A stretch of DNA of 64,000 nt from positions 124,001 through 188,000 of the forward strand of contig NZ_JAFRDR010000008.1 of NCBI RefSeq assembly GCF_017377795.1. Direction: 5' to 3'. A program made the position numbers and the translations under genes. This document shows positions 1 to 64,000 of the stretch, one piece after another. This stretch comes from Williamsia soli (GTDB lineage: Bacteria; Actinomycetota; Actinomycetes; Mycobacteriales; Mycobacteriaceae). The notes under the pieces were generated by a model, which was not told the origin of the DNA, did not search any database, and saw nothing but the letters and a program-made list of their open reading frames with translations. Within the stretch, counting starts at the first letter, position 1; the number at the start of each line of letters is the position of its first letter.

Positions 1-398
1 GCGGTTTGGTGCGCTACAACCCGACCGTGCCGTACGGCGCCGACGACCCGACTCTGCCGGCCTTCATCGACGGCAACCTTCCACCCGACCCTGACACTGC
101 AGTGGCCGTGAAGGTACTCACTGACCGTCGCGACCGCGACGAGTACAACCCCGACATCGACATTCGATTGCGATTCCGCACCGCAGTCAACAGGGTTGGC
201 CCGTCAGTCGGTGATTACGCCGACGCGGTGTTCATGCACCTGCACGTGCCTGATCACCAGTACCGCCCACAAGTTTGGCCCGGTGGCATCCGGGTCATTG
301 ATGTCCGCCGCGTCCTGCGCGGGCAGTCCGCTCAGGACACCAACGGCCGCTCGACGCGCGCCGACGATTATCGCCTCACTCTCAACCCAAGGAGTTGA
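1..398 (+). CDS. Phage tail terminator-like protein (5' partial)
   Basis: The reading frame is open to the window edge, so the gene is probably cut at its start; a TTG at 6 is the first visible start codon. Siphovirus tail terminators cap the tail tube and join it to the head. The ending DDYRLTLNP resembles that of other actinophage tail terminators, and the gene lies directly before the major tail protein, where this family sits. The residue similarity is modest, so the call rests largely on position. A head-tail connector of another kind is the main alternative. Confidence 0.6.
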   Translation, partial: GLVRYNPTVPYGADDPTLPAFIDGNLPPDPDTAVAVKVLTDRRDRDEYNPDIDIRLRFRTAVNRVGPSVGDYADAVFMHLHVPDHQYRPQVWPGGIRVIDVRRVLRGQSAQDTNGRSTRADDYRLTLNPRS

Positions 399-399
399 A

Positions 400-1200
400 A
401 TGACTGCACCCAAGCAGCCGGTGGATACCTCTGATCTCGATGTCACTCTTGCGCGGCATTGGGGTCTGGAAGTCCGTAAGGCACTGACTGACCCCTGGAT
501 TCCGGTCCGCTCGATCCAGTCGCTCAACCCGACTGTCAGTAAGTCCCGTCAGGACGGAGGCGACTACCACTCGGGCAACTACACCCAGCAGGTCGCCACC
601 GAAGCCTCGTGGGCCCTCGAGGTGAGCGTGGGCCGCAAGCTCGACGCGGCCGGCGCGCCTGACCCCGGTGTCGAGCTGCTCCGCTCTGTCGACGGCGAGC
701 TGGGTAGTGACGAACTCGTGTACGTCCGGTGGTGGCGTACCGACGGCCTGCCCGACTCGCACCAGGGTCGCGCCGGAGTCGACTTCTCCTCGGCAGGCGG
801 CGAGAAGGCCTCGCTGCAGGGTGCCACCATCACCCTGACCGGCTACGGCCGGCGTGAGACGGTTGCCAAGCCGACTGCCGCGCCGGTCAATGAGATCCAG
901 CGCCTCGAGATCAAAGAGCTGGTCACGAGCTTCAAGCTCAAGCTGCTCTCCGGCACCACGTCGGCGCTCACCGTCTCCGGACTCAGCGCCGCGGGGCTGC
1001 AGACCGCCATCACCAGTCTTGCGGCAGTCGGCGCCAGCAACGCGCTGGTGACTGGCAACAACGCATCGGGCTACAACATCACGTTCACAGGCGCTCTCGC
1101 CGGCCTGAACGTGCCGACCCTGTCGGTGATCGACATCGTCGACGGCGACCCGGGTGACGTGGTGGTCTACGCCACCACCGAGGGTCAGCCGGCCGGGTAG
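400..1200 (+). CDS. Major tail protein
   Basis: A 266-residue protein expected to form the tail tube. It starts at ATG 400 behind a strong AAGGAG site (389-394), one of the best ribosome sites in the phage block and fitting for an abundant structural protein. The N-terminal two thirds resemble actinophage tube proteins in their alternating short strands. The last 90 or so residues are rich in Ser, Thr, Ala and Gly and look like an added surface domain. It sits between the tail terminator and the tail assembly chaperones, the canonical position. The call is from order and composition. Confidence 0.7.
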   Translation: MTAPKQPVDTSDLDVTLARHWGLEVRKALTDPWIPVRSIQSLNPTVSKSRQDGGDYHSGNYTQQVATEASWALEVSVGRKLDAAGAPDPGVELLRSVDGELGSDELVYVRWWRTDGLPDSHQGRAGVDFSSAGGEKASLQGATITLTGYGRRETVAKPTAAPVNEIQRLEIKELVTSFKLKLLSGTTSALTVSGLSAAGLQTAITSLAAVGASNALVTGNNASGYNITFTGALAGLNVPTLSVIDIVDGDPGDVVVYATTEGQPAG

Positions 1201-1941
1201 TTGTTCGACCAGTTTGACGAGTGGCTCGACTCCGGGCTCATCCTGCCGATCGGTGGGCGTGAGTTCCGGGTCGAGCCACCGTCAGCTCTGACCATTCTGC
1301 GGTTGCATTCGCTGCTCGCCGACAAGGAGCAGCGGTGGACGTCGACCACCGAGCGTGTCGAGATCGAGCGAGTACTCGGTGGCACCTGGACCGAGATGGT
1401 CGACGCGGGAGTGCCCGAACTCAAGGCGCTGCACGCCGGCCGCGTGGCCATCACACACTTCACTGACAGCGCCGCGAATGCACTGGCTACGTGGAAGTTT
1501 CAGCCAATCGCGGACCGAATCACCACTCCGGAACAGGCACCCAAACGCAAACCGACCATCTGGCTGGTCGACACTACGGACCCGATGGCCGAAGATCCTC
1601 CCGGAACCATCAATGAGATGGACCCCGGCGGCGGGCCGTATCGACCCGAGTTCGGCGATCGCCTGTGGTACCGGCCCGCGAAGGATGCGCCCGCGTACCA
1701 GCCCCCGAAGAAGGACGACGACCTCGACATCCAGTGGTCGGACATCCTCGATGCCTGGGACGCGGTCTGCGTCGACTTCCACATGCACCCCTGGAACATC
1801 GACCTCTCGTCCGGCGTGCTCGACGAGCGCCCGTGGCAGTGGCTCGCTGTCCGTCTGCAAGTCATTCTCGGCGAACCGAATTCACGGTCTCGCCGCACCA
1901 TTGAAGCGCGAAAGGCGGTGCCTGGTGGCGACACGGTATGA
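1201..1941 (+). CDS. Tail assembly chaperone, long form
   Basis: A 246-residue protein starting at TTG 1201, immediately after the TAG stop of the major tail gene. Tail assembly chaperones coat the tape measure protein during tail-tube assembly. The first 110 residues (LPIGGREF, PPS, ALHAGRVAITHF) match the next gene's product at the same spacing, so the two are paralogues. Residues about 110-246 form an extra domain, charged and Trp-rich, that the next protein lacks. Position between the major tail gene and the tape measure supports the role. The TTG start is inferred, because no strong ribosome site is visible. Confidence 0.65.
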   Translation: MFDQFDEWLDSGLILPIGGREFRVEPPSALTILRLHSLLADKEQRWTSTTERVEIERVLGGTWTEMVDAGVPELKALHAGRVAITHFTDSAANALATWKFQPIADRITTPEQAPKRKPTIWLVDTTDPMAEDPPGTINEMDPGGGPYRPEFGDRLWYRPAKDAPAYQPPKKDDDLDIQWSDILDAWDAVCVDFHMHPWNIDLSSGVLDERPWQWLAVRLQVILGEPNSRSRRTIEARKAVPGGDTV

Positions 1942-2365
1942 CCCGCTCGAGGACCATTACGATCCCGATCTCTATCTGCCGATCGGCGATGTGGTGTACC
2001 AGATCCCGGCGCCGTCGATCACCGAGGCCGACCGCATCCGACCATTCCTGTGGGGCCCGGAGGCTGATGGCTACAAGCCCGACGCCGAGCAGGCTGACGC
2101 CGAGAAGATGCTCGGACCGGCGTACCTCGAGATGACCAAGAACGAGGTGCCCGCGCCCTACGTGAATCACGCCGGCCGCACCGCGCTCATCCACTTCTGT
2201 TCCGGACCGCAAGGCCCGGAGCTCGGCCGTGGCCACTGGGTATTTGCGCACCTCTCCGAGCGCATCGACGTCCAGAAGCTTATGAAGTACATGGCGGCCG
2301 AGCGCGACAAGAAGCGCAACCAGGACGCGGCTCGCGAAGCGATGAAGTCGAAGGCTGATGTCTGA
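1925..2365 (+). CDS. Tail assembly chaperone, short paralogue
   Basis: A 146-residue protein from GTG 1925, overlapping the previous gene by 17 bases in another frame and the tape measure gene by 8. It repeats the previous protein's features: LPIG, a PS motif, an E-(K)MLG segment and VNHAGRTALIHF. In many siphoviruses the second chaperone is a frameshift extension of the first. Here the second open frame has its own start and its own copy of the conserved domain. Going from the first frame to this one would need a +1 or -2 shift, and no obvious slippery site was seen. Independent initiation by coupling is the simpler reading. Confidence 0.6.
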   Translation: MATRYDPLEDHYDPDLYLPIGDVVYQIPAPSITEADRIRPFLWGPEADGYKPDAEQADAEKMLGPAYLEMTKNEVPAPYVNHAGRTALIHFCSGPQGPELGRGHWVFAHLSERIDVQKLMKYMAAERDKKRNQDAAREAMKSKADV

Positions 2366-5300
2366 GCGCGTAGCAGATCTCTACGCGGACATCTCACTTC
2401 GCGGCGGCGACGACTTCGAGGAGCGCCTACAGTCCGGTCGGGAGAACCTCATCCAGATGGGTCGCGCCGCGGACTCGTCGAGCGAACAGGTTCGACGTGC
2501 CGCGCTGCGCACCTCGAATGCATACCAAGAGGTTCAGAAGGAACTCGAGAAGGCGCAGCGTGCCGCTCGCACTGCGGGACAGGCATCGGCCGACGCAGCT
2601 GACCGGGAGCGCATCGCGGTCGATCGTCTGGCCGAGGTCAGGCAGCGGTATGGCAACGAGTCCACTCAGGCCCGTCGTGCACAGGAGAATCTGGCTCGCG
2701 CTCACCGGGAGACGGAGACCTCGGCGCGCCGCGCCGAGCGGGCTGTCGATCAGCTCACAGTCACCCAGCGCCGCGCCGGAACGGTCGCCCAGCAAGCTGC
2801 GGACGATATGCGCCGCGCTGGCCAGGACATGGAGTCCGCGCTTCCTGGTGCTGACGACACCGCCGCCGCGGGCGAAGAAGGCGGCAGCGGCTTCGGTGGT
2901 GGTTTCCTCGCTGGTGCTGCCGGCAAGCTGAAGGGTCTCGCTGGTAAGGGTGGGCCAATCGCAGCCGCGGTTGTAGGCGTCGCAGCCATCGGCCTCACGG
3001 CGGGCCAGTTGTTGGCCAACGCGATCGTCGAAGGCGCTGAACGCGAGCGTGTTCGCGATGCAATCCAGGGCAGTCTCGGTATCGATGAGGACACGGCCAG
3101 GAGGCTCGCGACCGCATCGTCTGAGGCCTATATGGACGTGTGGGGTACCTCGGTCGAGGGCAACATGGACACGCTGGCGAGCCTGTTCGAGTTCAAGCTG
3201 ATCGACACCTCGGCCTCACAGTCCGAGATGGAAGGGCTGATCGCCACCGTCGAGACCCTGAACGGGGTCCTCAAGACGGAGTCGCCCGAAAGTTTGCGCG
3301 CTGTCAACGGGCTCGTGAAAACCGGCCTGGCGACCGACATCAACGACGCGGCCAACATGATCGTCCGCGCCAAGCAGCTCGGCATCGACGCCCAGGGCGA
3401 TCTCATCGACTCGATCTCTGAATACTCGGCGGGCTGGAAGCAGACTGGCTTCAGCGCCGAGTTCACCCTCGGCCTGATCTCCCAGTCGATGGACAATGGC
3501 GCCGACAACTCCGATCGTGCCGCCGACTCCATCCGCGAGTTCGGGCGCCGCGTCGTGGAAGAAGGCGACACTCTCACTCAAACGTTCACCGACCTCGGCT
3601 TCAACGGTGAGGAGATGTACGCCAAGTTCGTCAAGGGCGGACCTGAGGCCGAGGCAGCATTCGACCAGGTCTTCGACTCGATCCGACAGATCGAGGATCC
3701 AGCCAAGCGGGCAGCCGCGGCGCAGTCCCTACTCGGCGACACTTCCGGTGACTTCATCGACACCATGGCTCGATGGGATCCGTCGGAGGCCACGAAGAAG
3801 TTCGAGGGCTCCGCGACCGCGTTGACCGATGCCTCAAAGGTGATGGGCGACAACGCCGCCACCACCTGGGATGGCGTCAAGCGCACCGTCGAAGAGGCAA
3901 CGATGGGGATCAAGACCTCCATGGCTGAGGCCTTCGGTCCCACGGTGTCGAACATGGCTCAGGGGATTCTGGCCAACAAGGATGAACTGGTCGCGTTCTT
4001 CGCCGACGTAGTCTCGGCCGCGCTGACCTTCGGTGAGGGCATCGCTCAGGTGGCAGTCGCGGGACTGCATGCCTGGGGCTTCTTCGCCACCGGAGTCGGC
4101 AACTCGCTCGATGGCATCCTCAACGCCGTCGGTACCGGAGCGGGCGTTCTGGGTGATCTTGTCGGCGCAATCCCCGGCATGGAGGGCGTCGGCGACGCCA
4201 TCTCAAAGGCGGGCGAAGCCGCAAACGGCATGGGCGAGAAAATCATCGGGCTCGGTGACTCGGCGCACGGGATGGCCAACACGATTGCTGACGATGTGAT
4301 CCCCGGCATCGTCGACATGCGCGACGCGGTCGACATCGCAGGAGACTCCGCACGTCAAACAGCGTGGGCAATGGACACCCTCTCCGGCTCGATGGTCGCG
4401 ATCCCGAACGAGAAGACGATCGTCATCAACGACAACTCGCAGCAGACGATCGACGGGTTGGCCGCGCTCGGACTGAAGGTGACGACGCTCCCCAACGGTC
4501 TCGTCCAGGTCACTGCCGACACGGCTGCAGGGCAGCAGGTCATCGATGAGTTCATCGCGCGGCCGAAGTCGACCACCGTCACGGTGTACGCGGTCGACGC
4601 GAACGGTCAGTCGGTCCTCAACAACCCCTTGTTCGGTAAGGGCCTTGGCGTCGCGAAGCAGCCGCAGGCCGATGGCGGCATTCGCCAGTACGCCGACGGC
4701 GGCTTCGATGGCCCGCTCCCCGACCAAGCTGTCATTCAGCCGGCCACCCGCGGTAAACGCGGACTTGTGCAGTGGGCCGAGACCGACGCCGGCCCCTGGG
4801 AGGCATTCATTCCTGGCGCTGCGACGAAGCGCGGTCGGGCGGTCAACATTCTGTCGGAGGTTGCAGATCGATTCGGCTACAAGATCTTCAAGATGGCCGA
4901 CGGTGGCGTGCTCGGCTCTTTGCAGTCCGTGCAGCAGCAAGCCGCGCCGACGTTGACGCTCACCTCCGGCTACCGGGATGAGCCAGGCAGCTACCACAAC
5001 ACCGGGCAGGCCGGCGACTTCGGACCTCCCGGCGGTGGCCGCGACACCGACGACATGCTGGCGTTCGCCAACTACATGGCCGACAACTACAAGAACCAGC
5101 TGGCCGAGCTGATCTACCACGACCCTCGGTTCTCCGGCCGTCAGATCGGTGACGGCGAGTTCGTCCCTGACTCGTACTACGCCGACGCTGGCGATCACCA
5201 CGATCACGTCCATGTGGCTGCGATGGAACCACTCGCTGCACCTTCCGCGCCGCCGCCAGCTGCGCCTGCTGAGATCGAGATCCCGACGCTTACGAAGGAT

Positions 5301-6461
5301 TCTTCCAAGCAGGATGTCGCTCGCGCGATCATCGCTCAGGGCCGCAAGCGCGGGTACACCGACGACGAGATCAAAGCGATTCTGTCGACAGGCCTGCAGG
5401 AGTCGGGTCTGGACCCGGAGGCCGAAGACCCCAGTGGCCAGTGGAAGAGCATCTTTCAGCAGGACACGAGCTATCCCGGCCGCGACGACCCGAACCAGAA
5501 CATCGACGAGTTCTACAACCGGCTCGACGAGCGGCACAAGGGCCCTGCGGCGGGCGATATCTGGGATGACATCTTCTGGCTGCAGCAGCGCCCAGGCGAC
5601 ACGTCTGGCGCCTCTGCGGTGGCCAATGGTCGCGGTGCGTACAAGACCGAGATTCAGAGTCAGCAGGACGAGGCTGGGGCGCTGTTCGATCAGATCGCGC
5701 CGTCGGTTGGTCCGACGCCGGTAGACCCTGCTCTCGCGGCTGGTGCGCCTCCGGCTGGTGTGCAGCAGGTCTACGTCGTGGGTGGCCGTCTCGATGGGGC
5801 GACGCCGCCGACCACGCCGACCCCGGCGCCGACTCCGACGCCTGAGCCAACACCTCCGGCTGAGCCCGACCCGAACGCCTTCAAGATCACGTCACCGCTG
5901 ATGCGTGGCCGTGCGCCGATCAAGCTGTTCGCCCACGGCGGTATCGAGGATCACCAGGCGGAGATCGCGCGCCCTGGTGATTACCGCGTGTGGGCCGAAC
6001 CGGAGACCGGCGGCGAGGGTTACGTGCCGTTGGCGATGTCGAAGCGTCCGCGTTCGCTGCGCATTTGGGCTGAGATCGGCCGGCGCCTGGGCGTTAAGGG
6101 GTTCGGCGAGGGCGGGTTCGGCGGTTACACCGTGGACACCCGCGACGCGATGAAGCCGCGCAACGCCAGCGACGCATTCGCACTCCTGACCGGCCTCGGA
6201 TTCACGGCGGCTTCGGGCATCGCGCCGTACCTCGGTATGGCCCAGAGCGGCAACTGGGACCTCGGCAACATGGCGCCGACCATCGACACGGGTTCCAACG
6301 ACATTCCCGGCGTCTCAGGCGTCATCAGTGACATCGCCGGTCAGATCTCGCAGCAGCTCGACGCGATCGTGCAAGCCGTACGGGAGGGCAAGAACATCAC
6401 CGTGACTGTCGAATCGGATGAAGGCCCAGCCAACATGATCCTCACGAAGACGGGCACGTAA
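2358..6461 (+). CDS. Tape measure protein with two wall-hydrolase-like domains
   Basis: A 1367-residue tail length ruler that is expelled during DNA injection. Residues 20-150 are a charged coiled coil; 175-230 and about 555-620 are Gly/Ala-rich hydrophobic stretches. Residues about 865-957 carry the M15 peptidase zinc motif SxHxxGxAxD (SYHNTGQAGD) and a distal HDHVHVA, so both metal-ligand groups are present. Residues about 977-1117 resemble a lytic transglycosylase, with LQESGLDP and IFQQ. A Pro/Thr linker (about 1148-1172) leads to the C-terminal part. ATG 2358 overlaps the chaperone end. Wall-degrading motifs in tape measures are known from mycobacteriophages; two in one protein is notable. 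Confidence 0.9.
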   Translation: MSERVADLYADISLRGGDDFEERLQSGRENLIQMGRAADSSSEQVRRAALRTSNAYQEVQKELEKAQRAARTAGQASADAADRERIAVDRLAEVRQRYGNESTQARRAQENLARAHRETETSARRAERAVDQLTVTQRRAGTVAQQAADDMRRAGQDMESALPGADDTAAAGEEGGSGFGGGFLAGAAGKLKGLAGKGGPIAAAVVGVAAIGLTAGQLLANAIVEGAERERVRDAIQGSLGIDEDTARRLATASSEAYMDVWGTSVEGNMDTLASLFEFKLIDTSASQSEMEGLIATVETLNGVLKTESPESLRAVNGLVKTGLATDINDAANMIVRAKQLGIDAQGDLIDSISEYSAGWKQTGFSAEFTLGLISQSMDNGADNSDRAADSIREFGRRVVEEGDTLTQTFTDLGFNGEEMYAKFVKGGPEAEAAFDQVFDSIRQIEDPAKRAAAAQSLLGDTSGDFIDTMARWDPSEATKKFEGSATALTDASKVMGDNAATTWDGVKRTVEEATMGIKTSMAEAFGPTVSNMAQGILANKDELVAFFADVVSAALTFGEGIAQVAVAGLHAWGFFATGVGNSLDGILNAVGTGAGVLGDLVGAIPGMEGVGDAISKAGEAANGMGEKIIGLGDSAHGMANTIADDVIPGIVDMRDAVDIAGDSARQTAWAMDTLSGSMVAIPNEKTIVINDNSQQTIDGLAALGLKVTTLPNGLVQVTADTAAGQQVIDEFIARPKSTTVTVYAVDANGQSVLNNPLFGKGLGVAKQPQADGGIRQYADGGFDGPLPDQAVIQPATRGKRGLVQWAETDAGPWEAFIPGAATKRGRAVNILSEVADRFGYKIFKMADGGVLGSLQSVQQQAAPTLTLTSGYRDEPGSYHNTGQAGDFGPPGGGRDTDDMLAFANYMADNYKNQLAELIYHDPRFSGRQIGDGEFVPDSYYADAGDHHDHVHVAAMEPLAAPSAPPPAAPAEIEIPTLTKDSSKQDVARAIIAQGRKRGYTDDEIKAILSTGLQESGLDPEAEDPSGQWKSIFQQDTSYPGRDDPNQNIDEFYNRLDERHKGPAAGDIWDDIFWLQQRPGDTSGASAVANGRGAYKTEIQSQQDEAGALFDQIAPSVGPTPVDPALAAGAPPAGVQQVYVVGGRLDGATPPTTPTPAPTPTPEPTPPAEPDPNAFKITSPLMRGRAPIKLFAHGGIEDHQAEIARPGDYRVWAEPETGGEGYVPLAMSKRPRSLRIWAEIGRRLGVKGFGEGGFGGYTVDTRDAMKPRNASDAFALLTGLGFTAASGIAPYLGMAQSGNWDLGNMAPTIDTGSNDIPGVSGVISDIAGQISQQLDAIVQAVREGKNITVTVESDEGPANMILTKTGT

Positions 6462-7276
6462 TGGCTGGCCCTGTAGTCATCCTCACTGGCGTCGACGGCG
6501 AGGTCTGGGAGTTCGGCGATCCGTTGTGCCCGGTGCGGCTCAAGTACGTCAAGGGCCTGGGGGGTGCCGACTTCACCATCGAGGACACCGAGGGCGTCGG
6601 GCAGGCAGGCGTGACCTTCGTGGCCACGAACGACAAGCCCAACGTCGTCACTCTCGGCGCGAACCTCGGGCCAGTGCCGAAGTCGCAGGGCATGGATCTG
6701 CTGTCCCGGTGGCGGCAGACGCTGGGTCGCGGGTCGTCGCTCGTCTCAGGCGGCCCGCTGATGAAGCTGGAGATCGTCCAGTCCGAGCGGTACCAGTGGA
6801 TGCGGCTGACCAACAAGCTCGAGTCGCCGTTCGAGCAGATGGCGAACGTCGGTTGGATGTTCGAGGACGTCGACCTGCGCAGCGATGAGACATGGTGGCG
6901 CACAGACCCGATCGTCAAGGAGTTCACCGCGGCCCAGTTCGCGGGTGCAACGATCGACAACCTCGGGACCGAGCCAGTGTGGCCGTTCATCCGCATCGAT
7001 GGGCCGATCTCGTCACCGACGCTCTCGTGGGCCGGTCAGCCTGCGGTGTCGCTGCCGTCGCTGACCGCCGGCCAGTGGCTCGAGATCGAATCAGACCCGG
7101 ACTGGTGGGCCATCACCGACCAGGCGGGTCTCGATCGCTCGTGGATCGGCAATCGCTGGTACGTCAAGGCGCCGAAGAAGACGAATAATATTCCGGTCAC
7201 AATCACCGGGGGCAGCACTTCGGGTGCGACTCGGCTGAAAGTCACCCTGCCGCAACTGTTTGCGACTGCGCTGTGA
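6461..7276 (+). CDS. Distal tail (Dit-like) minor tail protein
   Basis: A 271-residue protein starting at ATG 6461, sharing one base with the tape measure stop codon. The gene directly after the tape measure in Gram-positive siphophages normally encodes the distal tail protein, a hub joining tube and tip. The sequence fits: a short N-terminal beta region, a central Trp/Arg-rich segment (SRWRQTLGRG, WMRLTN) and a C-terminal beta-sandwich-like part ending in TRLKVTLPQLF. No enzyme motif is present. The assignment is mostly from order. Confidence 0.65.
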   Translation: MAGPVVILTGVDGEVWEFGDPLCPVRLKYVKGLGGADFTIEDTEGVGQAGVTFVATNDKPNVVTLGANLGPVPKSQGMDLLSRWRQTLGRGSSLVSGGPLMKLEIVQSERYQWMRLTNKLESPFEQMANVGWMFEDVDLRSDETWWRTDPIVKEFTAAQFAGATIDNLGTEPVWPFIRIDGPISSPTLSWAGQPAVSLPSLTAGQWLEIESDPDWWAITDQAGLDRSWIGNRWYVKAPKKTNNIPVTITGGSTSGATRLKVTLPQLFATAL

Positions 7277-8832
7277 CGATGGGCATGCCGGGATTCGCCC
7301 GGCCCAACACCACCGAAGTCACCCCGTTCCCTATCGAGATAGGCCGGCGGAACAACCCGGTCATCGAGTGGCGCCCGGTCGGGAACTACCAAGAGTCGGC
7401 ATTCGACTGGACCTTCGGCAGCGAGCCGAACACAGGCGCGTTCTCGCTGCATCCCGATCACCCGCTGGTATCGCAGATCACGAACGTCAAACGCCGCTGC
7501 TTCCACGTCCGGACGATGCGCAACGGCAAGCCGTGGGACGGGCGGATCATGCGCCGTCGTCTGTCGGGCGCTCCGGGTCGCGAGAAGATCCTGTACACCT
7601 GCGTCGGCAATAAGTATCTGATGCAGAAGTGGCTGGCCTGGGTGAACCCCGGTCTGCCGCCATGGATCCAGGTGGGTCTCACTGGCAAACAGGACGTGAT
7701 TGTCGGCGCTCCGGACCCCGTGTTCAAGTACTACTTCGCGAAGAACATGACGCGGCTCAACTTCCCGGCGTTCTGCAAGTTGCCGTTGCACTGGCCGGCG
7801 GAGTGGACGATGCCGGATCTGAGCGACATAGACAGCTTCGACGATCTGCTGGACCTGATCGCCGATGTCACTGACCCGATCGCCGCGCTGCAGGCCCGGT
7901 TCCCTCGAGGTGCTGACCTCTTCGAGCCCACCATGAAGCGACTCGAGATGGGCTACTCGGTGAACCTATGGGACGGGCGCGGCACCTCACCGCAGGTGTT
8001 CAACACGTCCAGTCTCGCTGCGATGCAGTCGATTATCGACGCATCATCTGATCACTTCCTCGACCTCTCGCAGTTGATGAAGCCGATCAACAACGGGCTG
8101 TGGTCGGACAGCATGGACCGCGCCGGCATGGTCTTCGATACCCAGGTCCAGCGAGACAACCGCAAGGTGCAGTTCCGCACTGACGCCCCCGGTCAGATCG
8201 ACTCCTACGAGTACGAAGAATCGCACCCGGAGGCGGGCAAGGTGATCGTCGGCGGCAAGTCGCCGGCCATCCTGAACGACGTCATCGAGATCGGCGCGAA
8301 CCTCGCCATCCAGCTGCTGATCAACCTCATCGCCCCGGGTCTCGGCCTGGGCGTGGTGGTGGGCGATCTGTTCGATGACATCTTTTTCGCCTACCAGCAG
8401 TTCTGGGATCAGGACCTGATTGACGACGTCGGTGAGGACGATCTCTGGCCCGAGGACTTCGTCGACAACACCGCGGCGCACTCGCTCGATTCGTACGCCA
8501 CCGGCATGACTGGGCTCAAGGAGCGCGGCGGCGGCGAGAAGCTCGTCATCAACGCCACCTCTGGCGGTGCGGATGGCCGAGGGATGAGCTTCGGCGCGGA
8601 CAACGGGACTGCGCGCCGGTTCGACGTCGGCGACCGGATCCAGTTCTGGGACCGCGGGAACATCGTCGAGCAGTACGTGTCGAAGGTGGCGGTCGCCGAT
8701 CGCAACGACGGCCGGATGGTCGAGCAGATCACCCTCGGCGAGTCCGAGCGCCTGAAGGGTCCGTGGGATCGGTCGATCTCTGGGCTCATCGGACTGGGCG
8801 CGACATCGAGAGCGTTCGCGAACTCGGTATGA
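7273..8832 (+). CDS. Minor tail protein, tail-tip (ReqiPepy6 Gp37-like)
   Basis: A 519-residue protein from GTG 7273, overlapping the previous stop by 4 bases (GTGA). It follows the distal tail gene, where actinophages place the large tip or hub protein. The visible layout is an N-terminal beta region, a central helical segment around IIDASSDHFLDLSQLM, a short hydrophobic stretch (NLAIQLLINLIAPGLGLGVVVGDLF) and a C-terminal beta region with FDVGDRIQFWDRG. This resembles the Gp37-like tail protein family of Rhodococcus phage ReqiPepy6. That family name is from recall and not tested here; the tail-tip role is more secure than the family. Confidence 0.6.
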   Translation: MTMGMPGFARPNTTEVTPFPIEIGRRNNPVIEWRPVGNYQESAFDWTFGSEPNTGAFSLHPDHPLVSQITNVKRRCFHVRTMRNGKPWDGRIMRRRLSGAPGREKILYTCVGNKYLMQKWLAWVNPGLPPWIQVGLTGKQDVIVGAPDPVFKYYFAKNMTRLNFPAFCKLPLHWPAEWTMPDLSDIDSFDDLLDLIADVTDPIAALQARFPRGADLFEPTMKRLEMGYSVNLWDGRGTSPQVFNTSSLAAMQSIIDASSDHFLDLSQLMKPINNGLWSDSMDRAGMVFDTQVQRDNRKVQFRTDAPGQIDSYEYEESHPEAGKVIVGGKSPAILNDVIEIGANLAIQLLINLIAPGLGLGVVVGDLFDDIFFAYQQFWDQDLIDDVGEDDLWPEDFVDNTAAHSLDSYATGMTGLKERGGGEKLVINATSGGADGRGMSFGADNGTARRFDVGDRIQFWDRGNIVEQYVSKVAVADRNDGRMVEQITLGESERLKGPWDRSISGLIGLGATSRAFANSV

Positions 8833-8984
8833 CCGGCTGGATATGCCGCCCCGTGATTGCTTTCGCGGTCTGGATGGGTAAACGGCGAGCCCACTGTGTG
8901 CAGCACGAGGCGCAGATCCGCGCCTACCAATTAGCCGACCTGGCAGACAAAACCCAAGGGAGACAACATGGCATGGACAGGTGA
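8829..8984 (+). CDS. Small phage protein with one hydrophobic segment
   Basis: A 51-residue protein starting at ATG 8829, which overlaps the previous stop codon (ATGA), and ending 17 bases inside the endolysin gene. Residues 1-18 (MTGWICRPVIAFAVWMGK) are hydrophobic and followed by a basic KRR, so it could sit in the membrane with its tail in the cytoplasm. The remainder is a short polar helix. The tight coupling on both sides suggests a real gene. Its position before the endolysin fits a lysis or tail accessory role, but the function is unknown. Confidence 0.5.
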   Translation: MTGWICRPVIAFAVWMGKRRAHCVQHEAQIRAYQLADLADKTQGRQHGMDR

Positions 8985-10017
8985 CCCCGTCTGGCTCGCA
9001 GATGTACTGCGCGCTGAGGGCGTGGCAACGGTCGAGTATCCGGGCTGGCGTGAGCGCGGCCACGGTGACTTCGGCAACGTGTGGGGCGTCGTGGCGCATC
9101 ACACCGGCGCGTCCGGTTCGCCAGGCCCCGCGATGATCGCGAACGGCATCTCTGGTCTGGCCGGTCCGCTCTCGCAGATCCACCTCGCCCGCAACGGCGT
9201 CGCAACGGTCGTCGCTGTCGGTGTCGCCTGGCACGCCGGTCAGGGCGCCTGGCCCGGACTTCCGACGAACAACGCCAACTTCCACACCATCGGTATCGAG
9301 GCCGAGAATAACGGCACCGAGGGCTGGTCGGCGGCGCAGTACTGGGCGTATGTGAAGTGCTGTGCGGCGATCTGTCGCAAGCTCGGCTACGGCGCCGACC
9401 GCGTCATCGGTCACAAAGAATGGGCCGGGGCCGCGCAGGGCAAGTGGGATCCGGGCGGCATCGACATGAACGCCTTCCGCCGCGACATCCAGAACCAGAT
9501 CAACGGTGGCGCGAAGCCCGTTCCTCCACCCCCCAATCAGATCGACGAGATGGCGAAGGTGGCGGCCGGGTGGATCGGCGCGCGCCGCACCAAGGGTGAA
9601 TTGAAGACTCCCGACGGCAAGGGCCGGTATGCCGAGTTCGAACGCGGCTACATCTACTGGCACCCCGACACCGGCGCTCGCCCGGTGCCGCTGAACATCT
9701 TCGAGACCTGGGCAGGGCTCGGCTGGGAAGCAGGCCCGCTCGGCTACCCGACCAAACACCATGCAGTGGTCGACAAAGTCGGCGACATCCAGGCCTTTCA
9801 GCATGGCGTCATCTACCGCCGCTACGGACAGCCCGGCTTCTGGGTCCATGGCGTGATCGGCGACTCCTGGTTCCAGCGCGGCGCAGAGAACAGCCCGCTC
9901 GGTTGGCCCACCTCGAATGAGTACGACTACGACGGCGGCAAGATGCAGGACTTCGAAAACGACTCCCTCGCCTGGAATCCCTCCGGCGCGGTTCGTATTA
10001 CACGAAAGAAGGATTAA
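8968..10017 (+). CDS. Endolysin LysA: amidase plus LGFP repeats
   Basis: A 349-residue wall hydrolase. Residues about 25-180 form an N-acetylmuramoyl-L-alanine amidase domain (Amidase_2/PGRP fold) that cuts between muramic acid and the stem peptide. Zinc-site candidates are the His in VAHHTG, the His in AWHAG and the segment VIGHKEWAG. From about residue 200 there are three LGFP-type repeats (LGYPT and LGWPT cores), which target mycolic-acid-type walls. A strong AGGGAGA site precedes ATG 8968. There is no signal peptide, so export needs a holin or similar route. It heads the lysis cassette, which is set between tail genes. Confidence 0.9.
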   Translation: MAWTGDPVWLADVLRAEGVATVEYPGWRERGHGDFGNVWGVVAHHTGASGSPGPAMIANGISGLAGPLSQIHLARNGVATVVAVGVAWHAGQGAWPGLPTNNANFHTIGIEAENNGTEGWSAAQYWAYVKCCAAICRKLGYGADRVIGHKEWAGAAQGKWDPGGIDMNAFRRDIQNQINGGAKPVPPPPNQIDEMAKVAAGWIGARRTKGELKTPDGKGRYAEFERGYIYWHPDTGARPVPLNIFETWAGLGWEAGPLGYPTKHHAVVDKVGDIQAFQHGVIYRRYGQPGFWVHGVIGDSWFQRGAENSPLGWPTSNEYDYDGGKMQDFENDSLAWNPSGAVRITRKKD

Positions 10018-10019
10018 CC

Positions 10020-10448
10020 ATGACCACTCACACTGCCCCCGCCCGCCTCGTCTTCGGCCGTGAACCTGCCGCCTGGGCGGGCGCGATCATGGCGGCCGTC
10101 GCGCTGCTCGTTGCGTTCGGCTTCAACATCAGCACCGAGACGCAGGGCCTGATCCAGGCCGCTGTCAACGCGGTGCTGTCGCTGATTGTGGTGATCAGCG
10201 TCCGCGAGACGGTTCTGCCGGCCATCCTCGGTGTCGTCCAGACGGGCCTACCGCTGGTCGTCGCGTTCGGCTTCTCGGTCACCGAGGCCCAGCAAGGCGC
10301 AATCCTGGCCGCCGCGTCGCTGTTCCTGACTCTCATCGCCACTCGTCCGCAGGTCACCCCGAAGGTACTCAGCCACACCATCTTCGTTGAAGCGGACAAC
10401 ACGGGCGAGGCGTTCATCCCGCACAGCGGTGAGCACAGGGCCGAGTAG
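10020..10448 (+). CDS. Holin-like four-helix membrane protein
   Basis: A 142-residue protein right after the endolysin. After an N-terminal basic segment come about four hydrophobic segments (residues 18-35, 43-63, 66-85 and 90-108), in two similar halves: LLVAFGFNISTETQGLIQAA and PLVVAFGFSVTEAQQGAILA. This looks like an internal duplication. The C-terminal 35 residues are polar. Holins form the inner-membrane lesion that times lysis, and position beside LysA is the main support. The duplicated two-helix unit resembles actinophage holins. Confidence 0.75.
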   Translation: MTTHTAPARLVFGREPAAWAGAIMAAVALLVAFGFNISTETQGLIQAAVNAVLSLIVVISVRETVLPAILGVVQTGLPLVVAFGFSVTEAQQGAILAAASLFLTLIATRPQVTPKVLSHTIFVEADNTGEAFIPHSGEHRAE

Positions 10449-10837
10449 TGCTCGGTGCGCGGCTCATGGCCGCAGCTACAGGCCTGATGAACGTGACGGT
10501 CGGCGTGCTGTACATCTCCCCCGAGGAGTTGGTGCGCCGACCGCTGCAGCCTGGCCAAGTCTCCGCAGTGGTGTGGATCGAGAACATCGGGCCCGCATGG
10601 TTTGTCGGCTTCATGGTCACCGGCCTGATGCTCCTATTGGCCGCCGCCCGCTCAACAGGGTTCGTCCGCGCCCACATCGCATCGTCAATGATGTTGGCGT
10701 TCTATGCCGGGTGCATCTTGTGCTCGGCCGTACTCACTGAACCTCCGGTCCCTGTAGTCCACGGGACATTCGCCGGATTCTTCGCGGTCCTCCATATTGC
10801 GATCGCCCGCGGCGACGCGGAAAGGGGCTGTCGGTGA
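10448..10837 (+). CDS. Second small membrane protein of the lysis cassette
   Basis: A 129-residue protein from GTG 10448, sharing one base with the preceding stop. It has four predicted membrane segments: residues 5-22, 42-66, 74-95 and 103-120. It is not an evident duplicate of the preceding holin-like protein. Mycobacteriophages and relatives often carry two or more membrane proteins next to LysA, one acting as holin and another as a partner or antiholin. Which role applies here cannot be read from sequence. Confidence 0.6.
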   Translation: MLGARLMAAATGLMNVTVGVLYISPEELVRRPLQPGQVSAVVWIENIGPAWFVGFMVTGLMLLLAAARSTGFVRAHIASSMMLAFYAGCILCSAVLTEPPVPVVHGTFAGFFAVLHIAIARGDAERGCR

Positions 10838-11223
10838 GCCCAGAACTCATCGCGTCGTTCGGCGGTCTCCTGGCCGCGATCGGCGCCCTCATCACTGGTG
10901 TCCTCGCGACCCGGTCCAAGGTCAAGTTGGACGACATCGCGAAGCTGCACGCCAAGATCGACGACCTCGAGGCAGACCTCGCCGAGGAGAAGAAGGCTCG
11001 CGATCGCGACGCCGACCAGTACCGGGCCAAGCACTCGCAGACCATCGCTGACTACGAAGCTGAGTTGGCCGAGCTGAAAGAGCGGCTGCGGCAACGGGAT
11101 CAGACGATCGGCCACCTGGACCGCGTCATCCTGGCGCTGCGGACCTACGTCGCGCGGGCTCGACGCAAGCTGATCGACCGCGAGATCGAGCTGCCCGACG
11201 AAGTTGAGGGGATGAACGACTGA
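10834..11223 (+). CDS. Membrane-anchored coiled-coil lysis accessory protein
   Basis: A 129-residue protein from GTG 10834, overlapping both neighbours by a few bases. Residues 3-26 form one hydrophobic anchor (LIASFGGLLAAIGALITGVLA). Residues 30-100 are a long charged helix with heptad spacing (KIDDLEADLAEEKK, LAELKERLRQRD). The shape, one N-terminal anchor plus a coiled coil, is that of i-spanins and of some phage lysis accessory proteins. It is the third membrane protein between LysA and LysB. The spanin analogy is structural inference only, since these hosts lack a lipopolysaccharide outer membrane. Confidence 0.55.
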   Translation: MSPELIASFGGLLAAIGALITGVLATRSKVKLDDIAKLHAKIDDLEADLAEEKKARDRDADQYRAKHSQTIADYEAELAELKERLRQRDQTIGHLDRVILALRTYVARARRKLIDREIELPDEVEGMND

Positions 11224-11861
11224 TGATGAATGTGCGAGCTCGCGGAGCCGGTGAACAGACCGGCCCTGCGCAGATGCTGGTCGGCGTGACCCGGGGCATG
11301 GACGCGGTCGACCTGGACTATCCCGCGCAGATCCGTCCGATTGGCACACTCACGCTGATCGAGTCGGTCCTGCGTGGGCGTGCAGCTCTGCGCGCAATCG
11401 ACGCCCTCGGCAAGCCCTGGACGCTCAGCGGCTTCTCTCTCGGTGCATACCTGGCCGGCGAGTATGTCGTGCTCGACAAGCCGAAGAACCTCAAGGGTGT
11501 TGTCCTGCTGGCCGATCCACTGCGCCATCGCAATCAGATCGCGCATGTCGGCGTCGCCCGGAATCGATTCGGCGTCGGCGGCGAGCGGTTCATCTCGGGT
11601 GTGCCGGTGCAGAGCTTCGCGATACCTGACGATCCGATCACCTCGTGCCCGGCTGACAACGGGCTGCGGCTGATCTCGAATGGTGTGACGGGCCGCCAAC
11701 AGCCGTATCCAGCCGCGGCGTTCAACCTAATCTACACACTCGACTGGGCGAAGAAGTACCTGATCGAGGGTCGGCATACTGCGTACGGCGTGGAGAAGAT
11801 GCCGGGCGATCAGCGTACGTACGTCCAGGCGGCGCGCGATGCGCTGATGGGAATGCAGTAA
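11223..11861 (+). CDS. Endolysin LysB, mycolyl-arabinogalactan esterase
   Basis: A 212-residue alpha/beta hydrolase. LysB enzymes release mycolic acids from arabinogalactan to break the outer mycomembrane after LysA has acted. The nucleophile elbow is GFSLGA, the likely acid is an Asp in AIPDDPIT, and the likely catalytic His is in EGRHTAYG, giving a full Ser-Asp-His triad in the usual order. The gene begins at ATG 11223 overlapping the preceding stop; a second ATG at 11226 could also serve. Its presence shows that the phage infects a mycolic-acid-bearing host. Confidence 0.88.
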   Translation: MMNVRARGAGEQTGPAQMLVGVTRGMDAVDLDYPAQIRPIGTLTLIESVLRGRAALRAIDALGKPWTLSGFSLGAYLAGEYVVLDKPKNLKGVVLLADPLRHRNQIAHVGVARNRFGVGGERFISGVPVQSFAIPDDPITSCPADNGLRLISNGVTGRQQPYPAAAFNLIYTLDWAKKYLIEGRHTAYGVEKMPGDQRTYVQAARDALMGMQ

Positions 11862-12823
11862 TGCCGGTCGAGATTCCAGGCACGCGTCGATCGGGTGGTG
11901 GAAAGCCCAAGGGCGATCAAAGCCTGCTCGATCTCCTGGGCCTGAACTGGAACTTTCCAAGCCTCGACGAGATCCTCGAACTCATTCTCGCGGTGGTCAC
12001 TGGCGCCTTCACTGGCGGTGGTGTTGGTGGGGCCATCCAGGACTTCTTCGACATCCTCAAGGGGCGCGTCACGGACGTTGAAGCTGAGGTTGTCGCAGTT
12101 GCCGGTGATGTCGGCACCCTCGAAACCCGCGTCACCAACCTCGAATCAGGTGGGGTGCTGACGTACTTCCCCGGCAATGGCACATTCGTCAACCCAGGCT
12201 TCGGCACAGTCACATTCACGCTGTTCAGCGGCGGGCAAGCTGGGTCAACCGCAGATGGCATCTCTGGATCATCAGGCATCGGCCCCCTGATCCGGTCGTT
12301 CAAATGTGTTGACTATGCGGGTGATTTCGTCGTGGCGGTCGGCGCTGGCGGTAGCGCATCAAACCTTCAGGCTGGCGGCGTCACGACAGTGTCGGTAAAC
12401 GGCGTTGTCATCATGTCGGCTACCGCAACGGGCTCGATGACCGCGTACGGGATCACTTCCGTTCAGGGTTTCGCCACCCCCGGCGGGTATGGCCGTGTCG
12501 TGAACGGCACCAACTCTGAGACCCGCGCAGCGTTCTCGGCGAATCCCGGATATCTAGGCACCCCCGGTGGCGCGGCGGGTACATCGGGCAGCCGGGACGG
12601 CAAGGACGGTACTGACGCCCCGGATCTCGGGAACCTCATCATTGGCGGCACTGGTGGTGGAGGCGGCTACAGCGCTTACGGGTCGGGCACTTCAGGTCGG
12701 GGTGGCGACGGAGGTTCACCTTCTGGTGGTGGTGGTGGCCCTGGTAATGCACAGCTCGGCGCCTCGCAAGGCAGACGTGGATATGGCGCCAATGGTGCCG
12801 CACTAGCGAATTGGGAGCCCTGA
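11861..12823 (+). CDS. Glycine-rich minor tail / receptor-binding protein
   Basis: A 320-residue protein from ATG 11861. Residues 1-65 hold a basic, Gly-rich start and a hydrophobic helical stretch (ILELILAVVTGAFTGGGVGG). Residues 65-100 form a short coiled coil (VEAEVVAVAGDVGTLETRV). Next comes a beta domain, and the last 120 residues are Gly/Ser-rich with runs of Gly. Such coiled-coil plus glycine-rich endings are typical of tail-tip adhesins in actinophages. It follows LysB, so host-recognition genes resume after the lysis cassette. Confidence 0.6.
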   Translation: MPVEIPGTRRSGGGKPKGDQSLLDLLGLNWNFPSLDEILELILAVVTGAFTGGGVGGAIQDFFDILKGRVTDVEAEVVAVAGDVGTLETRVTNLESGGVLTYFPGNGTFVNPGFGTVTFTLFSGGQAGSTADGISGSSGIGPLIRSFKCVDYAGDFVVAVGAGGSASNLQAGGVTTVSVNGVVIMSATATGSMTAYGITSVQGFATPGGYGRVVNGTNSETRAAFSANPGYLGTPGGAAGTSGSRDGKDGTDAPDLGNLIIGGTGGGGGYSAYGSGTSGRGGDGGSPSGGGGGPGNAQLGASQGRRGYGANGAALANWEP

Positions 12824-13128
12824 TGACACACACAGCAACACTGACCCGCGAGAACGTCCCCGGAAAAGGTGTCGGGTCCACGATCTCCAACTGCTACCAA
12901 CTGTCCGAGCCGCTCGATGGCGTGGAGTTCCTGACGGTCACGTGCATCGACATGCCGAAGTGGAACTGTCAGATGACTTCCATCCTCCCCGCGATGGACG
13001 GCGACGGCGCGCCCCTGTCGGCACCGGACGGAACGTTGGCGATGTCGATCACCAAGCCACTCATGGACCCCGCCGAGGCCTTGGCCGAACTCGGCTACAC
13101 CGTCGTCACTGATCCCGAGGAGCCCTGA
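12823..13128 (+). CDS. Small protein between two tail fibre genes
   Basis: A 101-residue protein. ATG 12823 overlaps the previous stop (TGATGA), and its own stop overlaps the ATG of the spike gene, so it is translationally coupled on both sides. It has three Cys residues (SNCYQ, TCID, KWNCQ), few basic residues, and an acidic end (VTDPEEP). No known motif was recognised. Position between two host-recognition proteins suggests a chaperone or a small structural component of the fibre; this is inference from order. Confidence 0.6.
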   Translation: MTHTATLTRENVPGKGVGSTISNCYQLSEPLDGVEFLTVTCIDMPKWNCQMTSILPAMDGDGAPLSAPDGTLAMSITKPLMDPAEALAELGYTVVTDPEEP

Positions 13129-15320
13129 TGTCGATTCTGAACTACGGCTGGACCGACAGCGACGGCGGCGACCCGCCCCGCGTCCGGGTCCGCCTCACTC
13201 CCCCGAGGCCGCGCCCGTCGGTCCTCAACCCTGGCACCACGGTGTCGACGAACACCATCCCGTCCGAGTCAGCGACCGGCGCGGGGTCGTTCAACCCGGT
13301 CGAGCCGGGGCCGTATGAAGTCATCGTGACGTTCGGTCGCGCAGGGTCTGATTACTTCTCGGGCGCCGGCATCATCGGGCCCTCGTTCATCAACGTCCCC
13401 GAGGGCACATCGGACCTCGGCGTCCTGCTGATGGCCGCTGGCGCACCCCTGCCACCGCCGGACTGGAAAGCGGTCGCCGACGTAACTTATGCCCCGCTCG
13501 AAGGGCTCGGTGACATCGTCGCCAATGCGGTCGCCGACGACCCGACGATCGCCAGCAAGGCCCCGCTTCCCACTGCTGCTCGCAACCCGCTTACCGGGTA
13601 CTGGCACGCCGATGGGTACGGCGCGGTGGGAAACGGATCGACTGACGACAAGAACGCGATCAACGCCGCGATGGTTGCGGCTTCAGCGGCCGGCGGCGGT
13701 GTGGTCTACATCAAGCCCACCAACTCCGCGTACATGATCTCCTCGTCGCTGACGCCCCGATCCAAAGTCACCCTGTTCTCTCATGGCGCGACTCTGAAGA
13801 TGTCGTCGAACGGGACCGCGATCTACGGATCAACAGTCGGGCTCACGGACTTCGCGATCGACGGTCTGATCTTCGAGGGCGGCGTCACCGAGAACGCCAC
13901 AGCACCAAAGCGCGCCCGCACGAAGGTCACAGGCATGGAGACAGCGGTATCGCTGTACGGCAACCTCGACCCCAGCGCGAGCGGCTCAGCGGCTCTGACC
14001 GGGTTCTCGATGCGCAACTGCATCGTCCGCAACTGCTCCGGTCTGCCGATCTTCCTGCGCGGTGTCGGCGGCGCAGTCCAGGTCCACGACAACCAGTTCA
14101 TCAACAACATGGACGTCGGATTCGTCTACTGCCCATCGGTGCAATTCAACAACAACTACGTCTACGGCTCGGCCGACAACGGTGTCTCGATGTCGCGGGT
14201 CAGCGACAAGCTGACGTGCGTCGGCAACGTCTTCGAGAACTGTGCCTACAACGGCATCTGGGCGGCGGGCTTCGGCACCGAGACCGGCCCCGCCCACTTC
14301 GCGATCGCTGGCAACGTCGTCAAGGATGTCGGCCACGCGGGCATCTTCATGGACCTGGCCCCGAAATACGGTGCGATCACAGGCAACGTCCTCGACGGTG
14401 CGTACCGACGCGGCCCCTCGGACGAGGCCACGGACTCGATCTGCGTGGGCATCTTCATCGGCGGCTTCCCCGACACCGACCGTGCAACGCCGACGAACTT
14501 CGCAACTGACATCGTGGTGATGGGCAACCAGATCCGCCGGTTCGCGCAGGCCGGTATCTTCTCGCCAGGCGGCATCAAGCGGGTCATGATCGCCAACAAC
14601 CTGATCGATGGCATCGGCACGCAATACCTCGCCGACGGCGCAACCGCCGTGTCGAGCACCGACGCGGCGCGCAACATCGGCATCCTGATCAGCTTCCCCG
14701 CGACCGTCGCGGACGTCCTGATCCAGGGCAACAAGATCACCGACGCCCGCAGCCCGTCGTATTGCAACTACGCGATCCGCCCGAACGGTTCCTCGTTGGT
14801 CAACGCCAGCCTCAATGAGGCGTCGGGCCTGCGCAATACTGCCGACCTGATCGAGACCGGACCAGCGCGCAACGTCAACTGGGTGGCGCTTCAACAGAGC
14901 CAGACTCGTCACCTGGCGGGCGCGCTGGCGGGCACCTCAGCTTCGACGGGAACGGTCGCAGGGTTCGACATCAATGGCGCTGCTACCTCGCTGCGCCACG
15001 ATCGCGTGAAGACGGCGTCTCTTGACCGGTTCTCATGGGGTGTCAACGGTAACGCCGAGGCGGGGAGCAACGCGGGGTCGGACTTCGATCTCCGCGCCTA
15101 CACCGACGCCGGGGCGTATCTCGGCACGGTAATCACGGCGAAGCGCTCGAACCTCACCCTCAAAGCGGAGAAGGGCTACGTGCAGGCAGTAAAGGCTGGT
15201 GTCCCGTCAGACGCCGACTTCGCGACCACGCCGAGCGACGGGACGACCGTCCTCGACACCACGAACCACCGGCTCTATGTGCGCTCCGGTGCGAGCTGGC
15301 GGTACACAGCGCTGACCTGA
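13128..15320 (+). CDS. Tailspike with pectate-lyase-like beta-helix
   Basis: A 730-residue protein, the last gene of the late operon. Residues 1-150 form an N-terminal beta domain that probably attaches it to the tail. From about residue 163 the sequence YGAVGNGSTDDKNAINAAM begins a right-handed beta-helix of the pectate-lyase superfamily, with many repeated short strands rich in Asn, Gly and Val to about residue 580. The C-terminal 150 residues look like a trimerisation or fibre tip. Such spikes bind and often cut surface polysaccharide. Catalytic residues cannot be assigned by eye. Its last 46 bases overlap the end of an opposing glycan-polymerase gene. Confidence 0.78.
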   Translation: MSILNYGWTDSDGGDPPRVRVRLTPPRPRPSVLNPGTTVSTNTIPSESATGAGSFNPVEPGPYEVIVTFGRAGSDYFSGAGIIGPSFINVPEGTSDLGVLLMAAGAPLPPPDWKAVADVTYAPLEGLGDIVANAVADDPTIASKAPLPTAARNPLTGYWHADGYGAVGNGSTDDKNAINAAMVAASAAGGGVVYIKPTNSAYMISSSLTPRSKVTLFSHGATLKMSSNGTAIYGSTVGLTDFAIDGLIFEGGVTENATAPKRARTKVTGMETAVSLYGNLDPSASGSAALTGFSMRNCIVRNCSGLPIFLRGVGGAVQVHDNQFINNMDVGFVYCPSVQFNNNYVYGSADNGVSMSRVSDKLTCVGNVFENCAYNGIWAAGFGTETGPAHFAIAGNVVKDVGHAGIFMDLAPKYGAITGNVLDGAYRRGPSDEATDSICVGIFIGGFPDTDRATPTNFATDIVVMGNQIRRFAQAGIFSPGGIKRVMIANNLIDGIGTQYLADGATAVSSTDAARNIGILISFPATVADVLIQGNKITDARSPSYCNYAIRPNGSSLVNASLNEASGLRNTADLIETGPARNVNWVALQQSQTRHLAGALAGTSASTGTVAGFDINGAATSLRHDRVKTASLDRFSWGVNGNAEAGSNAGSDFDLRAYTDAGAYLGTVITAKRSNLTLKAEKGYVQAVKAGVPSDADFATTPSDGTTVLDTTNHRLYVRSGASWRYTALT

Positions 15321-16669
15321 TCGTCGGCGTCGTCTTCCTCCGGTTCCGGCTCGGGTCGGTGACACGACAGCCCGATCAGCAACATGAGGATGGCCCACGG
15401 CGCGGGGAACTCATTGACATCGAAGACGAAGTACATCGCGAACAGCGAGAGCACCGCGGGCCGGTACTCGGGCTGAGCAAACCAAACCGACCCAATGATG
15501 ATCGCGACGAAGATGCCCAGGCCGATCAGTCCACTCGTCGCGATCAGCGACACGAACTGGTTGTCGATCGCGAGGAACCCGTCGAGCTGCAGGAAGTTGC
15601 GATCGAACAGCCACTCCCGGGAGTACCAGCCGCTTCCGGTCATGGCTCGCGTGAACGACTGATCCAGGAGACGCTCTGCTGCGTCGAGGGCTCCCTCGCG
15701 GTGGCTGACCGAGTCGCTCTCGCTGAACCGTTGGTACACGCCGGAGGTGGAGAACGAGAACAGTAACGCGAACCCGAGTGTCAGACCGGTGAGCACCAGG
15801 CCCCGGACCCACGACAGAGTGCGGGGACCGTAGGCGAAGAACAGGACGGCGATCATGATGATGATCGTGCTGCGAGATCCCGTCGCGAACCCTCCGGCGA
15901 GGATCACGGCGGTGATCCAGTAGCGGTGCATCGGGTTGTTGAAGTGGTGACGTGCGGTCAAAGCGAGGCCGACAGCTAGGAACATCGACATCAGCAGCGG
16001 GTGCCCGAACGTGCCCTGGGCCCGGAGCAGCCCGGGGATGATCTCGCTTCCGAGGCGGTCGGACGGCCACTTGAACGACTCCGGGACCGGCGACGCCCAC
16101 AGAACTGCCGGGGTGAATAGAACCTCGTACGCCGCGTAAATGCTCTCGACGACAGCCAGGCCGATAATGACGCGAACGATTTGCTGTCGTTCATCGGGAT
16201 TGCTGTAGAGGCCGACGATCAAGAATGTCACGCCGATGATCACGTGAAGAATGAATTGGTACATCGCGCCGGTGATGCCCATGGATCGGGTCGAAAGAAA
16301 AGTCACCACGAAATATCCGGCGACCAGCCCCATCATCGACATGTGCACGGTACGAGGCAGTGGTCGGCGAGCCAGGATGACGGCGGAGACCAGGACCAGA
16401 ACAAGCATCTCTGCCAGGCGAAACAGGTTCGGCACGAGATGGATGGGCAGCAGGACCACCATGACGATGACCGAGGACCCGAGGATGCCTACGACGCGGT
16501 CACTGCGCAGGAAAGCGCCGATAGTTACGACGGCGACCGTTAGCGCGGCTCCGTACGTCAGCGACAGGTGATAAACAACTCCATACCCAACAGCCGAAGC
16601 CAGGACGACACACCCCAAGAGCGTGAAAACCCGCTCTTTCATCGAATACATAAAGGGAGTATCGCGCAC
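15275..16669 (-). CDS. Wzy/WaaL-like O-antigen polymerase or ligase
   Basis: A 464-residue polytopic membrane protein with about 11-12 hydrophobic segments. It shows the Wzy_C/O-antigen-ligase pattern: a helix beginning ATGSRSTIIIMIAV, a large external loop (about residues 305-365, with TGSGWYSREW) and then NQFVSLIATSGLIGLG. Family members polymerise or transfer lipid-linked glycans outside the membrane. The GTG start is tentative; in-frame ATGs 6 and 9 codons later are alternatives. It converges on the tailspike gene with a 46-base overlap, and its C-terminus (EEDDADDQ onward) is charged. Inside a prophage it may change the lysogen's surface glycan. A host origin for this gene is a less likely alternative. 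Confidence 0.7.
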   Translation of the reverse strand: MRDTPFMYSMKERVFTLLGCVVLASAVGYGVVYHLSLTYGAALTVAVVTIGAFLRSDRVVGILGSSVIVMVVLLPIHLVPNLFRLAEMLVLVLVSAVILARRPLPRTVHMSMMGLVAGYFVVTFLSTRSMGITGAMYQFILHVIIGVTFLIVGLYSNPDERQQIVRVIIGLAVVESIYAAYEVLFTPAVLWASPVPESFKWPSDRLGSEIIPGLLRAQGTFGHPLLMSMFLAVGLALTARHHFNNPMHRYWITAVILAGGFATGSRSTIIIMIAVLFFAYGPRTLSWVRGLVLTGLTLGFALLFSFSTSGVYQRFSESDSVSHREGALDAAERLLDQSFTRAMTGSGWYSREWLFDRNFLQLDGFLAIDNQFVSLIATSGLIGLGIFVAIIIGSVWFAQPEYRPAVLSLFAMYFVFDVNEFPAPWAILMLLIGLSCHRPEPEPEEDDADDQVSAVYRQLAPERT

Positions 16670-16694
16670 CGCACGGGATTAAGCGCAACGTGCG

Positions 16695-16859
16695 ATGATT
16701 CTCGGCATGGAGAAGTCACACCTGGGCCGTTCGATGAAGGCCCCGCGGCCGGCACGCCGCCGCCGCGATCTCGTCGCGCTGCTCGCCCTGGGATCGGTGT
16801 TCGTGTGGATGCTGCTCAGCTCCATCGGCGACGAAGTGCCGGCCGTCTTCTACTTCTGA
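16695..16859 (+). CDS. Mini membrane protein divergent from the Wzy-like gene
   Basis: A 54-residue open frame from ATG 16695 (ATG 16707 would give 50). It has a strongly basic segment (RPARRRRD, about residues 19-25), then one hydrophobic helix (LVALLALGSVFVWMLLSSI) and a short acidic-aromatic end (GDEVPAVFYF). This is the layout of a single-pass protein with the basic side in the cytoplasm. No clear ribosome site is seen. It begins only about 25 bases from the start of the opposing Wzy-like gene, so the two may share a control region. Function is unknown. Confidence 0.45.
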   Translation: MILGMEKSHLGRSMKAPRPARRRRDLVALLALGSVFVWMLLSSIGDEVPAVFYF

Positions 16860-16866
16860 CTTAGCC

Positions 16867-17055
16867 CTATGGGGTCTTGAGTTCCTGGTATCGAGTAACG
16901 CCCTGATCGAAGTAGCGGCGTTCCAGGCCGCCCAACTGGTCGATCTCTTCCTGGATACCCTTCCGGGCTTCCTCGGTCTCGGCCGCCAACTGAAGGTCTT
17001 CGAGCTCGGTGATCGCGGCCGGGATTTCGGCCAGGTCGTAGGTGAAGTTGCGCAT
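16867..17055 (-). CDS. Small acidic helical phage protein
   Basis: A 62-residue protein. ATG 17055 has a near-perfect AAAGGAG site six bases upstream, good evidence that it is translated. The sequence is highly helical and acidic (ELEDLQLAAETEEARKGIQEEIDQLG), with an aromatic N-terminus (MRNFTYDL). No known motif was recognised. It lies in the accessory right end of the prophage and its stop is 7 bases from the end of the convergent mini membrane protein gene. Confidence 0.65.
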   Translation of the reverse strand: MRNFTYDLAEIPAAITELEDLQLAAETEEARKGIQEEIDQLGGLERRYFDQGVTRYQELKTP

Positions 17056-17195
17056 GTCGACTCCTTTGTCGGCCTCGATTGTGGTGCCTTCAAGGGTGAC
17101 AGGTGGGACGCCCTTCTCGGGCGATACGAACCCTGCGGGGCCTGAATAATCGGTTAACTGTTCAACCTGGCGACACGGGGCATAACGTCCGAACT
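17056..17195. other. Short non-coding spacer in the accessory end
   Basis: No convincing gene is present. The stretch is less GC-rich near 17143-17165, where an imperfect inverted repeat (GGTTAACTGTTCAACC) lies. Read on the minus strand, this region could contain the promoter for the 62-residue protein gene, but no clear -35/-10 pair was found. Confidence 0.3.
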
Positions 17196-17222
17196 GTCCC
17201 CAGCCCGTTCGAGGCTGGGGAC
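17196..17222 (-). terminator. Perfect 10-bp hairpin after a small minus-strand gene
   Basis: The arms GTCCCCAGCC and GGCTGGGGAC pair perfectly around a 7-base loop. The hairpin begins 12 bases past the stop of the minus-strand gene ending at 17234, where a terminator would lie. There is no T-tract after it on either strand, so it may be a weak or factor-assisted terminator or an RNA-stabilising stem. Confidence 0.5.
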
Positions 17223-17233
17223 AAATCCGATCG

Positions 17234-17455
17234 TCAGTAAACCGTGCCAGTACGTCGCCGTGCGCGAGGTGCGCCCGTGGTCACCTCTGCCCAATAGCTC
17301 GGTGAGTGAAAGCGCTCAACGCCATCCAAGTCGGTCAGCTTGAGAACGCCGCTGTGCTCGTAGATTGTCGCGCTCGCATCTTCGTACGTGCTCTGACTCC
17401 CGTCAGTGAACGTGATCGTGATTTCGCCCTTGATGGTCCGGACTGTGTCAGCCAA
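17234..17455 (-). CDS. Small phage protein, beta-rich
   Basis: A 73-residue protein from TTG 17455, with AAAGGGG about 9 bases upstream supporting this start. The middle part looks like short strands (IKGEITITFTDGS, GVLKLTDLDGVERF), and the C-terminus is basic (ARRRTG). No family was recognised. A perfect hairpin follows its stop. Confidence 0.55.
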   Translation of the reverse strand: MADTVRTIKGEITITFTDGSQSTYEDASATIYEHSGVLKLTDLDGVERFHSPSYWAEVTTGAPRARRRTGTVY

Positions 17456-17533
17456 GGCGGCATCGCCCCTTTCTGGTGGTTAGCCGGGCAGATGCCCGGG
17501 CCATAAGACAGAACCACACAGTCCGTGGAACCC

Positions 17534-17656
17534 ATGTGGAAATCGGCACGTCTCATCTCCATGGACGACAACCTCCCCGAGATCGCACAGTGGGCGATCG
17601 CTGACGCGCTGTCAGAGATCCGCTGGGAGCTAGATCAGTCCGACCCCGGCACGTAG
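17534..17656 (+). CDS. Possible 40-residue acidic micro-protein
   Basis: An open frame of 40 residues. Its composition looks protein-like: two short amphipathic helices with LPEIAQWAIADALSEIRWEL and an acidic end. Weak points are the lack of a clear ribosome site and a 22-base convergent overlap with the zinc-ribbon gene. It is the only plus-strand candidate feeding the perfect terminator at 17901. It could be chance, so confidence is low. Confidence 0.3.
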   Translation: MWKSARLISMDDNLPEIAQWAIADALSEIRWELDQSDPGT

Positions 17657-17844
17657 TGCAGCCCGTCGAGGTGGTTCTTCGGCGCCGAGGTCTCAGGGTC
17701 CTTGTAGATCGTGGCGTCACACTGGCGGCACGTCCAGGTGCGGCACGGCGGCTTGCGAGTGTTGCTCCATCCCACCAGCACCCGGCGCGGACCGAGCCGG
17801 TGACCGTTCGGACAACGCCGAGGTGGATTGCTGTCGGAGTACAC
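17635..17844 (-). CDS. Small zinc-ribbon-like phage protein
   Basis: A 69-residue protein. GTG 17844 is preferred over upstream starts because GAGAGGG lies about 5 bases before it. It contains CPNGH and, about 28 residues on, C..WTCRQC, a two-knuckle arrangement expected to bind zinc. The rest is basic and polar. Small zinc ribbons of this kind are frequent in actinophage genomes, mostly without known function; nucleic-acid or protein binding is likely. Confidence 0.55.
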   Translation of the reverse strand: MYSDSNPPRRCPNGHRLGPRRVLVGWSNTRKPPCRTWTCRQCDATIYKDPETSAPKNHLDGLHYVPGSD

Positions 17845-17900
17845 AGAGCCCTCTCTGAGACTCCAACCTCCGCTCACCGAGCATACGACCCATGAACGAC

Positions 17901-17943
17901 AGAACGCCCGAGCCATAAGTTAGATGGCTCGGGCGTTCTTTTG
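17901..17943 (+). terminator. Perfect 16-bp intrinsic terminator
   Basis: The arms AGAACGCCCGAGCCAT and ATGGCTCGGGCGTTCT are perfectly complementary around a 7-base loop and are followed on the plus strand by TTTT (ending about 17942). This is the clearest intrinsic terminator in the phage part. On the minus strand there is no T-run. It would stop rightward transcription entering from the late operon or from the micro-protein candidate at 17534, insulating the divergent promoters at 18.2 kb. Confidence 0.75.
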
Positions 17944-18010
17944 CGTTGGATGCAACCCCTTCCCAGAAGCGAACCCAACGCGACGACGACTGTAGATCAG
18001 CGGTCGGACA

Positions 18011-18205
18011 TCACCGACGCCCATCCCTGATCTGGTAGGTCCGCGGCTTGGACAGTCCTGACGCGGTGGCGATCTGGGGTCCGGTGTGGCCGGCCTCGAA
18101 CGCTGCCTTGACGGCCACCTCGAGCTGCTCGTCGAGCTGTGCGAGTTGCGCGGCCACCTCTTTGCGCTGATCTCTGATGGCTGCGACCTGGTCGATTGGC
18201 TCCAT
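18011..18205 (-). CDS. Small helix-turn-helix protein
   Basis: A 64-residue protein from ATG 18205. Residues 5-40 are a charged helix that could form a dimerising coiled coil (IRDQRKEVAAQLAQLDEQL). Residues 41-62 resemble a helix-turn-helix (HTGPQIATASGLSKPRTYQI), implying DNA binding. No ribosome site is seen, but a TATATT -10-like hexamer ends 6 bases before the ATG, consistent with a leaderless message. It diverges from the 60-residue gene at 18305 over a small palindrome, the layout of an autoregulated switch. A lysogeny or accessory repressor role is inference. Confidence 0.6.
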   Translation of the reverse strand: MEPIDQVAAIRDQRKEVAAQLAQLDEQLEVAVKAAFEAGHTGPQIATASGLSKPRTYQIRDGRR

Positions 18206-18211
18206 GAGAAA

Positions 18212-18268
18212 AATATAGCAGATTTACCCTGCTAGGGCTTGCGCCCACCAGGGGAAGCGCGCTATACT
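18212..18268. promoter_or_regulatory. Divergent promoters with a small palindrome
   Basis: On the plus strand TTGCGC (18239-18244) and TATACT (18263-18268) are separated by 18 bases and precede the gene at 18305. On the minus strand a TATATT hexamer (18217-18212) sits 6 bases before the HTH gene's ATG. Between them lies CCCT-GCT-AGGG (18227-18237), a perfect short palindrome placed to affect both promoters. The promoter hexamers are seen directly; the operator role is inferred from position. Confidence 0.5.
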
Positions 18269-18304
18269 TTAATCACAAGGAAGAACGAAAACGAAAGGGA
18301 GACA

Positions 18305-18487
18305 ATGACACTCACCATCAACTTCAAGGGCGAGGGAACCCACACCGAGAAGGTGCGGAACCTGGACCACGGACTCGACCGGGCCGAGATCCTGGCGGAA
18401 GAGATCGGGATGGTCAGCCGGTACAACCGGGACGGCACGGTCACCCTCCACGGTAAGGGCCTCGAGTTCGGCGGCTACGTGGCCTGA
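18305..18487 (+). CDS. 60-residue phage protein under its own promoter
   Basis: ATG 18305 follows an AAAGGGAGACA ribosome site and the promoter described at 18239-18268, so expression during lysogeny is plausible. The protein begins with a short beta stretch (MTLTINFKGEG), has a central helix (LDRAEILAEEIGM), and ends GLEFGGYVA. Mixed charge, no membrane segment and no recognised family. A GC-rich hairpin follows the stop. Confidence 0.65.
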   Translation: MTLTINFKGEGTHTEKVRNLDHGLDRAEILAEEIGMVSRYNRDGTVTLHGKGLEFGGYVA

Positions 18488-18494
18488 GGGCCTC

Positions 18495-18520
18495 GGCCCG
18501 GCCCTTCGGGGGGTCGGGCC
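18495..18520 (+). terminator. GC-rich hairpin after the 60-residue gene
   Basis: GGCCCGGCCC pairs with GGGTCGGGCC (one G-T wobble) around a 6-base loop, starting 8 bases past the stop codon at 18487. No T-tract follows. The position suggests a terminator of the L-shaped type common in actinobacteria, which can lack a U-run. Confidence 0.5.
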
Positions 18521-18554
18521 TGCTGGCATGTGAATCACGTGTTGTCAGATGCGG

Positions 18555-19235
18555 CTACCCTCCCTGCCGCACCCGCGCCACACAGTTCTGTAGCGCGGAC
18601 CCGTACTCATCGCCCGCGCTGATGTTCACGTCAAGCAGGTCCCGGCCGTCGGGCAGCACAGTGAACTCATTGGCCGAGCTGGACAGTGCGTACGGAACGT
18701 CATCCTTGATGACCCAGGTGTCCTGACTCGACTCCCGCTCGTCGCCCCGCATGATGTCGGCTCCGACGTAGACCAGACCACCCGGTGCCGTCAGAGACTG
18801 CAGGTTCGTCAGGCTCAGAGAGGAATCGATCAGACTGAACTCGATCATGCTGACGTACGCCTCCGCTGGGATCTCGCACGGCAACTGGGACATCGTCTGA
18901 GTCGACCGCGCGGCGGGTGGCGGTGGCGCAAATGTCGTCGGCGCCGGCAGTTGCGCCCTCGTGGTGGTGGTCGACGCCGCGGCCGGTTCATCGTCCTCGC
19001 CCGGCTCGAAGCCGGTGATCGCCGCGAACGAGATATAGAGGACCAGCGCCCCGAAGATTGCCGCGACCGCAATCAGCCACTTCTTGTTGCCTCCCCTGCC
19101 GCCGCTCGGGCCCGGGGGCGGTGCAAACTGAGCGGGGCGCGTGGCGCTCGTCCACTGCTGACCGTCCCACCACCGCAACTGATCTGGGACGCCTTCGGGG
19201 TCCGGGTGCCATCCTGGTTGAGAGCTGTTTGACAT
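18555..19235 (-). CDS. DUF2510 single-pass membrane protein
   Basis: A 226-residue protein. Residues 5-35 are a DUF2510 motif (PGWHPDPEG, LRWWDGQQWTSATRP), which faces the cytoplasm in actinobacterial proteins. A membrane helix (LIAVAAIFGALVLYISFAA) spans about 52-72. A Thr/Pro-rich linker and an exported beta-rich domain with two Cys (LPCEIP, LQNCVAR) follow. A TAGCAT -10-like hexamer 6 bases before the ATG suggests a leaderless message. Such proteins occur in both host genomes and actinophages. It is kept with the prophage because the next gene belongs to a conserved host block, but it could be host. Confidence 0.7.
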   Translation of the reverse strand: MSNSSQPGWHPDPEGVPDQLRWWDGQQWTSATRPAQFAPPPGPSGGRGGNKKWLIAVAAIFGALVLYISFAAITGFEPGEDDEPAAASTTTTRAQLPAPTTFAPPPPAARSTQTMSQLPCEIPAEAYVSMIEFSLIDSSLSLTNLQSLTAPGGLVYVGADIMRGDERESSQDTWVIKDDVPYALSSSANEFTVLPDGRDLLDVNISAGDEYGSALQNCVARVRQGG

Positions 19236-19624
19236 CAGCAGATGCTATGGGATGAATACCCGATTCGACATGTACCGTTTGCGACACACAGTTGAGGCGG
19301 GAGATCCGGTTCAGGTCAACCCGGTACGGACCTCGAACCTGGACCAGACCTTCGAGGGCTTCTACCGCCCGAACTGAGCTGGAGAGAAATTCGCGCCACG
19401 TACCTGCATGCGCGCGGGTTGCACATGGCGCGCACGGACGCCGGCGGCGCGAATTGTTGCTGAAGTGCCTCGGCCCCAGCGGACGGCACATCGCGCCACG
19501 ACGGGGTTGACCTCGCCAGAAAGTCGCCGAGTAGAGACCAGATCGACAAATCTCGGCAAACCTTGCGCACTTCGGGCGAGGCGAGGTGGCCGACGCTCGG
19601 GGTCGGTGACTAGGCTCTGTCCCC
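19236..19624. other. Prophage-host junction region (389 bases)
   Basis: No convincing gene. A 41-codon open frame on the plus strand (19252-19377, ending LDQTFEGFYRPN) lacks a ribosome site and may be a gene remnant. No tRNA 3' end was recognised. The right attachment site probably lies here, but it cannot be shown without the left end. The last bases carry TAGGCT (19611-19616), a -10-like hexamer 8 bases before the ATG at 19625, so the next gene may have a leaderless message. Confidence 0.4.
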
Positions 19625-20911
19625 ATGGCCGGAGACATCGTCCCAATCGAACTCGGAATCACCGAGGGCAACACGTTCACCTTGTGGGCTCCGCGCTGGC
19701 GCGAGGGCGACGACGAGTGGGAGGCCTTCCTCGGTCTCGAAGAGGACCTGTACGGGTTCAGCTCCGTCGCAGAGCTCGTCGCGTTCATCCGCTCGGGTAC
19801 CGACAACGATCTCGTCGAGCATCCCGCCTGGAACACCGTGGTCGGCCTCAAAGCGGACGAGCTCGAGCCGGCCGAGGGCAATTCCTACGACCTGATCGCG
19901 GTTCCTGAACTGGCCTCCGAAGATCCGACCCCCGAGGTGATCGCGAAGCTCGAGGACGTCCTGGAGATCGTCAGGATCATCGGCGAAGTCTGCGAACTCA
20001 CCGCAATCACCAAGTTCTTCAACGGGAACCCCATCCTTGGCGCGGTCACCACGGGTACCCGCAACTTCGTCGGCAAAGATGGCGCGGAACTGTGGGAGCG
20101 CATCGGAACCCTCATCGACAAACGCTGGGACGACGTCATCGACGCCATAGATGCCGTCATCACGACCCCCGAGGTCGACTCGGAGGCCGTCTCGGTCGCC
20201 GAGGCCGAGATACTCGCGGCAGCGAGTGCCGAGGACGAAGACGAACCGGACGACGACGTCGAATTGGTCGAGGGTGACGACACCGTCGATGACGATGACG
20301 ACGACACCGCTGACGAAGAAGACGATCTCGACGACGACGACGACGAGATAGACGAAGACGACTTCTGGGGTTCGGTCGGGATCGATCCGATTCAGATCAT
20401 CACCAGCGCCGGCGAGTTCTTCTCACTGCGTTGCTATTTGGACGACGATCCGGTGTTCCTCGGCAAGAACGGGAAGATCTTCGTCTTCGGGTCGAAGCGT
20501 GCTCTCGAGCGTTTCTTGGCCGACGAAAACGAGCACGACCTGTCGGCCGTCAGCACGTTCGAGGAGATCCAGATCGCAGCGACCGACGGATCGCTGGAGA
20601 TCGACGTCTACGACGACAACGTGTACGTGCTGCCGGGCCTGACCGACGACATCGCCGACGGCCCGCGTCGCATCGACCGGCGTCAGCTCGAACTCGCGGT
20701 TGAATTGCTCACGGATGCTGCTGATTTCGCCGACGACGATTCGGTCGCCGAGGCGCTGGGATCGACCACGCCGCTGGGGTGGTTCGTGAATTACGCGCTC
20801 AACCCCGACCCGAAGCGGATGGCTCCGAGCGCGCCGTTCGACAATGAGTCCGAGGCTTGGCGCGCGCTCGAGCACGAATTCGAGACCCGGCTCGAGAAGA
20901 AACGCGACTAG
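19625..20911 (+). CDS. Rv3311-like acidic conserved protein
   Basis: A 428-residue soluble protein resembling mycobacterial Rv3311, a conserved protein of unknown function that lies near add in mycobacteria. Two regions (about 1-195 and 250-428) flank an extremely acidic segment at about 200-247, where most residues are Asp or Glu. Both halves contain similar short phrases (SSVAELVAFIRSG and GSKRALERFLADE), suggesting an internal duplication. Some databases call such proteins primosomal, without visible support here. It is transcribed away from the prophage and convergently with add. Confidence 0.75.
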   Translation: MAGDIVPIELGITEGNTFTLWAPRWREGDDEWEAFLGLEEDLYGFSSVAELVAFIRSGTDNDLVEHPAWNTVVGLKADELEPAEGNSYDLIAVPELASEDPTPEVIAKLEDVLEIVRIIGEVCELTAITKFFNGNPILGAVTTGTRNFVGKDGAELWERIGTLIDKRWDDVIDAIDAVITTPEVDSEAVSVAEAEILAAASAEDEDEPDDDVELVEGDDTVDDDDDDTADEEDDLDDDDDEIDEDDFWGSVGIDPIQIITSAGEFFSLRCYLDDDPVFLGKNGKIFVFGSKRALERFLADENEHDLSAVSTFEEIQIAATDGSLEIDVYDDNVYVLPGLTDDIADGPRRIDRRQLELAVELLTDAADFADDDSVAEALGSTTPLGWFVNYALNPDPKRMAPSAPFDNESEAWRALEHEFETRLEKKRD

Positions 20912-20926
20912 GGCACGCTCGGCGGA

Positions 20927-22042
20927 TCAACCGATGAGCACCGCGTAACCGGGCTTGATGACGTCGTCGATGATCGCGAGCCGCTCGTCGAAGTGGATGA
21001 AGGCGGACTTCATCGCGTTCACCGTGAACCGCTCGAGGTCTGACCATCCGTACCCGAACTGGTCGACGAGCACCTTGCACTCACGACTCATGGTCGTGTC
21101 GCCCATCAGTCGGTTGTCGGTGTTGACCGTGACGCGAAAGCGCAGTCGGGCAAGCACGTTGAACGGATGCTCGGCCAGACTCGGGACCGCTCCCGTCTGC
21201 ACATTCGAGCTGGGGCAGAGTTCCAACGGGATCCGCTTGTCCCGCACGTAATTCGCCACATCGCCGAGCTTTGCGTCCGGGAATGACGCGGCCGCGGGAT
21301 CCGCGCCGACGGGTAGCGTGATGTCCTCGATGACCCGGACACCGTGACCGAGCCGATCCGTCCCACAGAAGCTGATCGCCTCGTGGATCGACGGCAACCC
21401 GAACGCCTCCCCCGCGTGGATCGTGAACGGCGCGTTGTTCGCCCGCATGTACTCGAAGGCGTCGAGGTGTCGGCTGGGCGGGTAGCCGGCTTCGGCTCCC
21501 GCAATGTCGAACCCCACGACCCCGCGATGGCGGAACCGCACCGCCAGTTCGGCGATTTCGCGGGAGCGGGCCGCGTGCCGCATCGCGGTCACCAGCGTGC
21601 GCACCTGTATCTGCCGTCCCCGGTCCGCAGCCTGCGCGGTACCATCCTCGAACCCGCGCAGTACTGCCTCGACCACCTCGTCGAGGGTCAGCCCGTCCTC
21701 GAGATGCTGCTCGGGCGCGAAGCGCACCTCGGCGTACACCACCCCGTCGTCGGCGAGATCTTCGGCGCACTCACGGGCCACCCGCTCCAGGGAGGAGGCC
21801 GTCTGCATGACCGCCACCGTGTGTTTGAACGTCTCCAGGTAGCGGACGAGAGAACCGCTGTCGGCCGCCTCCCGGAACCAGGCGCCCACGGCGGCAACGT
21901 CATCGGCTGGTAGCTCCTCGTACCCGATCGCCTCCGCCAGCTCGAGCACGGTCTGTGGACGTAATCCGCCGTCGAGGTGGTCGTGGAGAAGAACCTTGGG
22001 AGCGAGTGCGATGGACGGAAGATCCAGCGGCGACGTTGTCAT
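20927..22042 (-). CDS. add: Adenosine deaminase
   Basis: A 371-residue cytosolic enzyme that converts adenosine or deoxyadenosine to inosine or deoxyinosine in purine salvage. Zinc ligands are seen in LHDHLDGG near the N-terminus, and further motifs HAGEAFG, RLGHGVR and NTDNRLM match the family in order. The length fits actinobacterial enzymes. Its ATG overlaps the deoA stop by 4 bases, placing it third in the cdd-deoA-add operon, which joins pyrimidine and purine nucleoside breakdown. Confidence 0.95.
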
Positions 22043-23346
22043 GCCTCGACCGTAACGCGATCGATCACCCGCGACAGGGTCTGCGGCGGTGTTGACCCGA
22101 TCACGGTCGAACCTGCGAGCGCGGCCCGTGCCGCGCCGAATCTCTCGGGCGTGGCGGTGTACATCGTGAACAGCGGATCGCCGGCCTTCACGCGATCGCC
22201 CGAACGCACGTGCAGTCGCACCCCGGCCTCGGCCTGAACCGACTCACCCTGCCGTGCCCGCCCCGCACCGAGCCGCCAGGCGGCGCGGCCCACCGCCATC
22301 GCGTCGATCGACTCGATCACGCCTGCCGACTCGGCAGAGATCGTCTCGGAGTGGTCGGCCTGCTGCAGTGCCGCCTTCGGATCGCCGCCCTGCCCCCGGA
22401 CCATCGCTTCCCACACATCCATGGCCCTTCCATTGCGCAGGTTGTCGGCCACGTCGACGCCGGTCATCCCGGCAGCAGCCAGCATCTCCGTTGCCAACGA
22501 CACAGTCAGCTCCACCACATCGGGTGGTCCGCCACCGGAGAGCACCTCCAGCGACTCGGCGACCTCGAGCGCATTTCCGGCAGTCATCCCCAGCGGCTCC
22601 CACATTGCCGTCAGCAGGGCTGACGTCCGAACTCCCGCCTCATTGCCCAGTTCGACCATGATCTCGGCCAGCTCGCGGGCATCCGCCTCCGATTTCATGA
22701 AGGCACCGGCACCGACCTTGACGTCGAGCACCAGGGCCTGCGTGCCCTCGGCGATCTTCTTGCTCATGATCGAACTCGCGATCAACGGGATCGATTCGAC
22801 GGTTCCGGTCACGTCGCGCAGCGCATACAGCTTCTTGTCCGCGGGTGCCAGCGAGGCCCCCGCTGCGCACACGACCGCACCCACGGATTGCAGCTGCGCC
22901 ACGATCTCGTCGTAGCTCAGGTCGCTGCGCCACCCGGGGATCGCCTCGAGTTTGTCGAGAGTGCCTCCTGTGTGACCCAGACCACGTCCGGACAGTTGAG
23001 GCACCGCGATCCCGTAGGAAGCGACCAACGGGGCGAGCGGGAGGGTGATCTTGTCCCCGACTCCGCCCGTCGAATGTTTGTCGACGGTCGTGAGCGGTTG
23101 GCCCGCGCGGCGCAGACCGGTGAAGTCCATCTGCTGACCCGAGTTCGTCATGGCGGCGGTCCATCGCGAGATCTCCCGACGGTTCATGCCCCGCAACAGG
23201 ATCGCCATCGCCAGCGCCGACATCTGCTCGTCGTGCACCTCCCCCGCGGTGAACCCCTCGATCACCCAGTCGATCTGGGCATCACTGAGGGCACCGCCGT
23301 CACGTTTGGTCGCAATCACCGAGACAGTGTCGAAACTTTCAGCCAC
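22039..23346 (-). CDS. deoA: Thymidine phosphorylase
   Basis: A 435-residue enzyme that splits thymidine with phosphate into thymine and deoxyribose 1-phosphate. It shows the family signature [20 protein letters not shown] and the phosphate-site segment [17 protein letters not shown] 23346 is preferred because the protein then begins [18 protein letters not shown], as in homologues, with a GGGGGTGGG site before it. A start 7 codons further up is possible. It overlaps cdd by 8 bases and add by 4, so the three are cotranslated. Confidence 0.93.
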
Positions 23347-23767
23347 GGTGCCCACCCCCGGACGCAAGCCGCCCCGCCTCGAGGTCGGCGGGCCCGAACG
23401 AGTCGGGCAGCAGTTGCCCCAGAGGCCGCGGACCGGCGCCGTGGTCGATCAACATCTCGGTACCTCCGTGCTCGAGAAGTACCTGTCGACAGCGCCCACA
23501 CGGCATCAGGATTTCGCCGCGACTGTCGGTGCACGAGAGCGCGAGCAGGCGTCCACCACCGGAGACGTGCAGGTTGCCTGCCAGCGTGCACTCCGCGCAG
23601 AGCCCTAAACCATATGAGACATTTTCCACATTGCAACCCGTCACGAAACGCCCATCGTCGACTAGGGCGGCGGCACCGACCGGGTAGTCGGAGTACGGCG
23701 CATAGGCACCCCGCATGGCTTCTAAAGCTCTGGTGCGCAACAGTTTCCAGTCAACATCAGGGGCCAT
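23339..23767 (-). CDS. cdd: Cytidine deaminase
   Basis: A 142-residue homotetramer-type cytidine deaminase converting cytidine and deoxycytidine to uridine forms. The zinc and catalytic residues are visible: CAEC with the proton-shuttling Glu, and PCGRCRQ. The substrate segment GCNVENVSYGL is also present. It is first in the cdd-deoA-add operon, divergent from sdhC over 224 bases. Confidence 0.95.
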   Translation of the reverse strand: MAPDVDWKLLRTRALEAMRGAYAPYSDYPVGAAALVDDGRFVTGCNVENVSYGLGLCAECTLAGNLHVSGGGRLLALSCTDSRGEILMPCGRCRQVLLEHGGTEMLIDHGAGPRPLGQLLPDSFGPADLEAGRLASGGGHRG

Positions 23768-23826
23768 GCGATGACCCTACCGGTACACCAGCCGACCCGC
23801 ACGAGGACCGCACCTGACATCGAAAC

Positions 23827-23845
23827 AATGGTAAGGCAACCCTAA
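23827..23845. promoter_or_regulatory. IdeR/DtxR-box-like site
   Basis: The 19-base site AATGGTAAGGCAACCCTAA matches the known iron-repressor consensus (TWAGGTWAGSCTWACCTWA) at 16 of 19 positions. It lies between divergent cdd and sdhC, 147 bases before the sdhC ATG. Succinate dehydrogenase holds heme and three Fe-S clusters, so iron control is sensible, and iron-dependent sdh control is known in Corynebacterium through DtxR and RipA. Direct binding here is inference. Confidence 0.45.
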
Positions 23846-23991
23846 ATCGAGATGCCTTGCAGCTCAGTTCGACTCGGGCAGGATTCCACGCTGGTTCAGC
23901 TTGGGTTTATGGTTTGTTTCGTGGGTCCACGATCGAGCAGCCGGAACCGCGCTCGACGCATCCATCAACGATGTTGGAGGCCAATTTCTCG

Positions 23992-24396
23992 ATGAGCATT
24001 CCTACAGAGACCGCGCCCGCGCCGGTGCGCAAACGTTCCCTGTATCGGGGTGACCCAGGCATGTGGTCCTGGGTACTGCACCGGATCACCGGTGTCTCGA
24101 TTTTCTTCTTCCTCTTTGTACACGTGCTCGACACGGCCGTGATCCGTATCGATCCGGACAAGTACTCGGAGATCATCGAGACGTACAAGAACCCGGTCAT
24201 CGGCCTGATGGAGATCGGACTGGTGGCGTGTGTGCTGTACCACGCACTCAACGGTGTTCGGATCATCCTGGTCGACTTCTGGTCCAAGGGACCCAAGTAC
24301 CAGCGTCAGATGCTGTGGACCATCCTGACCCTGTTCGCGATCCTCTTCGGCGCGGCAGCGATACGCCTGCTGCAACTTATCGTGGAACACCTTTAG
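23992..24396 (+). CDS. sdhC: Succinate dehydrogenase cytochrome b subunit
   Basis: A 134-residue membrane anchor subunit of complex II with three helices. WSWVLHRITGVSIFFFLFVH carries the quinone-site Ser/Arg pattern, and the His in YHALNGVRI is the expected heme ligand. ATG 23992 is chosen with GGAGG upstream; an ATG 7 codons earlier is possible. First gene of sdhCDAB. Confidence 0.92.
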   Translation: MSIPTETAPAPVRKRSLYRGDPGMWSWVLHRITGVSIFFFLFVHVLDTAVIRIDPDKYSEIIETYKNPVIGLMEIGLVACVLYHALNGVRIILVDFWSKGPKYQRQMLWTILTLFAILFGAAAIRLLQLIVEHL

Positions 24397-24408
24397 GAGG
24401 CGCCGCAG

Positions 24409-24861
24409 ATGACCACTCCGAACAGCCCCATCCTCGCGAAAGTCGTGGGCACCGACCACGACCGTCCGGCCAGCCTCGACAACCCCCGTTCCCCGCGGCG
24501 GGCCAAGGGCGGCAACTTCGAGAAGAACGCCTGGCTTTTCATGCGCTTCTCGGGTCTGGCCTTGATCATCCTGACCATCGGCCACATGTTCATCATGCTG
24601 GCCTGGGACGACGGCGTGCACCGGATCGACGCATCCTTCGTGGCCGCACGATGGAAAGACCCCTTCTGGCAGGTCTGGGACATCAGCATGCTGTGGCTTG
24701 CCCAGCTGCACGGTGGCAACGGTGTACGCACCGTGATCGCCGACTACTCCCGTAAGGACTCGACGCGTTTCTGGCTGAACGTGCTCCTGGCCCTGTCGAT
24801 GATCCTGGTGCTGCTCACCGGCACCTACGCCCTGCTCACCTTCGACGTCAACAGCGTCTGA
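24409..24861 (+). CDS. sdhD: Succinate dehydrogenase membrane anchor subunit
   Basis: A 150-residue hydrophobic subunit with three helices (about residues 42-64, 86-106 and 122-144). It pairs with SdhC to hold the quinone site; His in IGHMFIM and the LHGGNGVRTV segment fit the family. A GGAGG site precedes ATG 24409, 12 bases after the sdhC stop. The N-terminal 35 residues are polar and charged, a cytoplasmic extension typical of actinobacterial SdhD. Confidence 0.9.
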   Translation: MTTPNSPILAKVVGTDHDRPASLDNPRSPRRAKGGNFEKNAWLFMRFSGLALIILTIGHMFIMLAWDDGVHRIDASFVAARWKDPFWQVWDISMLWLAQLHGGNGVRTVIADYSRKDSTRFWLNVLLALSMILVLLTGTYALLTFDVNSV

Positions 24862-24889
24862 TCCGGCCCTGGAAACGGAGCAAGTACAC

Positions 24890-26644
24890 ATGCAGGAACA
24901 TCGTTACGACGTGGTGATCATCGGCGCAGGCGGCGCCGGGATGCGAGCGGCCATCGAAGCAGGCCCCCGGACCCGTACCGCGGTGCTGACCAAGCTCTAC
25001 CCCACGCGTAGCCACACCGGTGCTGCGCAGGGCGGTATGTGCGCCGCACTTGCGAACGTCGAAGAAGACAACTGGGAATGGCACACCTTCGACACGGTCA
25101 AGGGTGGCGACTACCTCGCCGACCAGGACGCCGTGGAGATCATGGCGAAAGAGGCCATCGACGCCGTACTCGACCTCGAGAAGATGGGGCTGCCGTTCAA
25201 CCGCACCCCCGAGGGCAAGATCGACCAGCGTCGCTTCGGTGGTCACACCCGTGACCACGGCAAGAGCCCGGTCCGTCGCGCCTGCTACGCGGCAGACCGT
25301 ACCGGCCACATGATCCTGCAGACGCTCTACCAGAACTGCGTCAAGCACGACGTCGAGTTCTTCAACGAGTTCTACGCGCTCGACATCTGCCTCACGGAGA
25401 ACTCCGAAGGCGAGAAGGTTGCCACCGGTGTGGTGGCCTACGAGCTGGCCACTGGTGAGATCCACGTCTTCCACGCCAAGTCGATCGTCTTCGCGACCGG
25501 CGGCTCGGGACGTATGTACAAGACGACTTCCAACGCCCACACGCTCACCGGTGACGGCATGGGAATCGTCTTCCGCAAGGGACTCCCCCTCGAGGACATG
25601 GAGTTCCACCAGTTCCACCCGACGGGCCTTGCCGGCCTCGGCATCCTGATCTCCGAAGCAGTGCGTGGTGAGGGCGGAATCCTCCGCAACGTGGACGGCG
25701 AACGGTTCATGGAGCGATACGCCCCGACCATCAAGGACCTTGCTCCTCGTGACATCGTCGCGCGGTCCATGGTCCTCGAGGTGCTCGAGGGGCGCGGCGC
25801 AGGTCCGAACAAGGATTACGTCTACATCGACGTGACGCACCTCGGCGAAGAAGTTCTCAACGAGAAGCTCCCCGACATCACCGAGTTCGCCCGCACCTAC
25901 CTCGGCGTCGACCCGGTGACCGAATACGTGCCGGTGTTCCCGACGTGCCACTACGTCATGGGCGGCATCCCCACCAAGATCAATGGTGAGGTCTTGGCCA
26001 ACAACGACGAGGTCGTCCACGGCCTGTACGCCGCGGGCGAGTGCGCGTGCGTCTCGGTGCACGGCGCCAACCGACTCGGCACCAACTCGCTCCTCGACAT
26101 CAACGTGTTCGGTCGTCGGGCAGGTATCGCCGCCGCCGAGTACGCGTTGGCAAACGAGTTCACCGAGCTCCCCGAGGCGCCGACCAAGATGGTCGACGAA
26201 TGGCTCGAGCTGGTCCTGTCCGAGCACGGACACGAGCGGGTCGCGGACATCCGCACCGAGCTGCAGGCCTCGATGGACGCGAACGCTTCGGTGTTCCGTA
26301 CCGAGGAGACACTGAAGCAGGCCCTGACCGACATCCACGGATTCAAGGAGCGGTACAGCTCCATCCGCGTCCACGACAAGGGCAAGCGCTTCAACAGCGA
26401 CCTCCTCGAGGCCATCGAACTGGGTTTCTTGCTCGAGATGGCCGAGGTCACCGTGGTCGGCGCGCTCAACCGCAAAGAATCCCGCGGCGGGCACGCACGC
26501 GAGGACTACCCGGACCGCGACGACACCAATTACATGCGGCACACGATGGCCTACAAGAAGGGCGACGCCCTTCTGTCGGACATCGAATTGGACTACAAGC
26601 CCGTGGTCCAGACCCGCTACGAGCCGATGGAGCGGAAGTACTGA
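24890..26644 (+). CDS. sdhA: Succinate dehydrogenase flavoprotein subunit
   Basis: A 584-residue catalytic subunit oxidising succinate to fumarate. It has the dinucleotide motif GAGGAG near residue 11 and RSHTGAAQGG near residue 40, whose His would hold FAD covalently. HQFHPTG, GGIPT and the C-terminal HAREDYPDRDD are family landmarks, so the active-site His and Arg regions are intact. Length is normal. Its stop overlaps the sdhB ATG. Confidence 0.97.
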   Translation: MQEHRYDVVIIGAGGAGMRAAIEAGPRTRTAVLTKLYPTRSHTGAAQGGMCAALANVEEDNWEWHTFDTVKGGDYLADQDAVEIMAKEAIDAVLDLEKMGLPFNRTPEGKIDQRRFGGHTRDHGKSPVRRACYAADRTGHMILQTLYQNCVKHDVEFFNEFYALDICLTENSEGEKVATGVVAYELATGEIHVFHAKSIVFATGGSGRMYKTTSNAHTLTGDGMGIVFRKGLPLEDMEFHQFHPTGLAGLGILISEAVRGEGGILRNVDGERFMERYAPTIKDLAPRDIVARSMVLEVLEGRGAGPNKDYVYIDVTHLGEEVLNEKLPDITEFARTYLGVDPVTEYVPVFPTCHYVMGGIPTKINGEVLANNDEVVHGLYAAGECACVSVHGANRLGTNSLLDINVFGRRAGIAAAEYALANEFTELPEAPTKMVDEWLELVLSEHGHERVADIRTELQASMDANASVFRTEETLKQALTDIHGFKERYSSIRVHDKGKRFNSDLLEAIELGFLLEMAEVTVVGALNRKESRGGHAREDYPDRDDTNYMRHTMAYKKGDALLSDIELDYKPVVQTRYEPMERKY

Positions 26645-27432
26645 TGACTGCCACCACCGATATCGCCGACGCACGCCACGACGATCCGCCGTTGCCCCCG
26701 GTTCCCGACGAGGCGACCATGGTCACGCTCAAGATCAGCCGGTTCAACCCGGAAGATCCTGACGCACAGGGTTTCGAGAGCTTCCGCGTGCCGGCGCTGC
26801 AGACCGACCGGCTGCTGAACCTGCTCCATTACGTCAAGGGCTACCTGGACGGCACCCTGACCTTCCGTCGGTCCTGCGCACACGGGGTCTGCGGTTCCGA
26901 TGCCATGCGGATCAACGGCGTCAACCGGCTCGCCTGCAAGCTGCTCATGAAAGACATGCTGCCCAAGGACAAGTCGAAAGAGATCACCATCACCATCGAA
27001 CCCATCAAGGGTCTTCCGGTGGAGAAGGATCTCGTGGTGAACATGGAACCGTTCTTCGACGCGTACCGCGCCGTCAAGCCGTTCCTCATGACCAGCGGCA
27101 ACGAGCCGACCCGTGAGCGGATCCAGAGCCAGACGGACCGTGCACGTTTCGACGACACCACCAAGTGCATTCTCTGCGCATGCTGCACCACGAGCTGCCC
27201 GGTGTACTGGAACGAAGGAAGCTACTTCGGTCCGGCCGCCATCGTCAACGCTCATCGCTTCATCTTCGACAGCCGTGACGAAGGTGCCGCTGAGCGACTG
27301 GACATCCTCAACGAGGTCGACGGTGTGTGGCGCTGCCGCACCACGTTCAACTGCACCGACGCCTGCCCCCGCGGCATCCAGGTCACGCAGGCAATCCAGG
27401 AAGTCAAGCGCGCATTGATGTTTGCTCGCTGA
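26644..27432 (+). CDS. sdhB: Succinate dehydrogenase iron-sulfur subunit
   Basis: A 262-residue subunit carrying electrons from SdhA to the membrane quinone. The [2Fe-2S] Cys are in RRSCAHGVCGSD and the Cys further on (RLACK). The 8-Fe ferredoxin-type domain has CILCACCTTSCP and C..CTDACPRG. The 26-residue N-terminal extension before the ferredoxin domain is common in actinobacteria. ATG 26644 overlaps the sdhA stop. A hairpin follows the gene. Confidence 0.96.
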   Translation: MTATTDIADARHDDPPLPPVPDEATMVTLKISRFNPEDPDAQGFESFRVPALQTDRLLNLLHYVKGYLDGTLTFRRSCAHGVCGSDAMRINGVNRLACKLLMKDMLPKDKSKEITITIEPIKGLPVEKDLVVNMEPFFDAYRAVKPFLMTSGNEPTRERIQSQTDRARFDDTTKCILCACCTTSCPVYWNEGSYFGPAAIVNAHRFIFDSRDEGAAERLDILNEVDGVWRCRTTFNCTDACPRGIQVTQAIQEVKRALMFAR

Positions 27433-27448
27433 GCACTCTCTCGCCTCA

Positions 27449-27488
27449 AGCACATGGCCGTCGCCCCACCGGTGGCGGCCATGGTGCT
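27449..27488 (+). terminator. Hairpin after sdhB
   Basis: AGCACATGGCCG and CGGCCATGGTGCT pair with a single-base bulge around a short GC-rich loop, beginning 17 bases past the sdhB stop. No strong T-run follows. It most likely ends the sdhCDAB transcript. Confidence 0.55.
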
Positions 27489-27539
27489 GTTCGGATGCGC
27501 TAAGCCACCGCAGGACCGATCCGCGCTAGCCTCTGGCAC

Positions 27540-28364
27540 ATGGGAATCGGCAGACTCAGCGCGCTGTTCGGACTGGTGCTCGCGGCCGTTCTGACAGGAT
27601 GCAGCTCGAGTTCGCCGGGCGCACCGACCGCCGAACCTGCCCCACTTCCGCCCGATCAGATCGTCTTCACGGTGAGCTCTGGACCCGGCTACAGCCCCAC
27701 GATCATGTTCCCTCTCCAGTCCCCGGCGATCGCGATCTATGGCGACGGACGCATCCTGCAGATGGGTCCGCGAGAGAACTACGACTTGCCCGGCGACTAC
27801 TCCGTGACCACCGTCGACCCCGCCGCGGTGGCCCGATTCGTCGGCGACGCCGAGGCAGGCGGACTCATCTCGGAGTCGACCGACGCCGGTCATCCGCAGA
27901 TCACCGATCACGGCAACACGACGTTCACCCTGCACGGAGAAGGCGAACAGTCGACGCTGAGCGTCTACGCCTACAGCTCCGACTTCGACGGAGGGCTCAC
28001 CGACGACCAGAAGATGGTGCGCGCGCGCCTGCGCGATCTGGTCGACGGCGCGCGCAGCCTCGCCGACGGTCATCCATCGACGGACTTCATCCCGGAACAG
28101 GTCGGGGTCTTCGAGCTCGACACCGGCGGCGACCCACCCGCCACAACACGCTGGCCCGGACCCGCCCCTGCCGGGTTCCTCACCGGGAGATCGAAGATCT
28201 ACGGCGTCGAGCGCTGCGGAGTCCTACGCGGACCCGACGCCGCGCAGGTGTACTGGGCGGCACTGACCAATCGCGGGGCCGATTGGCTCATCGACGGCGC
28301 CACGAGAATCCTCGTCGTCAATCCGCTGCCGGTGGGGACGGTGTCGTGCGACGCGGCGGCCTAG
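27540..28364 (+). CDS. Putative lipoprotein of unknown function
   Basis: A 274-residue exported protein. The signal peptide ends in a lipobox (VLTGC, Cys at about 21), so it should be lipid-anchored outside the membrane. The mature part is beta-rich, with IAIYGDGRILQMGPRE near the start and two later Cys (ERCGVL and VSCDAAA) that may form a disulfide. No enzyme motif was recognised. TAGCCT (27527-27532) sits 7 bases before the ATG, suggesting a leaderless message. It converges with the CitE-like gene 3 bases away. Confidence 0.75.
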   Translation: MGIGRLSALFGLVLAAVLTGCSSSSPGAPTAEPAPLPPDQIVFTVSSGPGYSPTIMFPLQSPAIAIYGDGRILQMGPRENYDLPGDYSVTTVDPAAVARFVGDAEAGGLISESTDAGHPQITDHGNTTFTLHGEGEQSTLSVYAYSSDFDGGLTDDQKMVRARLRDLVDGARSLADGHPSTDFIPEQVGVFELDTGGDPPATTRWPGPAPAGFLTGRSKIYGVERCGVLRGPDAAQVYWAALTNRGADWLIDGATRILVVNPLPVGTVSCDAAA

Positions 28365-28367
28365 CAC

Positions 28368-29288
28368 TCAGTAGTGGTAGGTGTCCGACGGCGCGGGCAT
28401 GTGATCCGGGTCGTCGTACTCCTCGTTGAACTCGATGCCGTAGGCACGGGCGAGGTCGAGAATCTTGGTGCCTCGCGCGATCCTGGGCAGGTCGGACCCG
28501 TTGCGGATCTGTCCCCCGTCCTTCTCGTACTCGGCGAAGAACTCCAGCGCCCACGCGATCTCCTCGTGCGAGGGTGAGAGACCCTCGTTCACCGCCGCGC
28601 ACTGATCCGGGGTGAGGCAGATTTTGCCCGTCATCCCGAACTCGGCGCTCACTGCGGTGGCCTCGCTCAGCTTGAGGGCCGAAGAGCCCACCGTCGGACC
28701 GTCGATCGCGCTGGGCAGGTGTGCCGCCTTGGCGGCGATGGTGAACCGGGAGCGGGCGTAGGCGAGGGTGGCGGGCTGATCGCCGAAGCCGGTATCACGG
28801 CGGAAGTCACCGATACCGAACGCCAGTCGGAAAGTCCCCTTTGCCGACGCGATTTCGCTGATCCGCTCGAGACCGCGTGCCGTCTCGACGAGCGCAACGA
28901 TCGGCACCCCGGGCAGCCGCTTCGCAGTCTCGGTGACGTGATCGACCGATTCGACCATCGCCAGCATCACACCACCGAGCTTGACCTGACTCAGTGCCGT
29001 CAGGTCGTCGGCCCACCACTGCGTTCCGAATCCGTTGACACGCACCCAATCACGATTTCCCGCAGCAATCCAGCGGACGACGTTGTCGCGGGCGACAAGC
29101 TTGTCTTTGGGCGCAACCGCGTCCTCGATGTCGAGGACGACGATATCTGCGCGCGAGTTCGCTGCACCCTGAAATCGGTCGTACTGCAGTCCGTTGACGA
29201 GTAGCCAACTCCGCGCGAGCACCGGGTCGATTCGAGATCCGATGTCGTCCGGGTCGAGTGCGCTGACTGAATTCTGCGAAGGATTCAC
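28368..29288 (-). CDS. HpcH/HpaI-type CoA-ester lyase (CitE-like)
   Basis: A 306-residue TIM-barrel lyase of the citrate lyase beta/malyl-CoA lyase group. Family landmarks are LDIEDAVAP (metal and CoA site), VRVNG, VALVETARGL with the metal-binding Glu, and FGIGDFRRD. Free-standing CitE-like proteins in actinobacteria lack citrate lyase partners and act on small acyl-CoA or similar substrates; the substrate here is unknown. GTG 29288 (VNPSQNSVS) is chosen with GAGGA upstream; an earlier start would add 15 residues. Confidence 0.8.
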   Translation of the reverse strand: MNPSQNSVSALDPDDIGSRIDPVLARSWLLVNGLQYDRFQGAANSRADIVVLDIEDAVAPKDKLVARDNVVRWIAAGNRDWVRVNGFGTQWWADDLTALSQVKLGGVMLAMVESVDHVTETAKRLPGVPIVALVETARGLERISEIASAKGTFRLAFGIGDFRRDTGFGDQPATLAYARSRFTIAAKAAHLPSAIDGPTVGSSALKLSEATAVSAEFGMTGKICLTPDQCAAVNEGLSPSHEEIAWALEFFAEYEKDGGQIRNGSDLPRIARGTKILDLARAYGIEFNEEYDDPDHMPAPSDTYHY

Positions 29289-29386
29289 AACAGAGCATGA
29301 TCCTCTATCGGCGATCGCCGGGGCAAAGTGCACCGTTAAACGGACCGGAGTACTGTTTAGGGCGACTCGTTAGGAGAACACATCAG

Positions 29387-29926
29387 ATGACAAATACCCG
29401 TAGCCGCTCCACCCTCGACGTCGGACTTCTCGCACTTCGCGTGGGCGTCGGCGGCACCCTGTTCGCTCACGGCACCCAGAAACTGTTCGGCTGGTTCGGA
29501 GGCCACGGCCTCGATGCCACCGCAGGAGCCTTCGACGGAATGGGCTTCAAGCCCGCCAAACCGTCCGCAGCACTGGCCGGCATCAGCGAGGCCGGCGGAG
29601 CCCTTCTGGTCGCAGGCGCCGGAACACCGTTCGCTGCCGCCGGCGCGGTCGGCGCCATGGTGGGTGCCGCTTCGGTGCACAAACCAGCAGGGTTCTTCGC
29701 CACCTCTGGCGGCTACGAATACCCCGCGATACTCGGACTCGCATCAGCCGCCCTGGCCCTGACCGGCCCGGGTAAATACTCCGTGGACGCGGCCCTCGGT
29801 CATCGCTTCACCGGCAGCAAGGTGGCCGTGGGTGCGCTTGCCGCGGCAGGCGCAGGCGCCGGCTTCGTCGTCGCGCGTCGGCAGAAAGCCGTTGCCGCGG
29901 CAGCAGCTGCCGCACCTGCCGAGTAG
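29387..29926 (+). CDS. DoxX family membrane protein
   Basis: A 179-residue membrane protein with the DoxX signature FAHGTQKLFGWFGGHG and four hydrophobic segments, plus a final Ala-rich helix and short basic tail. In mycobacteria DoxX proteins have been linked to thiol-oxidative stress handling with superoxide dismutase, but partners are absent here. AGGAGA precedes ATG 29387. A strong terminator follows. Confidence 0.8.
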   Translation: MTNTRSRSTLDVGLLALRVGVGGTLFAHGTQKLFGWFGGHGLDATAGAFDGMGFKPAKPSAALAGISEAGGALLVAGAGTPFAAAGAVGAMVGAASVHKPAGFFATSGGYEYPAILGLASAALALTGPGKYSVDAALGHRFTGSKVAVGALAAAGAGAGFVVARRQKAVAAAAAAAPAE

Positions 29927-29946
29927 GCGCTCGCCCACTTCTTCGC

Positions 29947-29999
29947 ATCCGCTCCGCTTCCGTGGTTCATCCCGTCAGGGTCTCGGAAGCGGAGCGGAT
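29947..29999 (+). terminator. Perfect 16-bp hairpin after the DoxX gene
   Basis: ATCCGCTCCGCTTCCG and its exact complement flank a 21-base loop, 20 bases past the DoxX stop. No T-tract follows, but the long perfect stem makes terminator function likely. Confidence 0.6.
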
Positions 30000-30271
30000 T
30001 GTCATATGCGGACCTGTTGGGCGTCACGTCGAGGTCAGTCCGAGAATCAACTGGCAAGGGCGACCCTCAGGTGGGACCGTATTAGTTGCGCGGCCTCACA
30101 AGACGGTGGCGCGGAGGCCAGCCGCCCGCCAATCACGGCGTTCACCGGCGTGCTCACGACTGATTTAGTCGCCGTGTTACTGAAATGGAAACAAATCCGT
30201 CGTTATCGAGCGCCTACACTGCTGAAAACGTACGGTGAGCTAGTTGATCCCCTCACCGTCCGGAGACACCC
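30000..30271. other. Upstream region of the APC permease gene
   Basis: No convincing gene is present. The last 100 bases before the permease are markedly less GC-rich and probably hold its promoter, but no certain -35/-10 pair could be assigned. GGAG at about 8 bases before ATG 30272 is the ribosome site. Confidence 0.4.
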
Positions 30272-31780
30272 ATGGCCATTTCGGATCCGCCAGTTTTTGA
30301 AGTTCCCGACAAAGGCCTGCGCTCAGGCTCCCTAGGACTCGTCGGCAACGTCGTCATCGGCCTTTCGGCCGTCGCACCTGCCTACAGCCTCGCCGCGACC
30401 CTGGGTTTCGTGGTCGCCGCCGTGCACGAAAAAGCCCCGGCCATGTTCATCCTCGCGTTCATCCCGATGCTTCTCATCGCGTTCGCCTATCGCGAACTGG
30501 GCGAGGACACCCCTGACTGCGGCACCACTTTCACCTGGGGAACCAAGGCATTCGGACCATGGATCGGCTGGATCGGCGGCTGGGGACTCGCCGTATCCGC
30601 GATCATCGTGCTCGCAAATGTCGCCGAGATCGCCGGCGTCTACCTCCTGCGTTTCCTGGGCCTGGACTCCTGGGCCGAGAACATCTGGATCAAGGTGGGC
30701 CTCGGGTGCATTCTGATCGTGATGATGACGTGGGTCAGCATCCGCGGCATCCTCATCAGCGAACGAATGCAGAACGTCCTGATCGTCGTCCAGTTCGGCG
30801 TTCTGATCGTCGCCAGCGTGATCGCCCTGTTCAAAGTCGGATTCGACAAGGCCGGCCCGCAGGCCATCAACCCCAGCCTCAGCTGGATCTGGCCGAGCGG
30901 CCTGACCGCTTCCTCGATCGCCGAGGCGGTGATCCTGTGCATCTTCATCTACTGGGGCTGGGACGCATGTCTCGCCGTCGGCGAAGAGACCAAGGACTCC
31001 GCCAAGACACCCGGTCGCGCCGCGGTCATCACCACAATCATCCTCGTGTGCACCTACGTACTCGTCGCCTACGCGATCCAGTCGTTCGCCGGCTTCGGTG
31101 AAGAGGGAATCGGATTGAACAATCCCGACAACGCCGACGACGTCCTGACAATCCTCGGCGATCCCGTGGCCGGTTCGATCATGGCTTCCCTGCTCCTGCT
31201 GACCGTCTCCGTTTCGGCGCTGTCGTCGACACAATCGACGATCCTGCCGACTGCCCGCGGAACGCTGTCCATGGCGGTCTACGGAGCCATCCCGAAGCGG
31301 TTTTCCAAGGTTCATCCGCGATACATGACCCCCGCCTTCGGCACCGCGGTCATGGGCGCCTCGGCACTGATGTTCTATCTCGTGCTGTCCCTGGTCAGCG
31401 AAGACACCCTCGGTGACTCCATCTCCTCTCTCGGCTTGGCAGTCGCCTTCTACTACGGCATCACCGCCTACGCCTGCGTCTGGTACTTCCGTCGAACGCT
31501 CTTCACCTCGGCCCGAAACCTGTTCTTCCGCGGGGTCTTCCCGCTGATCGGCGCACTGGCGATGACATGGGCGTTCTTCCAGAGCGCCATCGACATGTAC
31601 GCGACCGACTACGGCTCCACCTCGATCGCCGGCGTCGGCGGCGTGTTCATCATGGGCGTCGGCATGCTCGTCCTCGGCATCCCCCTGATGCTGCTGTGCT
31701 TCGCCTTCGGTCCCAAGGACTTCTGGAAGGGCAAGACCCTCAACGCCAACACCGAGGTCAAGGTGCCCGATGTCTACTGA
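30272..31780 (+). CDS. APC-superfamily amino acid/amine permease
   Basis: A 502-residue importer with about 12 membrane helices. The first helix, GLVGNVVIGLSAVAPAYSLAATLG, has the APC-fold substrate and sodium/proton site pattern. YRELGEDTPDCGTTFTWGTKAFGP is a typical loop 2-helix 3 segment. Substrate cannot be read directly. Nearby oxidase, aldehyde dehydrogenase and aminotransferase genes suggest an amine such as putrescine or an amino acid such as GABA. It is followed 54 bases later by a universal stress protein. Confidence 0.88.
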   Translation: MAISDPPVFEVPDKGLRSGSLGLVGNVVIGLSAVAPAYSLAATLGFVVAAVHEKAPAMFILAFIPMLLIAFAYRELGEDTPDCGTTFTWGTKAFGPWIGWIGGWGLAVSAIIVLANVAEIAGVYLLRFLGLDSWAENIWIKVGLGCILIVMMTWVSIRGILISERMQNVLIVVQFGVLIVASVIALFKVGFDKAGPQAINPSLSWIWPSGLTASSIAEAVILCIFIYWGWDACLAVGEETKDSAKTPGRAAVITTIILVCTYVLVAYAIQSFAGFGEEGIGLNNPDNADDVLTILGDPVAGSIMASLLLLTVSVSALSSTQSTILPTARGTLSMAVYGAIPKRFSKVHPRYMTPAFGTAVMGASALMFYLVLSLVSEDTLGDSISSLGLAVAFYYGITAYACVWYFRRTLFTSARNLFFRGVFPLIGALAMTWAFFQSAIDMYATDYGSTSIAGVGGVFIMGVGMLVLGIPLMLLCFAFGPKDFWKGKTLNANTEVKVPDVY

Positions 31781-31834
31781 TTTCGCCCCGAGACCGCTCA
31801 CCACCAGGGCTTCGACGAAAGCGAGCACCAACTC

Positions 31835-32701
31835 ATGAGGCTGACCGTGGGATATCTCTACACCGACACCGGCGACGACGGGGTGAACCTGGCCATCGCG
31901 ATCGCGAAGGCGACGGGGGCCGCCATCGACCTGGTGTGTGTCGTCCGCGCCACGGAACCCGACGGCTCCCCGGGCCGGGCCGGCTACGAGGCGGCTCTGG
32001 TGAACAAGGCCGAACAATGGCTCGACGAGGTCGCCGCCGACATCCCTGATGGCATCGAGGTCGCTCTGCACACCCCGGTCGCGGAATCGTTCCCCCAGTG
32101 CCTGATCGATTTCGCCGTCTCGAGCAAGGCGGCCATGATCGTGGTGGGCGGCACCAGCGATGGGATCCTCGGTAAACACACCCTGGGCACCATCTCCTCT
32201 GCGCTCACCCATGCTTCTCCGGTACCGGTCGCACTGGCGCCACGTGGCTACAGTCGCGTCGACATCCCGGCGATCAGCACATTGACGGTTGCGGTGCCCA
32301 CCACCGAGTCGAAGGACAGTCCCCTGCCGTTCGCGCTGACGCTCGCGAGAGAGGGTGGCCTGAACCTGAGACTGCTGTCGCTGGTCTCGCACGACGAGAT
32401 CGCCACCGACGATGACGAATCGCTCGAGGTCCGTGCTCGTCACGTCGCTGCTGCGGAGGCAAACCTCAAAGTCGCCGAACAGACCTGTGGTGGACCCGCG
32501 GGCATCGAATCGCTGGTCGCCGACGGCGACACCCTCGAGGCTGCTCTCGACGAACTGCACTGGGGTCCGGGCGACGTGGTGGTCATCGGTTCGGGACGAC
32601 TCGCTCCCCCACGCCGCGCCTTCCTCGGTTCGACCTCGGCACGCATCCTCAAGAACACCGACGCACCGATCATCGTCGTCCCCAAGGACTTCACACCCTG
32701 A
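31835..32701 (+). CDS. Universal stress protein, tandem UspA domains
   Basis: A 288-residue cytosolic protein made of two UspA-like domains (about 1-140 and 150-288). Domain 1 holds the ATP-binding type motif GGTSDGILGKHTLGTISSALTH; domain 2 has GSGRLAPPRRAFLGSTSARIL. It follows the permease on the same strand, as often seen for APC transporter-UspA pairs in actinobacteria, where the Usp may sense energy state. Converges with the FAD oxidoreductase. Confidence 0.82.
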   Translation: MRLTVGYLYTDTGDDGVNLAIAIAKATGAAIDLVCVVRATEPDGSPGRAGYEAALVNKAEQWLDEVAADIPDGIEVALHTPVAESFPQCLIDFAVSSKAAMIVVGGTSDGILGKHTLGTISSALTHASPVPVALAPRGYSRVDIPAISTLTVAVPTTESKDSPLPFALTLAREGGLNLRLLSLVSHDEIATDDDESLEVRARHVAAAEANLKVAEQTCGGPAGIESLVADGDTLEAALDELHWGPGDVVVIGSGRLAPPRRAFLGSTSARILKNTDAPIIVVPKDFTP

Positions 32702-32723
32702 CCCGCGACTGCCGATCTTGGTG

Positions 32724-34181
32724 TCAGGAATCGAAGCCGATGCCCGCGGCGTCCATGGCCTTGAGCCAGACGCCGCGTTTGCCCTTGTTCCGGTCGGCAC
32801 GGGCGAACTGGTGCCGGGTGACGGTGATACCGAACCACCGGAGCGGCTCGGGCGGGAACGGAATCGGCTTGGACTGCACCATCTTGAGCCGGGTGCGTTC
32901 GGTGTCGAGGCCATCGACGAGATCGAGGGCCGTCCGGGCCCCGAAATGCGAGGCGCCGACACCGAGTCCGGTGAACCCCAGGACCGACACCGCCTTGCCG
33001 CCCATGCTCACGTCCCAGAAGTTGTTGAATCGCGAGCACGTGTCGATGATCCCGCCCCATGTGTGCGATGCCTTGATGCCCTCGAGTTGTGGAAACACCT
33101 GCAACAGGTGCTCTGCGAGCAACCCGAACTCACTCGGGCGTTGCGCCCGACGCGGGTCGGTGTCGCCGCCGTAGTGATACACAGCGTCCCATCCGCCGAA
33201 CAGGATGCGGTCGTCGGCCGTGAGGCGGAAGTAGTGGAATCGATTACCTGAATCTGCGAGGCCCTGTCGACCGGACCAGCCGATGGACGCCAACTGCTTC
33301 TCGGTCAGCGGCTCGGTCATCAGCGCGTAGTCCCAGACCGGCACCATCAGGTATCGCAGTTTACGGCGCAAGGGTTTCGACGCCGCTGTCGCGATGACGA
33401 CCTTCGCGGTGTCGACGCTTCCGTATCCGGTTCTCAGGTGTACCCGGTCGCCGACGGACGCGATCGCCGTCACCTCGCTGTGCTCGTGCACGCGCACCCC
33501 GAGCCGCTCCGCCGCCGCGGCAAGGCCCCAGGCGAGTTTCGCCGGGTCGATCATCATCACGTCGGGGTCGTACACGGCGCCGTGGGCCATCGGGCTCGAC
33601 ACATGCTGGGCGACTTCGGCTGCATCCAGGAACCGGAGCGGCTGACCGAAACGCTTGCCCTCTGCGACAGCCTCTTCGAGGTCTGGCACCTGCCACTCGA
33701 AGCTCGCCAGATCGAGTTCTCCGGTCCGCTCGACATCGGCGTCGATTCCGAGTCGGGCGATGGCCGTACGGATCTCCTCGAGCGTGGCCACTCCCATGCG
33801 GAGCAGTTCGGGAAGTTCATCGGCGTAGCGATCGATTCCGTTCGACAGACCGTGAGTCAGACTCGCAGAACAGAACCCGCCGTTCCGGCCGGAGGCGCCT
33901 TCTGCGATGCGATCGCCCTCGAGCAACATCACCGAACGCGCCGGGTCCGCTTCGGCAGCCTGTACCGCGGTCCACAAACCGGTGAAGCCGCCGCCGACGA
34001 CGACGAGGTCGGCACTCGCCTGCCCCGCCAACCGCGGTCGGGGCGCAGGGCGCTCCGGCCGGTCGAGCCAATACGGTGCCGGCGTGGCGCCTGAGACCAT
34101 CGCCGTGCCGCGGGCGGTCGGCGCCTCCGCCCACGCATCGGACCCATCTAACGAGGCAGCGTGAAAATTGTTCGGTGCCAT
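32724..34181 (-). CDS. FAD-dependent amine oxidoreductase (DAO/PuuB-like)
   Basis: A 485-residue flavoprotein of the D-amino-acid-oxidase-like group. VVVGGGFTGLWTA is the FAD Rossmann motif at about residues 59-71, followed by EGASGRNGGF. FTGLGVGASHFGA is the typical C-terminal FAD contact. It resembles gamma-glutamylputrescine oxidase (PuuB) and related amine oxidases that make an aldehyde for the next gene's enzyme. It overlaps the aldehyde dehydrogenase gene by 34 bases. The substrate is inferred from context. Confidence 0.82.
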   Translation of the reverse strand: MAPNNFHAASLDGSDAWAEAPTARGTAMVSGATPAPYWLDRPERPAPRPRLAGQASADLVVVGGGFTGLWTAVQAAEADPARSVMLLEGDRIAEGASGRNGGFCSASLTHGLSNGIDRYADELPELLRMGVATLEEIRTAIARLGIDADVERTGELDLASFEWQVPDLEEAVAEGKRFGQPLRFLDAAEVAQHVSSPMAHGAVYDPDVMMIDPAKLAWGLAAAAERLGVRVHEHSEVTAIASVGDRVHLRTGYGSVDTAKVVIATAASKPLRRKLRYLMVPVWDYALMTEPLTEKQLASIGWSGRQGLADSGNRFHYFRLTADDRILFGGWDAVYHYGGDTDPRRAQRPSEFGLLAEHLLQVFPQLEGIKASHTWGGIIDTCSRFNNFWDVSMGGKAVSVLGFTGLGVGASHFGARTALDLVDGLDTERTRLKMVQSKPIPFPPEPLRWFGITVTRHQFARADRNKGKRGVWLKAMDAAGIGFDS

Positions 34182-35638
34182 GGCTTGTGAGGTACTCCTG
34201 TGATGTCACTCATCACGTGTTTGATGGTGAGGTACTCGTCGAGCGAATAGGTGGACATGTCCTTGCCGAAGCCCGATGCGCCGACACCACCGTGCGGCAT
34301 CTCGCTGATGATCGGGATGTGATCGTTGATCCACACGCAGCCGGCGTGGATCTCCCGGCTCGCTCGCTGCGCCCGGTACAGATCCCTGGTCCAGGCCGAG
34401 GCGGCCAGGCCGTAGACGGTGTCGTTCGCCCGGCGCACGCCGTCATCGTCATCATCGAATGGACTGACGGTGAGCACCGGACCGAAGATCTCGTCGCGAT
34501 ACACCTCGGCGTCCTCGGGCACGTCGGCAAGCAGGGTCGGTGGGTAATACGCACCGGGCCCGTCGGGCACGGAACCGCCCGTCACCACCCGGATTCCCGC
34601 GTCGCGGGCGCGGTCGACCATCGCGGACACCTTGTCGCGGTGCGGGGACGAGATGAGCGGCCCCATGTCGGTGGCCGGATCGGTCGGATCTCCCACCACG
34701 ACCTTGCTCATCAACTCGCCGACACCGGCGACGAAATCGTCGTAAAGCGGCCTGGCCACGATCGCCCTGGTCGCCGCCGTGCAGTCCTGGCCGGAGTTGA
34801 TCAGCGCTCCGGCCACAGCCCCATGGATCGACGCTTCCAGATCAGCGTCATCGAACACCAGAAACGGTGCCTTACCACCCAATTCGAGCTGAACGCGAGT
34901 TCCGTTGACGGCCGCCTGCGACATCACCTGCCGTCCGACCCCGGTGGATCCGGTGAACGTCACGACGTCGACGCCGCGGTGTCCCGCGATCGAGGCGCCG
35001 ACCTCGGCGCCCGTTCCGGTCAACACATTGAACACCCCGTCCGGCAGACCCGCTTCGGTGGCCAGACGGGCCAAGGTCAGTGTGGTCAGCGGTGTCAGTT
35101 CAGCGGGCTTGAGCACCACGCTGCAGCCGGCGGCCAAGGCCGGCATGACCTTCCACACCGCCATTTGCAGCGGGTAATTCCACGGGGTGATCGATCCGAC
35201 GACCCCCACGGGTTCACGCCTGATCGACGAGGTGTGGTCGCCGGAATACTCAGCGCTGGCCTTGCCCTCGAGATTGCGCGCCAGGCCGGCGAAGAACTCG
35301 GTGTTGTCGACGCACCCCGGCACATCGAACTCGTTCGCCAGCCGGATCGGCTTACCCGTCTGGCTCACCTCTTCGTCCGCCAGTTGCGCTGAGGCAGCGG
35401 CCATCCCAGCGGCGAGTTTCGCAAGCACAGCGCTGCGCTCGGCCGGGGTCGCGCCTGCCCATTCGCCGAGCGCTGCGCGGGCCGTGGTCACCGCGGTGTC
35501 GACGTCTACAGCGGTCGCGAGTGCCGTGGTCGCGACGACACCGCCGGTGGCAGGGTTGATCACCTGGTGGTCCGGACCGGTACCGACGAGATCGCCACCG
35601 CCGACCCATCCAGCGGCGAATGTCGGGTTGTTGCTCAT
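34148..35638 (-). CDS. Aldehyde dehydrogenase (aminobutyraldehyde type likely)
   Basis: A 496-residue NAD(P)-dependent enzyme. Landmarks are TPWNYPLQMAVWK, TFTGSTGVGRQV, the general-base Glu in LELGGKAP (about 248) and the nucleophilic Cys in SGQDCTAATR (about 283). The SGQDC form is common in betaine- and aminobutyraldehyde dehydrogenases. ATG 35638 (MSNNPTF) has GAGGA 8 bases upstream, so the long upstream extension in frame is not used. It is first in an operon with the FAD oxidoreductase. Confidence 0.9.
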   Translation of the reverse strand: MSNNPTFAAGWVGGGDLVGTGPDHQVINPATGGVVATTALATAVDVDTAVTTARAALGEWAGATPAERSAVLAKLAAGMAAASAQLADEEVSQTGKPIRLANEFDVPGCVDNTEFFAGLARNLEGKASAEYSGDHTSSIRREPVGVVGSITPWNYPLQMAVWKVMPALAAGCSVVLKPAELTPLTTLTLARLATEAGLPDGVFNVLTGTGAEVGASIAGHRGVDVVTFTGSTGVGRQVMSQAAVNGTRVQLELGGKAPFLVFDDADLEASIHGAVAGALINSGQDCTAATRAIVARPLYDDFVAGVGELMSKVVVGDPTDPATDMGPLISSPHRDKVSAMVDRARDAGIRVVTGGSVPDGPGAYYPPTLLADVPEDAEVYRDEIFGPVLTVSPFDDDDDGVRRANDTVYGLAASAWTRDLYRAQRASREIHAGCVWINDHIPIISEMPHGGVGASGFGKDMSTYSLDEYLTIKHVMSDITGVPHKPWHRTIFTLPR

Positions 35639-35716
35639 CGTCTGTCCTCGCGGGCCTCGTCGAACGGGTGGGCTGTCATCTTCTGAACTGTCGGCCAGAG
35701 TACGCAGCGACTGCTG

Positions 35717-35782
35717 ATTCCGCGAGCCAAACGGCCTACAAGCGACTAAATCGTCAGTTTGTATTGCGGAATTGTGCGGAAT
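35717..35782. promoter_or_regulatory. Candidate Lrp/AsnC operator with three repeats
   Basis: GCGGAAT occurs at 35766-35772 and 35776-35782, exactly 10 bases apart, and in inverted form (ATTCCGC) at 35717-35723. All three lie in the 202-base gap between the divergent aldehyde dehydrogenase and Lrp genes. Spacing by one helical turn suits cooperative binding by an Lrp-type octamer. The role is inferred from position. Confidence 0.4.
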
Positions 35783-35840
35783 CCGTAACGATGACGGTGC
35801 AACGATCGAACCTGACCGCGCATCGACAAGAATCGGGGCC

Positions 35841-36305
35841 ATGACCGATCAGCAACCGATAGTCCTTGACGACATCTCCAAGCAGATCATCGAGGAGCTG
35901 CAGGCCGACGGCCGGCGCTCGTACGCCTCGGTGGGCAAGGCGGTGGGCCTGTCGGAAGCAGCAGTGCGCAACCGGGTTCAACGACTCAGCGATGCAGGCG
36001 TCATGCAGATCGTGGCGGTGACCGATCCGATGCAGGTGGGCTTCGCCCGCCAGGCGATGATCGGGATCCGCTGCACCGGCGACACCGGCGAATTGGCGGA
36101 AGCCCTCGCGCAGGTCAAGGAGATCGACTACGTGGTGCTCACGGCCGGCTCGTTCGACGTGGTGATCGAGGTGGTCTGTGAAAACGACGAGCACCTGCTC
36201 GAAGTATTGAACAAAAAGGTTCGATCGCAGCCCGGAGTGACCGGAACCGAAACCCTGGTCTATCTGAAATTGGTCAAACAACAATACAATTGGGGAACCC
36301 GATGA
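35841..36305 (+). CDS. Lrp/AsnC family regulator
   Basis: A 154-residue transcription factor. Residues about 9-60 form the winged helix-turn-helix (QIIEELQADGRRSYASVGKAVGLSEAAVRNRVQRL), and 75-145 the RAM ligand-sensing domain (VVLTAGSFDVVIEVVCEND). It sits between the amine-catabolic operon and the aminotransferase, so it probably controls both in response to an amine or amino acid. ATG 35841; its stop overlaps the aminotransferase ATG. Confidence 0.9.
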   Translation: MTDQQPIVLDDISKQIIEELQADGRRSYASVGKAVGLSEAAVRNRVQRLSDAGVMQIVAVTDPMQVGFARQAMIGIRCTGDTGELAEALAQVKEIDYVVLTAGSFDVVIEVVCENDEHLLEVLNKKVRSQPGVTGTETLVYLKLVKQQYNWGTR

Positions 36306-37675
36306 CCGCTCTCGAATCCGAGACCACCAGCCTTGGCGCCCGCTCGGCACGTCACCTGTGGGGACATTTCTCGCGACACGGCGACCAGACCACACCGCCG
36401 GTGATCACCCGCGGCGAAGGCGCCAGGATCTTCGACGACCGCGGTCGCAGTTATCTCGACGGATTGTCAGGCCTGTTCGTCGTCCAGGCCGGTCACGGGC
36501 GCGACGAACTCGCCGAGGCCGCAGCCAAGCAGGCCAAGGAGCTCGCATTCTTTCCCCTGTGGTCTTACGCGACGCCGCCCGCCATCGAACTCGCCGAACG
36601 CCTCGCGGCCTACGCTCCCGGAGATCTGAACCGGGTATTCTTCACCACTGGCGGTGGTGAAGCCGTCGAGAGTGCCTGGAAGCTCGCCAAACAATACTTC
36701 AAACTGACCGGCAAACCCGGCAAGCACAAGGTGATCTCGCGATCCATCGCCTACCACGGCACCCCACAGGGCGCCCTCGCCATCACCGGCATCCCCGCGC
36801 TCAAAGAGGCTTTCGAGCCGCTGACGCCGGGCGCCTTCCGCGTTCCCAACACCAACATCTACCGCGCCACCGAATACGCCGACGACCCCAAGGCCTATGG
36901 GCGCTGGGCTGCGGACCGGATCGCCGAAGCCATCGAGTTCGAAGGCCCCGACACCGTCGCCGCAGTGTTCCTCGAGCCCGTCCAGAACGCCGGCGGCTGC
37001 TTCCCGCCGCCGCCCGGCTACTTCGAACGGGTCCGCGAGATCTGCGACCAGTACAACGTCCTGCTCGTCTCCGACGAGGTGATCTGTGCGTTCGGTCGAA
37101 TCGGCTCGATGTTCGCGTGCGACGATTTCGACTACATTCCCGACATCATCACCTGCGCCAAGGGTATGACCTCGGGCTACTCGCCGATCGGCGCGATGAT
37201 CGCCTCCGACCGCCTGTTCGAGCCGTTCAACGACAACACCACTTCCTTCGCCCACGGCTACACCTTCGGCGGGCACCCGGTGTCGGCTGCGGTGGCCCTG
37301 GCGAATCTCGACATCTTCGAACGCGAAGGACTTAGCAGCCGGGTCAAGGAACTCGCTCCGGACTTCCGGTCGACCCTGGAGCGACTGAACGATCTGCCGA
37401 TCGTCGGTGACGTACGCGGCGAAGGCTACTTCTACGGGATCGAATTGGTGAAGGACAAGGCGACCAAGGAGACCTTCTCCCCCGACGAGTCCGAACGGGT
37501 ACTGCGCGGATTCCTCTCGACGGCACTGTTCGACGCGGGCCTCTATTGCCGCGCCGACGACCGCGGCGACCCCGTCGTCCAGCTTGCTCCACCCCTCATC
37601 TGCGGCCAGGCCGAGTTCGACGAGATCGAGCAGATCCTGCGATCGGTCCTGACCGAGGCATACACCAAGATCTGA
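36302..37675 (+). CDS. Class III (omega) aminotransferase
   Basis: A 457-residue PLP enzyme. DEVICAFGRIGSMFA is the cofactor Asp region and ITCAKGMTSGYSPIGAM holds the PLP Lys (about 286). YHGTPQGALAITG fits the family. Class III members act on terminal amino groups, such as putrescine, beta-alanine or GABA. The ATG overlaps the Lrp stop. Together with the divergent oxidase and dehydrogenase it suggests two routes for diamine breakdown. Exact substrates are unproven. Confidence 0.88.
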   Translation: MTALESETTSLGARSARHLWGHFSRHGDQTTPPVITRGEGARIFDDRGRSYLDGLSGLFVVQAGHGRDELAEAAAKQAKELAFFPLWSYATPPAIELAERLAAYAPGDLNRVFFTTGGGEAVESAWKLAKQYFKLTGKPGKHKVISRSIAYHGTPQGALAITGIPALKEAFEPLTPGAFRVPNTNIYRATEYADDPKAYGRWAADRIAEAIEFEGPDTVAAVFLEPVQNAGGCFPPPPGYFERVREICDQYNVLLVSDEVICAFGRIGSMFACDDFDYIPDIITCAKGMTSGYSPIGAMIASDRLFEPFNDNTTSFAHGYTFGGHPVSAAVALANLDIFEREGLSSRVKELAPDFRSTLERLNDLPIVGDVRGEGYFYGIELVKDKATKETFSPDESERVLRGFLSTALFDAGLYCRADDRGDPVVQLAPPLICGQAEFDEIEQILRSVLTEAYTKI

Positions 37676-37685
37676 CCCCGGTTGC

Positions 37686-37748
37686 GCCGAGCGGGCCCTA
37701 CCGGACGCCGAGCGGGCCCTACCGGACGCCGAGCGGGCCCTACCGGTC
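37686..37748 (+). repeat. Three tandem 21-bp repeats
   Basis: The unit GCCGAGCGGGCCCTACCGGAC occurs at 37686-37706 and 37707-37727; the third copy (37728-37748) differs by one base. The array begins 11 bases after the aminotransferase stop. The length is a multiple of three, but no host reading frame includes it. A reverse-complement core occurs about 60 bases downstream, so a hairpin with terminator function is possible. Confidence 0.9.
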
Positions 37749-37978
37749 GCCGACTGTAGCCGTTCCCGGCCATTTACTGACTACAACGGCACGTTGGGCG
37801 TCGGAAACGGCCCGCTCGGCGAACCGGTACGCCACCGCTTTTCACTCGCGCTGATTTAAACCCTCAAAGCCTCTCGGGGCGCGCTCTCGAACAGGTCCTA
37901 ACACCTTCGTTGGATGCCCCGGACCCTGACGAGTCGACCGTTTCCTCACCACACCGATGTTTGGTCGTGGTTTATTTG

Positions 37979-38007
37979 GTCGACACGATAGTTCGATACG
38001 TCGACAC
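37979..38007 (+). promoter_or_regulatory. Paired GTCGACAC boxes before the ABC operon
   Basis: GTCGACAC occurs at 37979-37986 and 38000-38007, 21 bases (two helical turns) apart, with GATAGTTCGATAC between. The location 54 bases before the first gene's likely start suggests an operator overlapping the promoter. The binding protein is unknown. Confidence 0.35.
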
Positions 38008-38060
38008 AGCGGCGTGGTCGTATGTTGGTGTCGCAACACGAGGGGAAGCGGGGACATCGC

Positions 38061-38708
38061 TTGAACGCGTTGTGGGACTACATCACGTCGCACCAATCCC
38101 AGTTGGTTTTCGACTCTTACCAGCACGTCAGTGCGGTCATCCAGAGCGTCATCATCGCCACCGTCATCGGGGTCGTGATCGGTCTGCTCACCTATAGCAA
38201 CGACATCGCGTCGAACCTGGCGACGTCGATCTCCAGCGCCGTCCTGACCGTTCCCTCGTTCGCGCTGCTGGGCCTGCTCATCCCCCTCGTCGGGCTCGGC
38301 GTGATCCCCAGCATCACGGCATTGGTGCTGTATTCGTTGCTGCCGATCATCCGAAACACGATCGTGGGCATGAACAACATCGAACCTGCGCTCATCGATG
38401 CCGCCAGAGGCATCGGCATGGGCCGGGTCATCACGCTCGTGCGTGTCGAACTGCCGCTCGTCTGGCCGGCGATCCTCGCCGGTATGCGGCTGAGCACCCA
38501 GATGGCGATGGGTGTCCTCGCGATCGCCGCCTACGTCAAAGGCCCCGGATTGGGCAACCTGATCTTCGCAGGCCTCGCACGTGTCGGTAGTCCGACCGCA
38601 GTGCCGATGGCGCTGAGTGGCACCCTGCTCATCGTCATCCTCGCCCTCGTTCTCGACGCTCTCTACGTACTTCTCGGACGGCTCACAACGTCGAAAGGCA
38701 TCCGGTGA
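38061..38708 (+). CDS. OpuC-type ABC permease, first copy
   Basis: A 215-residue membrane permease with about 5-6 helices. The ABC-coupling loop EPALIDAARGIGMGRVITLVRVELPLVWPAILAG has the EAA pattern. TTG 38061 is chosen because GGGGAC lies just upstream; ATG 38022 would add 13 polar residues. It overlaps the ATPase gene. OpuC-type importers take up glycine betaine, carnitine or choline for osmoprotection. Confidence 0.85.
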   Translation: MNALWDYITSHQSQLVFDSYQHVSAVIQSVIIATVIGVVIGLLTYSNDIASNLATSISSAVLTVPSFALLGLLIPLVGLGVIPSITALVLYSLLPIIRNTIVGMNNIEPALIDAARGIGMGRVITLVRVELPLVWPAILAGMRLSTQMAMGVLAIAAYVKGPGLGNLIFAGLARVGSPTAVPMALSGTLLIVILALVLDALYVLLGRLTTSKGIR

Positions 38709-39928
38709 CAGAACAGTCAGCCGCAGTATCCAAGAGTCTGCGCACCGAAAACCCCACCGGCGTGCAGATCACGCTGGACCACGTGTCGAAGACGTACCCC
38801 GGGTCGAAAACACCTGCTGTGGACGACGTCTCACTGCACATCCCCGCCGGGGACGTCGTCGTGTTCGTGGGACCCTCCGGTTGCGGCAAGACCACGACCA
38901 TGCGGATGATCAATCGTCTGAGCGAACCGACGTCGGGCAAGATTACGATCGGCGACAAAGACGCGCTGTCCATCAAGCCCACCGAACTACGCCGCTCGAT
39001 CGGCTACTCGATCCAGCAGGCCGGTCTCTTCCCCCACATGACGATCCGCCAGAACATCGGGCTGGTCCCGGGATTGCTCAAGTGGGACAAGAAGAGAATC
39101 GCCGACCGCGTGGACGAACTCCTTGATCTCGTCGGACTGGATCCGGCCCAGTATGCGGGCCGGTACCCGCGGCAGTTGTCCGGCGGTCAGCAGCAGCGTG
39201 TCGGTGTGGCGCGGGCCTTGGCGGCAGATCCGCCGGTCCTGCTCATGGACGAGCCCTTCGGCGCGGTCGACCCGATCACCCGCAGCTCCCTGCAAGACGA
39301 ATTGTTGAGACTGCAAAGCGAACTGGGCAAGACGATCGTGTTCGTCACCCACGATTTCAGCGAGGCAGTGAAACTCGGCGACCGCATCGCCGTGCTGGGT
39401 CAGCAGTCGAAGATCCTGCAATACGACACCCCACAGACGATCCTCGCCAATCCTGCGGACGATACGGTCGCCGGCTTCGTGGGCACCGGCGCCTCGCTCC
39501 GTCAGCTCGGACTCGTCCGCGTCAAGGACATCGACCTCGAGACCCGGCCCACGGCCCACCTCGGTGACAGTGTCGACGTATTGCGCACGGAACTGGCCAC
39601 CAGCGAACACGATTGGGCCGTCGTCCTGGACGACCGCGAGCGCCCGGTGAGCTGGGTGCGGGAAGGCCGGCTACGACAGGCGAACACCGTCAACGACGTC
39701 GCCGAACCGCTCAACGAGCTGATCAGCATCCAGGCCACCCTGCAGGATGCGCTCGAAGCGATGCTGGCCGAGGACCACGCGTCCGCCGTCGTCGCGGGTG
39801 CGGGTAACCGCTACCAGGGTGTGGTCACCCTGGAGACGCTGATCTCGACCATCACCCATCTCCGGAACACCCCCACCGCCGACCCGCCGGCCACCGAGAT
39901 CACCGACGCCCCGGACCTCGAGAAATGA
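38705..39928 (+). CDS. OpuC-type ABC ATPase with CBS region
   Basis: A 407-residue ATPase. Walker A is GPSGCGKTT (about 56), the signature is LSGGQQQR, and Walker B is LLMDEPFGAVD, so all ATP-site parts are intact. Residues about 265-395 correspond to a paired CBS-like region, which in OpuA/OpuC homologues senses ionic strength or nucleotides. GTG 38705 overlaps the permease stop. The ATPase serves both permeases in the operon. Confidence 0.9.
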   Translation: MTEQSAAVSKSLRTENPTGVQITLDHVSKTYPGSKTPAVDDVSLHIPAGDVVVFVGPSGCGKTTTMRMINRLSEPTSGKITIGDKDALSIKPTELRRSIGYSIQQAGLFPHMTIRQNIGLVPGLLKWDKKRIADRVDELLDLVGLDPAQYAGRYPRQLSGGQQQRVGVARALAADPPVLLMDEPFGAVDPITRSSLQDELLRLQSELGKTIVFVTHDFSEAVKLGDRIAVLGQQSKILQYDTPQTILANPADDTVAGFVGTGASLRQLGLVRVKDIDLETRPTAHLGDSVDVLRTELATSEHDWAVVLDDRERPVSWVREGRLRQANTVNDVAEPLNELISIQATLQDALEAMLAEDHASAVVAGAGNRYQGVVTLETLISTITHLRNTPTADPPATEITDAPDLEK

Positions 39929-40695
39929 CCACCGCAGTCGAGGCACCGACACCCTCGATCAGCACCGCGGACAAACTTCGTCTGATCATTCAGCCCATCC
40001 TGGTGGTCATCGCGGCCGCCGCGGTCATCTTCTGGGCTTTCAGTCAGGATCTGACGGCGACACAGAAGGTGAACGTCAGCGTCGGCAACGTGAGCACGCT
40101 CGTGTGGCAGCACCTGCTGATCACGATCACGGTGACGGCGATCGTGGTCCTCGTCGGCGTCCCGGCGGGGATCCTCGTCACCCGGGGTCGCGCCCGGTTT
40201 CTGCGGCCACCGTTCATCGGTGTTGCGAACATCGGGCAGGCGGCGCCCGCCGTCGGCCTGCTCGTGCTGCTCTTTCTCTGGACCGGTGAGACCGGTTTCT
40301 GGATCGGCGTCCTTCCCATTGCCGTGTACTCGCTGCTCCCCGTCTTCAGCAGCACGATCCTGGGCATCGATCAGGTCAACAAGTCCCTGATCGACGCCGG
40401 CCGGGGCCAGGGCATGTCGTCGTCGTCGATCCTGTTCCGGGTCGAACTCCCGCTCGCCGTGCCGTACATCCTCGCCGGGCTACGCACCTCCCTCGTCCTG
40501 GCGGTCGGTACCGCGACCCTGTGCTTCCTCGTCAATGCGGGTGGACTCGGTGTTCTCATCGACACGGGGTACAAACTGCGCGACAACGTCACCCTGATCC
40601 TCGGCAGTGTCCTGGCCGTGTGTCTGGCTCTGCTCGTGGACTGGGTCGGCGCGCTCGCCGAGTACTACCTCGGACCGAAGGGAGTGCGCGCATGA
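39925..40695 (+). CDS. OpuC-type ABC permease, second copy
   Basis: A 256-residue permease paralogous to the first copy, with NKSLIDAGRGQGMSSSSILFRVELPLAVPYILAGLRTS as the coupling loop. Its N-terminal 75 residues include an extra helix and a short exported loop. Two different permeases sharing one ATPase and one binding protein is the normal OpuC layout. ATG 39925 overlaps the ATPase stop. Confidence 0.88.
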   Translation: MTTAVEAPTPSISTADKLRLIIQPILVVIAAAAVIFWAFSQDLTATQKVNVSVGNVSTLVWQHLLITITVTAIVVLVGVPAGILVTRGRARFLRPPFIGVANIGQAAPAVGLLVLLFLWTGETGFWIGVLPIAVYSLLPVFSSTILGIDQVNKSLIDAGRGQGMSSSSILFRVELPLAVPYILAGLRTSLVLAVGTATLCFLVNAGGLGVLIDTGYKLRDNVTLILGSVLAVCLALLVDWVGALAEYYLGPKGVRA

Positions 40696-41684
40696 CGCAC
40701 TCCTCATCACGTCGCCGGCTGATCCCGGTCGTCTTCGCACTCATCTGCGCGGTGGTCCTCGCCGGGTGCGGACTGTCGTCCGGAGGCGCCGTTCCGTTAA
40801 AAGTCGGACCCGGATCGATCACCGAGAACGCAGGACTCAAAGGCGTCGAGATCACCGTTGGATCCAAGGAATACACCGAGCAGGTCATCCTCGGGTACAT
40901 CCTCGAGTTCACCCTCGTCGCCGCAGGCGCCGACGTCCGCGACATGACCGGAATCGTGGGTTCGCGCAGCACCCGTGACGCACAGATCGCAGGGCAGGTC
41001 GACGTCGCCTACGAATTCACCGGCAATGCGTGGATCAATTACCTCGGGCACGAAAAACCCATCGCCGACACCAGGGAACAATTCGAGGCCGTACGCGACG
41101 AGGATCTTGCCAAGAACAACATGATCTGGCTCGAACCCGGTCCCATGGACGACACCTATGCCCTCGCGGCGAGCCAAAAGGTCATCGACGAAACCGGCGT
41201 GACAAATCTTTCGGAGTACGCCGAACTGGTCAAAAGCAATCCGGCCGCGGCAGCTACCTGTGTCGACACCGAATTCCGGGCCAGGCAAGACGGTTTCCCC
41301 GGAATGGCGGCCGCATACGGATTCGATCCGGCTCAGGCCCAGACCCCGATTCTGCAAGTGGGAATCATCTATCAGGCGACCTCCACGGGTAATCAATGCA
41401 AGTTCGGCGAGGTGTTCACCACCGACGGCCGAATCGCCGGGCTCGGACTCACCGTTCTCACCGACGACAAACAGTTCTTCCCGCATTACAATCCGTCGGT
41501 CACGATGAAGGCGAGATTCTTCGAGAAGCACCCTGAGATCGCACCGGTTACCGCACCGGTGACCGCAGCACTCACCAACGAGGTCATCACCGAACTGAAC
41601 AAGCAGGTCGATGTCGACGGCCGCGACCCCGCCATAGTCGCCCGGGACTGGATGGTCGCGCAGGGTTTCATCACCGAGGGGTAG
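40692..41684 (+). CDS. OpuC-type substrate-binding lipoprotein
   Basis: A 330-residue lipid-anchored binding protein (lipobox VVLAGC, Cys at about 26). The mature part begins with VEITVGSKEYTEQVILGYI, typical of OpuCC/OsmF-type proteins, and holds VAYEFTGNAWINYLG. It delivers the ligand, probably a quaternary amine, to the permeases. The ATG overlaps the permease stop. The precise ligand is not readable by eye. Confidence 0.88.
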   Translation: MTHSSSRRRLIPVVFALICAVVLAGCGLSSGGAVPLKVGPGSITENAGLKGVEITVGSKEYTEQVILGYILEFTLVAAGADVRDMTGIVGSRSTRDAQIAGQVDVAYEFTGNAWINYLGHEKPIADTREQFEAVRDEDLAKNNMIWLEPGPMDDTYALAASQKVIDETGVTNLSEYAELVKSNPAAAATCVDTEFRARQDGFPGMAAAYGFDPAQAQTPILQVGIIYQATSTGNQCKFGEVFTTDGRIAGLGLTVLTDDKQFFPHYNPSVTMKARFFEKHPEIAPVTAPVTAALTNEVITELNKQVDVDGRDPAIVARDWMVAQGFITEG

Positions 41685-41762
41685 ATCCTTACCCGGCGAC
41701 CTACTTCCGATCAGCGTGAATCTAAGGTGTCGAGGATCAGCGGTCAGACGCAAACTGGAGTC

Positions 41763-42770
41763 ATGACCGCTCTTGCCGAATCCCCTGTCGTCGCTCCCGA
41801 CTCGCACTCGCGTACCGCGGATCTGCTGACGGTGACCAAGCTCGGCGAACACCTCGGGGCCAGGGTTGACGGCGTCCGGCTCTCCGCCGACCTCGATGCC
41901 GACACCGTAGAGGCCATCCGCACGGTGATCGCCACCCACAAGGCGGTCATCTTCACCGGTCAGCAGCATCTCGACGACGACGCGCAGTACGCCTTCGCCG
42001 CCCTGCTCGGGACCCCGACCAAGGCCCATCCGACAGTGCTCTCCCGCGGCGAAGACCTGCTGCCGCTCGAGGGTGCCGCGAACTCCTGGCACACCGACGT
42101 CACGTTCGTCGACCGCATCCCGAAGATCTCCGTGCTGCGGCCCACCGTTCGTCCGAGCTACGGCGGCGCCACGATGTGGGCGTCCACGGTGGCTGCTTAC
42201 GCGGCACTGCCGCTTCCGTTGCGAGCCCTGGCCGACCAACTGCGCGCCGTCCACTCGAATGATTACGACTACGCGGAGCACCTGACTGTCGGCGACAGTT
42301 CCGATGCCGCCTACCGCGCCGAGTTCTCGAAGACCATGTTCCGTACCGAACATCCTGTCGTCCGGGTTCATCCGGAGACCGGCGAGCGCGCACTGACCCT
42401 CGGGCATTTCGTGCAGTCGTTCTCGGGATTCAAGACGTCGGAGACCGCAGACCTGCTGCGGTTACTGCAGGCACGGATCGAACGACCTGACAACACATTC
42501 CGGTGGAATTGGAATGACGGCGACGTGGCCATCTGGGACAACCGCTCCACCCAGCATTACGGTGTCGCCGATTTCGGGAATCAATTTCGCCGAGTGAATC
42601 GCGTCACACTCGCGGGAGACGTACCTGTCGGGGTCAATCGGTTGCGTTCTACATCGCTCGAAGGCGACGCATCGGGATACTCGATCGTCGAAACGCCTCG
42701 CTCCCTCGTCGGATGGGAACCGGCCAGCGAAGCCAGCGTCACCGGATTTCTTGCCGGCGGCAGTCTCTGA
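41763..42770 (+). CDS. TauD/TfdA-type Fe(II)/2-oxoglutarate dioxygenase
   Basis: A 335-residue oxygenase. The metal pair HxD is in NSWHTDVTF, the distal His in NRSTQHYGVADF, and the 2-oxoglutarate-binding Arg in RRVNRVTL, so the active site is complete. The family hydroxylates taurine, alkyl sulfates, phenoxyacetates and similar compounds. ATG 41763 follows TGGAG. It lies 78 bases after the ABC importer operon and could act on an imported amine or on an unrelated sulfonate. Confidence 0.85.
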   Translation: MTALAESPVVAPDSHSRTADLLTVTKLGEHLGARVDGVRLSADLDADTVEAIRTVIATHKAVIFTGQQHLDDDAQYAFAALLGTPTKAHPTVLSRGEDLLPLEGAANSWHTDVTFVDRIPKISVLRPTVRPSYGGATMWASTVAAYAALPLPLRALADQLRAVHSNDYDYAEHLTVGDSSDAAYRAEFSKTMFRTEHPVVRVHPETGERALTLGHFVQSFSGFKTSETADLLRLLQARIERPDNTFRWNWNDGDVAIWDNRSTQHYGVADFGNQFRRVNRVTLAGDVPVGVNRLRSTSLEGDASGYSIVETPRSLVGWEPASEASVTGFLAGGSL

Positions 42771-42874
42771 GCCGAGATCGCCCACAACTGACACGATGAT
42801 TTGCGAACCAATTCGATAACCGAGGCGCACTGAAGCGCGGTTCGACCGCAAAAACATTCTGTTTGCTGCTTACT

Positions 42875-44854
42875 ATGACCGTGATGACTCCGGCATATCA
42901 GCGGTCCCTTCGCATATTCACCGCGATCACCACAGCTGTAATTGTGGTTATCCCGGCCTTTCTGCTCCCTTCGGCCGCGGCTGCGCCCGGCGACGGTGGA
43001 TCCCTCTCGCAATCACCCGTTTTGGCGTTGCCCACGCTCGGCGCAGGCGACACCCTGTCCTTTTTCGGACAGCAAGGCACCCAGACGATCACCATCCCGG
43101 TGCCGTCCGGTCTCGCCCCGTCCGAGTTGAGAGCGACCGTCGAATTGCCCCCGAACCTGCAAAGCGGCAGTATCTCGGCCGTCCAGCAGGAACGCACGCT
43201 CTCGCGCGTCGACATCCCCACAGCTGAACGGGCAACGGTCACGATTCCTCTCCGAGGGGCGACCGTCGTCGAGAACTCGGTCGCGATAACACTGCAGTCG
43301 TTCCTGGTGCCCGCCAGCGGGATCTGTGTGTTCGACAAAGCAGACCCCTTGCGCCTGACCGACGCCTCGGTGGCGTTCACCGGGACCGAAGCAGCGCCCG
43401 CTTCCGTCGCAGAGTTCTTACCGCCCGTTCTGGAGAAGCTCACGGTATCCGTTCCTGCGACGCCCAGCCAGAGTGAATCTGGCGCTGCCGTCGCACTGTC
43501 GTCGGCCGTGGTCGCGTACTACGGGGCTCAGCCGGTAGAAGTTGTGGTCCAGGCGCTTCCGGCCGGAAGCAACGTACCCGACATCCCCTCCGCGCCACTC
43601 GAGCGCCAGATCACGATCATCGAGCAGCCGGCCAGTGGGGTCACCTTGCTCGAGGGTCCCGGCGTGCCGGCGTTGGTGATCAGTGGACCCGCGGCCGAAC
43701 TGAGCAACCAGGCCCTCCTGCTGACCAGTGACATCGCCCGGCTCGCGGTCAGCTCCAGAGCGGTGGCCGGACCGCTGCGTGTCAGCCCGCAGCTGCCTCC
43801 CGACTCGACCACCCTGCGGGACCTCGGCGAACCCGGGGTCAGCGCAACGGCTTTGACCGACCCCCAGGTCTCGATCGGCATCGACCAGACACGTCTCGGG
43901 CGACCGGCGGGGAACATCCGGGTGAATCTCAAGGGTTCGTATACGCCGTTGCCACCTAACTACGGAGGGCAGGTGGTCGTTTCCGTCGGCGATCAAGTGG
44001 TCTCCCGGTGGGCCGCCGAGGCGAACGGGACGATCGACAAGTGGGTCGACATCCCCGACCGGCTGTTGCAGCGCTTCACCGATCTCAATGTCGCGGTCGA
44101 CGCTGCCGGTGACACCGGCGGATGCGGCCAGAGTTCGCCCATCACACTCACCATCGACGGCGACAGCCCCGTACAGAGCACCCCCGCAGATCCGCCCGTC
44201 CCGCCCGGCTTCCAGTCGATTCCGCAGGCGTTCATGCCGTCGGTCCAGGTCGGTCTGACCATCGGATCGCTGGACGACACCGCGCGTGCGTCCAGCATCG
44301 TCACCGGTCTGCAGCGCCTGAGCTCAGTTCCGATCGAGACCACCGTGGTTCCACTCGGTGAGGCTGTCTCATCGAGCAACCCGGCGATCTTGATCTCAGC
44401 CGACGGCTGGAACGAGCCGGGCATCGACCTGCCGGTGAGTACCACCGCAGGGGGCCCGATCGACATCGAAGGAGTCGACAGTTCCGGAGGCAAGACCACG
44501 CTGACGCTCGACCCAGCCGTGCCCTTCGGCTCGCTGCAGACGGTACGGGACGGCGGCCGGACGGTACTGGTGGCCTCCTCGACGGGCACAGCGGGACAAC
44601 TCGACTCGCTGCTGCGCTGGCTGGAAGCCGACGAAGAGCGTTGGATCACCCTGAATGGCAACGCGTTGATCGCGGTACCCGACCAGGATCCGATCGCGAT
44701 GATTTCCGATGCCGCCAACTCACCGCAGTCCACATCCGGAGACGATGACAACAAGCAGCTGATCCGTTGGATCGGGGTCGGCGTGCTGGTGGCCATCGCA
44801 CTCGGCGTGGGGTTCCTGATCCTGCGCAGCCGGCGCCGCGAACCAGGTAGCTGA
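42875..44854 (+). CDS. BcsB-like exported polysaccharide-synthase subunit
   Basis: A 659-residue protein with a signal peptide (about 1-40, ending PSAAAAPG), a large beta-rich exported region, and a C-terminal membrane anchor (about 630-652, IGVGVLVAIALGVGFLILR) with a short basic tail. The domain pattern (carbohydrate-binding-like repeats alternating with flavodoxin-like folds) matches BcsB, which guides nascent cellulose from the synthase. ATG 42875 is chosen; GTG 42881 or ATG 42884 are alternatives. It is first in a four-gene operon with a GT2 synthase. Confidence 0.72.
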   Translation: MTVMTPAYQRSLRIFTAITTAVIVVIPAFLLPSAAAAPGDGGSLSQSPVLALPTLGAGDTLSFFGQQGTQTITIPVPSGLAPSELRATVELPPNLQSGSISAVQQERTLSRVDIPTAERATVTIPLRGATVVENSVAITLQSFLVPASGICVFDKADPLRLTDASVAFTGTEAAPASVAEFLPPVLEKLTVSVPATPSQSESGAAVALSSAVVAYYGAQPVEVVVQALPAGSNVPDIPSAPLERQITIIEQPASGVTLLEGPGVPALVISGPAAELSNQALLLTSDIARLAVSSRAVAGPLRVSPQLPPDSTTLRDLGEPGVSATALTDPQVSIGIDQTRLGRPAGNIRVNLKGSYTPLPPNYGGQVVVSVGDQVVSRWAAEANGTIDKWVDIPDRLLQRFTDLNVAVDAAGDTGGCGQSSPITLTIDGDSPVQSTPADPPVPPGFQSIPQAFMPSVQVGLTIGSLDDTARASSIVTGLQRLSSVPIETTVVPLGEAVSSSNPAILISADGWNEPGIDLPVSTTAGGPIDIEGVDSSGGKTTLTLDPAVPFGSLQTVRDGGRTVLVASSTGTAGQLDSLLRWLEADEERWITLNGNALIAVPDQDPIAMISDAANSPQSTSGDDDNKQLIRWIGVGVLVAIALGVGFLILRSRRREPGS

Positions 44855-44860
44855 TCTCAG

Positions 44861-46348
44861 GTGGCGGCCGCTGAATTTCCGCTCTTCTCGTCCCTGCACC
44901 CGGTCTACCGGATCATCTTCCGCTGGGCGCTGATCGGCGTCCTCACGCTGGTGGCCTTCTGGGACTCTCTGGCGAGTGTGCTCGAGGAGTCCTACTCCGG
45001 CAGCCTCATCGGTTACGTCCTTGCCATTCCCTGGCTCGCGCTGCTCGCGGCGCAGGGCGTGGCCAGACGTCGGTCGGGCGAGCTGCCCATCCATGACCGG
45101 CAAACCGACTTCATCGTCGGTTTCATGGGTCTGGTGCTGGCCCTGTTGATCAAGGGGGTCCTGGTGGGCCGGTATGCCGACCAGTACCACCTCATTCGAC
45201 TTGACCTACTTGCGATGTGGCTGTTCGTGGTCAGTTCCGCTGTGGTGCTGTTCGGGCTGCGCCCCGTGTCCCGCTTCGCGCTGGTATGGCTCCTGCTGCT
45301 CACTGTCTTCCCGCTCGCGTTTCGGATCATCGTCATCACTCTGGGCGGCACCCGTTATGCGGCAGCCGCAGTCATGGTCGTCATGGCCGCAGGCGCGACC
45401 GCCTTGGCGGTGGGCCGCACCCGCAGACGTGGGCTGATCGGAGCGGCCGGCACCGTGGTCGTCGGCATGGGCATCGTGCTGGTCATGTACGTCTACTTCC
45501 CGACGGCCCCGGTCATGGCGTACACCCAGATCCCCCCGCTGCTGGCCACCGCACTCGTCGCCGAGGCCATGTATCTCTACTCCAGACGCGGGACGGCGAA
45601 AACGCCGATGGACCGACCCATCAACCCACTCTCGGCGAAGACCATCCTGTTGGCCGTCACCATGGTGACCGCATTCGCAGTGGCGCTGTCGCTCATCAGT
45701 CTGCCGCGGTCGACGGCGCCGCCCGTGTTGCGGGACAACGCACTCGAGTTCGGCACTCCCCTCATCGCCCCACCCGGGTGGCAGACCACCAACGTCACCG
45801 AGTACGACTTCGTCAAGCGCTTCTTCGGCCGCACCTCCACACTGATCCGCCAACGTCTGCTCGCTGAGGAAGGGAACCCTGCCTGGGACAAGCTGTCCCG
45901 CCCGCGGACCGTCATCGTCGACAGCGTCACCACCCTCCGTCCAGTGGCGTTCTCCGTATACCCCGACAACGTCATCTACAACATGACCGCGACCCGAACC
46001 AGCAACGGCCGCAAGATCGATCTCGGTAACGACGTCGTCGGCGAGATCTTCACCGTCGTCGACGACACTCTGCTGGTGACCTGGACCAAACTGACGTGGA
46101 CCTGGCGCAACAAGTCCTCCGCTCAGCGAGTCACGCTGCTCACGGTCGACAATCATGACGCGGATGCACCGTTCCCCGAACCCGAGGATGCGTTGATCGA
46201 CAACCTGAACACCCTGTTCACGGTCCTCATCCGCGGCAACTCAGTGGTGGACAACAACAATCCGAACTTCAAGGATGCCGGGATGCTCACCGTGCTGGGT
46301 CGCGAACTGGTGGCCGCACAACTCGAACCCGCAAGGCAGGCCTCATGA
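44861..46348 (+). CDS. Polytopic membrane protein of the polysaccharide operon
   Basis: A 495-residue protein from GTG 44861, 6 bases after the BcsB-like stop. It has about 9-10 hydrophobic segments over residues 20-290, then an exported domain of about 200 residues that is beta-rich and without Cys (RPRTVIVDSVTTLRPVAFSVYPDN). No known family was recognised. Tight linkage to the synthase suggests a role in export or assembly of the polymer. Its stop overlaps the GT2 ATG. Confidence 0.65.
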   Translation: MAAAEFPLFSSLHPVYRIIFRWALIGVLTLVAFWDSLASVLEESYSGSLIGYVLAIPWLALLAAQGVARRRSGELPIHDRQTDFIVGFMGLVLALLIKGVLVGRYADQYHLIRLDLLAMWLFVVSSAVVLFGLRPVSRFALVWLLLLTVFPLAFRIIVITLGGTRYAAAAVMVVMAAGATALAVGRTRRRGLIGAAGTVVVGMGIVLVMYVYFPTAPVMAYTQIPPLLATALVAEAMYLYSRRGTAKTPMDRPINPLSAKTILLAVTMVTAFAVALSLISLPRSTAPPVLRDNALEFGTPLIAPPGWQTTNVTEYDFVKRFFGRTSTLIRQRLLAEEGNPAWDKLSRPRTVIVDSVTTLRPVAFSVYPDNVIYNMTATRTSNGRKIDLGNDVVGEIFTVVDDTLLVTWTKLTWTWRNKSSAQRVTLLTVDNHDADAPFPEPEDALIDNLNTLFTVLIRGNSVVDNNNPNFKDAGMLTVLGRELVAAQLEPARQAS

Positions 46349-47895
46349 CCGGCCCCTCCGAACCCGAGGACTTGCGGCGCGGTGCCTCGTTGTCGAACGG
46401 CATGAGCACCGACGGGATGGACCCGGAATCCGACGAGTTCAAGACCACCGCTCTGTTCGACGCGATCGAGGGTTTACGCGCGGTCGATCCGCTGCGATCA
46501 GCCTCCACGGCGGTGGTGGGTTGGCAAAAGGGCGTGCTGATCGGGTTCTGCGTCGTCGTCATCGGTCTTGCCATCTGGCAGCCCGTCGCCACCGCGACTT
46601 CCCTGATCGGACTCTGCACCCTGTTCTACGTAGGGTCACTCGGCGACCGGCTCCTGATCTTCCGGCGTGGACTCGCGTCCGGCCCCATCTCCATCAGCGA
46701 CGAACGCGCCCGGGCTGTTCCGGACTCTGACCTGCCGATGTACACGATTCTCGTGCCGGCCTACAACGAGCCCGAGGTGGTGGCCGACCTCATCGGAGCC
46801 ATGGCCGCGATCGAGTACCCCGCCGAGAAAATGCAGGTCCTCTTACTGCTCGAAGCAGACGATGACGTGACGATCAACGCGGCGGAGGCGTGCAAGGGCG
46901 TCGAGATGATCACCATCGTGTTGGTACCTCCCGCCGAACCGCGAACCAAACCCAAGGCCTGCAACTACGGCCTCCACCTCGCCACCGGCGAGATAGTCAC
47001 CATCTACGACGCGGAAGATCTCCCGGATCCGCTCCAATTGCGGCGCGCGGTCCTCGCTTTCGCCGACGGCGACGACTCGATCGCGTGCGTCCAGGCGAAA
47101 CTCGCGTTCCACAACGGCAGGCAGAATCTGTTGACCGGGTGGTTCACCAACGACTACGGACTGTGGTTCGGCTACCTGCTGCCCGGGCTGATGCGCAGTC
47201 GTGCACCCATCCCGCTCGGTGGCACATCGAACCATCTACGGCGTTCTGTGCTCAGAGAGATCGGCGCGTGGGATCCGTTCAACGTCACCGAAGACGCCGA
47301 CCTCGGGGTGCGGATCGCTGAAACCGGATACCGCACAGCGGTGATCGATTCGGTGACCCTCGAGGAGGCCAACAGCGACCCGATCAACTGGATCCGGCAG
47401 CGATCACGCTGGTACAAGGGCTACCTGCAGACCTGGCTGGTACATGTGCGGCGGCCGGTCACACTGTGGAAGGCCATCGGTGCCGTCAGCTTCATCCGAT
47501 TCACCCTGCTGCTGGCAGGCACTCCCGTCATCGCCTGCCTGAACCTGGTCTTCTGGTTCATCACGGTGATGTGGTTTCTCGGCCAGCCTGCCTTCATCGG
47601 GGAGGTGTTCCCCTGGTACATCTACTTTCCGGCCCTGGTCTCGCTCATCTTCGGCAATGGCGCCACGATCTACATGAACCTGATCGCCATCCGAGAGGAC
47701 GACCGTCCCGACCTCCTGATACCAGCGCTGACCGTCCCCATCTACTGGGTGATGATGAGTATCGCGTCCGCGAAAGGGTGCTATCAGCTGATCCGGAACC
47801 CCTCCTACTGGGAGAAGACCTTTCACGGCCTCTCGGTCAAGACCGACGTGAATCCCGGCGATGCGCCGACCGGCGCGGAGGGTGGCAATGGGTAG
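46345..47895 (+). CDS. Cellulose-synthase-like GT2 glycosyltransferase
   Basis: A 516-residue processive-type synthase. Two membrane helices (about 70-105) precede the catalytic domain: ILVPAYNEP (about 135), DAED (about 222), TEDADLG (about 315) and QRSRW (about 352), which is the QxxRW motif. Three or four C-terminal helices follow. All residues needed for beta-glycan synthesis are present, but there is no PilZ domain after the helices, unlike BcsA. UDP-glucose, UDP-galactose or GDP-mannose are possible donors. Confidence 0.85.
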   Translation: MTGPSEPEDLRRGASLSNGMSTDGMDPESDEFKTTALFDAIEGLRAVDPLRSASTAVVGWQKGVLIGFCVVVIGLAIWQPVATATSLIGLCTLFYVGSLGDRLLIFRRGLASGPISISDERARAVPDSDLPMYTILVPAYNEPEVVADLIGAMAAIEYPAEKMQVLLLLEADDDVTINAAEACKGVEMITIVLVPPAEPRTKPKACNYGLHLATGEIVTIYDAEDLPDPLQLRRAVLAFADGDDSIACVQAKLAFHNGRQNLLTGWFTNDYGLWFGYLLPGLMRSRAPIPLGGTSNHLRRSVLREIGAWDPFNVTEDADLGVRIAETGYRTAVIDSVTLEEANSDPINWIRQRSRWYKGYLQTWLVHVRRPVTLWKAIGAVSFIRFTLLLAGTPVIACLNLVFWFITVMWFLGQPAFIGEVFPWYIYFPALVSLIFGNGATIYMNLIAIREDDRPDLLIPALTVPIYWVMMSIASAKGCYQLIRNPSYWEKTFHGLSVKTDVNPGDAPTGAEGGNG

Positions 47896-49582
47896 CAGAC
47901 GCCTCAGCACGATCGTCTACTTCGTCTGCGCCGGCGTGTATCTGGTGGTGGGGTACTACCTGTGTGTGCGTCACGGGTTCATCATCGGCGACGCCCTGTC
48001 CAGGGTTTCGTCAGCGGAAACGGTGCTCTTCAGCCGCGATCCCCACGTCGCCGCAATCGGTTTCATCTTCACGCCGCTGACCGCACTCGTGCAGCTACCG
48101 GCCGTGGGGTTCGGCGAGATCTGGCAGCCGATGACGGAACTCGCCTACTCGGGAGTGATCATGTCGGCCCTCTTCATGGCCGGCGCCGCGGTACAGGTGC
48201 TCGGTATCGGCGCGGATCGTGGTCTCCCGCGTTCGTTCACGCTGCTCATCACGGTTCTGTTCGCCTTCAATCCGATGATCGTGTTCTACGGCTCCAACGG
48301 GATGAGCGAAGCCCCCTTCGTGTTCTTCACCTGCTGGGCGGTCCGCCGACTGATCGCCTGGGCGACGGACGACGATGTGCACCACCTCGCTGCTGCCGGC
48401 GTCGCACTCGGCTTGGGCTACCTGACCCGATACGACGCCGTCGCAGCCATCGGCGCAGCCGCGATCTTCGTGGCCATGGTCACGGCATTCCGTAGCGCCC
48501 CGCACCTACGCTGGCGTCGCGCCGCCCTCGACGGCGGACTGGTCGCGGCTCCCGGCTTCTTCGCGTTTCTCGGCTGGGCGGCCACCAGCTGGCTGATCAC
48601 CGGACAGGCGTTCGCCCAATTCAGTTCGCAGTACGGCAATTCCTCGATCATGCAGCAATCGGGAGCCGACACCCCCCGCGAGTTCCTGCCCGGTCTCGAG
48701 TTCTCGTTCACCTCGACCGTGCTCCTCGCGCCGACGTTGATCCCACTTCTGGTGCTGGCCGGGGTGGCGGGGTGGTGGCGCCGCGACTGGATCCCCCTAC
48801 TCGTGCCGGTCCTGATCTTCGGGGCGGTGCTTGCCTTTCAGGCCTACAGTTACGCGAGCGGTTCCACGTTCGGCTTCCTGCGCTTCTACATTCTCGCGGT
48901 ACCCATGGCGGCGACGACGGCCATCCTGCTCCTGCCCGCCCGCGCCTGCACGATAACCAAGAGGCGCGGCAAATATGCACCGACGCAGACGCTCTCACCA
49001 TCGCGCCACCCGGCACCCCGGCATCGGATCAGCCGCGCCCCGAAGTGGCCGGCTTTCGTCGCCGCGGCTTTGTTACTGGCAGTGACCGTTCCGAGTTCCG
49101 CATGGGGAATGAGCAAACCGCACTATGCTCCTCAGGAGTATGCGCTCGGAGCCGTGCTCGCACCGGAACCCGACAACGTCACGGACCGCAAGGCGACCGA
49201 ACACCGTATCGCGGCAACTTTCTCGACCGAGCGCGAGATGGCACGGTACCTCGACGGACTCGATCTCCCTGAAGGATCCATCCTGACCGACACCGTCTAC
49301 GGATTCGCCGTCGTGGTCGCCTCGACGAAACCGAAGACCTTCGTCGTCCCGTCCGATCAGGATTTCACCGCCATCCTCAACGATCCCGCGGCCAACAACG
49401 TGAAGTATCTGCTCTCTGTGCCCAACACCGGGCGAGGTGAATCAGATGCACTCAACCTCCGTTACCCGACGCTCTACGAGACCGGCGCCGACATCGCAAC
49501 GCTGGCACTCGAGGTGCCCAACGACGGCGAGAGTCAACCGATCTGGCGAATCTACCGCGTACTCGAGTCCGTCGACGACTGA
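47888..49582 (+). CDS. GT-C-like polytopic glycosyltransferase
   Basis: A 564-residue membrane protein with about 9-11 helices in residues 10-400 and an exported C-terminal domain. GSNGMSEAPFVFFTCWAVRR and LGYLTRYDAVAAIGA resemble ArnT/PMT-type GT-C enzymes that use lipid-linked sugars outside the membrane. ATG 47888 has GGAGGG just before it and overlaps the GT2 stop. The role would be to decorate the polymer made by the GT2 enzyme. The GT-C call is from pattern only. Confidence 0.62.
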   Translation: MGSRRLSTIVYFVCAGVYLVVGYYLCVRHGFIIGDALSRVSSAETVLFSRDPHVAAIGFIFTPLTALVQLPAVGFGEIWQPMTELAYSGVIMSALFMAGAAVQVLGIGADRGLPRSFTLLITVLFAFNPMIVFYGSNGMSEAPFVFFTCWAVRRLIAWATDDDVHHLAAAGVALGLGYLTRYDAVAAIGAAAIFVAMVTAFRSAPHLRWRRAALDGGLVAAPGFFAFLGWAATSWLITGQAFAQFSSQYGNSSIMQQSGADTPREFLPGLEFSFTSTVLLAPTLIPLLVLAGVAGWWRRDWIPLLVPVLIFGAVLAFQAYSYASGSTFGFLRFYILAVPMAATTAILLLPARACTITKRRGKYAPTQTLSPSRHPAPRHRISRAPKWPAFVAAALLLAVTVPSSAWGMSKPHYAPQEYALGAVLAPEPDNVTDRKATEHRIAATFSTEREMARYLDGLDLPEGSILTDTVYGFAVVVASTKPKTFVVPSDQDFTAILNDPAANNVKYLLSVPNTGRGESDALNLRYPTLYETGADIATLALEVPNDGESQPIWRIYRVLESVDD

Positions 49583-49609
49583 TCGTGGTGGCCGGTGGGG
49601 CCTCAGCGA

Positions 49610-50752
49610 CTAGGCCGCCAGCCTGCGAATGACCCCGAACATGGGATCGCCGGGCCCGATGTCCAAGGTGCATTCACCGAGTCGCGGATCCGGCACAAAC
49701 GACCAGAACAGTGCACCCGCCGTACCTGCCTCGTTTTGAGCCGAGACCTTGCGCAGAAGCGTGTCCGCCCGCTCATGCAAGCTGACGCAGCCGCCCGCAC
49801 GCTGCCCGATCTCAGCGACGACCAGCGGTTTGCCCACTGCCTGCGCCTGTGTCAGCCGAATCGCGAGTCCATCGTGATGGTTGCCGGGTATCAGCTCTCG
49901 CGGACTGTAGTCGTGGTAGTCGAGAACGTCGATGCCTGGCGATGCGGCGACGTCGCCATACTCGGTGAACTGCGCTCCGCACTGCCCACCGCCGGCGAGC
50001 CCGGCCCACACCGGGGTGTCGTGGTCGAGCGACTTGAGCCGCGCGCCGGCGTCGTCGAAGAACGAACGCAACACGCGCGCGGCGTCCGCCGGGCAGGTTC
50101 GGGCCTGCCAGGTGCAGGCCGCGTCGCCACAGTTGCTCGCCTCCGGCTCACCCATCAGTTCCCAACCGGCCAGCGACGATGACGAGCCCCAGCGGGCCAC
50201 CGCAGTGTCGAGCCAGCGGGCGTAGGGCATCGGAGCGGTCTCCGCTTGAATGTCGTCCCATCCGGATGAGTACCACTGATGATCCTTGAATTTCCCGTCC
50301 TCACAGGCACCTTCGCCCGAGGCCAGCACCGGTACCAGCAGCTGATCGTGGCGACCCGCAGCATCGAAGATTGCATCCAACCGGGAGAAGTCGGTCTCGT
50401 GGGTGTGCTTGTCGACTGCCATCGAGGCGAAGAGGTTGAACCGTGTGACCGAATCCGCCGGCAAAGCGCCGAAATACGAATCGAGGTCGACCTGCGCCCC
50501 GCAGCCGTTGTTCACTGTCCAGTCGGTGCCGAGTTGATAGGCGTTCAACCCGATCGGCCACCAGGGGCGACCGTCCAGGAGTAGTCCGTCGGCGGTCGTC
50601 GACACGCGAGAAGCTCCCTGTTCGTTCCCCGAACGGTCCTCGCCACATCCGGCGACAATGGCAACCAGCGCCAAGACAACCGTTGCGACGACCATCCGCG
50701 ACGACCGACGTCGCTCTGTAGGGCGCCGCTCGGCACAGGCTCCGCGGCTCAT
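49610..50752 (-). CDS. GH5-like glycoside hydrolase lipoprotein
   Basis: A 380-residue exported enzyme with a lipobox (IVAGC, Cys about 36). The mature protein is a TIM-barrel clan-A type hydrolase: WELMGEPE carries the acid/base Glu (about 200) and LVVAEIGQR the nucleophile Glu (about 312). HDYSPRE and LFWSFVPDP are further family landmarks. The family includes cellulases and mannanases. It converges on the polysaccharide operon 27 bases from its end, so it may trim or release the polymer, as BcsZ does for cellulose. Confidence 0.75.
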   Translation of the reverse strand: MSRGACAERRPTERRRSSRMVVATVVLALVAIVAGCGEDRSGNEQGASRVSTTADGLLLDGRPWWPIGLNAYQLGTDWTVNNGCGAQVDLDSYFGALPADSVTRFNLFASMAVDKHTHETDFSRLDAIFDAAGRHDQLLVPVLASGEGACEDGKFKDHQWYSSGWDDIQAETAPMPYARWLDTAVARWGSSSSLAGWELMGEPEASNCGDAACTWQARTCPADAARVLRSFFDDAGARLKSLDHDTPVWAGLAGGGQCGAQFTEYGDVAASPGIDVLDYHDYSPRELIPGNHHDGLAIRLTQAQAVGKPLVVAEIGQRAGGCVSLHERADTLLRKVSAQNEAGTAGALFWSFVPDPRLGECTLDIGPGDPMFGVIRRLAA

Positions 50753-50878
50753 CGCACCATCGTATGCCCCTTCAGCCGGGTCATCGGTCGCTCACCTGAG
50801 CGAATGCCTGCACCGAACGGTCGAATTCCGCCGTTTGACGACCCCCGAAGTGCACCGTGACCGGTACTGTCGCAGGCG

Positions 50879-52204
50879 ATGATTCGACCGCTACAGCGTG
50901 CTTCGGTCCTGGTGGGCTCGCTGATACTCCTGCTATCGATCAGTGGACCTGCCGTGGCCGGCGCCGCGCCCGTCACGCTGACGCCCCCGATCGGCGCACC
51001 GGCGCCTGAGACGATCACCGACGGCTGCCCGTACCAGACCACCCCGGTCCCGCCCGTCGACGAGTCGGAGGTCGTACCAGTCGGCATGCCGTCTCCGACA
51101 CCGTTGCCGGTACCCGATCCCCCGGTAGGCGGTGACCTACTCGGAGGTTGCGGGGTCGTTCTCGCCCCTGGGGCCGCCCCGGCGCCCGAAGGCCTGACCG
51201 CCGCAGGTTGGCTGATCGCCGATCTGACCGCCGACAAGGTCCTCGCAGCCAAGGATCCGCATGGTCGCTACCGCCCGGCCAGCACCATCAAGGTGTTGCT
51301 CGCCCTGGTGGTCCTCGACGAACTGGATCTGGACGCGACGATCACCGGTACCCAGGACGACGACGAGGTCGAGGGCGACGCCGCCGGGGTCGGTCCCGGA
51401 GGCATCTACACCGTCCGCGATCTGCTCGCCGGGCTCATGCTGGTGTCGGGCAACGACTGTGCGCACGCACTTGCCCGCGAACTCGGCGGTCAGGACGCAG
51501 CCGTCGAGAAGATGAACGAGAAAGCGGCAGAACTCGGAGCGACCGACACGCGCGCCGCCTCCGCGTCCGGTCTCGACGGGCCCGGCATGAGCAGCTCACC
51601 ATACGATGAGGCGCTGATCTTCCGCGCGGCCCTGCAGTTCCCCGAGTTCGTGGAGATCTCGAGACACGACGAACTCCGGTTCCCCGGATATCCCGGCATG
51701 CCCACGGACACCACCGACGCCGACGGGAATGAGTCGTCGGCCGAGACCACCGCGGAGACCACCCCATCCGGCGACCCCGGTATCGACCTCTACAACATGA
51801 ACCAGTTGCTGTACAGCTATCCGGGCATGATCGCCGGGAAGACCGGGTATACGGACGATGCCCGCAAGACATTCGTCGGCGCCGCAGAACGTGACGGCCG
51901 CCAGATCCTCATCGTGCAGATGTATGGACTCAACGACGGGCCCGGTTCTTACTGGCGCCAGGCCGAGGCCATGCTCGACTACGGATTCGCCCAGCCCGCA
52001 GCGCAGAACATCGGCACCCTGATCGAGGAGCCGGGTCAGACGACCGAATCCGCGGGCGCCGAGCCCCGAGACGGCAACCGGGTCGCCGCCCCCGAATCCG
52101 AGGCCGGCACCGACTGGACCGTTCGACTCTTCATCGGGCTGCTCGGTGCACTCGTCGTCGTCGGTCTCGTCTACGCAGGCCTGCGTATGGACAAACGCCA
52201 CTGA
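50879..52204 (+). CDS. D-alanyl-D-alanine carboxypeptidase (PBP5-type)
   Basis: A 441-residue exported serine peptidase that removes the terminal D-Ala of peptidoglycan stem peptides. It has a signal peptide (about 1-31), then a long Pro-rich stretch to about residue 100. The active-site motifs are STIK (135-138), SGN (about 191) and KTG (about 321). A C-terminal membrane helix (about 415-436) anchors it. The order and spacing are right for the DacA/DacB group. An insertion with many Thr and Glu (about 280-300) sits before KTG. Confidence 0.92.
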   Translation: MIRPLQRASVLVGSLILLLSISGPAVAGAAPVTLTPPIGAPAPETITDGCPYQTTPVPPVDESEVVPVGMPSPTPLPVPDPPVGGDLLGGCGVVLAPGAAPAPEGLTAAGWLIADLTADKVLAAKDPHGRYRPASTIKVLLALVVLDELDLDATITGTQDDDEVEGDAAGVGPGGIYTVRDLLAGLMLVSGNDCAHALARELGGQDAAVEKMNEKAAELGATDTRAASASGLDGPGMSSSPYDEALIFRAALQFPEFVEISRHDELRFPGYPGMPTDTTDADGNESSAETTAETTPSGDPGIDLYNMNQLLYSYPGMIAGKTGYTDDARKTFVGAAERDGRQILIVQMYGLNDGPGSYWRQAEAMLDYGFAQPAAQNIGTLIEEPGQTTESAGAEPRDGNRVAAPESEAGTDWTVRLFIGLLGALVVVGLVYAGLRMDKRH

Positions 52205-52232
52205 GGCCGCTCGCACCCCAGCTCGGACGCGA

Positions 52233-53339
52233 CTAGCGTCTGCGTCGGGTTGCTGCCGAGATACCCACGGCAGCAACCACACCCGTACCGATGGCTGCCG
52301 CGACACCGCGCGGACCGAGACCCTCGCGTACCTGCACACGCGGATAGATGACCACCGGATCGGGAACCGAGGCCGGTTCGTACTTACGGTTTATCGGATC
52401 CGTCGCGGCCCACGCTGTCGCGAACAAGATGATACGAGTGGTGATGAATGCGAACACCATGATGCCCAGGATGGGGCCGAATGTGGCACCCGCGGGGCCG
52501 GTGATCACCGACTGCAGGTAGAAACTCGCGACGAACTTGAAGATCTCGAACACCACGGCCGTCAGCAGACCCGCCTTCGCTGCGTTGCGCAGCGGTAACG
52601 CGACTCGCGGCAACTTCGCGATCACCCAGGTGAAGAGCAGCCACGAGGCGAAGATCGAAAGGACAACGGACACAGCCCTGATCGCGATGAACACGCCCGG
52701 TAGCTCGTCGAGCTGCAACCATTCGAGGATTTTCGCCGTCAGGCCGCTGCTGGAGAGGGCCGACAGCGCGAATGTCACCACCATGGCCGCGAACAGCCCG
52801 AGCAGCGCCGCGAGATCGGCCAACTTGGTCTTCACCACGCCGTCGGTCTCGGGCTCATCACCCCACTGCACGGTCAGCGCCATGCGGAGGTTCGCCATCC
52901 AGCCCAGTCCGGCGTACAGCGCCACCACCAAACCGATGACACCGATCGTGGTGCGGGAGTCGATCGCCTGATTCATCAGATCGGTCAGCTGGTCCCCCAT
53001 GCTGCCGTCCACCGACTCTGCGATCTGCTCCTTCGCGCGGTCGAGGAGATCCGGGTTGTTGACGAAGACGAAGCCCGCCGCGGCGAACCCGATCATCAGT
53101 AGCGGGAACAGGGCGAAGATGCTGAAATACGTTGTCCCGGCCGCGAAGTAGTCACCCTTGCTGCCCTGATATCGCTGACCTGCCTCGACGAGGTGGTCCA
53201 ACCAGGGACGAGCCGCGCGCTGCTTGTCGAGGAAGGAAGGTTTACCGGCCTTGTCCTGCGTCGCCGACGTGTTCTTCTGCTCCGGTGCCTTGGCTTCGGC
53301 GTTCGTGGAGTCGCGACCCCCACTTCGCGCTGGTGACAT
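52233..53339 (-). CDS. YihY/BrkB family inner-membrane protein
   Basis: A 368-residue protein with about 6 membrane helices. The family landmarks are QGSKGDYFAAGTTYFSIFALFPLLM near residue 57 and, later, GPILGIMVFAFITTRIILFATAW. The N-terminal 40 residues are charged and disordered-looking. Older annotations call it ribonuclease BN, which is a mistake for this family; the function is unknown. It is followed by trpS upstream on the same strand, 30 bases away. Confidence 0.85.
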   Translation of the reverse strand: MSPARSGGRDSTNAEAKAPEQKNTSATQDKAGKPSFLDKQRAARPWLDHLVEAGQRYQGSKGDYFAAGTTYFSIFALFPLLMIGFAAAGFVFVNNPDLLDRAKEQIAESVDGSMGDQLTDLMNQAIDSRTTIGVIGLVVALYAGLGWMANLRMALTVQWGDEPETDGVVKTKLADLAALLGLFAAMVVTFALSALSSSGLTAKILEWLQLDELPGVFIAIRAVSVVLSIFASWLLFTWVIAKLPRVALPLRNAAKAGLLTAVVFEIFKFVASFYLQSVITGPAGATFGPILGIMVFAFITTRIILFATAWAATDPINRKYEPASVPDPVVIYPRVQVREGLGPRGVAAAIGTGVVAAVGISAATRRRR

Positions 53340-53369
53340 CGGTTTCCCCGTTCGGTTGGTCAGTCCATG

Positions 53370-54422
<1,053 letters not shown>

Positions 54423-54442
54423 TCATTCGGCCGCGACCGGTT

Positions 54443-55249
54443 TTACGAGTACTCCACCGTGACCGGCGCATGGTCGGACCACCGCAGGTCGTACGCGTCG
54501 GCGCGGTGCACGTAGGACTTCGTCGCCTTGGCGGCCAGTCGCTTATTCGCCAGCTGATAGTCGATCCGCCAGCCCGCGTCGTTGTCGAAAGCCTTGCCGC
54601 GCCAGCTCCACCAGGAATACGGTCCGGCGACGTCCCCGGCGAGCTCCCGCGCGACGTCGTTCCAGCCGCGCTCGAGGAGCCCGGCCACCCAGGCACGCTC
54701 TTCCGGCAGGAAGCCCGGGTTCTTCACGTTCCCTTTGGCGTTCTTCAGGTCCAGTTCGGTGGGCGCGATGTTCCAGTCGCCGCCGACGACAACGTCGCGG
54801 CGCTTACGTGCGGCCTTGCCGAGATGTGCGGCGAACTCGTCGAGGAACCGGAACTTCTCGTCCCTCTTCGGCCCATCACCGGCACCCTTCGGGAGATAGA
54901 GGCTCGCGACCGTCAAGTCACCGAAGTCGGCCTCGAGATAGCGACCGGTGGAGTCGAACTCGTCGCTGCCGAAGCCCCGCCGAATCTTGTCCGGTTCGGT
55001 TCGGGACAAAATTGCGACCCCGGAATGCCCCTTGATGGCGGCTTCGCTCATGCACAGATGCCACCCGTCCGCCAACGCCGGCGCCAGCGCTTCGAACGTC
55101 TGCTCTTCGGTGGCCCGAGTCTCTTGCAGCAGAACGTAATCGGTGTCGGTGTCGCGCAACCAGGGCAGCAGTCCGAGATTGCGTTCCGATCGCTCTTTCA
55201 CTGCCGCGCGGATGCCGTTTGCGTTTATCGTGGTCACGATTGTCGTCAC
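54443..55249 (-). CDS. xthA: Exodeoxyribonuclease III
   Basis: A 268-residue AP endonuclease/3' exonuclease for base-excision repair. INANGIRAA starts the fold, LQETRA holds the metal Glu, GDWNIAPTELD carries the Asp/Asn pair, and RIDYQLA and SDHAPVTVEY complete the catalytic set. GTG 55249 (VTTIVTTINANG) is chosen to match usual length; a GTG 3 codons later is also possible. Confidence 0.93.
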   Translation of the reverse strand: MTTIVTTINANGIRAAVKERSERNLGLLPWLRDTDTDYVLLQETRATEEQTFEALAPALADGWHLCMSEAAIKGHSGVAILSRTEPDKIRRGFGSDEFDSTGRYLEADFGDLTVASLYLPKGAGDGPKRDEKFRFLDEFAAHLGKAARKRRDVVVGGDWNIAPTELDLKNAKGNVKNPGFLPEERAWVAGLLERGWNDVARELAGDVAGPYSWWSWRGKAFDNDAGWRIDYQLANKRLAAKATKSYVHRADAYDLRWSDHAPVTVEYS

Positions 55250-55354
55250 GTCCGCCGAGCCTACGGGCGGGCACCGACACGAGGCCGGGCGGGACATGGT
55301 CGACCTGTCTGCTTCACCTCGGCCGCCGGGTTCGAGAACCACCCGCCGGCGACG

Positions 55355-56605
55355 TCACCGCGCGTCTACCGGCACCAGCGGTTCGGGGGCGGGGGCGGCC
55401 AGTCGCCTGGTGCGCCGCGCGTAGAGCATCGCGAGTCCGAGAACCGTCAGCCCGGCGACCGCAAGACCCGCGCCCAGCACAGACGGCGCCCGGTAGCCGT
55501 AGCCTGCCGCGATCACCAGACCGCCGAGCCACGCTCCGCCGGCGTTGGCGATGTTGAGCGCAGAGTGGTTGAGTGCTGCCGCCAGCGTCTGGGCGTCGTC
55601 AGCGACGTCCATCAAGCGGATCTGCAACGCAGGCGTCAGTGCGGTGCCGCTCAGTCCGATCAGGAAGGTCAGGGCCAAGGCAGCCCAGGGGTTGCTTGCG
55701 ACCAGCGTGAACAGCAGCAGCATGGCCATGATCGCGACGAGCCCGATGGCGATGGCGCGCACCACGCCGCGATCCGCGAGAGCACCACCGACGAGGTTGC
55801 CGGCCACCATGCCCAGCCCGAACAACATGAGTGCGAACGGGATCAGTGACTCTGCGACGCCGGAAACAGACGTCAAGGTGGTGTTGATGTAGGTGTAGAA
55901 GGCAAACATTCCGCCGAAGCCGACGATTCCGATGAAGAGTGTGAACCAGACCTGCGGACGCACGAGCGCGCCCAGTTCGGTCATCGGATTCGTGATCTTC
56001 ATGTCGGTGAGCGAGGGCAGGTACCAGCAGAGCGCCGCGATGGTGAGCAGTCCGATCGCCGCGACGACCACGAAGGCCGCGCGCCAGCCGAGGGTGCTGC
56101 CCAGCCAGGTCGCCGCCGGTACCCCCACGACGTTGGCGACGCTCAGACCGAGCATGACCTGCCCGACCGCCTTTGCTCGCGACGCCGGGCCTGCGAGGTG
56201 GGCGGCGACGAGGGACGCCACCCCGAAGTAGGCGCCGTGCGGCAGACCCGCGATGAAGCGGGCGAACATCAGCATCCCGTAGGACTGCGCGAAGACCGTG
56301 GCGGCGTTGCCGACCGTGAACGCGATCATCAACGCGATCAGTAGGGTCCGCCGCGACATCCGGGCGGTCAAGGCCGCGATCAGCGGGGCACCGACGACCA
56401 CGCCGAGCGCGTAGGCGGAGATCACATGGCCGGCCGTCGGCTCGCTGGTTCCCAGCGACTCGGCGATCGAGGGCAGCAGGCCCATCGCGACGAACTCGGT
56501 CGTGCCGATACCGAAGGCGCCGAGCGCCAGCGCGAGAACGACGGTCCGTCTGCTGCCACGCATACCCCCTGTTGGAGTTGGGGTGGTGGCACTGACTGCA
56601 GACAT
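55355..56605 (-). CDS. MFS efflux transporter (Cmx/AraJ-like, DHA1 type)
   Basis: A 416-residue transporter with 12 membrane helices. ALGAFGIGTTEFVAMGLLPSIAESLG is the typical first helix of the DHA1 drug-proton antiporter group that includes chloramphenicol and sugar efflux proteins. RxxxG-type loop residues (ARMSRRTLL) follow helix 2. ATG 56605 (MSAVSATTP) has AGAGGA upstream. The substrate is unknown. Confidence 0.87.
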   Translation of the reverse strand: MSAVSATTPTPTGGMRGSRRTVVLALALGAFGIGTTEFVAMGLLPSIAESLGTSEPTAGHVISAYALGVVVGAPLIAALTARMSRRTLLIALMIAFTVGNAATVFAQSYGMLMFARFIAGLPHGAYFGVASLVAAHLAGPASRAKAVGQVMLGLSVANVVGVPAATWLGSTLGWRAAFVVVAAIGLLTIAALCWYLPSLTDMKITNPMTELGALVRPQVWFTLFIGIVGFGGMFAFYTYINTTLTSVSGVAESLIPFALMLFGLGMVAGNLVGGALADRGVVRAIAIGLVAIMAMLLLFTLVASNPWAALALTFLIGLSGTALTPALQIRLMDVADDAQTLAAALNHSALNIANAGGAWLGGLVIAAGYGYRAPSVLGAGLAVAGLTVLGLAMLYARRTRRLAAPAPEPLVPVDAR

Positions 56606-56728
56606 GCATCGATCCTCTCGGGATGTCAGGGGAGACGGCTCCGTTGCCGCCGAGGTAACTAAGGTGCAAACCGTTGCAGGCGTCGCAGCATTCCGCAATC
56701 GCACGTGAACTGCCACACAGAACATCGA

Positions 56729-56745
56729 CCCCCGGCGGCCGGGGG
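56729..56745 (-). terminator. Short GC hairpin after icd
   Basis: CCCCCGG and CCGGGGG pair around a CGG loop, 33 bases past the icd stop on the minus strand. There is no T-tract. Probably ends the icd message before the MFS gene. Confidence 0.4.
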
Positions 56746-56777
56746 CGGATGGTGGTGAGTCGTCGCCGACTCGAGTG

Positions 56778-58001
56778 TCAGCTCGCCTTGATGGCCGCTT
56801 CGAGATTCTCGTCGAGGGCACCGAGGAACTCCTCGGTGGTGAGGTAGGCCTGATCGCCGCCGACGAGTTGCGCGAGGTCCTTGGTCATCTTGCCGCCCTC
56901 CACGGTGTCGATGACCACGTCCTCGAGCTTCTGCGCGAACTCCCGAACCTGCGGGGTGCTGTCGAGCTTGCCGCGATGATCGAGGCCACGGGTCCACGCG
57001 AAGATCGATGCGATCGGGTTGGTCGATGTCGGTTTGCCCTGCTGGTGCTGGCGGTAATGCCGCGTCACCGTTCCATGGGCGGCCTCGGCCTCGCACACCC
57101 TGCCGTCAGGGGTCAACAGGACCGAGGTCATCAGGCCGAGCGATCCATACCCCTGCGCGACGGTGTCCGACTGGACGTCACCGTCGTAGTTCTTGCACGC
57201 CCAGACGTATCCACCCTCCCATTTGAGGCTGGAGGCGACCATGTCGTCGATGAGGCGGTGCTCGTAATGGAGTCCGGCAGCATCGAACTCGGCCTTGAAC
57301 TCAGTGTCGAAGACGTGTTGGAAGATGTCCTTGAAGGCGCCGTCGTAGGCCTTGAGGATGGTGTTCTTCGTCGACAGGTAGACCGGGTAATTGCGCTGCA
57401 GACCGTAGTTCAGCGATGCCCGCGCAAAGTCTTCGATGGACTTGTTGAAGTTGTACATTCCCATCACGACGCCGCCCTCGGCGGGCATCTGGACGATCTC
57501 GTGCTCGATCGGCTCCGAGCCGTCGTCCGGCGTGTAGGTGATGGTGACCTTGCCGCCCGAGGGGACCTTGAAATCCGTTGCGCGGTACTGATCACCGAAG
57601 GCATGGCGCCCGACGATGACCGGTTTCGTCCACCCAGGGACCAGTCGCGGCACGTTCGAGATGATGATCGGAGCACGAAAGATGGTGCCACCCAGGATGT
57701 TCCGGATCGTGCCGTTGGGAGAACGCCACATCTTCTTGAGGCCGAACTCCTCGACGCGCGCTTCGTCAGGCGTGATCGTGGCGCACTTCACCCCGACGCC
57801 GTGCTCGAGGATGGCGTTCGCGGAATCGATGGTCACCTGATCGTCGGTGCGGTCGCGCTCCTCGATTCCGAGGTCGTAGTAGTCGAGGTCGATGTCCAGA
57901 TAGGGGTGGATCAGCTTCTCTTTGATGAACTGCCAGATGATCCGTGTCATCTCGTCGCCATCGAGCTCTACAACTGTTCCTTCGACCTTGATCTTGCCCA
58001 T
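56778..58001 (-). CDS. icd: Isocitrate dehydrogenase, NADP-type
   Basis: A 407-residue homodimeric enzyme of the eukaryote-like NADP group, oxidising isocitrate to 2-oxoglutarate in the TCA cycle. [11 protein letters not shown] near the start, [15 protein letters not shown] (substrate Ser/Asn), [11 protein letters not shown]-like metal Asp residues and [12 protein letters not shown] are all present. ATG 58001 (MGKIKVEG) has AGGAGG upstream; upstream extension in frame is rejected. Confidence 0.95.
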
Positions 58002-58380
58002 ATGGCTACGCGTCCTCCTGCGATGTGCTGCCCCGCCGGCGGGGCTTGTCTCGGAGCGACCCCGTGGGTCGCGCGCACGTCCGACGCATCCAACCTGACA
58101 CGGCGCGAGCGAACCGGCCGCACCACCCATAAAATAAGACGGGCGTACTGCTAAATCAGCATACCCGTCCCCGGGCGCCGAGCGCGCCGGTTCTCGTGCT
58201 GCTGCGCGCAGACGACGTCCGTCCACACAGACCCACAGATCCCAGGCAAACCCACGTGCTGCAACAGCTGGGTTTGCCTGAGGCACCTGGTTTGTGACAC
58301 GTGACCCCGAAACGGAGAAATTGGGCTGCGCGAGAGGGTTCTCAGTGACTTCCCCGCGTGTTATATCCTCTACTGCGAAA
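58002..58380. other. Region between icd and the riboswitch
   Basis: 379 bases without a gene. It holds a hairpin GACGGG...CCCGTC at 58138-58169, a less GC-rich stretch (CATAAAATAAG near 58130) that reads TATTTT on the minus strand and could be the icd -10 box, and a strong hairpin at 58242-58279. The metY promoter must lie in the last 60 bases; TATATCCT (58362-58369) is a possible -10 region. Confidence 0.45.
58242..58279. repeat. Perfect 12-bp inverted repeat upstream of metY
   Basis: CAGGCAAACCCA and TGGGTTTGCCTG pair perfectly; inside the loop GCTG and CAGC can extend the stem around CAA. It lies between divergent icd and the metY riboswitch. It could be a terminator blocking antisense reading, or an operator. 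No T-tract follows it. Confidence 0.7.
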
Positions 58381-58490
58381 GGTCATGAGTGTCAGCAACA
58401 AGCCCCGGCTCGCTGACCGGCAACCCTCCAACCGCGGTGGGGTGCTCCGGGTGATGACCTGGTTGCGGTTCGCCGCAGCAAGCGCGGGTC
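58381..58490 (+). ncRNA. SAM-IV riboswitch
   Basis: The leader from GGTCATGAGTGTCAGCAACA through CCGGCAACCCTCC, GCGGTGGGGTG and GGGTGATGACC to GCAAGCGCGGGTC closely follows the known actinobacterial SAM-IV class. P1 (GGTCAT/ATGACC), the SAM-binding core and the downstream pseudoknot partner can all be seen. It ends 58 bases before metY, so it should lower metY-metX expression when S-adenosylmethionine is plentiful. The remaining 58 bases hold GGTCGGACC-like and AATTTCAATTGG segments near the ribosome site. Confidence 0.93.
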
Positions 58491-58548
58491 CGCAGGTCGG
58501 ACCCAATTTCAATTGGATGTTTCACCGACCGAGAAAGAGAACTCTTGC

Positions 58549-59865
58549 ATGTCTGACAACGACGTCAATCCGGCTGACAACTGGAGCTTCGAGACCAAGC
58601 AGGTTCATGTCGGCCAGGCCCCCGACTCGCAGACCTCTGCGCGGGCCCTACCCATCTATCAGACGACCTCCTACACGTTCCGCGACACCGAGCATGCTGC
58701 GAATCTCTTCGGACTCGCCGAACCGGGCAACATCTACACCCGCATCATGAACCCCACCCAGGACGCGGTCGAGCAGCGCATCGCCGCTCTCGAAGGTGGC
58801 GTCGCCGCGCTGCTCGTGGCTTCGGGTCAGGCCGCCGAGACCTACGCGATCCTCAACGTCGTCGAGAACGGTGGGCACGTCGTCTCCAGCCCGCGCCTCT
58901 ATGGCGGCACCTACAACCTTTTCCACTACACGCTGCCGAAGCTCGGCATCCAGGTCAGTTTCGTCGAGGATCCCGAAGACCTCGACAGCTGGCGCGCAGC
59001 CATCCAGCCCAACACCCGCGCGCTGTTCGGTGAGATCATCTCGAACCCGAACAACGAGATCCTCGATCTCGTCGGGATCTCGGGCGTCGCGCACGACGCG
59101 GGGCTTCCCCTCATCGTCGACAACACCGTCGCGACGCCGTACCTGATCAACCCGCTCGCCCACGGTGCGGACATCGTCGTCCACTCCGCCACCAAGTACC
59201 TCGGCGGCCACGGCACATCGGTCGGCGGCGTCATCGTCGACGGTGGCACGTTCGATTGGCGCGGGCAGCGCGACGGCCAGGACCTGTTCCCCGGCTTCAC
59301 CACACCGGACCCGAGCTACCACGGTGCGATCTTCGCCGACCTCGGTGCGCCGGCGTTCGCGCTCAAGGCTCGGGTGCAGTGGCTGCGCGACACCGGTGCC
59401 GCCATCTCGCCGTTCAACGCGTTCCTCATCGCGCAGGGCATCGAAACCCTGAGCCTTCGCATCGAGCGTCATGTGTCGAACGCACAGGCGGTCGCCGAGT
59501 ACCTGTCCAAGCACGCGCAGGTCGAGTCCGTCGCATACGCGGGCCTCGAATCCTCTCGCTGGTACAAGCGCGGCCAGGAACTGGCGCCGCGTGGACAGGG
59601 CGCGATCATCGGCTTCGAGATCGCCGGCGGTGTGGACGCGGGCAAGAAGTTCGTGGACGCGCTGACCCTGCACAGCCACGTCGCCAACATCGGTGACGTG
59701 CGCTCGCTGGTGATCCATCCCGCGTCGACCACCCACTCGCAGCTGATCCCGGAGGAGCAGATCGCAGCAGGCGTCTCCCCCGGCCTTGTGCGCCTGGCGG
59801 TCGGCATCGAGAACATCGCCGACATCCTGGCCGACCTCGACACCGGCTTCGCCGCGGCCAAGTGA
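58549..59865 (+). CDS. metY: O-acetylhomoserine sulfhydrylase
   Basis: A 438-residue PLP enzyme of the Cys/Met metabolism group, making homocysteine from O-acetylhomoserine and sulfide. The PLP Lys is in [13 protein letters not shown] (about 216); [22 protein letters not shown] is the family N-terminal signature. ATG 58549 has a weak AAAGAGA site. It stands directly after the SAM-IV riboswitch and is followed by metX after one base. Confidence 0.95.
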
Positions 59866-59866
59866 G

Positions 59867-61009
59867 GTGAGTATCGACCCGCACACGCCACCGCGCACTC
59901 ATCCGGACTGGGAATCCCTACCGGATGGGCAGCTGACCAGTGTGTCGGTCGGTCCTCTCGAGCTGGACAACGGTCAGCGCATCGACAACGTGACCCTGGC
60001 GTTCCAACGCTGGGGCACTCTGTCGCCGGCGCGCGACAACGTCGTCCTCGCCCTGCACGCTCTCACCGGTGACTCCCACGTCACCGGACCCGCCGGACCC
60101 GATCAGCCCTCCCCCGGTTGGTGGGATGGGCTGATCGGGCCCGGCGGTCCCGTCGACACCGACGAGTGGTGTGTGATCTCGGCAAATGTCCTCGGCGGTT
60201 GCCGTGGCTCGACGGGGCCGGCATCGCTCGATTCCGATGGGCGTGTGTGGGGTTCACGATTCCCGCACATCACCGTGCTCGACCAGGTGCGCGCCGAGGT
60301 CGCGTTGATGGACGCCTTGCAGATCAACTCTGTCGCGTCGGTCCTCGGCGGATCGATGGGCGGTGCACGTTCACTGGAGTGGGTGATCGGCTACCCCGAA
60401 CGAGTCCGCAGCGCACTGATCCTCGCGGTCGGAGCTCGGGCGTCTGCCGACCAGATCGGCACGCAGACAACCCAGATCGCGGCCATCACCTCGGACGCGA
60501 ATTGGCAGAACGGTGATTATCACGGCTCCGGCCGTGCCCCGACCGCCGGCCTCGGTATCGCTCGCCGCATCGCCCACATGTACTACCGGCACGAGCTGGA
60601 ACTCGATGAGCGCTTCGCGAATTCACCCCAGGGCGACGAAGATCCGCTCCATGGCGGCCGCTACGCGGTGCAGAGTTATCTCGAGCACCAAGCCGACAAG
60701 TTGGTGCATCGGTTCGACCCCGGTAGCTATGTGGTGCTGTCCGAGGTCCTCAACCACCACGACGTCGGCCGCGGTCGCGGTGGTGTCGAAGCAGCGCTGC
60801 GCAACTGCCAGGTTCCTGTCGTCATCGGTGGCATCGATTCGGACCGGCTCTACCCGTTGCGTCAGCAGGTCGAGCTGGCCGAACTCATGCCCGGATGCGT
60901 CGACGGGTTGCACGTGGTGCATTCGGACAATGGCCACGACGGTTTCCTGACCGAATACGACGCCATCTCAGAGCTTTTGAAGAAAACCGTGGACCTCGCG
61001 CGCCGCTAG
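59867..61009 (+). CDS. metX: Homoserine O-acetyltransferase
   Basis: A 380-residue alpha/beta hydrolase-fold enzyme that acetylates homoserine with acetyl-CoA, giving the substrate of MetY. The nucleophile elbow is [13 protein letters not shown] (Ser about 163); the Asp is probably in GIDSDRLYP and the His is in [13 protein letters not shown] 59867 starts one base after the metY stop, so translation is coupled. The order metY-metX under one SAM-IV switch is typical of this group. Confidence 0.94.
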
Positions 61010-61037
61010 GCACCTGGTATCGCGCAGGGCGCTCCGT

Positions 61038-62522
61038 TCAGCCGGCAGGCTGCGTCGTGGGCACCGACTGTTGTTGTGGCGCAGGCGATGCAGAAGTACC
61101 CTCGGCCGGCGGCGCCGTCGGGGGCGGTGGCGATGTCACCGGCGGCACAATCGTCGTCGAACCCGGCGCTGTGGGCGGAAGCTGTCCCAGCGGCGGCCAC
61201 GTGATCGACGGGATCGGGAAGGGCCACAACGACGTACTCAACGTTGACGTCGACGGCTGCTCGGTCGGACCACTTGGCGCGGGTAACTCCGTTGTCGCCC
61301 AACCCGGATCTTGATTGCCACCCCCGGTGCCGGTACCGGTGCCCGCGCCGCCAGTGTTGCCGACTGTCGCCGGAGGGGGCGCGGCGGTGATCGAGATCTG
61401 CTGCTGCGGCGACGTGACCGTGGGGATGACACGCGATTCACCGGCCTCAGGTGGCGGGGTCGATGTGGTCGTCGCCTCGGCCTCGGCCGTGACCGACGAC
61501 GGTGGTGCTGAGGGAGTCGACGGATTGCCCGCCAGTGAGGAGCCAACGGCGTACACCGTCATCAACGCTCCGGCGAGCAACGCACCGAACACCGCCAGCG
61601 GTGCTGCCGACAACCAGTCGCGATTGCGGCGTCCGCCGATGAAGGCCAGCGTGGACCCTGTGATGCCGGTGGCAGCCAGAGTTGCGGCTCCGCGTGCTGC
61701 GACCGACTCCGGCGAGTGGGGCAAGATCGGTTCGAGTCCGCTGCGCTCGGTGATGAGGTCGCGCAGCAATGGGATATTGGCCAGTCCACCGACGAGAACC
61801 ACGGCCTCTGGTCGGGTCGCGCGCTCGGCTTCCACGTACGCGGCGACCTCGTCGGCGGCCGCGGAGGCCATGGGACGAGCGAGTCGCTCGAGCACAGTTC
61901 TCGTGACCGGCACGGGGAATGCGGGATTCCCCATCATCATCGATGTCGAGTCCCTGACGGACAGTTCCTCTTTCGCCGTCCGGCAAGCGCTCAGGACACT
62001 CGACTTTCGACGGCCGCGAACCTTTCCCGAAGTGGTGAGTTCAGCGGCGAGCAGCGCGTCGAGGCTGTCGCCCGAGACAGCAGTGCTGCGCCGGTGATCG
62101 CCGATGCGCCTGGTTGCGGGATCGATCGTGTACAAACTCATCCCGGTGTCGCCGAGGTCCACCACCACCACTGATGTGAACCGATTGATCTCGCCTGCGG
62201 AGATCAGGTGGTGCGCGATCGCCTCGGTCTCGGCCACCAAATGGATCTGGCGTTTTGCACCGGTGCCGCGCGACGCGATCTCGCGGGCCTGCTCGTCCGT
62301 TCGGTACGCCACCCCGATCGTGGCCACGCTCGTGTTGTTGTCGCGTGCCGTACCCAGCATGAGGTCGATGCCGGAGTTGACGCGGCCGGCGCGGGTCAAC
62401 CCGTCTGTGGGGTCGACGTCGATGACACGGTTGACCGTGTGAGTACGACCGGCCTCATCGGTGGTCAGCAGGACACAGTGGATCATTCCACTGCCTGCGG
62501 ACAAACCCAATGAGGTGGTCAT
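61038..62522 (-). CDS. Membrane-anchored Hsp70-like ATPase-domain protein
   Basis: A 494-residue protein. Residues 1-295 resemble a shortened Hsp70 nucleotide-binding domain: SLGLSAGSGMIHCVL, VVVVDLGDTGMSLYTID (phosphate 2 loop) and VVLVGGLANIPLLRDLI. No peptide-binding domain follows. Instead a membrane helix (about 300-325) leads to a 165-residue Pro/Ser/Thr-rich exported tail. ATG 62522 has GGAAGAGAG upstream. Such proteins in mycolic-acid bacteria may link a cytoplasmic ATP switch to the envelope; function is unproven. Confidence 0.75.
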   Translation of the reverse strand: MTTSLGLSAGSGMIHCVLLTTDEAGRTHTVNRVIDVDPTDGLTRAGRVNSGIDLMLGTARDNNTSVATIGVAYRTDEQAREIASRGTGAKRQIHLVAETEAIAHHLISAGEINRFTSVVVVDLGDTGMSLYTIDPATRRIGDHRRSTAVSGDSLDALLAAELTTSGKVRGRRKSSVLSACRTAKEELSVRDSTSMMMGNPAFPVPVTRTVLERLARPMASAAADEVAAYVEAERATRPEAVVLVGGLANIPLLRDLITERSGLEPILPHSPESVAARGAATLAATGITGSTLAFIGGRRNRDWLSAAPLAVFGALLAGALMTVYAVGSSLAGNPSTPSAPPSSVTAEAEATTTSTPPPEAGESRVIPTVTSPQQQISITAAPPPATVGNTGGAGTGTGTGGGNQDPGWATTELPAPSGPTEQPSTSTLSTSLWPFPIPSITWPPLGQLPPTAPGSTTIVPPVTSPPPPTAPPAEGTSASPAPQQQSVPTTQPAG

Positions 62523-62641
62523 GACTCTCTTCCGGCTCGATGATGGTCTCGGTCGTCCGGGTTCTGCAATTGCTGCCATCCCCCGGCGGGGCCGCTCTCA
62601 CCACCCCAACACTGCCTCTTGAGAACTGCATCGCCCGTAAG

Positions 62642-62657
62642 GATGAAAGTGTTCATC
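62642..62657. promoter_or_regulatory. Palindrome upstream of the Hsp70-like gene
   Basis: GATGAA-AGTG-TTCATC is a perfect inverted repeat, 120 bases before the Hsp70-like ATG. A wider pair, ACTGCATC (62625-62632) and GATGCAGT (62678-62685), encloses it, in a stretch less GC-rich than the flanking genes. It is probably an operator or promoter element; the regulator is unknown. Confidence 0.35.
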
Positions 62658-62702
62658 TTTACTGACTGCAAGTTCAAGATGCAGTACTACGAACCATTGT
62701 AA

Positions 62703-63056
62703 TCAGTCTGTGCCCAAAGGGTCGATGGAGGTCGCGAGCCAGAGGATGGCCACGCCGGCGAGAGTCATCGCGACCACGTCCGCGAAGCGACCTCGGACCT
62801 CGAGCAGACCGACCCGAGAAGTCGGTATGAGGGCGCGCAGAAGGGCGGCGAGAAGCGCCGCTGATCCGAAGACGAACGCGCCACGCCGCCAGCGATCGAC
62901 GATCAGGAAAACAGCCGCCACGATGACGACCGCCATCACTGCCAAGAACGGAATCTGGACCAGTACCCAGCGCAATTGGCGAACACGGTGCAGCCGGCGC
63001 GCGCGAGCGCGGCCACTGCCCGGGGTGGTCGGCTCGGTTGCCGAGGTACTGGACAT
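62703..63056 (-). CDS. DUF3017 small membrane protein
   Basis: A 117-residue protein with a basic N-terminus (RARARRLHRVRQLRW) and three membrane helices (about 33-52, 60-75 and 92-108). The DUF3017 family is found beside folD in actinobacteria, as here with 5 bases between. Function is unknown. Confidence 0.85.
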   Translation of the reverse strand: MSSTSATEPTTPGSGRARARRLHRVRQLRWVLVQIPFLAVMAVVIVAAVFLIVDRWRRGAFVFGSAALLAALLRALIPTSRVGLLEVRGRFADVVAMTLAGVAILWLATSIDPLGTD

Positions 63057-63061
63057 CGCGA

Positions 63062-63931
63062 TCAGGCGCGAGCCAACGCGGCCTCAGCGCGTTCGACGAC
63101 GTTCGCCAACAAGAAGGCCCGTGTGAGCGGGCCCACTCCTCCCGGATTAGGTGAGACATGCCCGGCCACATCCCAGACGTCCTGCGCGACGTCGCCGACG
63201 AGCCCGTCCGCCGTTCGACTGACGCCGACATCGATCACTGCGGCTCCGGGTTTGACCATGGTCGCCGTGATGAGTCCGGGGACACCTGCTGCCGCGATCA
63301 CGATGTCTGCCCGGGAGACCTCGGCCGCGAGGTCGCGGGTGCCGGTATGGCACAGGGTCACGGTGGCGTTCTCGGTGCGGCGGGTCAGCAACAGCCCGAT
63401 CGGACGGCCGACGGTGACCCCGCGGCCCACGACCACGACGTGTGCACCCTTGACCGGCACGTCGTATCTGCGCAGCAGATGCAGGATGCCGCGCGGCGTG
63501 CACGGCAACGCGCTCTGCGATGTCCCCGCACCGTCGAGGACCAGTCGGCCGAGATTGATCGGGTGCAGGCCGTCGGCGTCCTTCTCGGGGTCGATGCGCT
63601 CGAGAGCCGCATTCTCGTCGAGATGTTTGGGCAACGGCAGCTGCACGATGTAGCCGGTGCACCCCGGATCCGCGTTCAGCTCATCGATCGCCGCGTTGAG
63701 CTGCTCGGTCGTGATGTCGGCTGGAAGATCTTTGCGAATGGACGCGATCCCGACCTTGGCGCAGTCGTTGTGCTTACCGCGCACATAGGCCTGCGATCCC
63801 GGGTCGTCCCCGACCAAAATCGTGCCGAGACCGGGCGTGATGCCGGATTCCCGTAGCTTCTCGACCCGCTCCTTGAGGTCGACGAAGACCTCATCGCGGG
63901 TGGCTTTTCCGTCAAGTACAGCTGCGCTCAC
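63062..63931 (-). CDS. folD: Methylenetetrahydrofolate dehydrogenase/cyclohydrolase
   Basis: A 289-residue bifunctional enzyme that interconverts 5,10-methylene-, methenyl- and 10-formyl-tetrahydrofolate. The catalytic Lys is in [12 protein letters not shown] (about 53), with Gln in [10 protein letters not shown] and DADGLHPIN. The NADP site is [17 protein letters not shown], and [10 protein letters not shown] is the conserved end. ATG 63931. It provides one-carbon units that may feed methionine synthesis nearby. The final 69 bases of the window hold no recognised gene. Confidence 0.96.
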
Positions 63932-64000
63932 GACGCCATTGTTTCAGGTTGTGCGCATTGCCTGCCGCTGGCCCGCCAACTACTCGAGATCGAACCACGC

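Follow-up and report, generated by a model that had tools for sequence, protein, structure and literature searches.

The locus described here raises the question of whether a temperate actinophage carries, beside its tailspike gene, a polymerase gene that alters the surface polysaccharide of its host, and whether a neighboring mini protein takes part. The window, the 64,000-nucleotide stretch of Williamsia soli DNA that was analyzed, begins within a 41.1-kb prophage (G000 contig C24, 102189 to 143298), the features of which are listed in Table 1. The ends of the prophage were mapped against prophage-free relatives. Both flanks were joined without an insertion in 4/4 relatives examined (four of the eight genus relatives), with a junction core of GAGGC. 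In addition to the att sites and the empty site in relatives, the insertion has the genes of a tailed phage, namely a serine-type integrase (phrog_95, E 1.5e-86), terminase, tail proteins, endolysins and a holin. One of the endolysins matches phrog_102, which we take to be LysB and which would fit a mycolic-acid host. The initial annotation had placed the wzy-like gene on a phage, and this holds: the gene sits 2.6 kb within the mapped insertion, ruling out a chromosomal gene at the prophage edge, and no relative of it was found at E <= 0.001 in any of the eight genus relatives. The refuting observation named in the initial annotation, such a gene at this site in prophage-free relatives, was thus not made in the relatives compared.

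Table 1. Features of the prophage part of the window. Positions are window coordinates (C24 coordinate minus 124000); genes were called by a home-made codon-score or GC3 heuristic.
Feature	Position	Strand	Basis
Right part of the 41.1-kb prophage	1..19298	+	Flanks, junction core, phage genes
Endolysin, phrog_102	11223..11861	+	
Tailspike: N-terminal anchor (~residues 1-144, common to L205) and beta-helix pectate-lyase-like body	13128..15320	+	
Wzy_C-type polysaccharide polymerase-like membrane protein, 464 aa	15275..16669	-	PF04932, relatives, 12 spans
Single-span basic mini protein, 54 aa, no relative found	16695..16859	+	
62-aa ORF, no family match	16867..17055	-	
Small HTH protein, phrog_686	18011..18205	-	
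DUF2510 membrane protein, phrog_16337 (category moron), related to MichelleMyBell gp32	18555..19235	-	
attR core GAGGC, within displaced 3' end of host NlpC/P60-like gene	19294..19298		

On its sequence, the 464-aa protein is a polytopic enzyme of the Wzy_C type, and a diverged one. This was deduced from the following data. The hydropathy profile gave 12 membrane spans and a 68-residue loop at residues 307-374, where the PF04932 superfamily would call for some 10-14 spans and a large extracytoplasmic loop ahead of the last of them. The match to PF04932 (E 5.5e-6, 26.7 bits) was below the Pfam gathering cut-off of 31.7, as were the matches of two of its four full-length relatives. These relatives (L063, L064, L065 and L066) are chromosomal and actinobacterial, with 19-24% overall identity, and have four sequence blocks in common with the 464-aa protein (around R216-P224, G264-S267, G345-G347 and D369-G383), L066 resembling it least; the phage context present here was not seen there. 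The conserved loop Arg of the PF04932 superfamily is present as R324, which lies in the 307-374 loop and is invariant in the five-sequence alignment, as is R266 outside the loop. Furthermore, an hhalign comparison of the protein's family with the genus's chromosomal Wzy_C gave E 2.4e-5 and a probability of 75%. The start codon of the ORF is GTG, with alternatives at Met7 (458 aa) and Met10 (455 aa). None of 50,697 phage records matched the protein, its AlphaFold models (mean pLDDT 46.8 and 39.2) were too poor for a fold test, and no sigma-70-like promoter was found for the gene, where 0.7 was expected.

PF04932 is named O-antigen ligase, and the 464-aa protein could theoretically be a Wzy_C-type ligase or glycan transferase (WaaL- or O-oligosaccharyltransferase-like) moving a host glycan to a new carrier. 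Such a function was suggested by the weak match of L066 to an O-linking oligosaccharyltransferase model (E 4e-4) and by the weak matches of the genus's chromosomal Wzy_C to TuaE (E 1.4e-4) and to an O-antigen ligase model (E 0.0017). However, the His of the HX9-10G motif is absent, the 464-aa protein having Asp369-X10-Gly380, and the same position is occupied by Asp in three of the four relatives (L063, L064 and L065) and by His in L066 and in the chromosomal Wzy_C of G007. The gene neighborhoods also argue against a ligase, as two of the four relatives are encoded in loci that include Wzz, together with a PF01943 flippase in one case; of the other two, one adjoins a polytopic protein without a Pfam match and the other an acyltransferase. 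The best sensible NCBIfam match was to the polysaccharide protein VpsF, with E 0.002 for the 464-aa protein and 1.7e-10 for L063. A ligase is considered improbable.

The tailspike call beside the wzy-like gene was correct, as the product matched phrog_29706 (E 1.5e-77) and Pfam Beta_helix (40.4 bits, cut-off 25.9). The two ORFs lie tail-to-tail, the 3' end of the wzy-like ORF overlapping the tailspike ORF by 46 bases. The putative role of the spike is in acting on the host polysaccharide, which it may cleave or bind. No wzy was annotated beside the tailspike relatives of phages Trina and Grayson (2/2 looked at), and no Wzy_C-type ORF was found in the fetched regions near the tailspike relatives in G002 and G008.

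The polymerase slot was compared in one related prophage, L205, which matches the window prophage in blocks of 67-82% DNA identity through the tail genes. This identity stops within the tailspike gene. The N-terminal anchor is kept, and after it L205 has a different receptor-binding ORF (Polysacc_deac_1, 23.6 bits, cut-off 23.1), followed in the same slot by a different Wzy_C-type protein (E 5e-7) whose gene is on the opposite strand to that of the window prophage. A profile from which the L205 polymerase had been left out linked it to the 464-aa family, with a score of 20.5 bits that was reached by 0/200 controls. The GC content of both wzy genes is below that of the tail genes (0.612 versus 0.647 and 0.615 versus 0.648). 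Since both the spike gene and the Wzy_C gene differ in the L205 slot, spike and polymerase may be exchanged together. We therefore propose, tentatively and with somewhat less than even confidence, that temperate phages of mycolic-acid actinobacteria have a swappable cassette in which the receptor-recognizing tailspike end is paired with a capsule polymerase to match, the polysaccharide locus of the present host likewise being exchanged as one block. If so, each phage would bring a tool for finding the coat together with an enzyme that rewrites the same coat after lysogeny. Alternatively, the polymerase gene could be passing cargo from a chromosomal polysaccharide locus, of no gain to the phage, which would be consistent with its GC content below that of the surroundings and with no close relative having been found in the searches made. 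This was deemed quite improbable: the reading frame is open and full-length, and chance pick-up poorly explains why the slot in L205 is occupied by a Wzy_C gene as well, and not by the same one.

The closest "phage" match of the L205 polymerase, MT835675.1, was not counted as a phage because it reads like a bacterial polysaccharide locus, with a GC content of 0.71 and a flippase-like ORF. When the IMG/VR loci that had been fetched were scanned with the profile, matches were confined to three overlapping loci of the L205 contig, as is inevitable for a profile that includes the L205 protein. Little can be learned from the 80 capsid-like IMG/VR loci, as their flanks are 10 kb long and the slot in the window prophage lies ~18 kb downstream of the capsid-like gene. 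An 86-aa antisense ORF with a hydrophobic stretch, the only such ORF there, lies over the start of the L205 polymerase gene.

The host has a Wzx/Wzy-like exopolysaccharide locus of its own, at 710-730 kb of contig C19 and away from the prophage. It comprises an EPS_sugtrans protein above cut-off, a Wzz-kinase, glycosyltransferases, and a candidate flippase and polymerase without family matches, and is mostly without a match in the eight genus relatives. No Wzx above the PF01943 cut-off was found in the genome. From this locus it was deduced that a substrate pathway for the phage polymerase probably exists. Homology between the 464-aa protein and a host 456-aa protein was not accepted. Only 1/200 plain shuffles scored equally high, but such shuffling does not preserve the membrane pattern, and 87/200 block-shuffled controls scored equally high in the profile test.

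The initial annotation had suggested arabinogalactan among the glycans remodeled. The reading of the endolysin as LysB, which is our assumption, would indeed imply a host with a mycolyl-arabinogalactan wall. However, arabinan is made by Emb/Aft-type enzymes and is not known to be made by Wzy_C proteins, and both the relatives in Wzz loci and the host polysaccharide locus, which is of the Wzz kind, point elsewhere. Arabinogalactan is thus an unlikely target, and remodeling of it or of another wall-core glycan by the polymerase and mini protein as a pair is scarcely credible.

We consider it probable that the wzy-like gene serves a temperate actinophage in lysogenic conversion, as a moron, and that the encoded polymerase alters the host exopolysaccharide. 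If expressed in the lysogen, the phage polymerase would join lipid-linked repeat units from the host Wzx/Wzy-like pathway, and the linkage or chain that it makes would differ from the host's own. The changed linkage or chain is proposed to render the coat unsuited to the phage's own tailspike or to phages sharing that spike. At the prophage's right end, the polymerase would form an exchangeable unit with the body of the tailspike, the former to rewrite the receptor and the latter to recognize it. Such a system would make phage receptors and variation of the capsule in mycolic-acid bacteria directly accessible to study, and whether spike and polymerase are exchanged in a linked manner could be tested by prophage comparison.

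Prophage conversion of surface polysaccharide is already known in Gram-negative bacteria, examples being Pseudomonas phage D3 and prophages of Acinetobacter. The initial statement that no such module was known stands for mycolic-acid bacteria, as no report of Wzy-type conversion in them was present among the matches listed from the open-access literature, but not in general, since Acinetobacter prophages with tailspike and Wzy have been published (PMC13228068). In that report, A. baumannii prophages of 41.8 and 36.8 kb carry a depolymerase with wzy1Ph or wzy2Ph; int is at one end of the 36.8-kb prophage and dpo and wzy are near the other. It also describes an altered capsule linkage with apparent suppression of the host Wzy, and protection against close relatives is a speculation of its authors (PMC13228068). 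The present prophage is alike in combining a depolymerase or spike with wzy, and the 36.8-kb prophage also has dpo and wzy far from int. It differs in its actinobacterial envelope setting and its serine integrase, and the capsule structure is known for the A. baumannii case.

For D3, the seroconverting unit consists of Wzy-beta, Iap and an O-acetylase, Wzy-beta being a Wzy_C-type loop enzyme (PMC4815439). In the D3 record (NC_002484), wzy runs opposite to the tail genes, near a tail fibre-like gene, with a tiny peptide gene nearby. The present wzy-like gene has the same setting on an integrated temperate phage, opposite the tail-gene strand, close to the spike gene and with a tiny-peptide gene adjacent, although the host envelope is of another kind. 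No similarity was detectable between the 464-aa protein and D3 Wzy-beta (82/200 shuffles equally high), nor between D3 Wzy-beta and the 464-aa family profile (140/200 controls equally high). As for the O-acetylase, no acyltransferase family was matched by the DUF2510 gene or by the five ORFs scanned between it and wzy, a scan that left out two small plus-strand ORFs in that interval.

The mini protein had been proposed as an analogue of D3 Iap. It has a basic N terminus and a single span at residues 26-44, and would be 50 aa long if started at Met5. Its coding score of 0.32 nats/codon was reached by 0/54 control ORFs, these being out-of-frame ORFs of 45-70 aa nested in larger genes called in this prophage, and the ORF is thus deduced to be more than chance. 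Similarity was not observed to D3 Iap (249/400 shuffles scoring equally high), to the host Wzz (364/400) or to the host candidate polymerase (163/400), and none of the 50,697 phage records gave a match at E <= 10. A role as a Wzz mimic was rejected as being without sequence support. Furthermore, the expectation that Wzy and mini protein would recur as a pair beside the spike of a related prophage was borne out only for the Wzy_C-type gene: no comparable mini-protein-like ORF was found beside the L205 polymerase, and a conserved pair was not accepted from this single related prophage. On these comparisons an inhibitor role is unsupported, and it is rather likely that the mini protein has no link to the polymerase but is an orphan membrane protein of the phage, serving in superinfection exclusion, as a lysis accessory or in no function. 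Against this, its coding statistics are strong, it is divergent from wzy at a distance of 25 bp, and an inhibitor could work via helix packing without sequence similarity. A truncated member of a family that we take to be DUF3180 was also considered, on three family-level matches (E 0.009-0.013, minus-strand matches not re-oriented). These were treated as chance because the likeness lies in an R-rich and hydrophobic stretch and was not confirmed by Pfam.

A further likeness was observed to MichelleMyBell, presumably a Cluster N-type mycobacteriophage, in which gp32, encoded between the integrase and the lysis genes, is related to the 226-aa product of the DUF2510 gene near attR. That phage differs in having a tyrosine rather than a serine integrase and no Wzy-like product annotated in the region.

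The best reading of the data is lysogenic conversion of the host exopolysaccharide by a Wzy-type enzyme of the prophage, which we regard as fairly probable. The gene for this enzyme, P0001 (a polymerase-like protein), is borne on the prophage. In the genus relatives G002, G006 and G007, the sequence left of C24:102188 in the lysogen (genome of 6.07 Mb; the window is C24:124001-188000) joins directly the sequence right of window positions 19283-19291, and in G003 the right-hand match begins at window position 19582, with 128 bases intervening; the comparison of both flanks covered these four of the eight genus relatives. The insertion is 41.1 kb in size, and the core common to both ends is 5 bp, GAGGC (window 19294-19298 at the right end). 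The insertion lies within a gene for an NlpC/P60-like cell-wall hydrolase that ends at the left junction (C24:102188); the last 25 residues of the enzyme are displaced, and a long read-through tail was observed in their place in the lysogen. Residues resembling the Cys-His-Glu triad of RipA-type enzymes precede the prophage junction. The prophage carries a serine-type integrase (phrog_95), a terminase related to Gordonia phage terminases, tail proteins, endolysins and a holin. From the P0001 gene to the right end is 2.6 kb; the gene follows the tail genes and sits among small, mostly minus-strand genes. A repeat of ~70 bp at about 19380-19455 of the window has many copies in the genus genomes, often matching both strands.

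The initial annotation had described two open reading frames here, of 464 and 54 residues, and both were found as described. The larger overlaps the tailspike ORF tail-to-tail by 46 bases, and the 464- and 54-residue frames are divergent and separated by 25 bp. Hydropathy analysis gave 12 spans and a 68-residue loop for P0001 and one span for the mini protein. The coding score of the mini ORF was 0.32 nats per codon, higher than in any of 54 comparably long ORFs read out of frame within larger prophage genes, and its antisense ORF scored -0.22.

Features near the right end of the prophage (window coordinates)
Feature	Position	Strand	Remark
Large ORF (P0001), 464 aa	15275-16669	minus	GTG start
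Mini ORF, 54 aa	16695-16859	plus	one span
Relative of 'moron' membrane protein	18555-19235		MichelleMyBell counterpart located near integrase

For P0001, Pfam returned Wzy_C at E 5.5e-6 with a score under the gathering cut-off, and the sole PHROGs match covered 16 residues (E 0.005). No match was found in 50,697 phage records or in a peptide-pattern search of IMG/VR and GTDB contigs. At E <= 0.001, the family genomes with a match numbered 4 of 401 and the class genomes 6 of 394, both counts including the lysogen, and the one plasmid match was from Curtobacterium (27% over 45%). Four full-length relatives could be aligned at 19-24% identity. Wzz-kinase genes are contained in the loci of two of these (L063 and L064), the L064 locus additionally having a PF01943 flippase, while the neighbor is a polytopic protein without Pfam match in L066 and an acyltransferase in L065. 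Weaker matches were obtained for the genomes G223, G575 and G672, the last of which was RodA/FtsW-like when inspected. The His of the HX10G motif is Asp in P0001 and three of the four relatives. Profile comparison of the P0001 family with the genus's own chromosomal Wzy_C gave E 2.4e-5 (probability 75%). The family profile had no match to PDB sequences at E <= 1, and two AlphaFold models were too poor in quality for use.

With PF04932 (E <= 0.01), the prophage gene was the sole match in the lysogen, and seven of eight genus relatives had matches above the cut-off, with scores of > 80 bits in six (G002-G007). The chromosomal Wzy_C of G006 and G002 is 94% and 92% identical, respectively, to that of G007. 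At C19:710-730 kb of the lysogen, the G007 polysaccharide locus is replaced by a different block of about 18.7 kb between flanks common to both genomes. This block encodes a priming transferase above the TIGR03025 cut-off, whose gene extends into the common flank, a Wzz-kinase, glycosyltransferases, a 400-residue flippase candidate and a 456-residue polytopic polymerase candidate, both without family match, and two apparently secreted pectate-lyase-like proteins. Its inner part gave only short matches, of at most about 680 bases, to the eight relatives. The flippase and polymerase assignments are based on position and membrane pattern because no Wzx above the PF01943 cut-off was found in the lysogen genome. 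The host probably has a pathway that could serve P0001, and we infer that the C19 exopolysaccharide would be its target. The pectate-lyase-like beta-helix pair is adjoining (C19:719421-721106 and 721295-722905) and falls in the Pfam families to which the tailspike of this prophage also belongs.

A related IMG/VR prophage, L205 (IMGVR_UViG_2568526728_000001), shares blocks of 67-82% DNA identity with the prophage across the tail region. It was found by way of a tail protein that is 92% identical. The DNA match stops within the tailspike gene at window position 13376, tailspike residues 1-144 being 55% identical to L205. Past this anchor, L205 encodes a different 547-residue protein with a polysaccharide-deacetylase match of 23.6 bits (cut-off 23.1), followed by a 471-residue Wzy_C-type protein (E 5e-7; 30.1 bits, under the cut-off). 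Similarity of the latter to P0001 is local only (28% over 81 residues, E 4e-4 in a single comparison), and its score against a P0001 family profile from which it had been left out was 20.5 bits, equalled by none of 200 block-shuffled controls. The polymerase gene is on the plus strand in L205, that of P0001 on the minus strand, and since a 63-residue ORF overlaps the L205 gene, its translation possibly begins downstream of the ORF start. No ORF comparable to the 54-residue one was found beside it; an 86-residue antisense ORF over its start has a hydrophobic stretch. Two small zinc-ribbon-like ORFs, weakly alike (29%, E 0.009), flank the L205 gene at 18161-18352 (+) and 19562-19741 (-). A further record, MT835675.1, labelled Bacteriophage sp., resembles a contig from a bacterial polysaccharide locus, with GC 0.71 and a flippase-like ORF.

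The mini protein had been proposed as an inhibitor like Iap, the membrane peptide of phage D3 that a review (PMC12004945) describes as a mimic of the second membrane span of Wzz. This proposal was not borne out at the sequence level, as the mini protein did not resemble D3 Iap, host Wzz, the candidate polymerase of the host or P0001 in shuffling tests. Phage records yielded no match at E <= 10; matches at E <= 1 occurred in 149 of 201 family genomes, lysogen included, the best outside the lysogen having E 0.006 in a list resembling background. A role as polymerase helper is unsupported.

In D3, the stretch from a tail fibre-like gene to the endolysin contains iap, an acetylase gene and wzy-beta, as well as an HNH gene. 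The D3 Wzy-beta has been studied (PMC4815439), and in Acinetobacter, prophages that carry both a depolymerase and wzy alter capsule linkage, protection from close relatives being a speculation of those authors (PMC13228068). Given these two cases, the conversion principle is already known; judged by the literature matches listed, the novelty lies in the host group and in the receptor-binding gene being exchanged together with the polymerase, a pattern based on two prophages. Relatives of the tailspike were found in six phage records, of Rhodococcus and Arthrobacter phages (30-31% identity over 62-67%), and no wzy was annotated around those of Trina and Grayson, the two inspected. The nearest solved structures by sequence are mannuronan C5 epimerases and a cell-wall surface anchor protein (E 7e-5 to 0.005), and the tailspike is a putative depolymerase.
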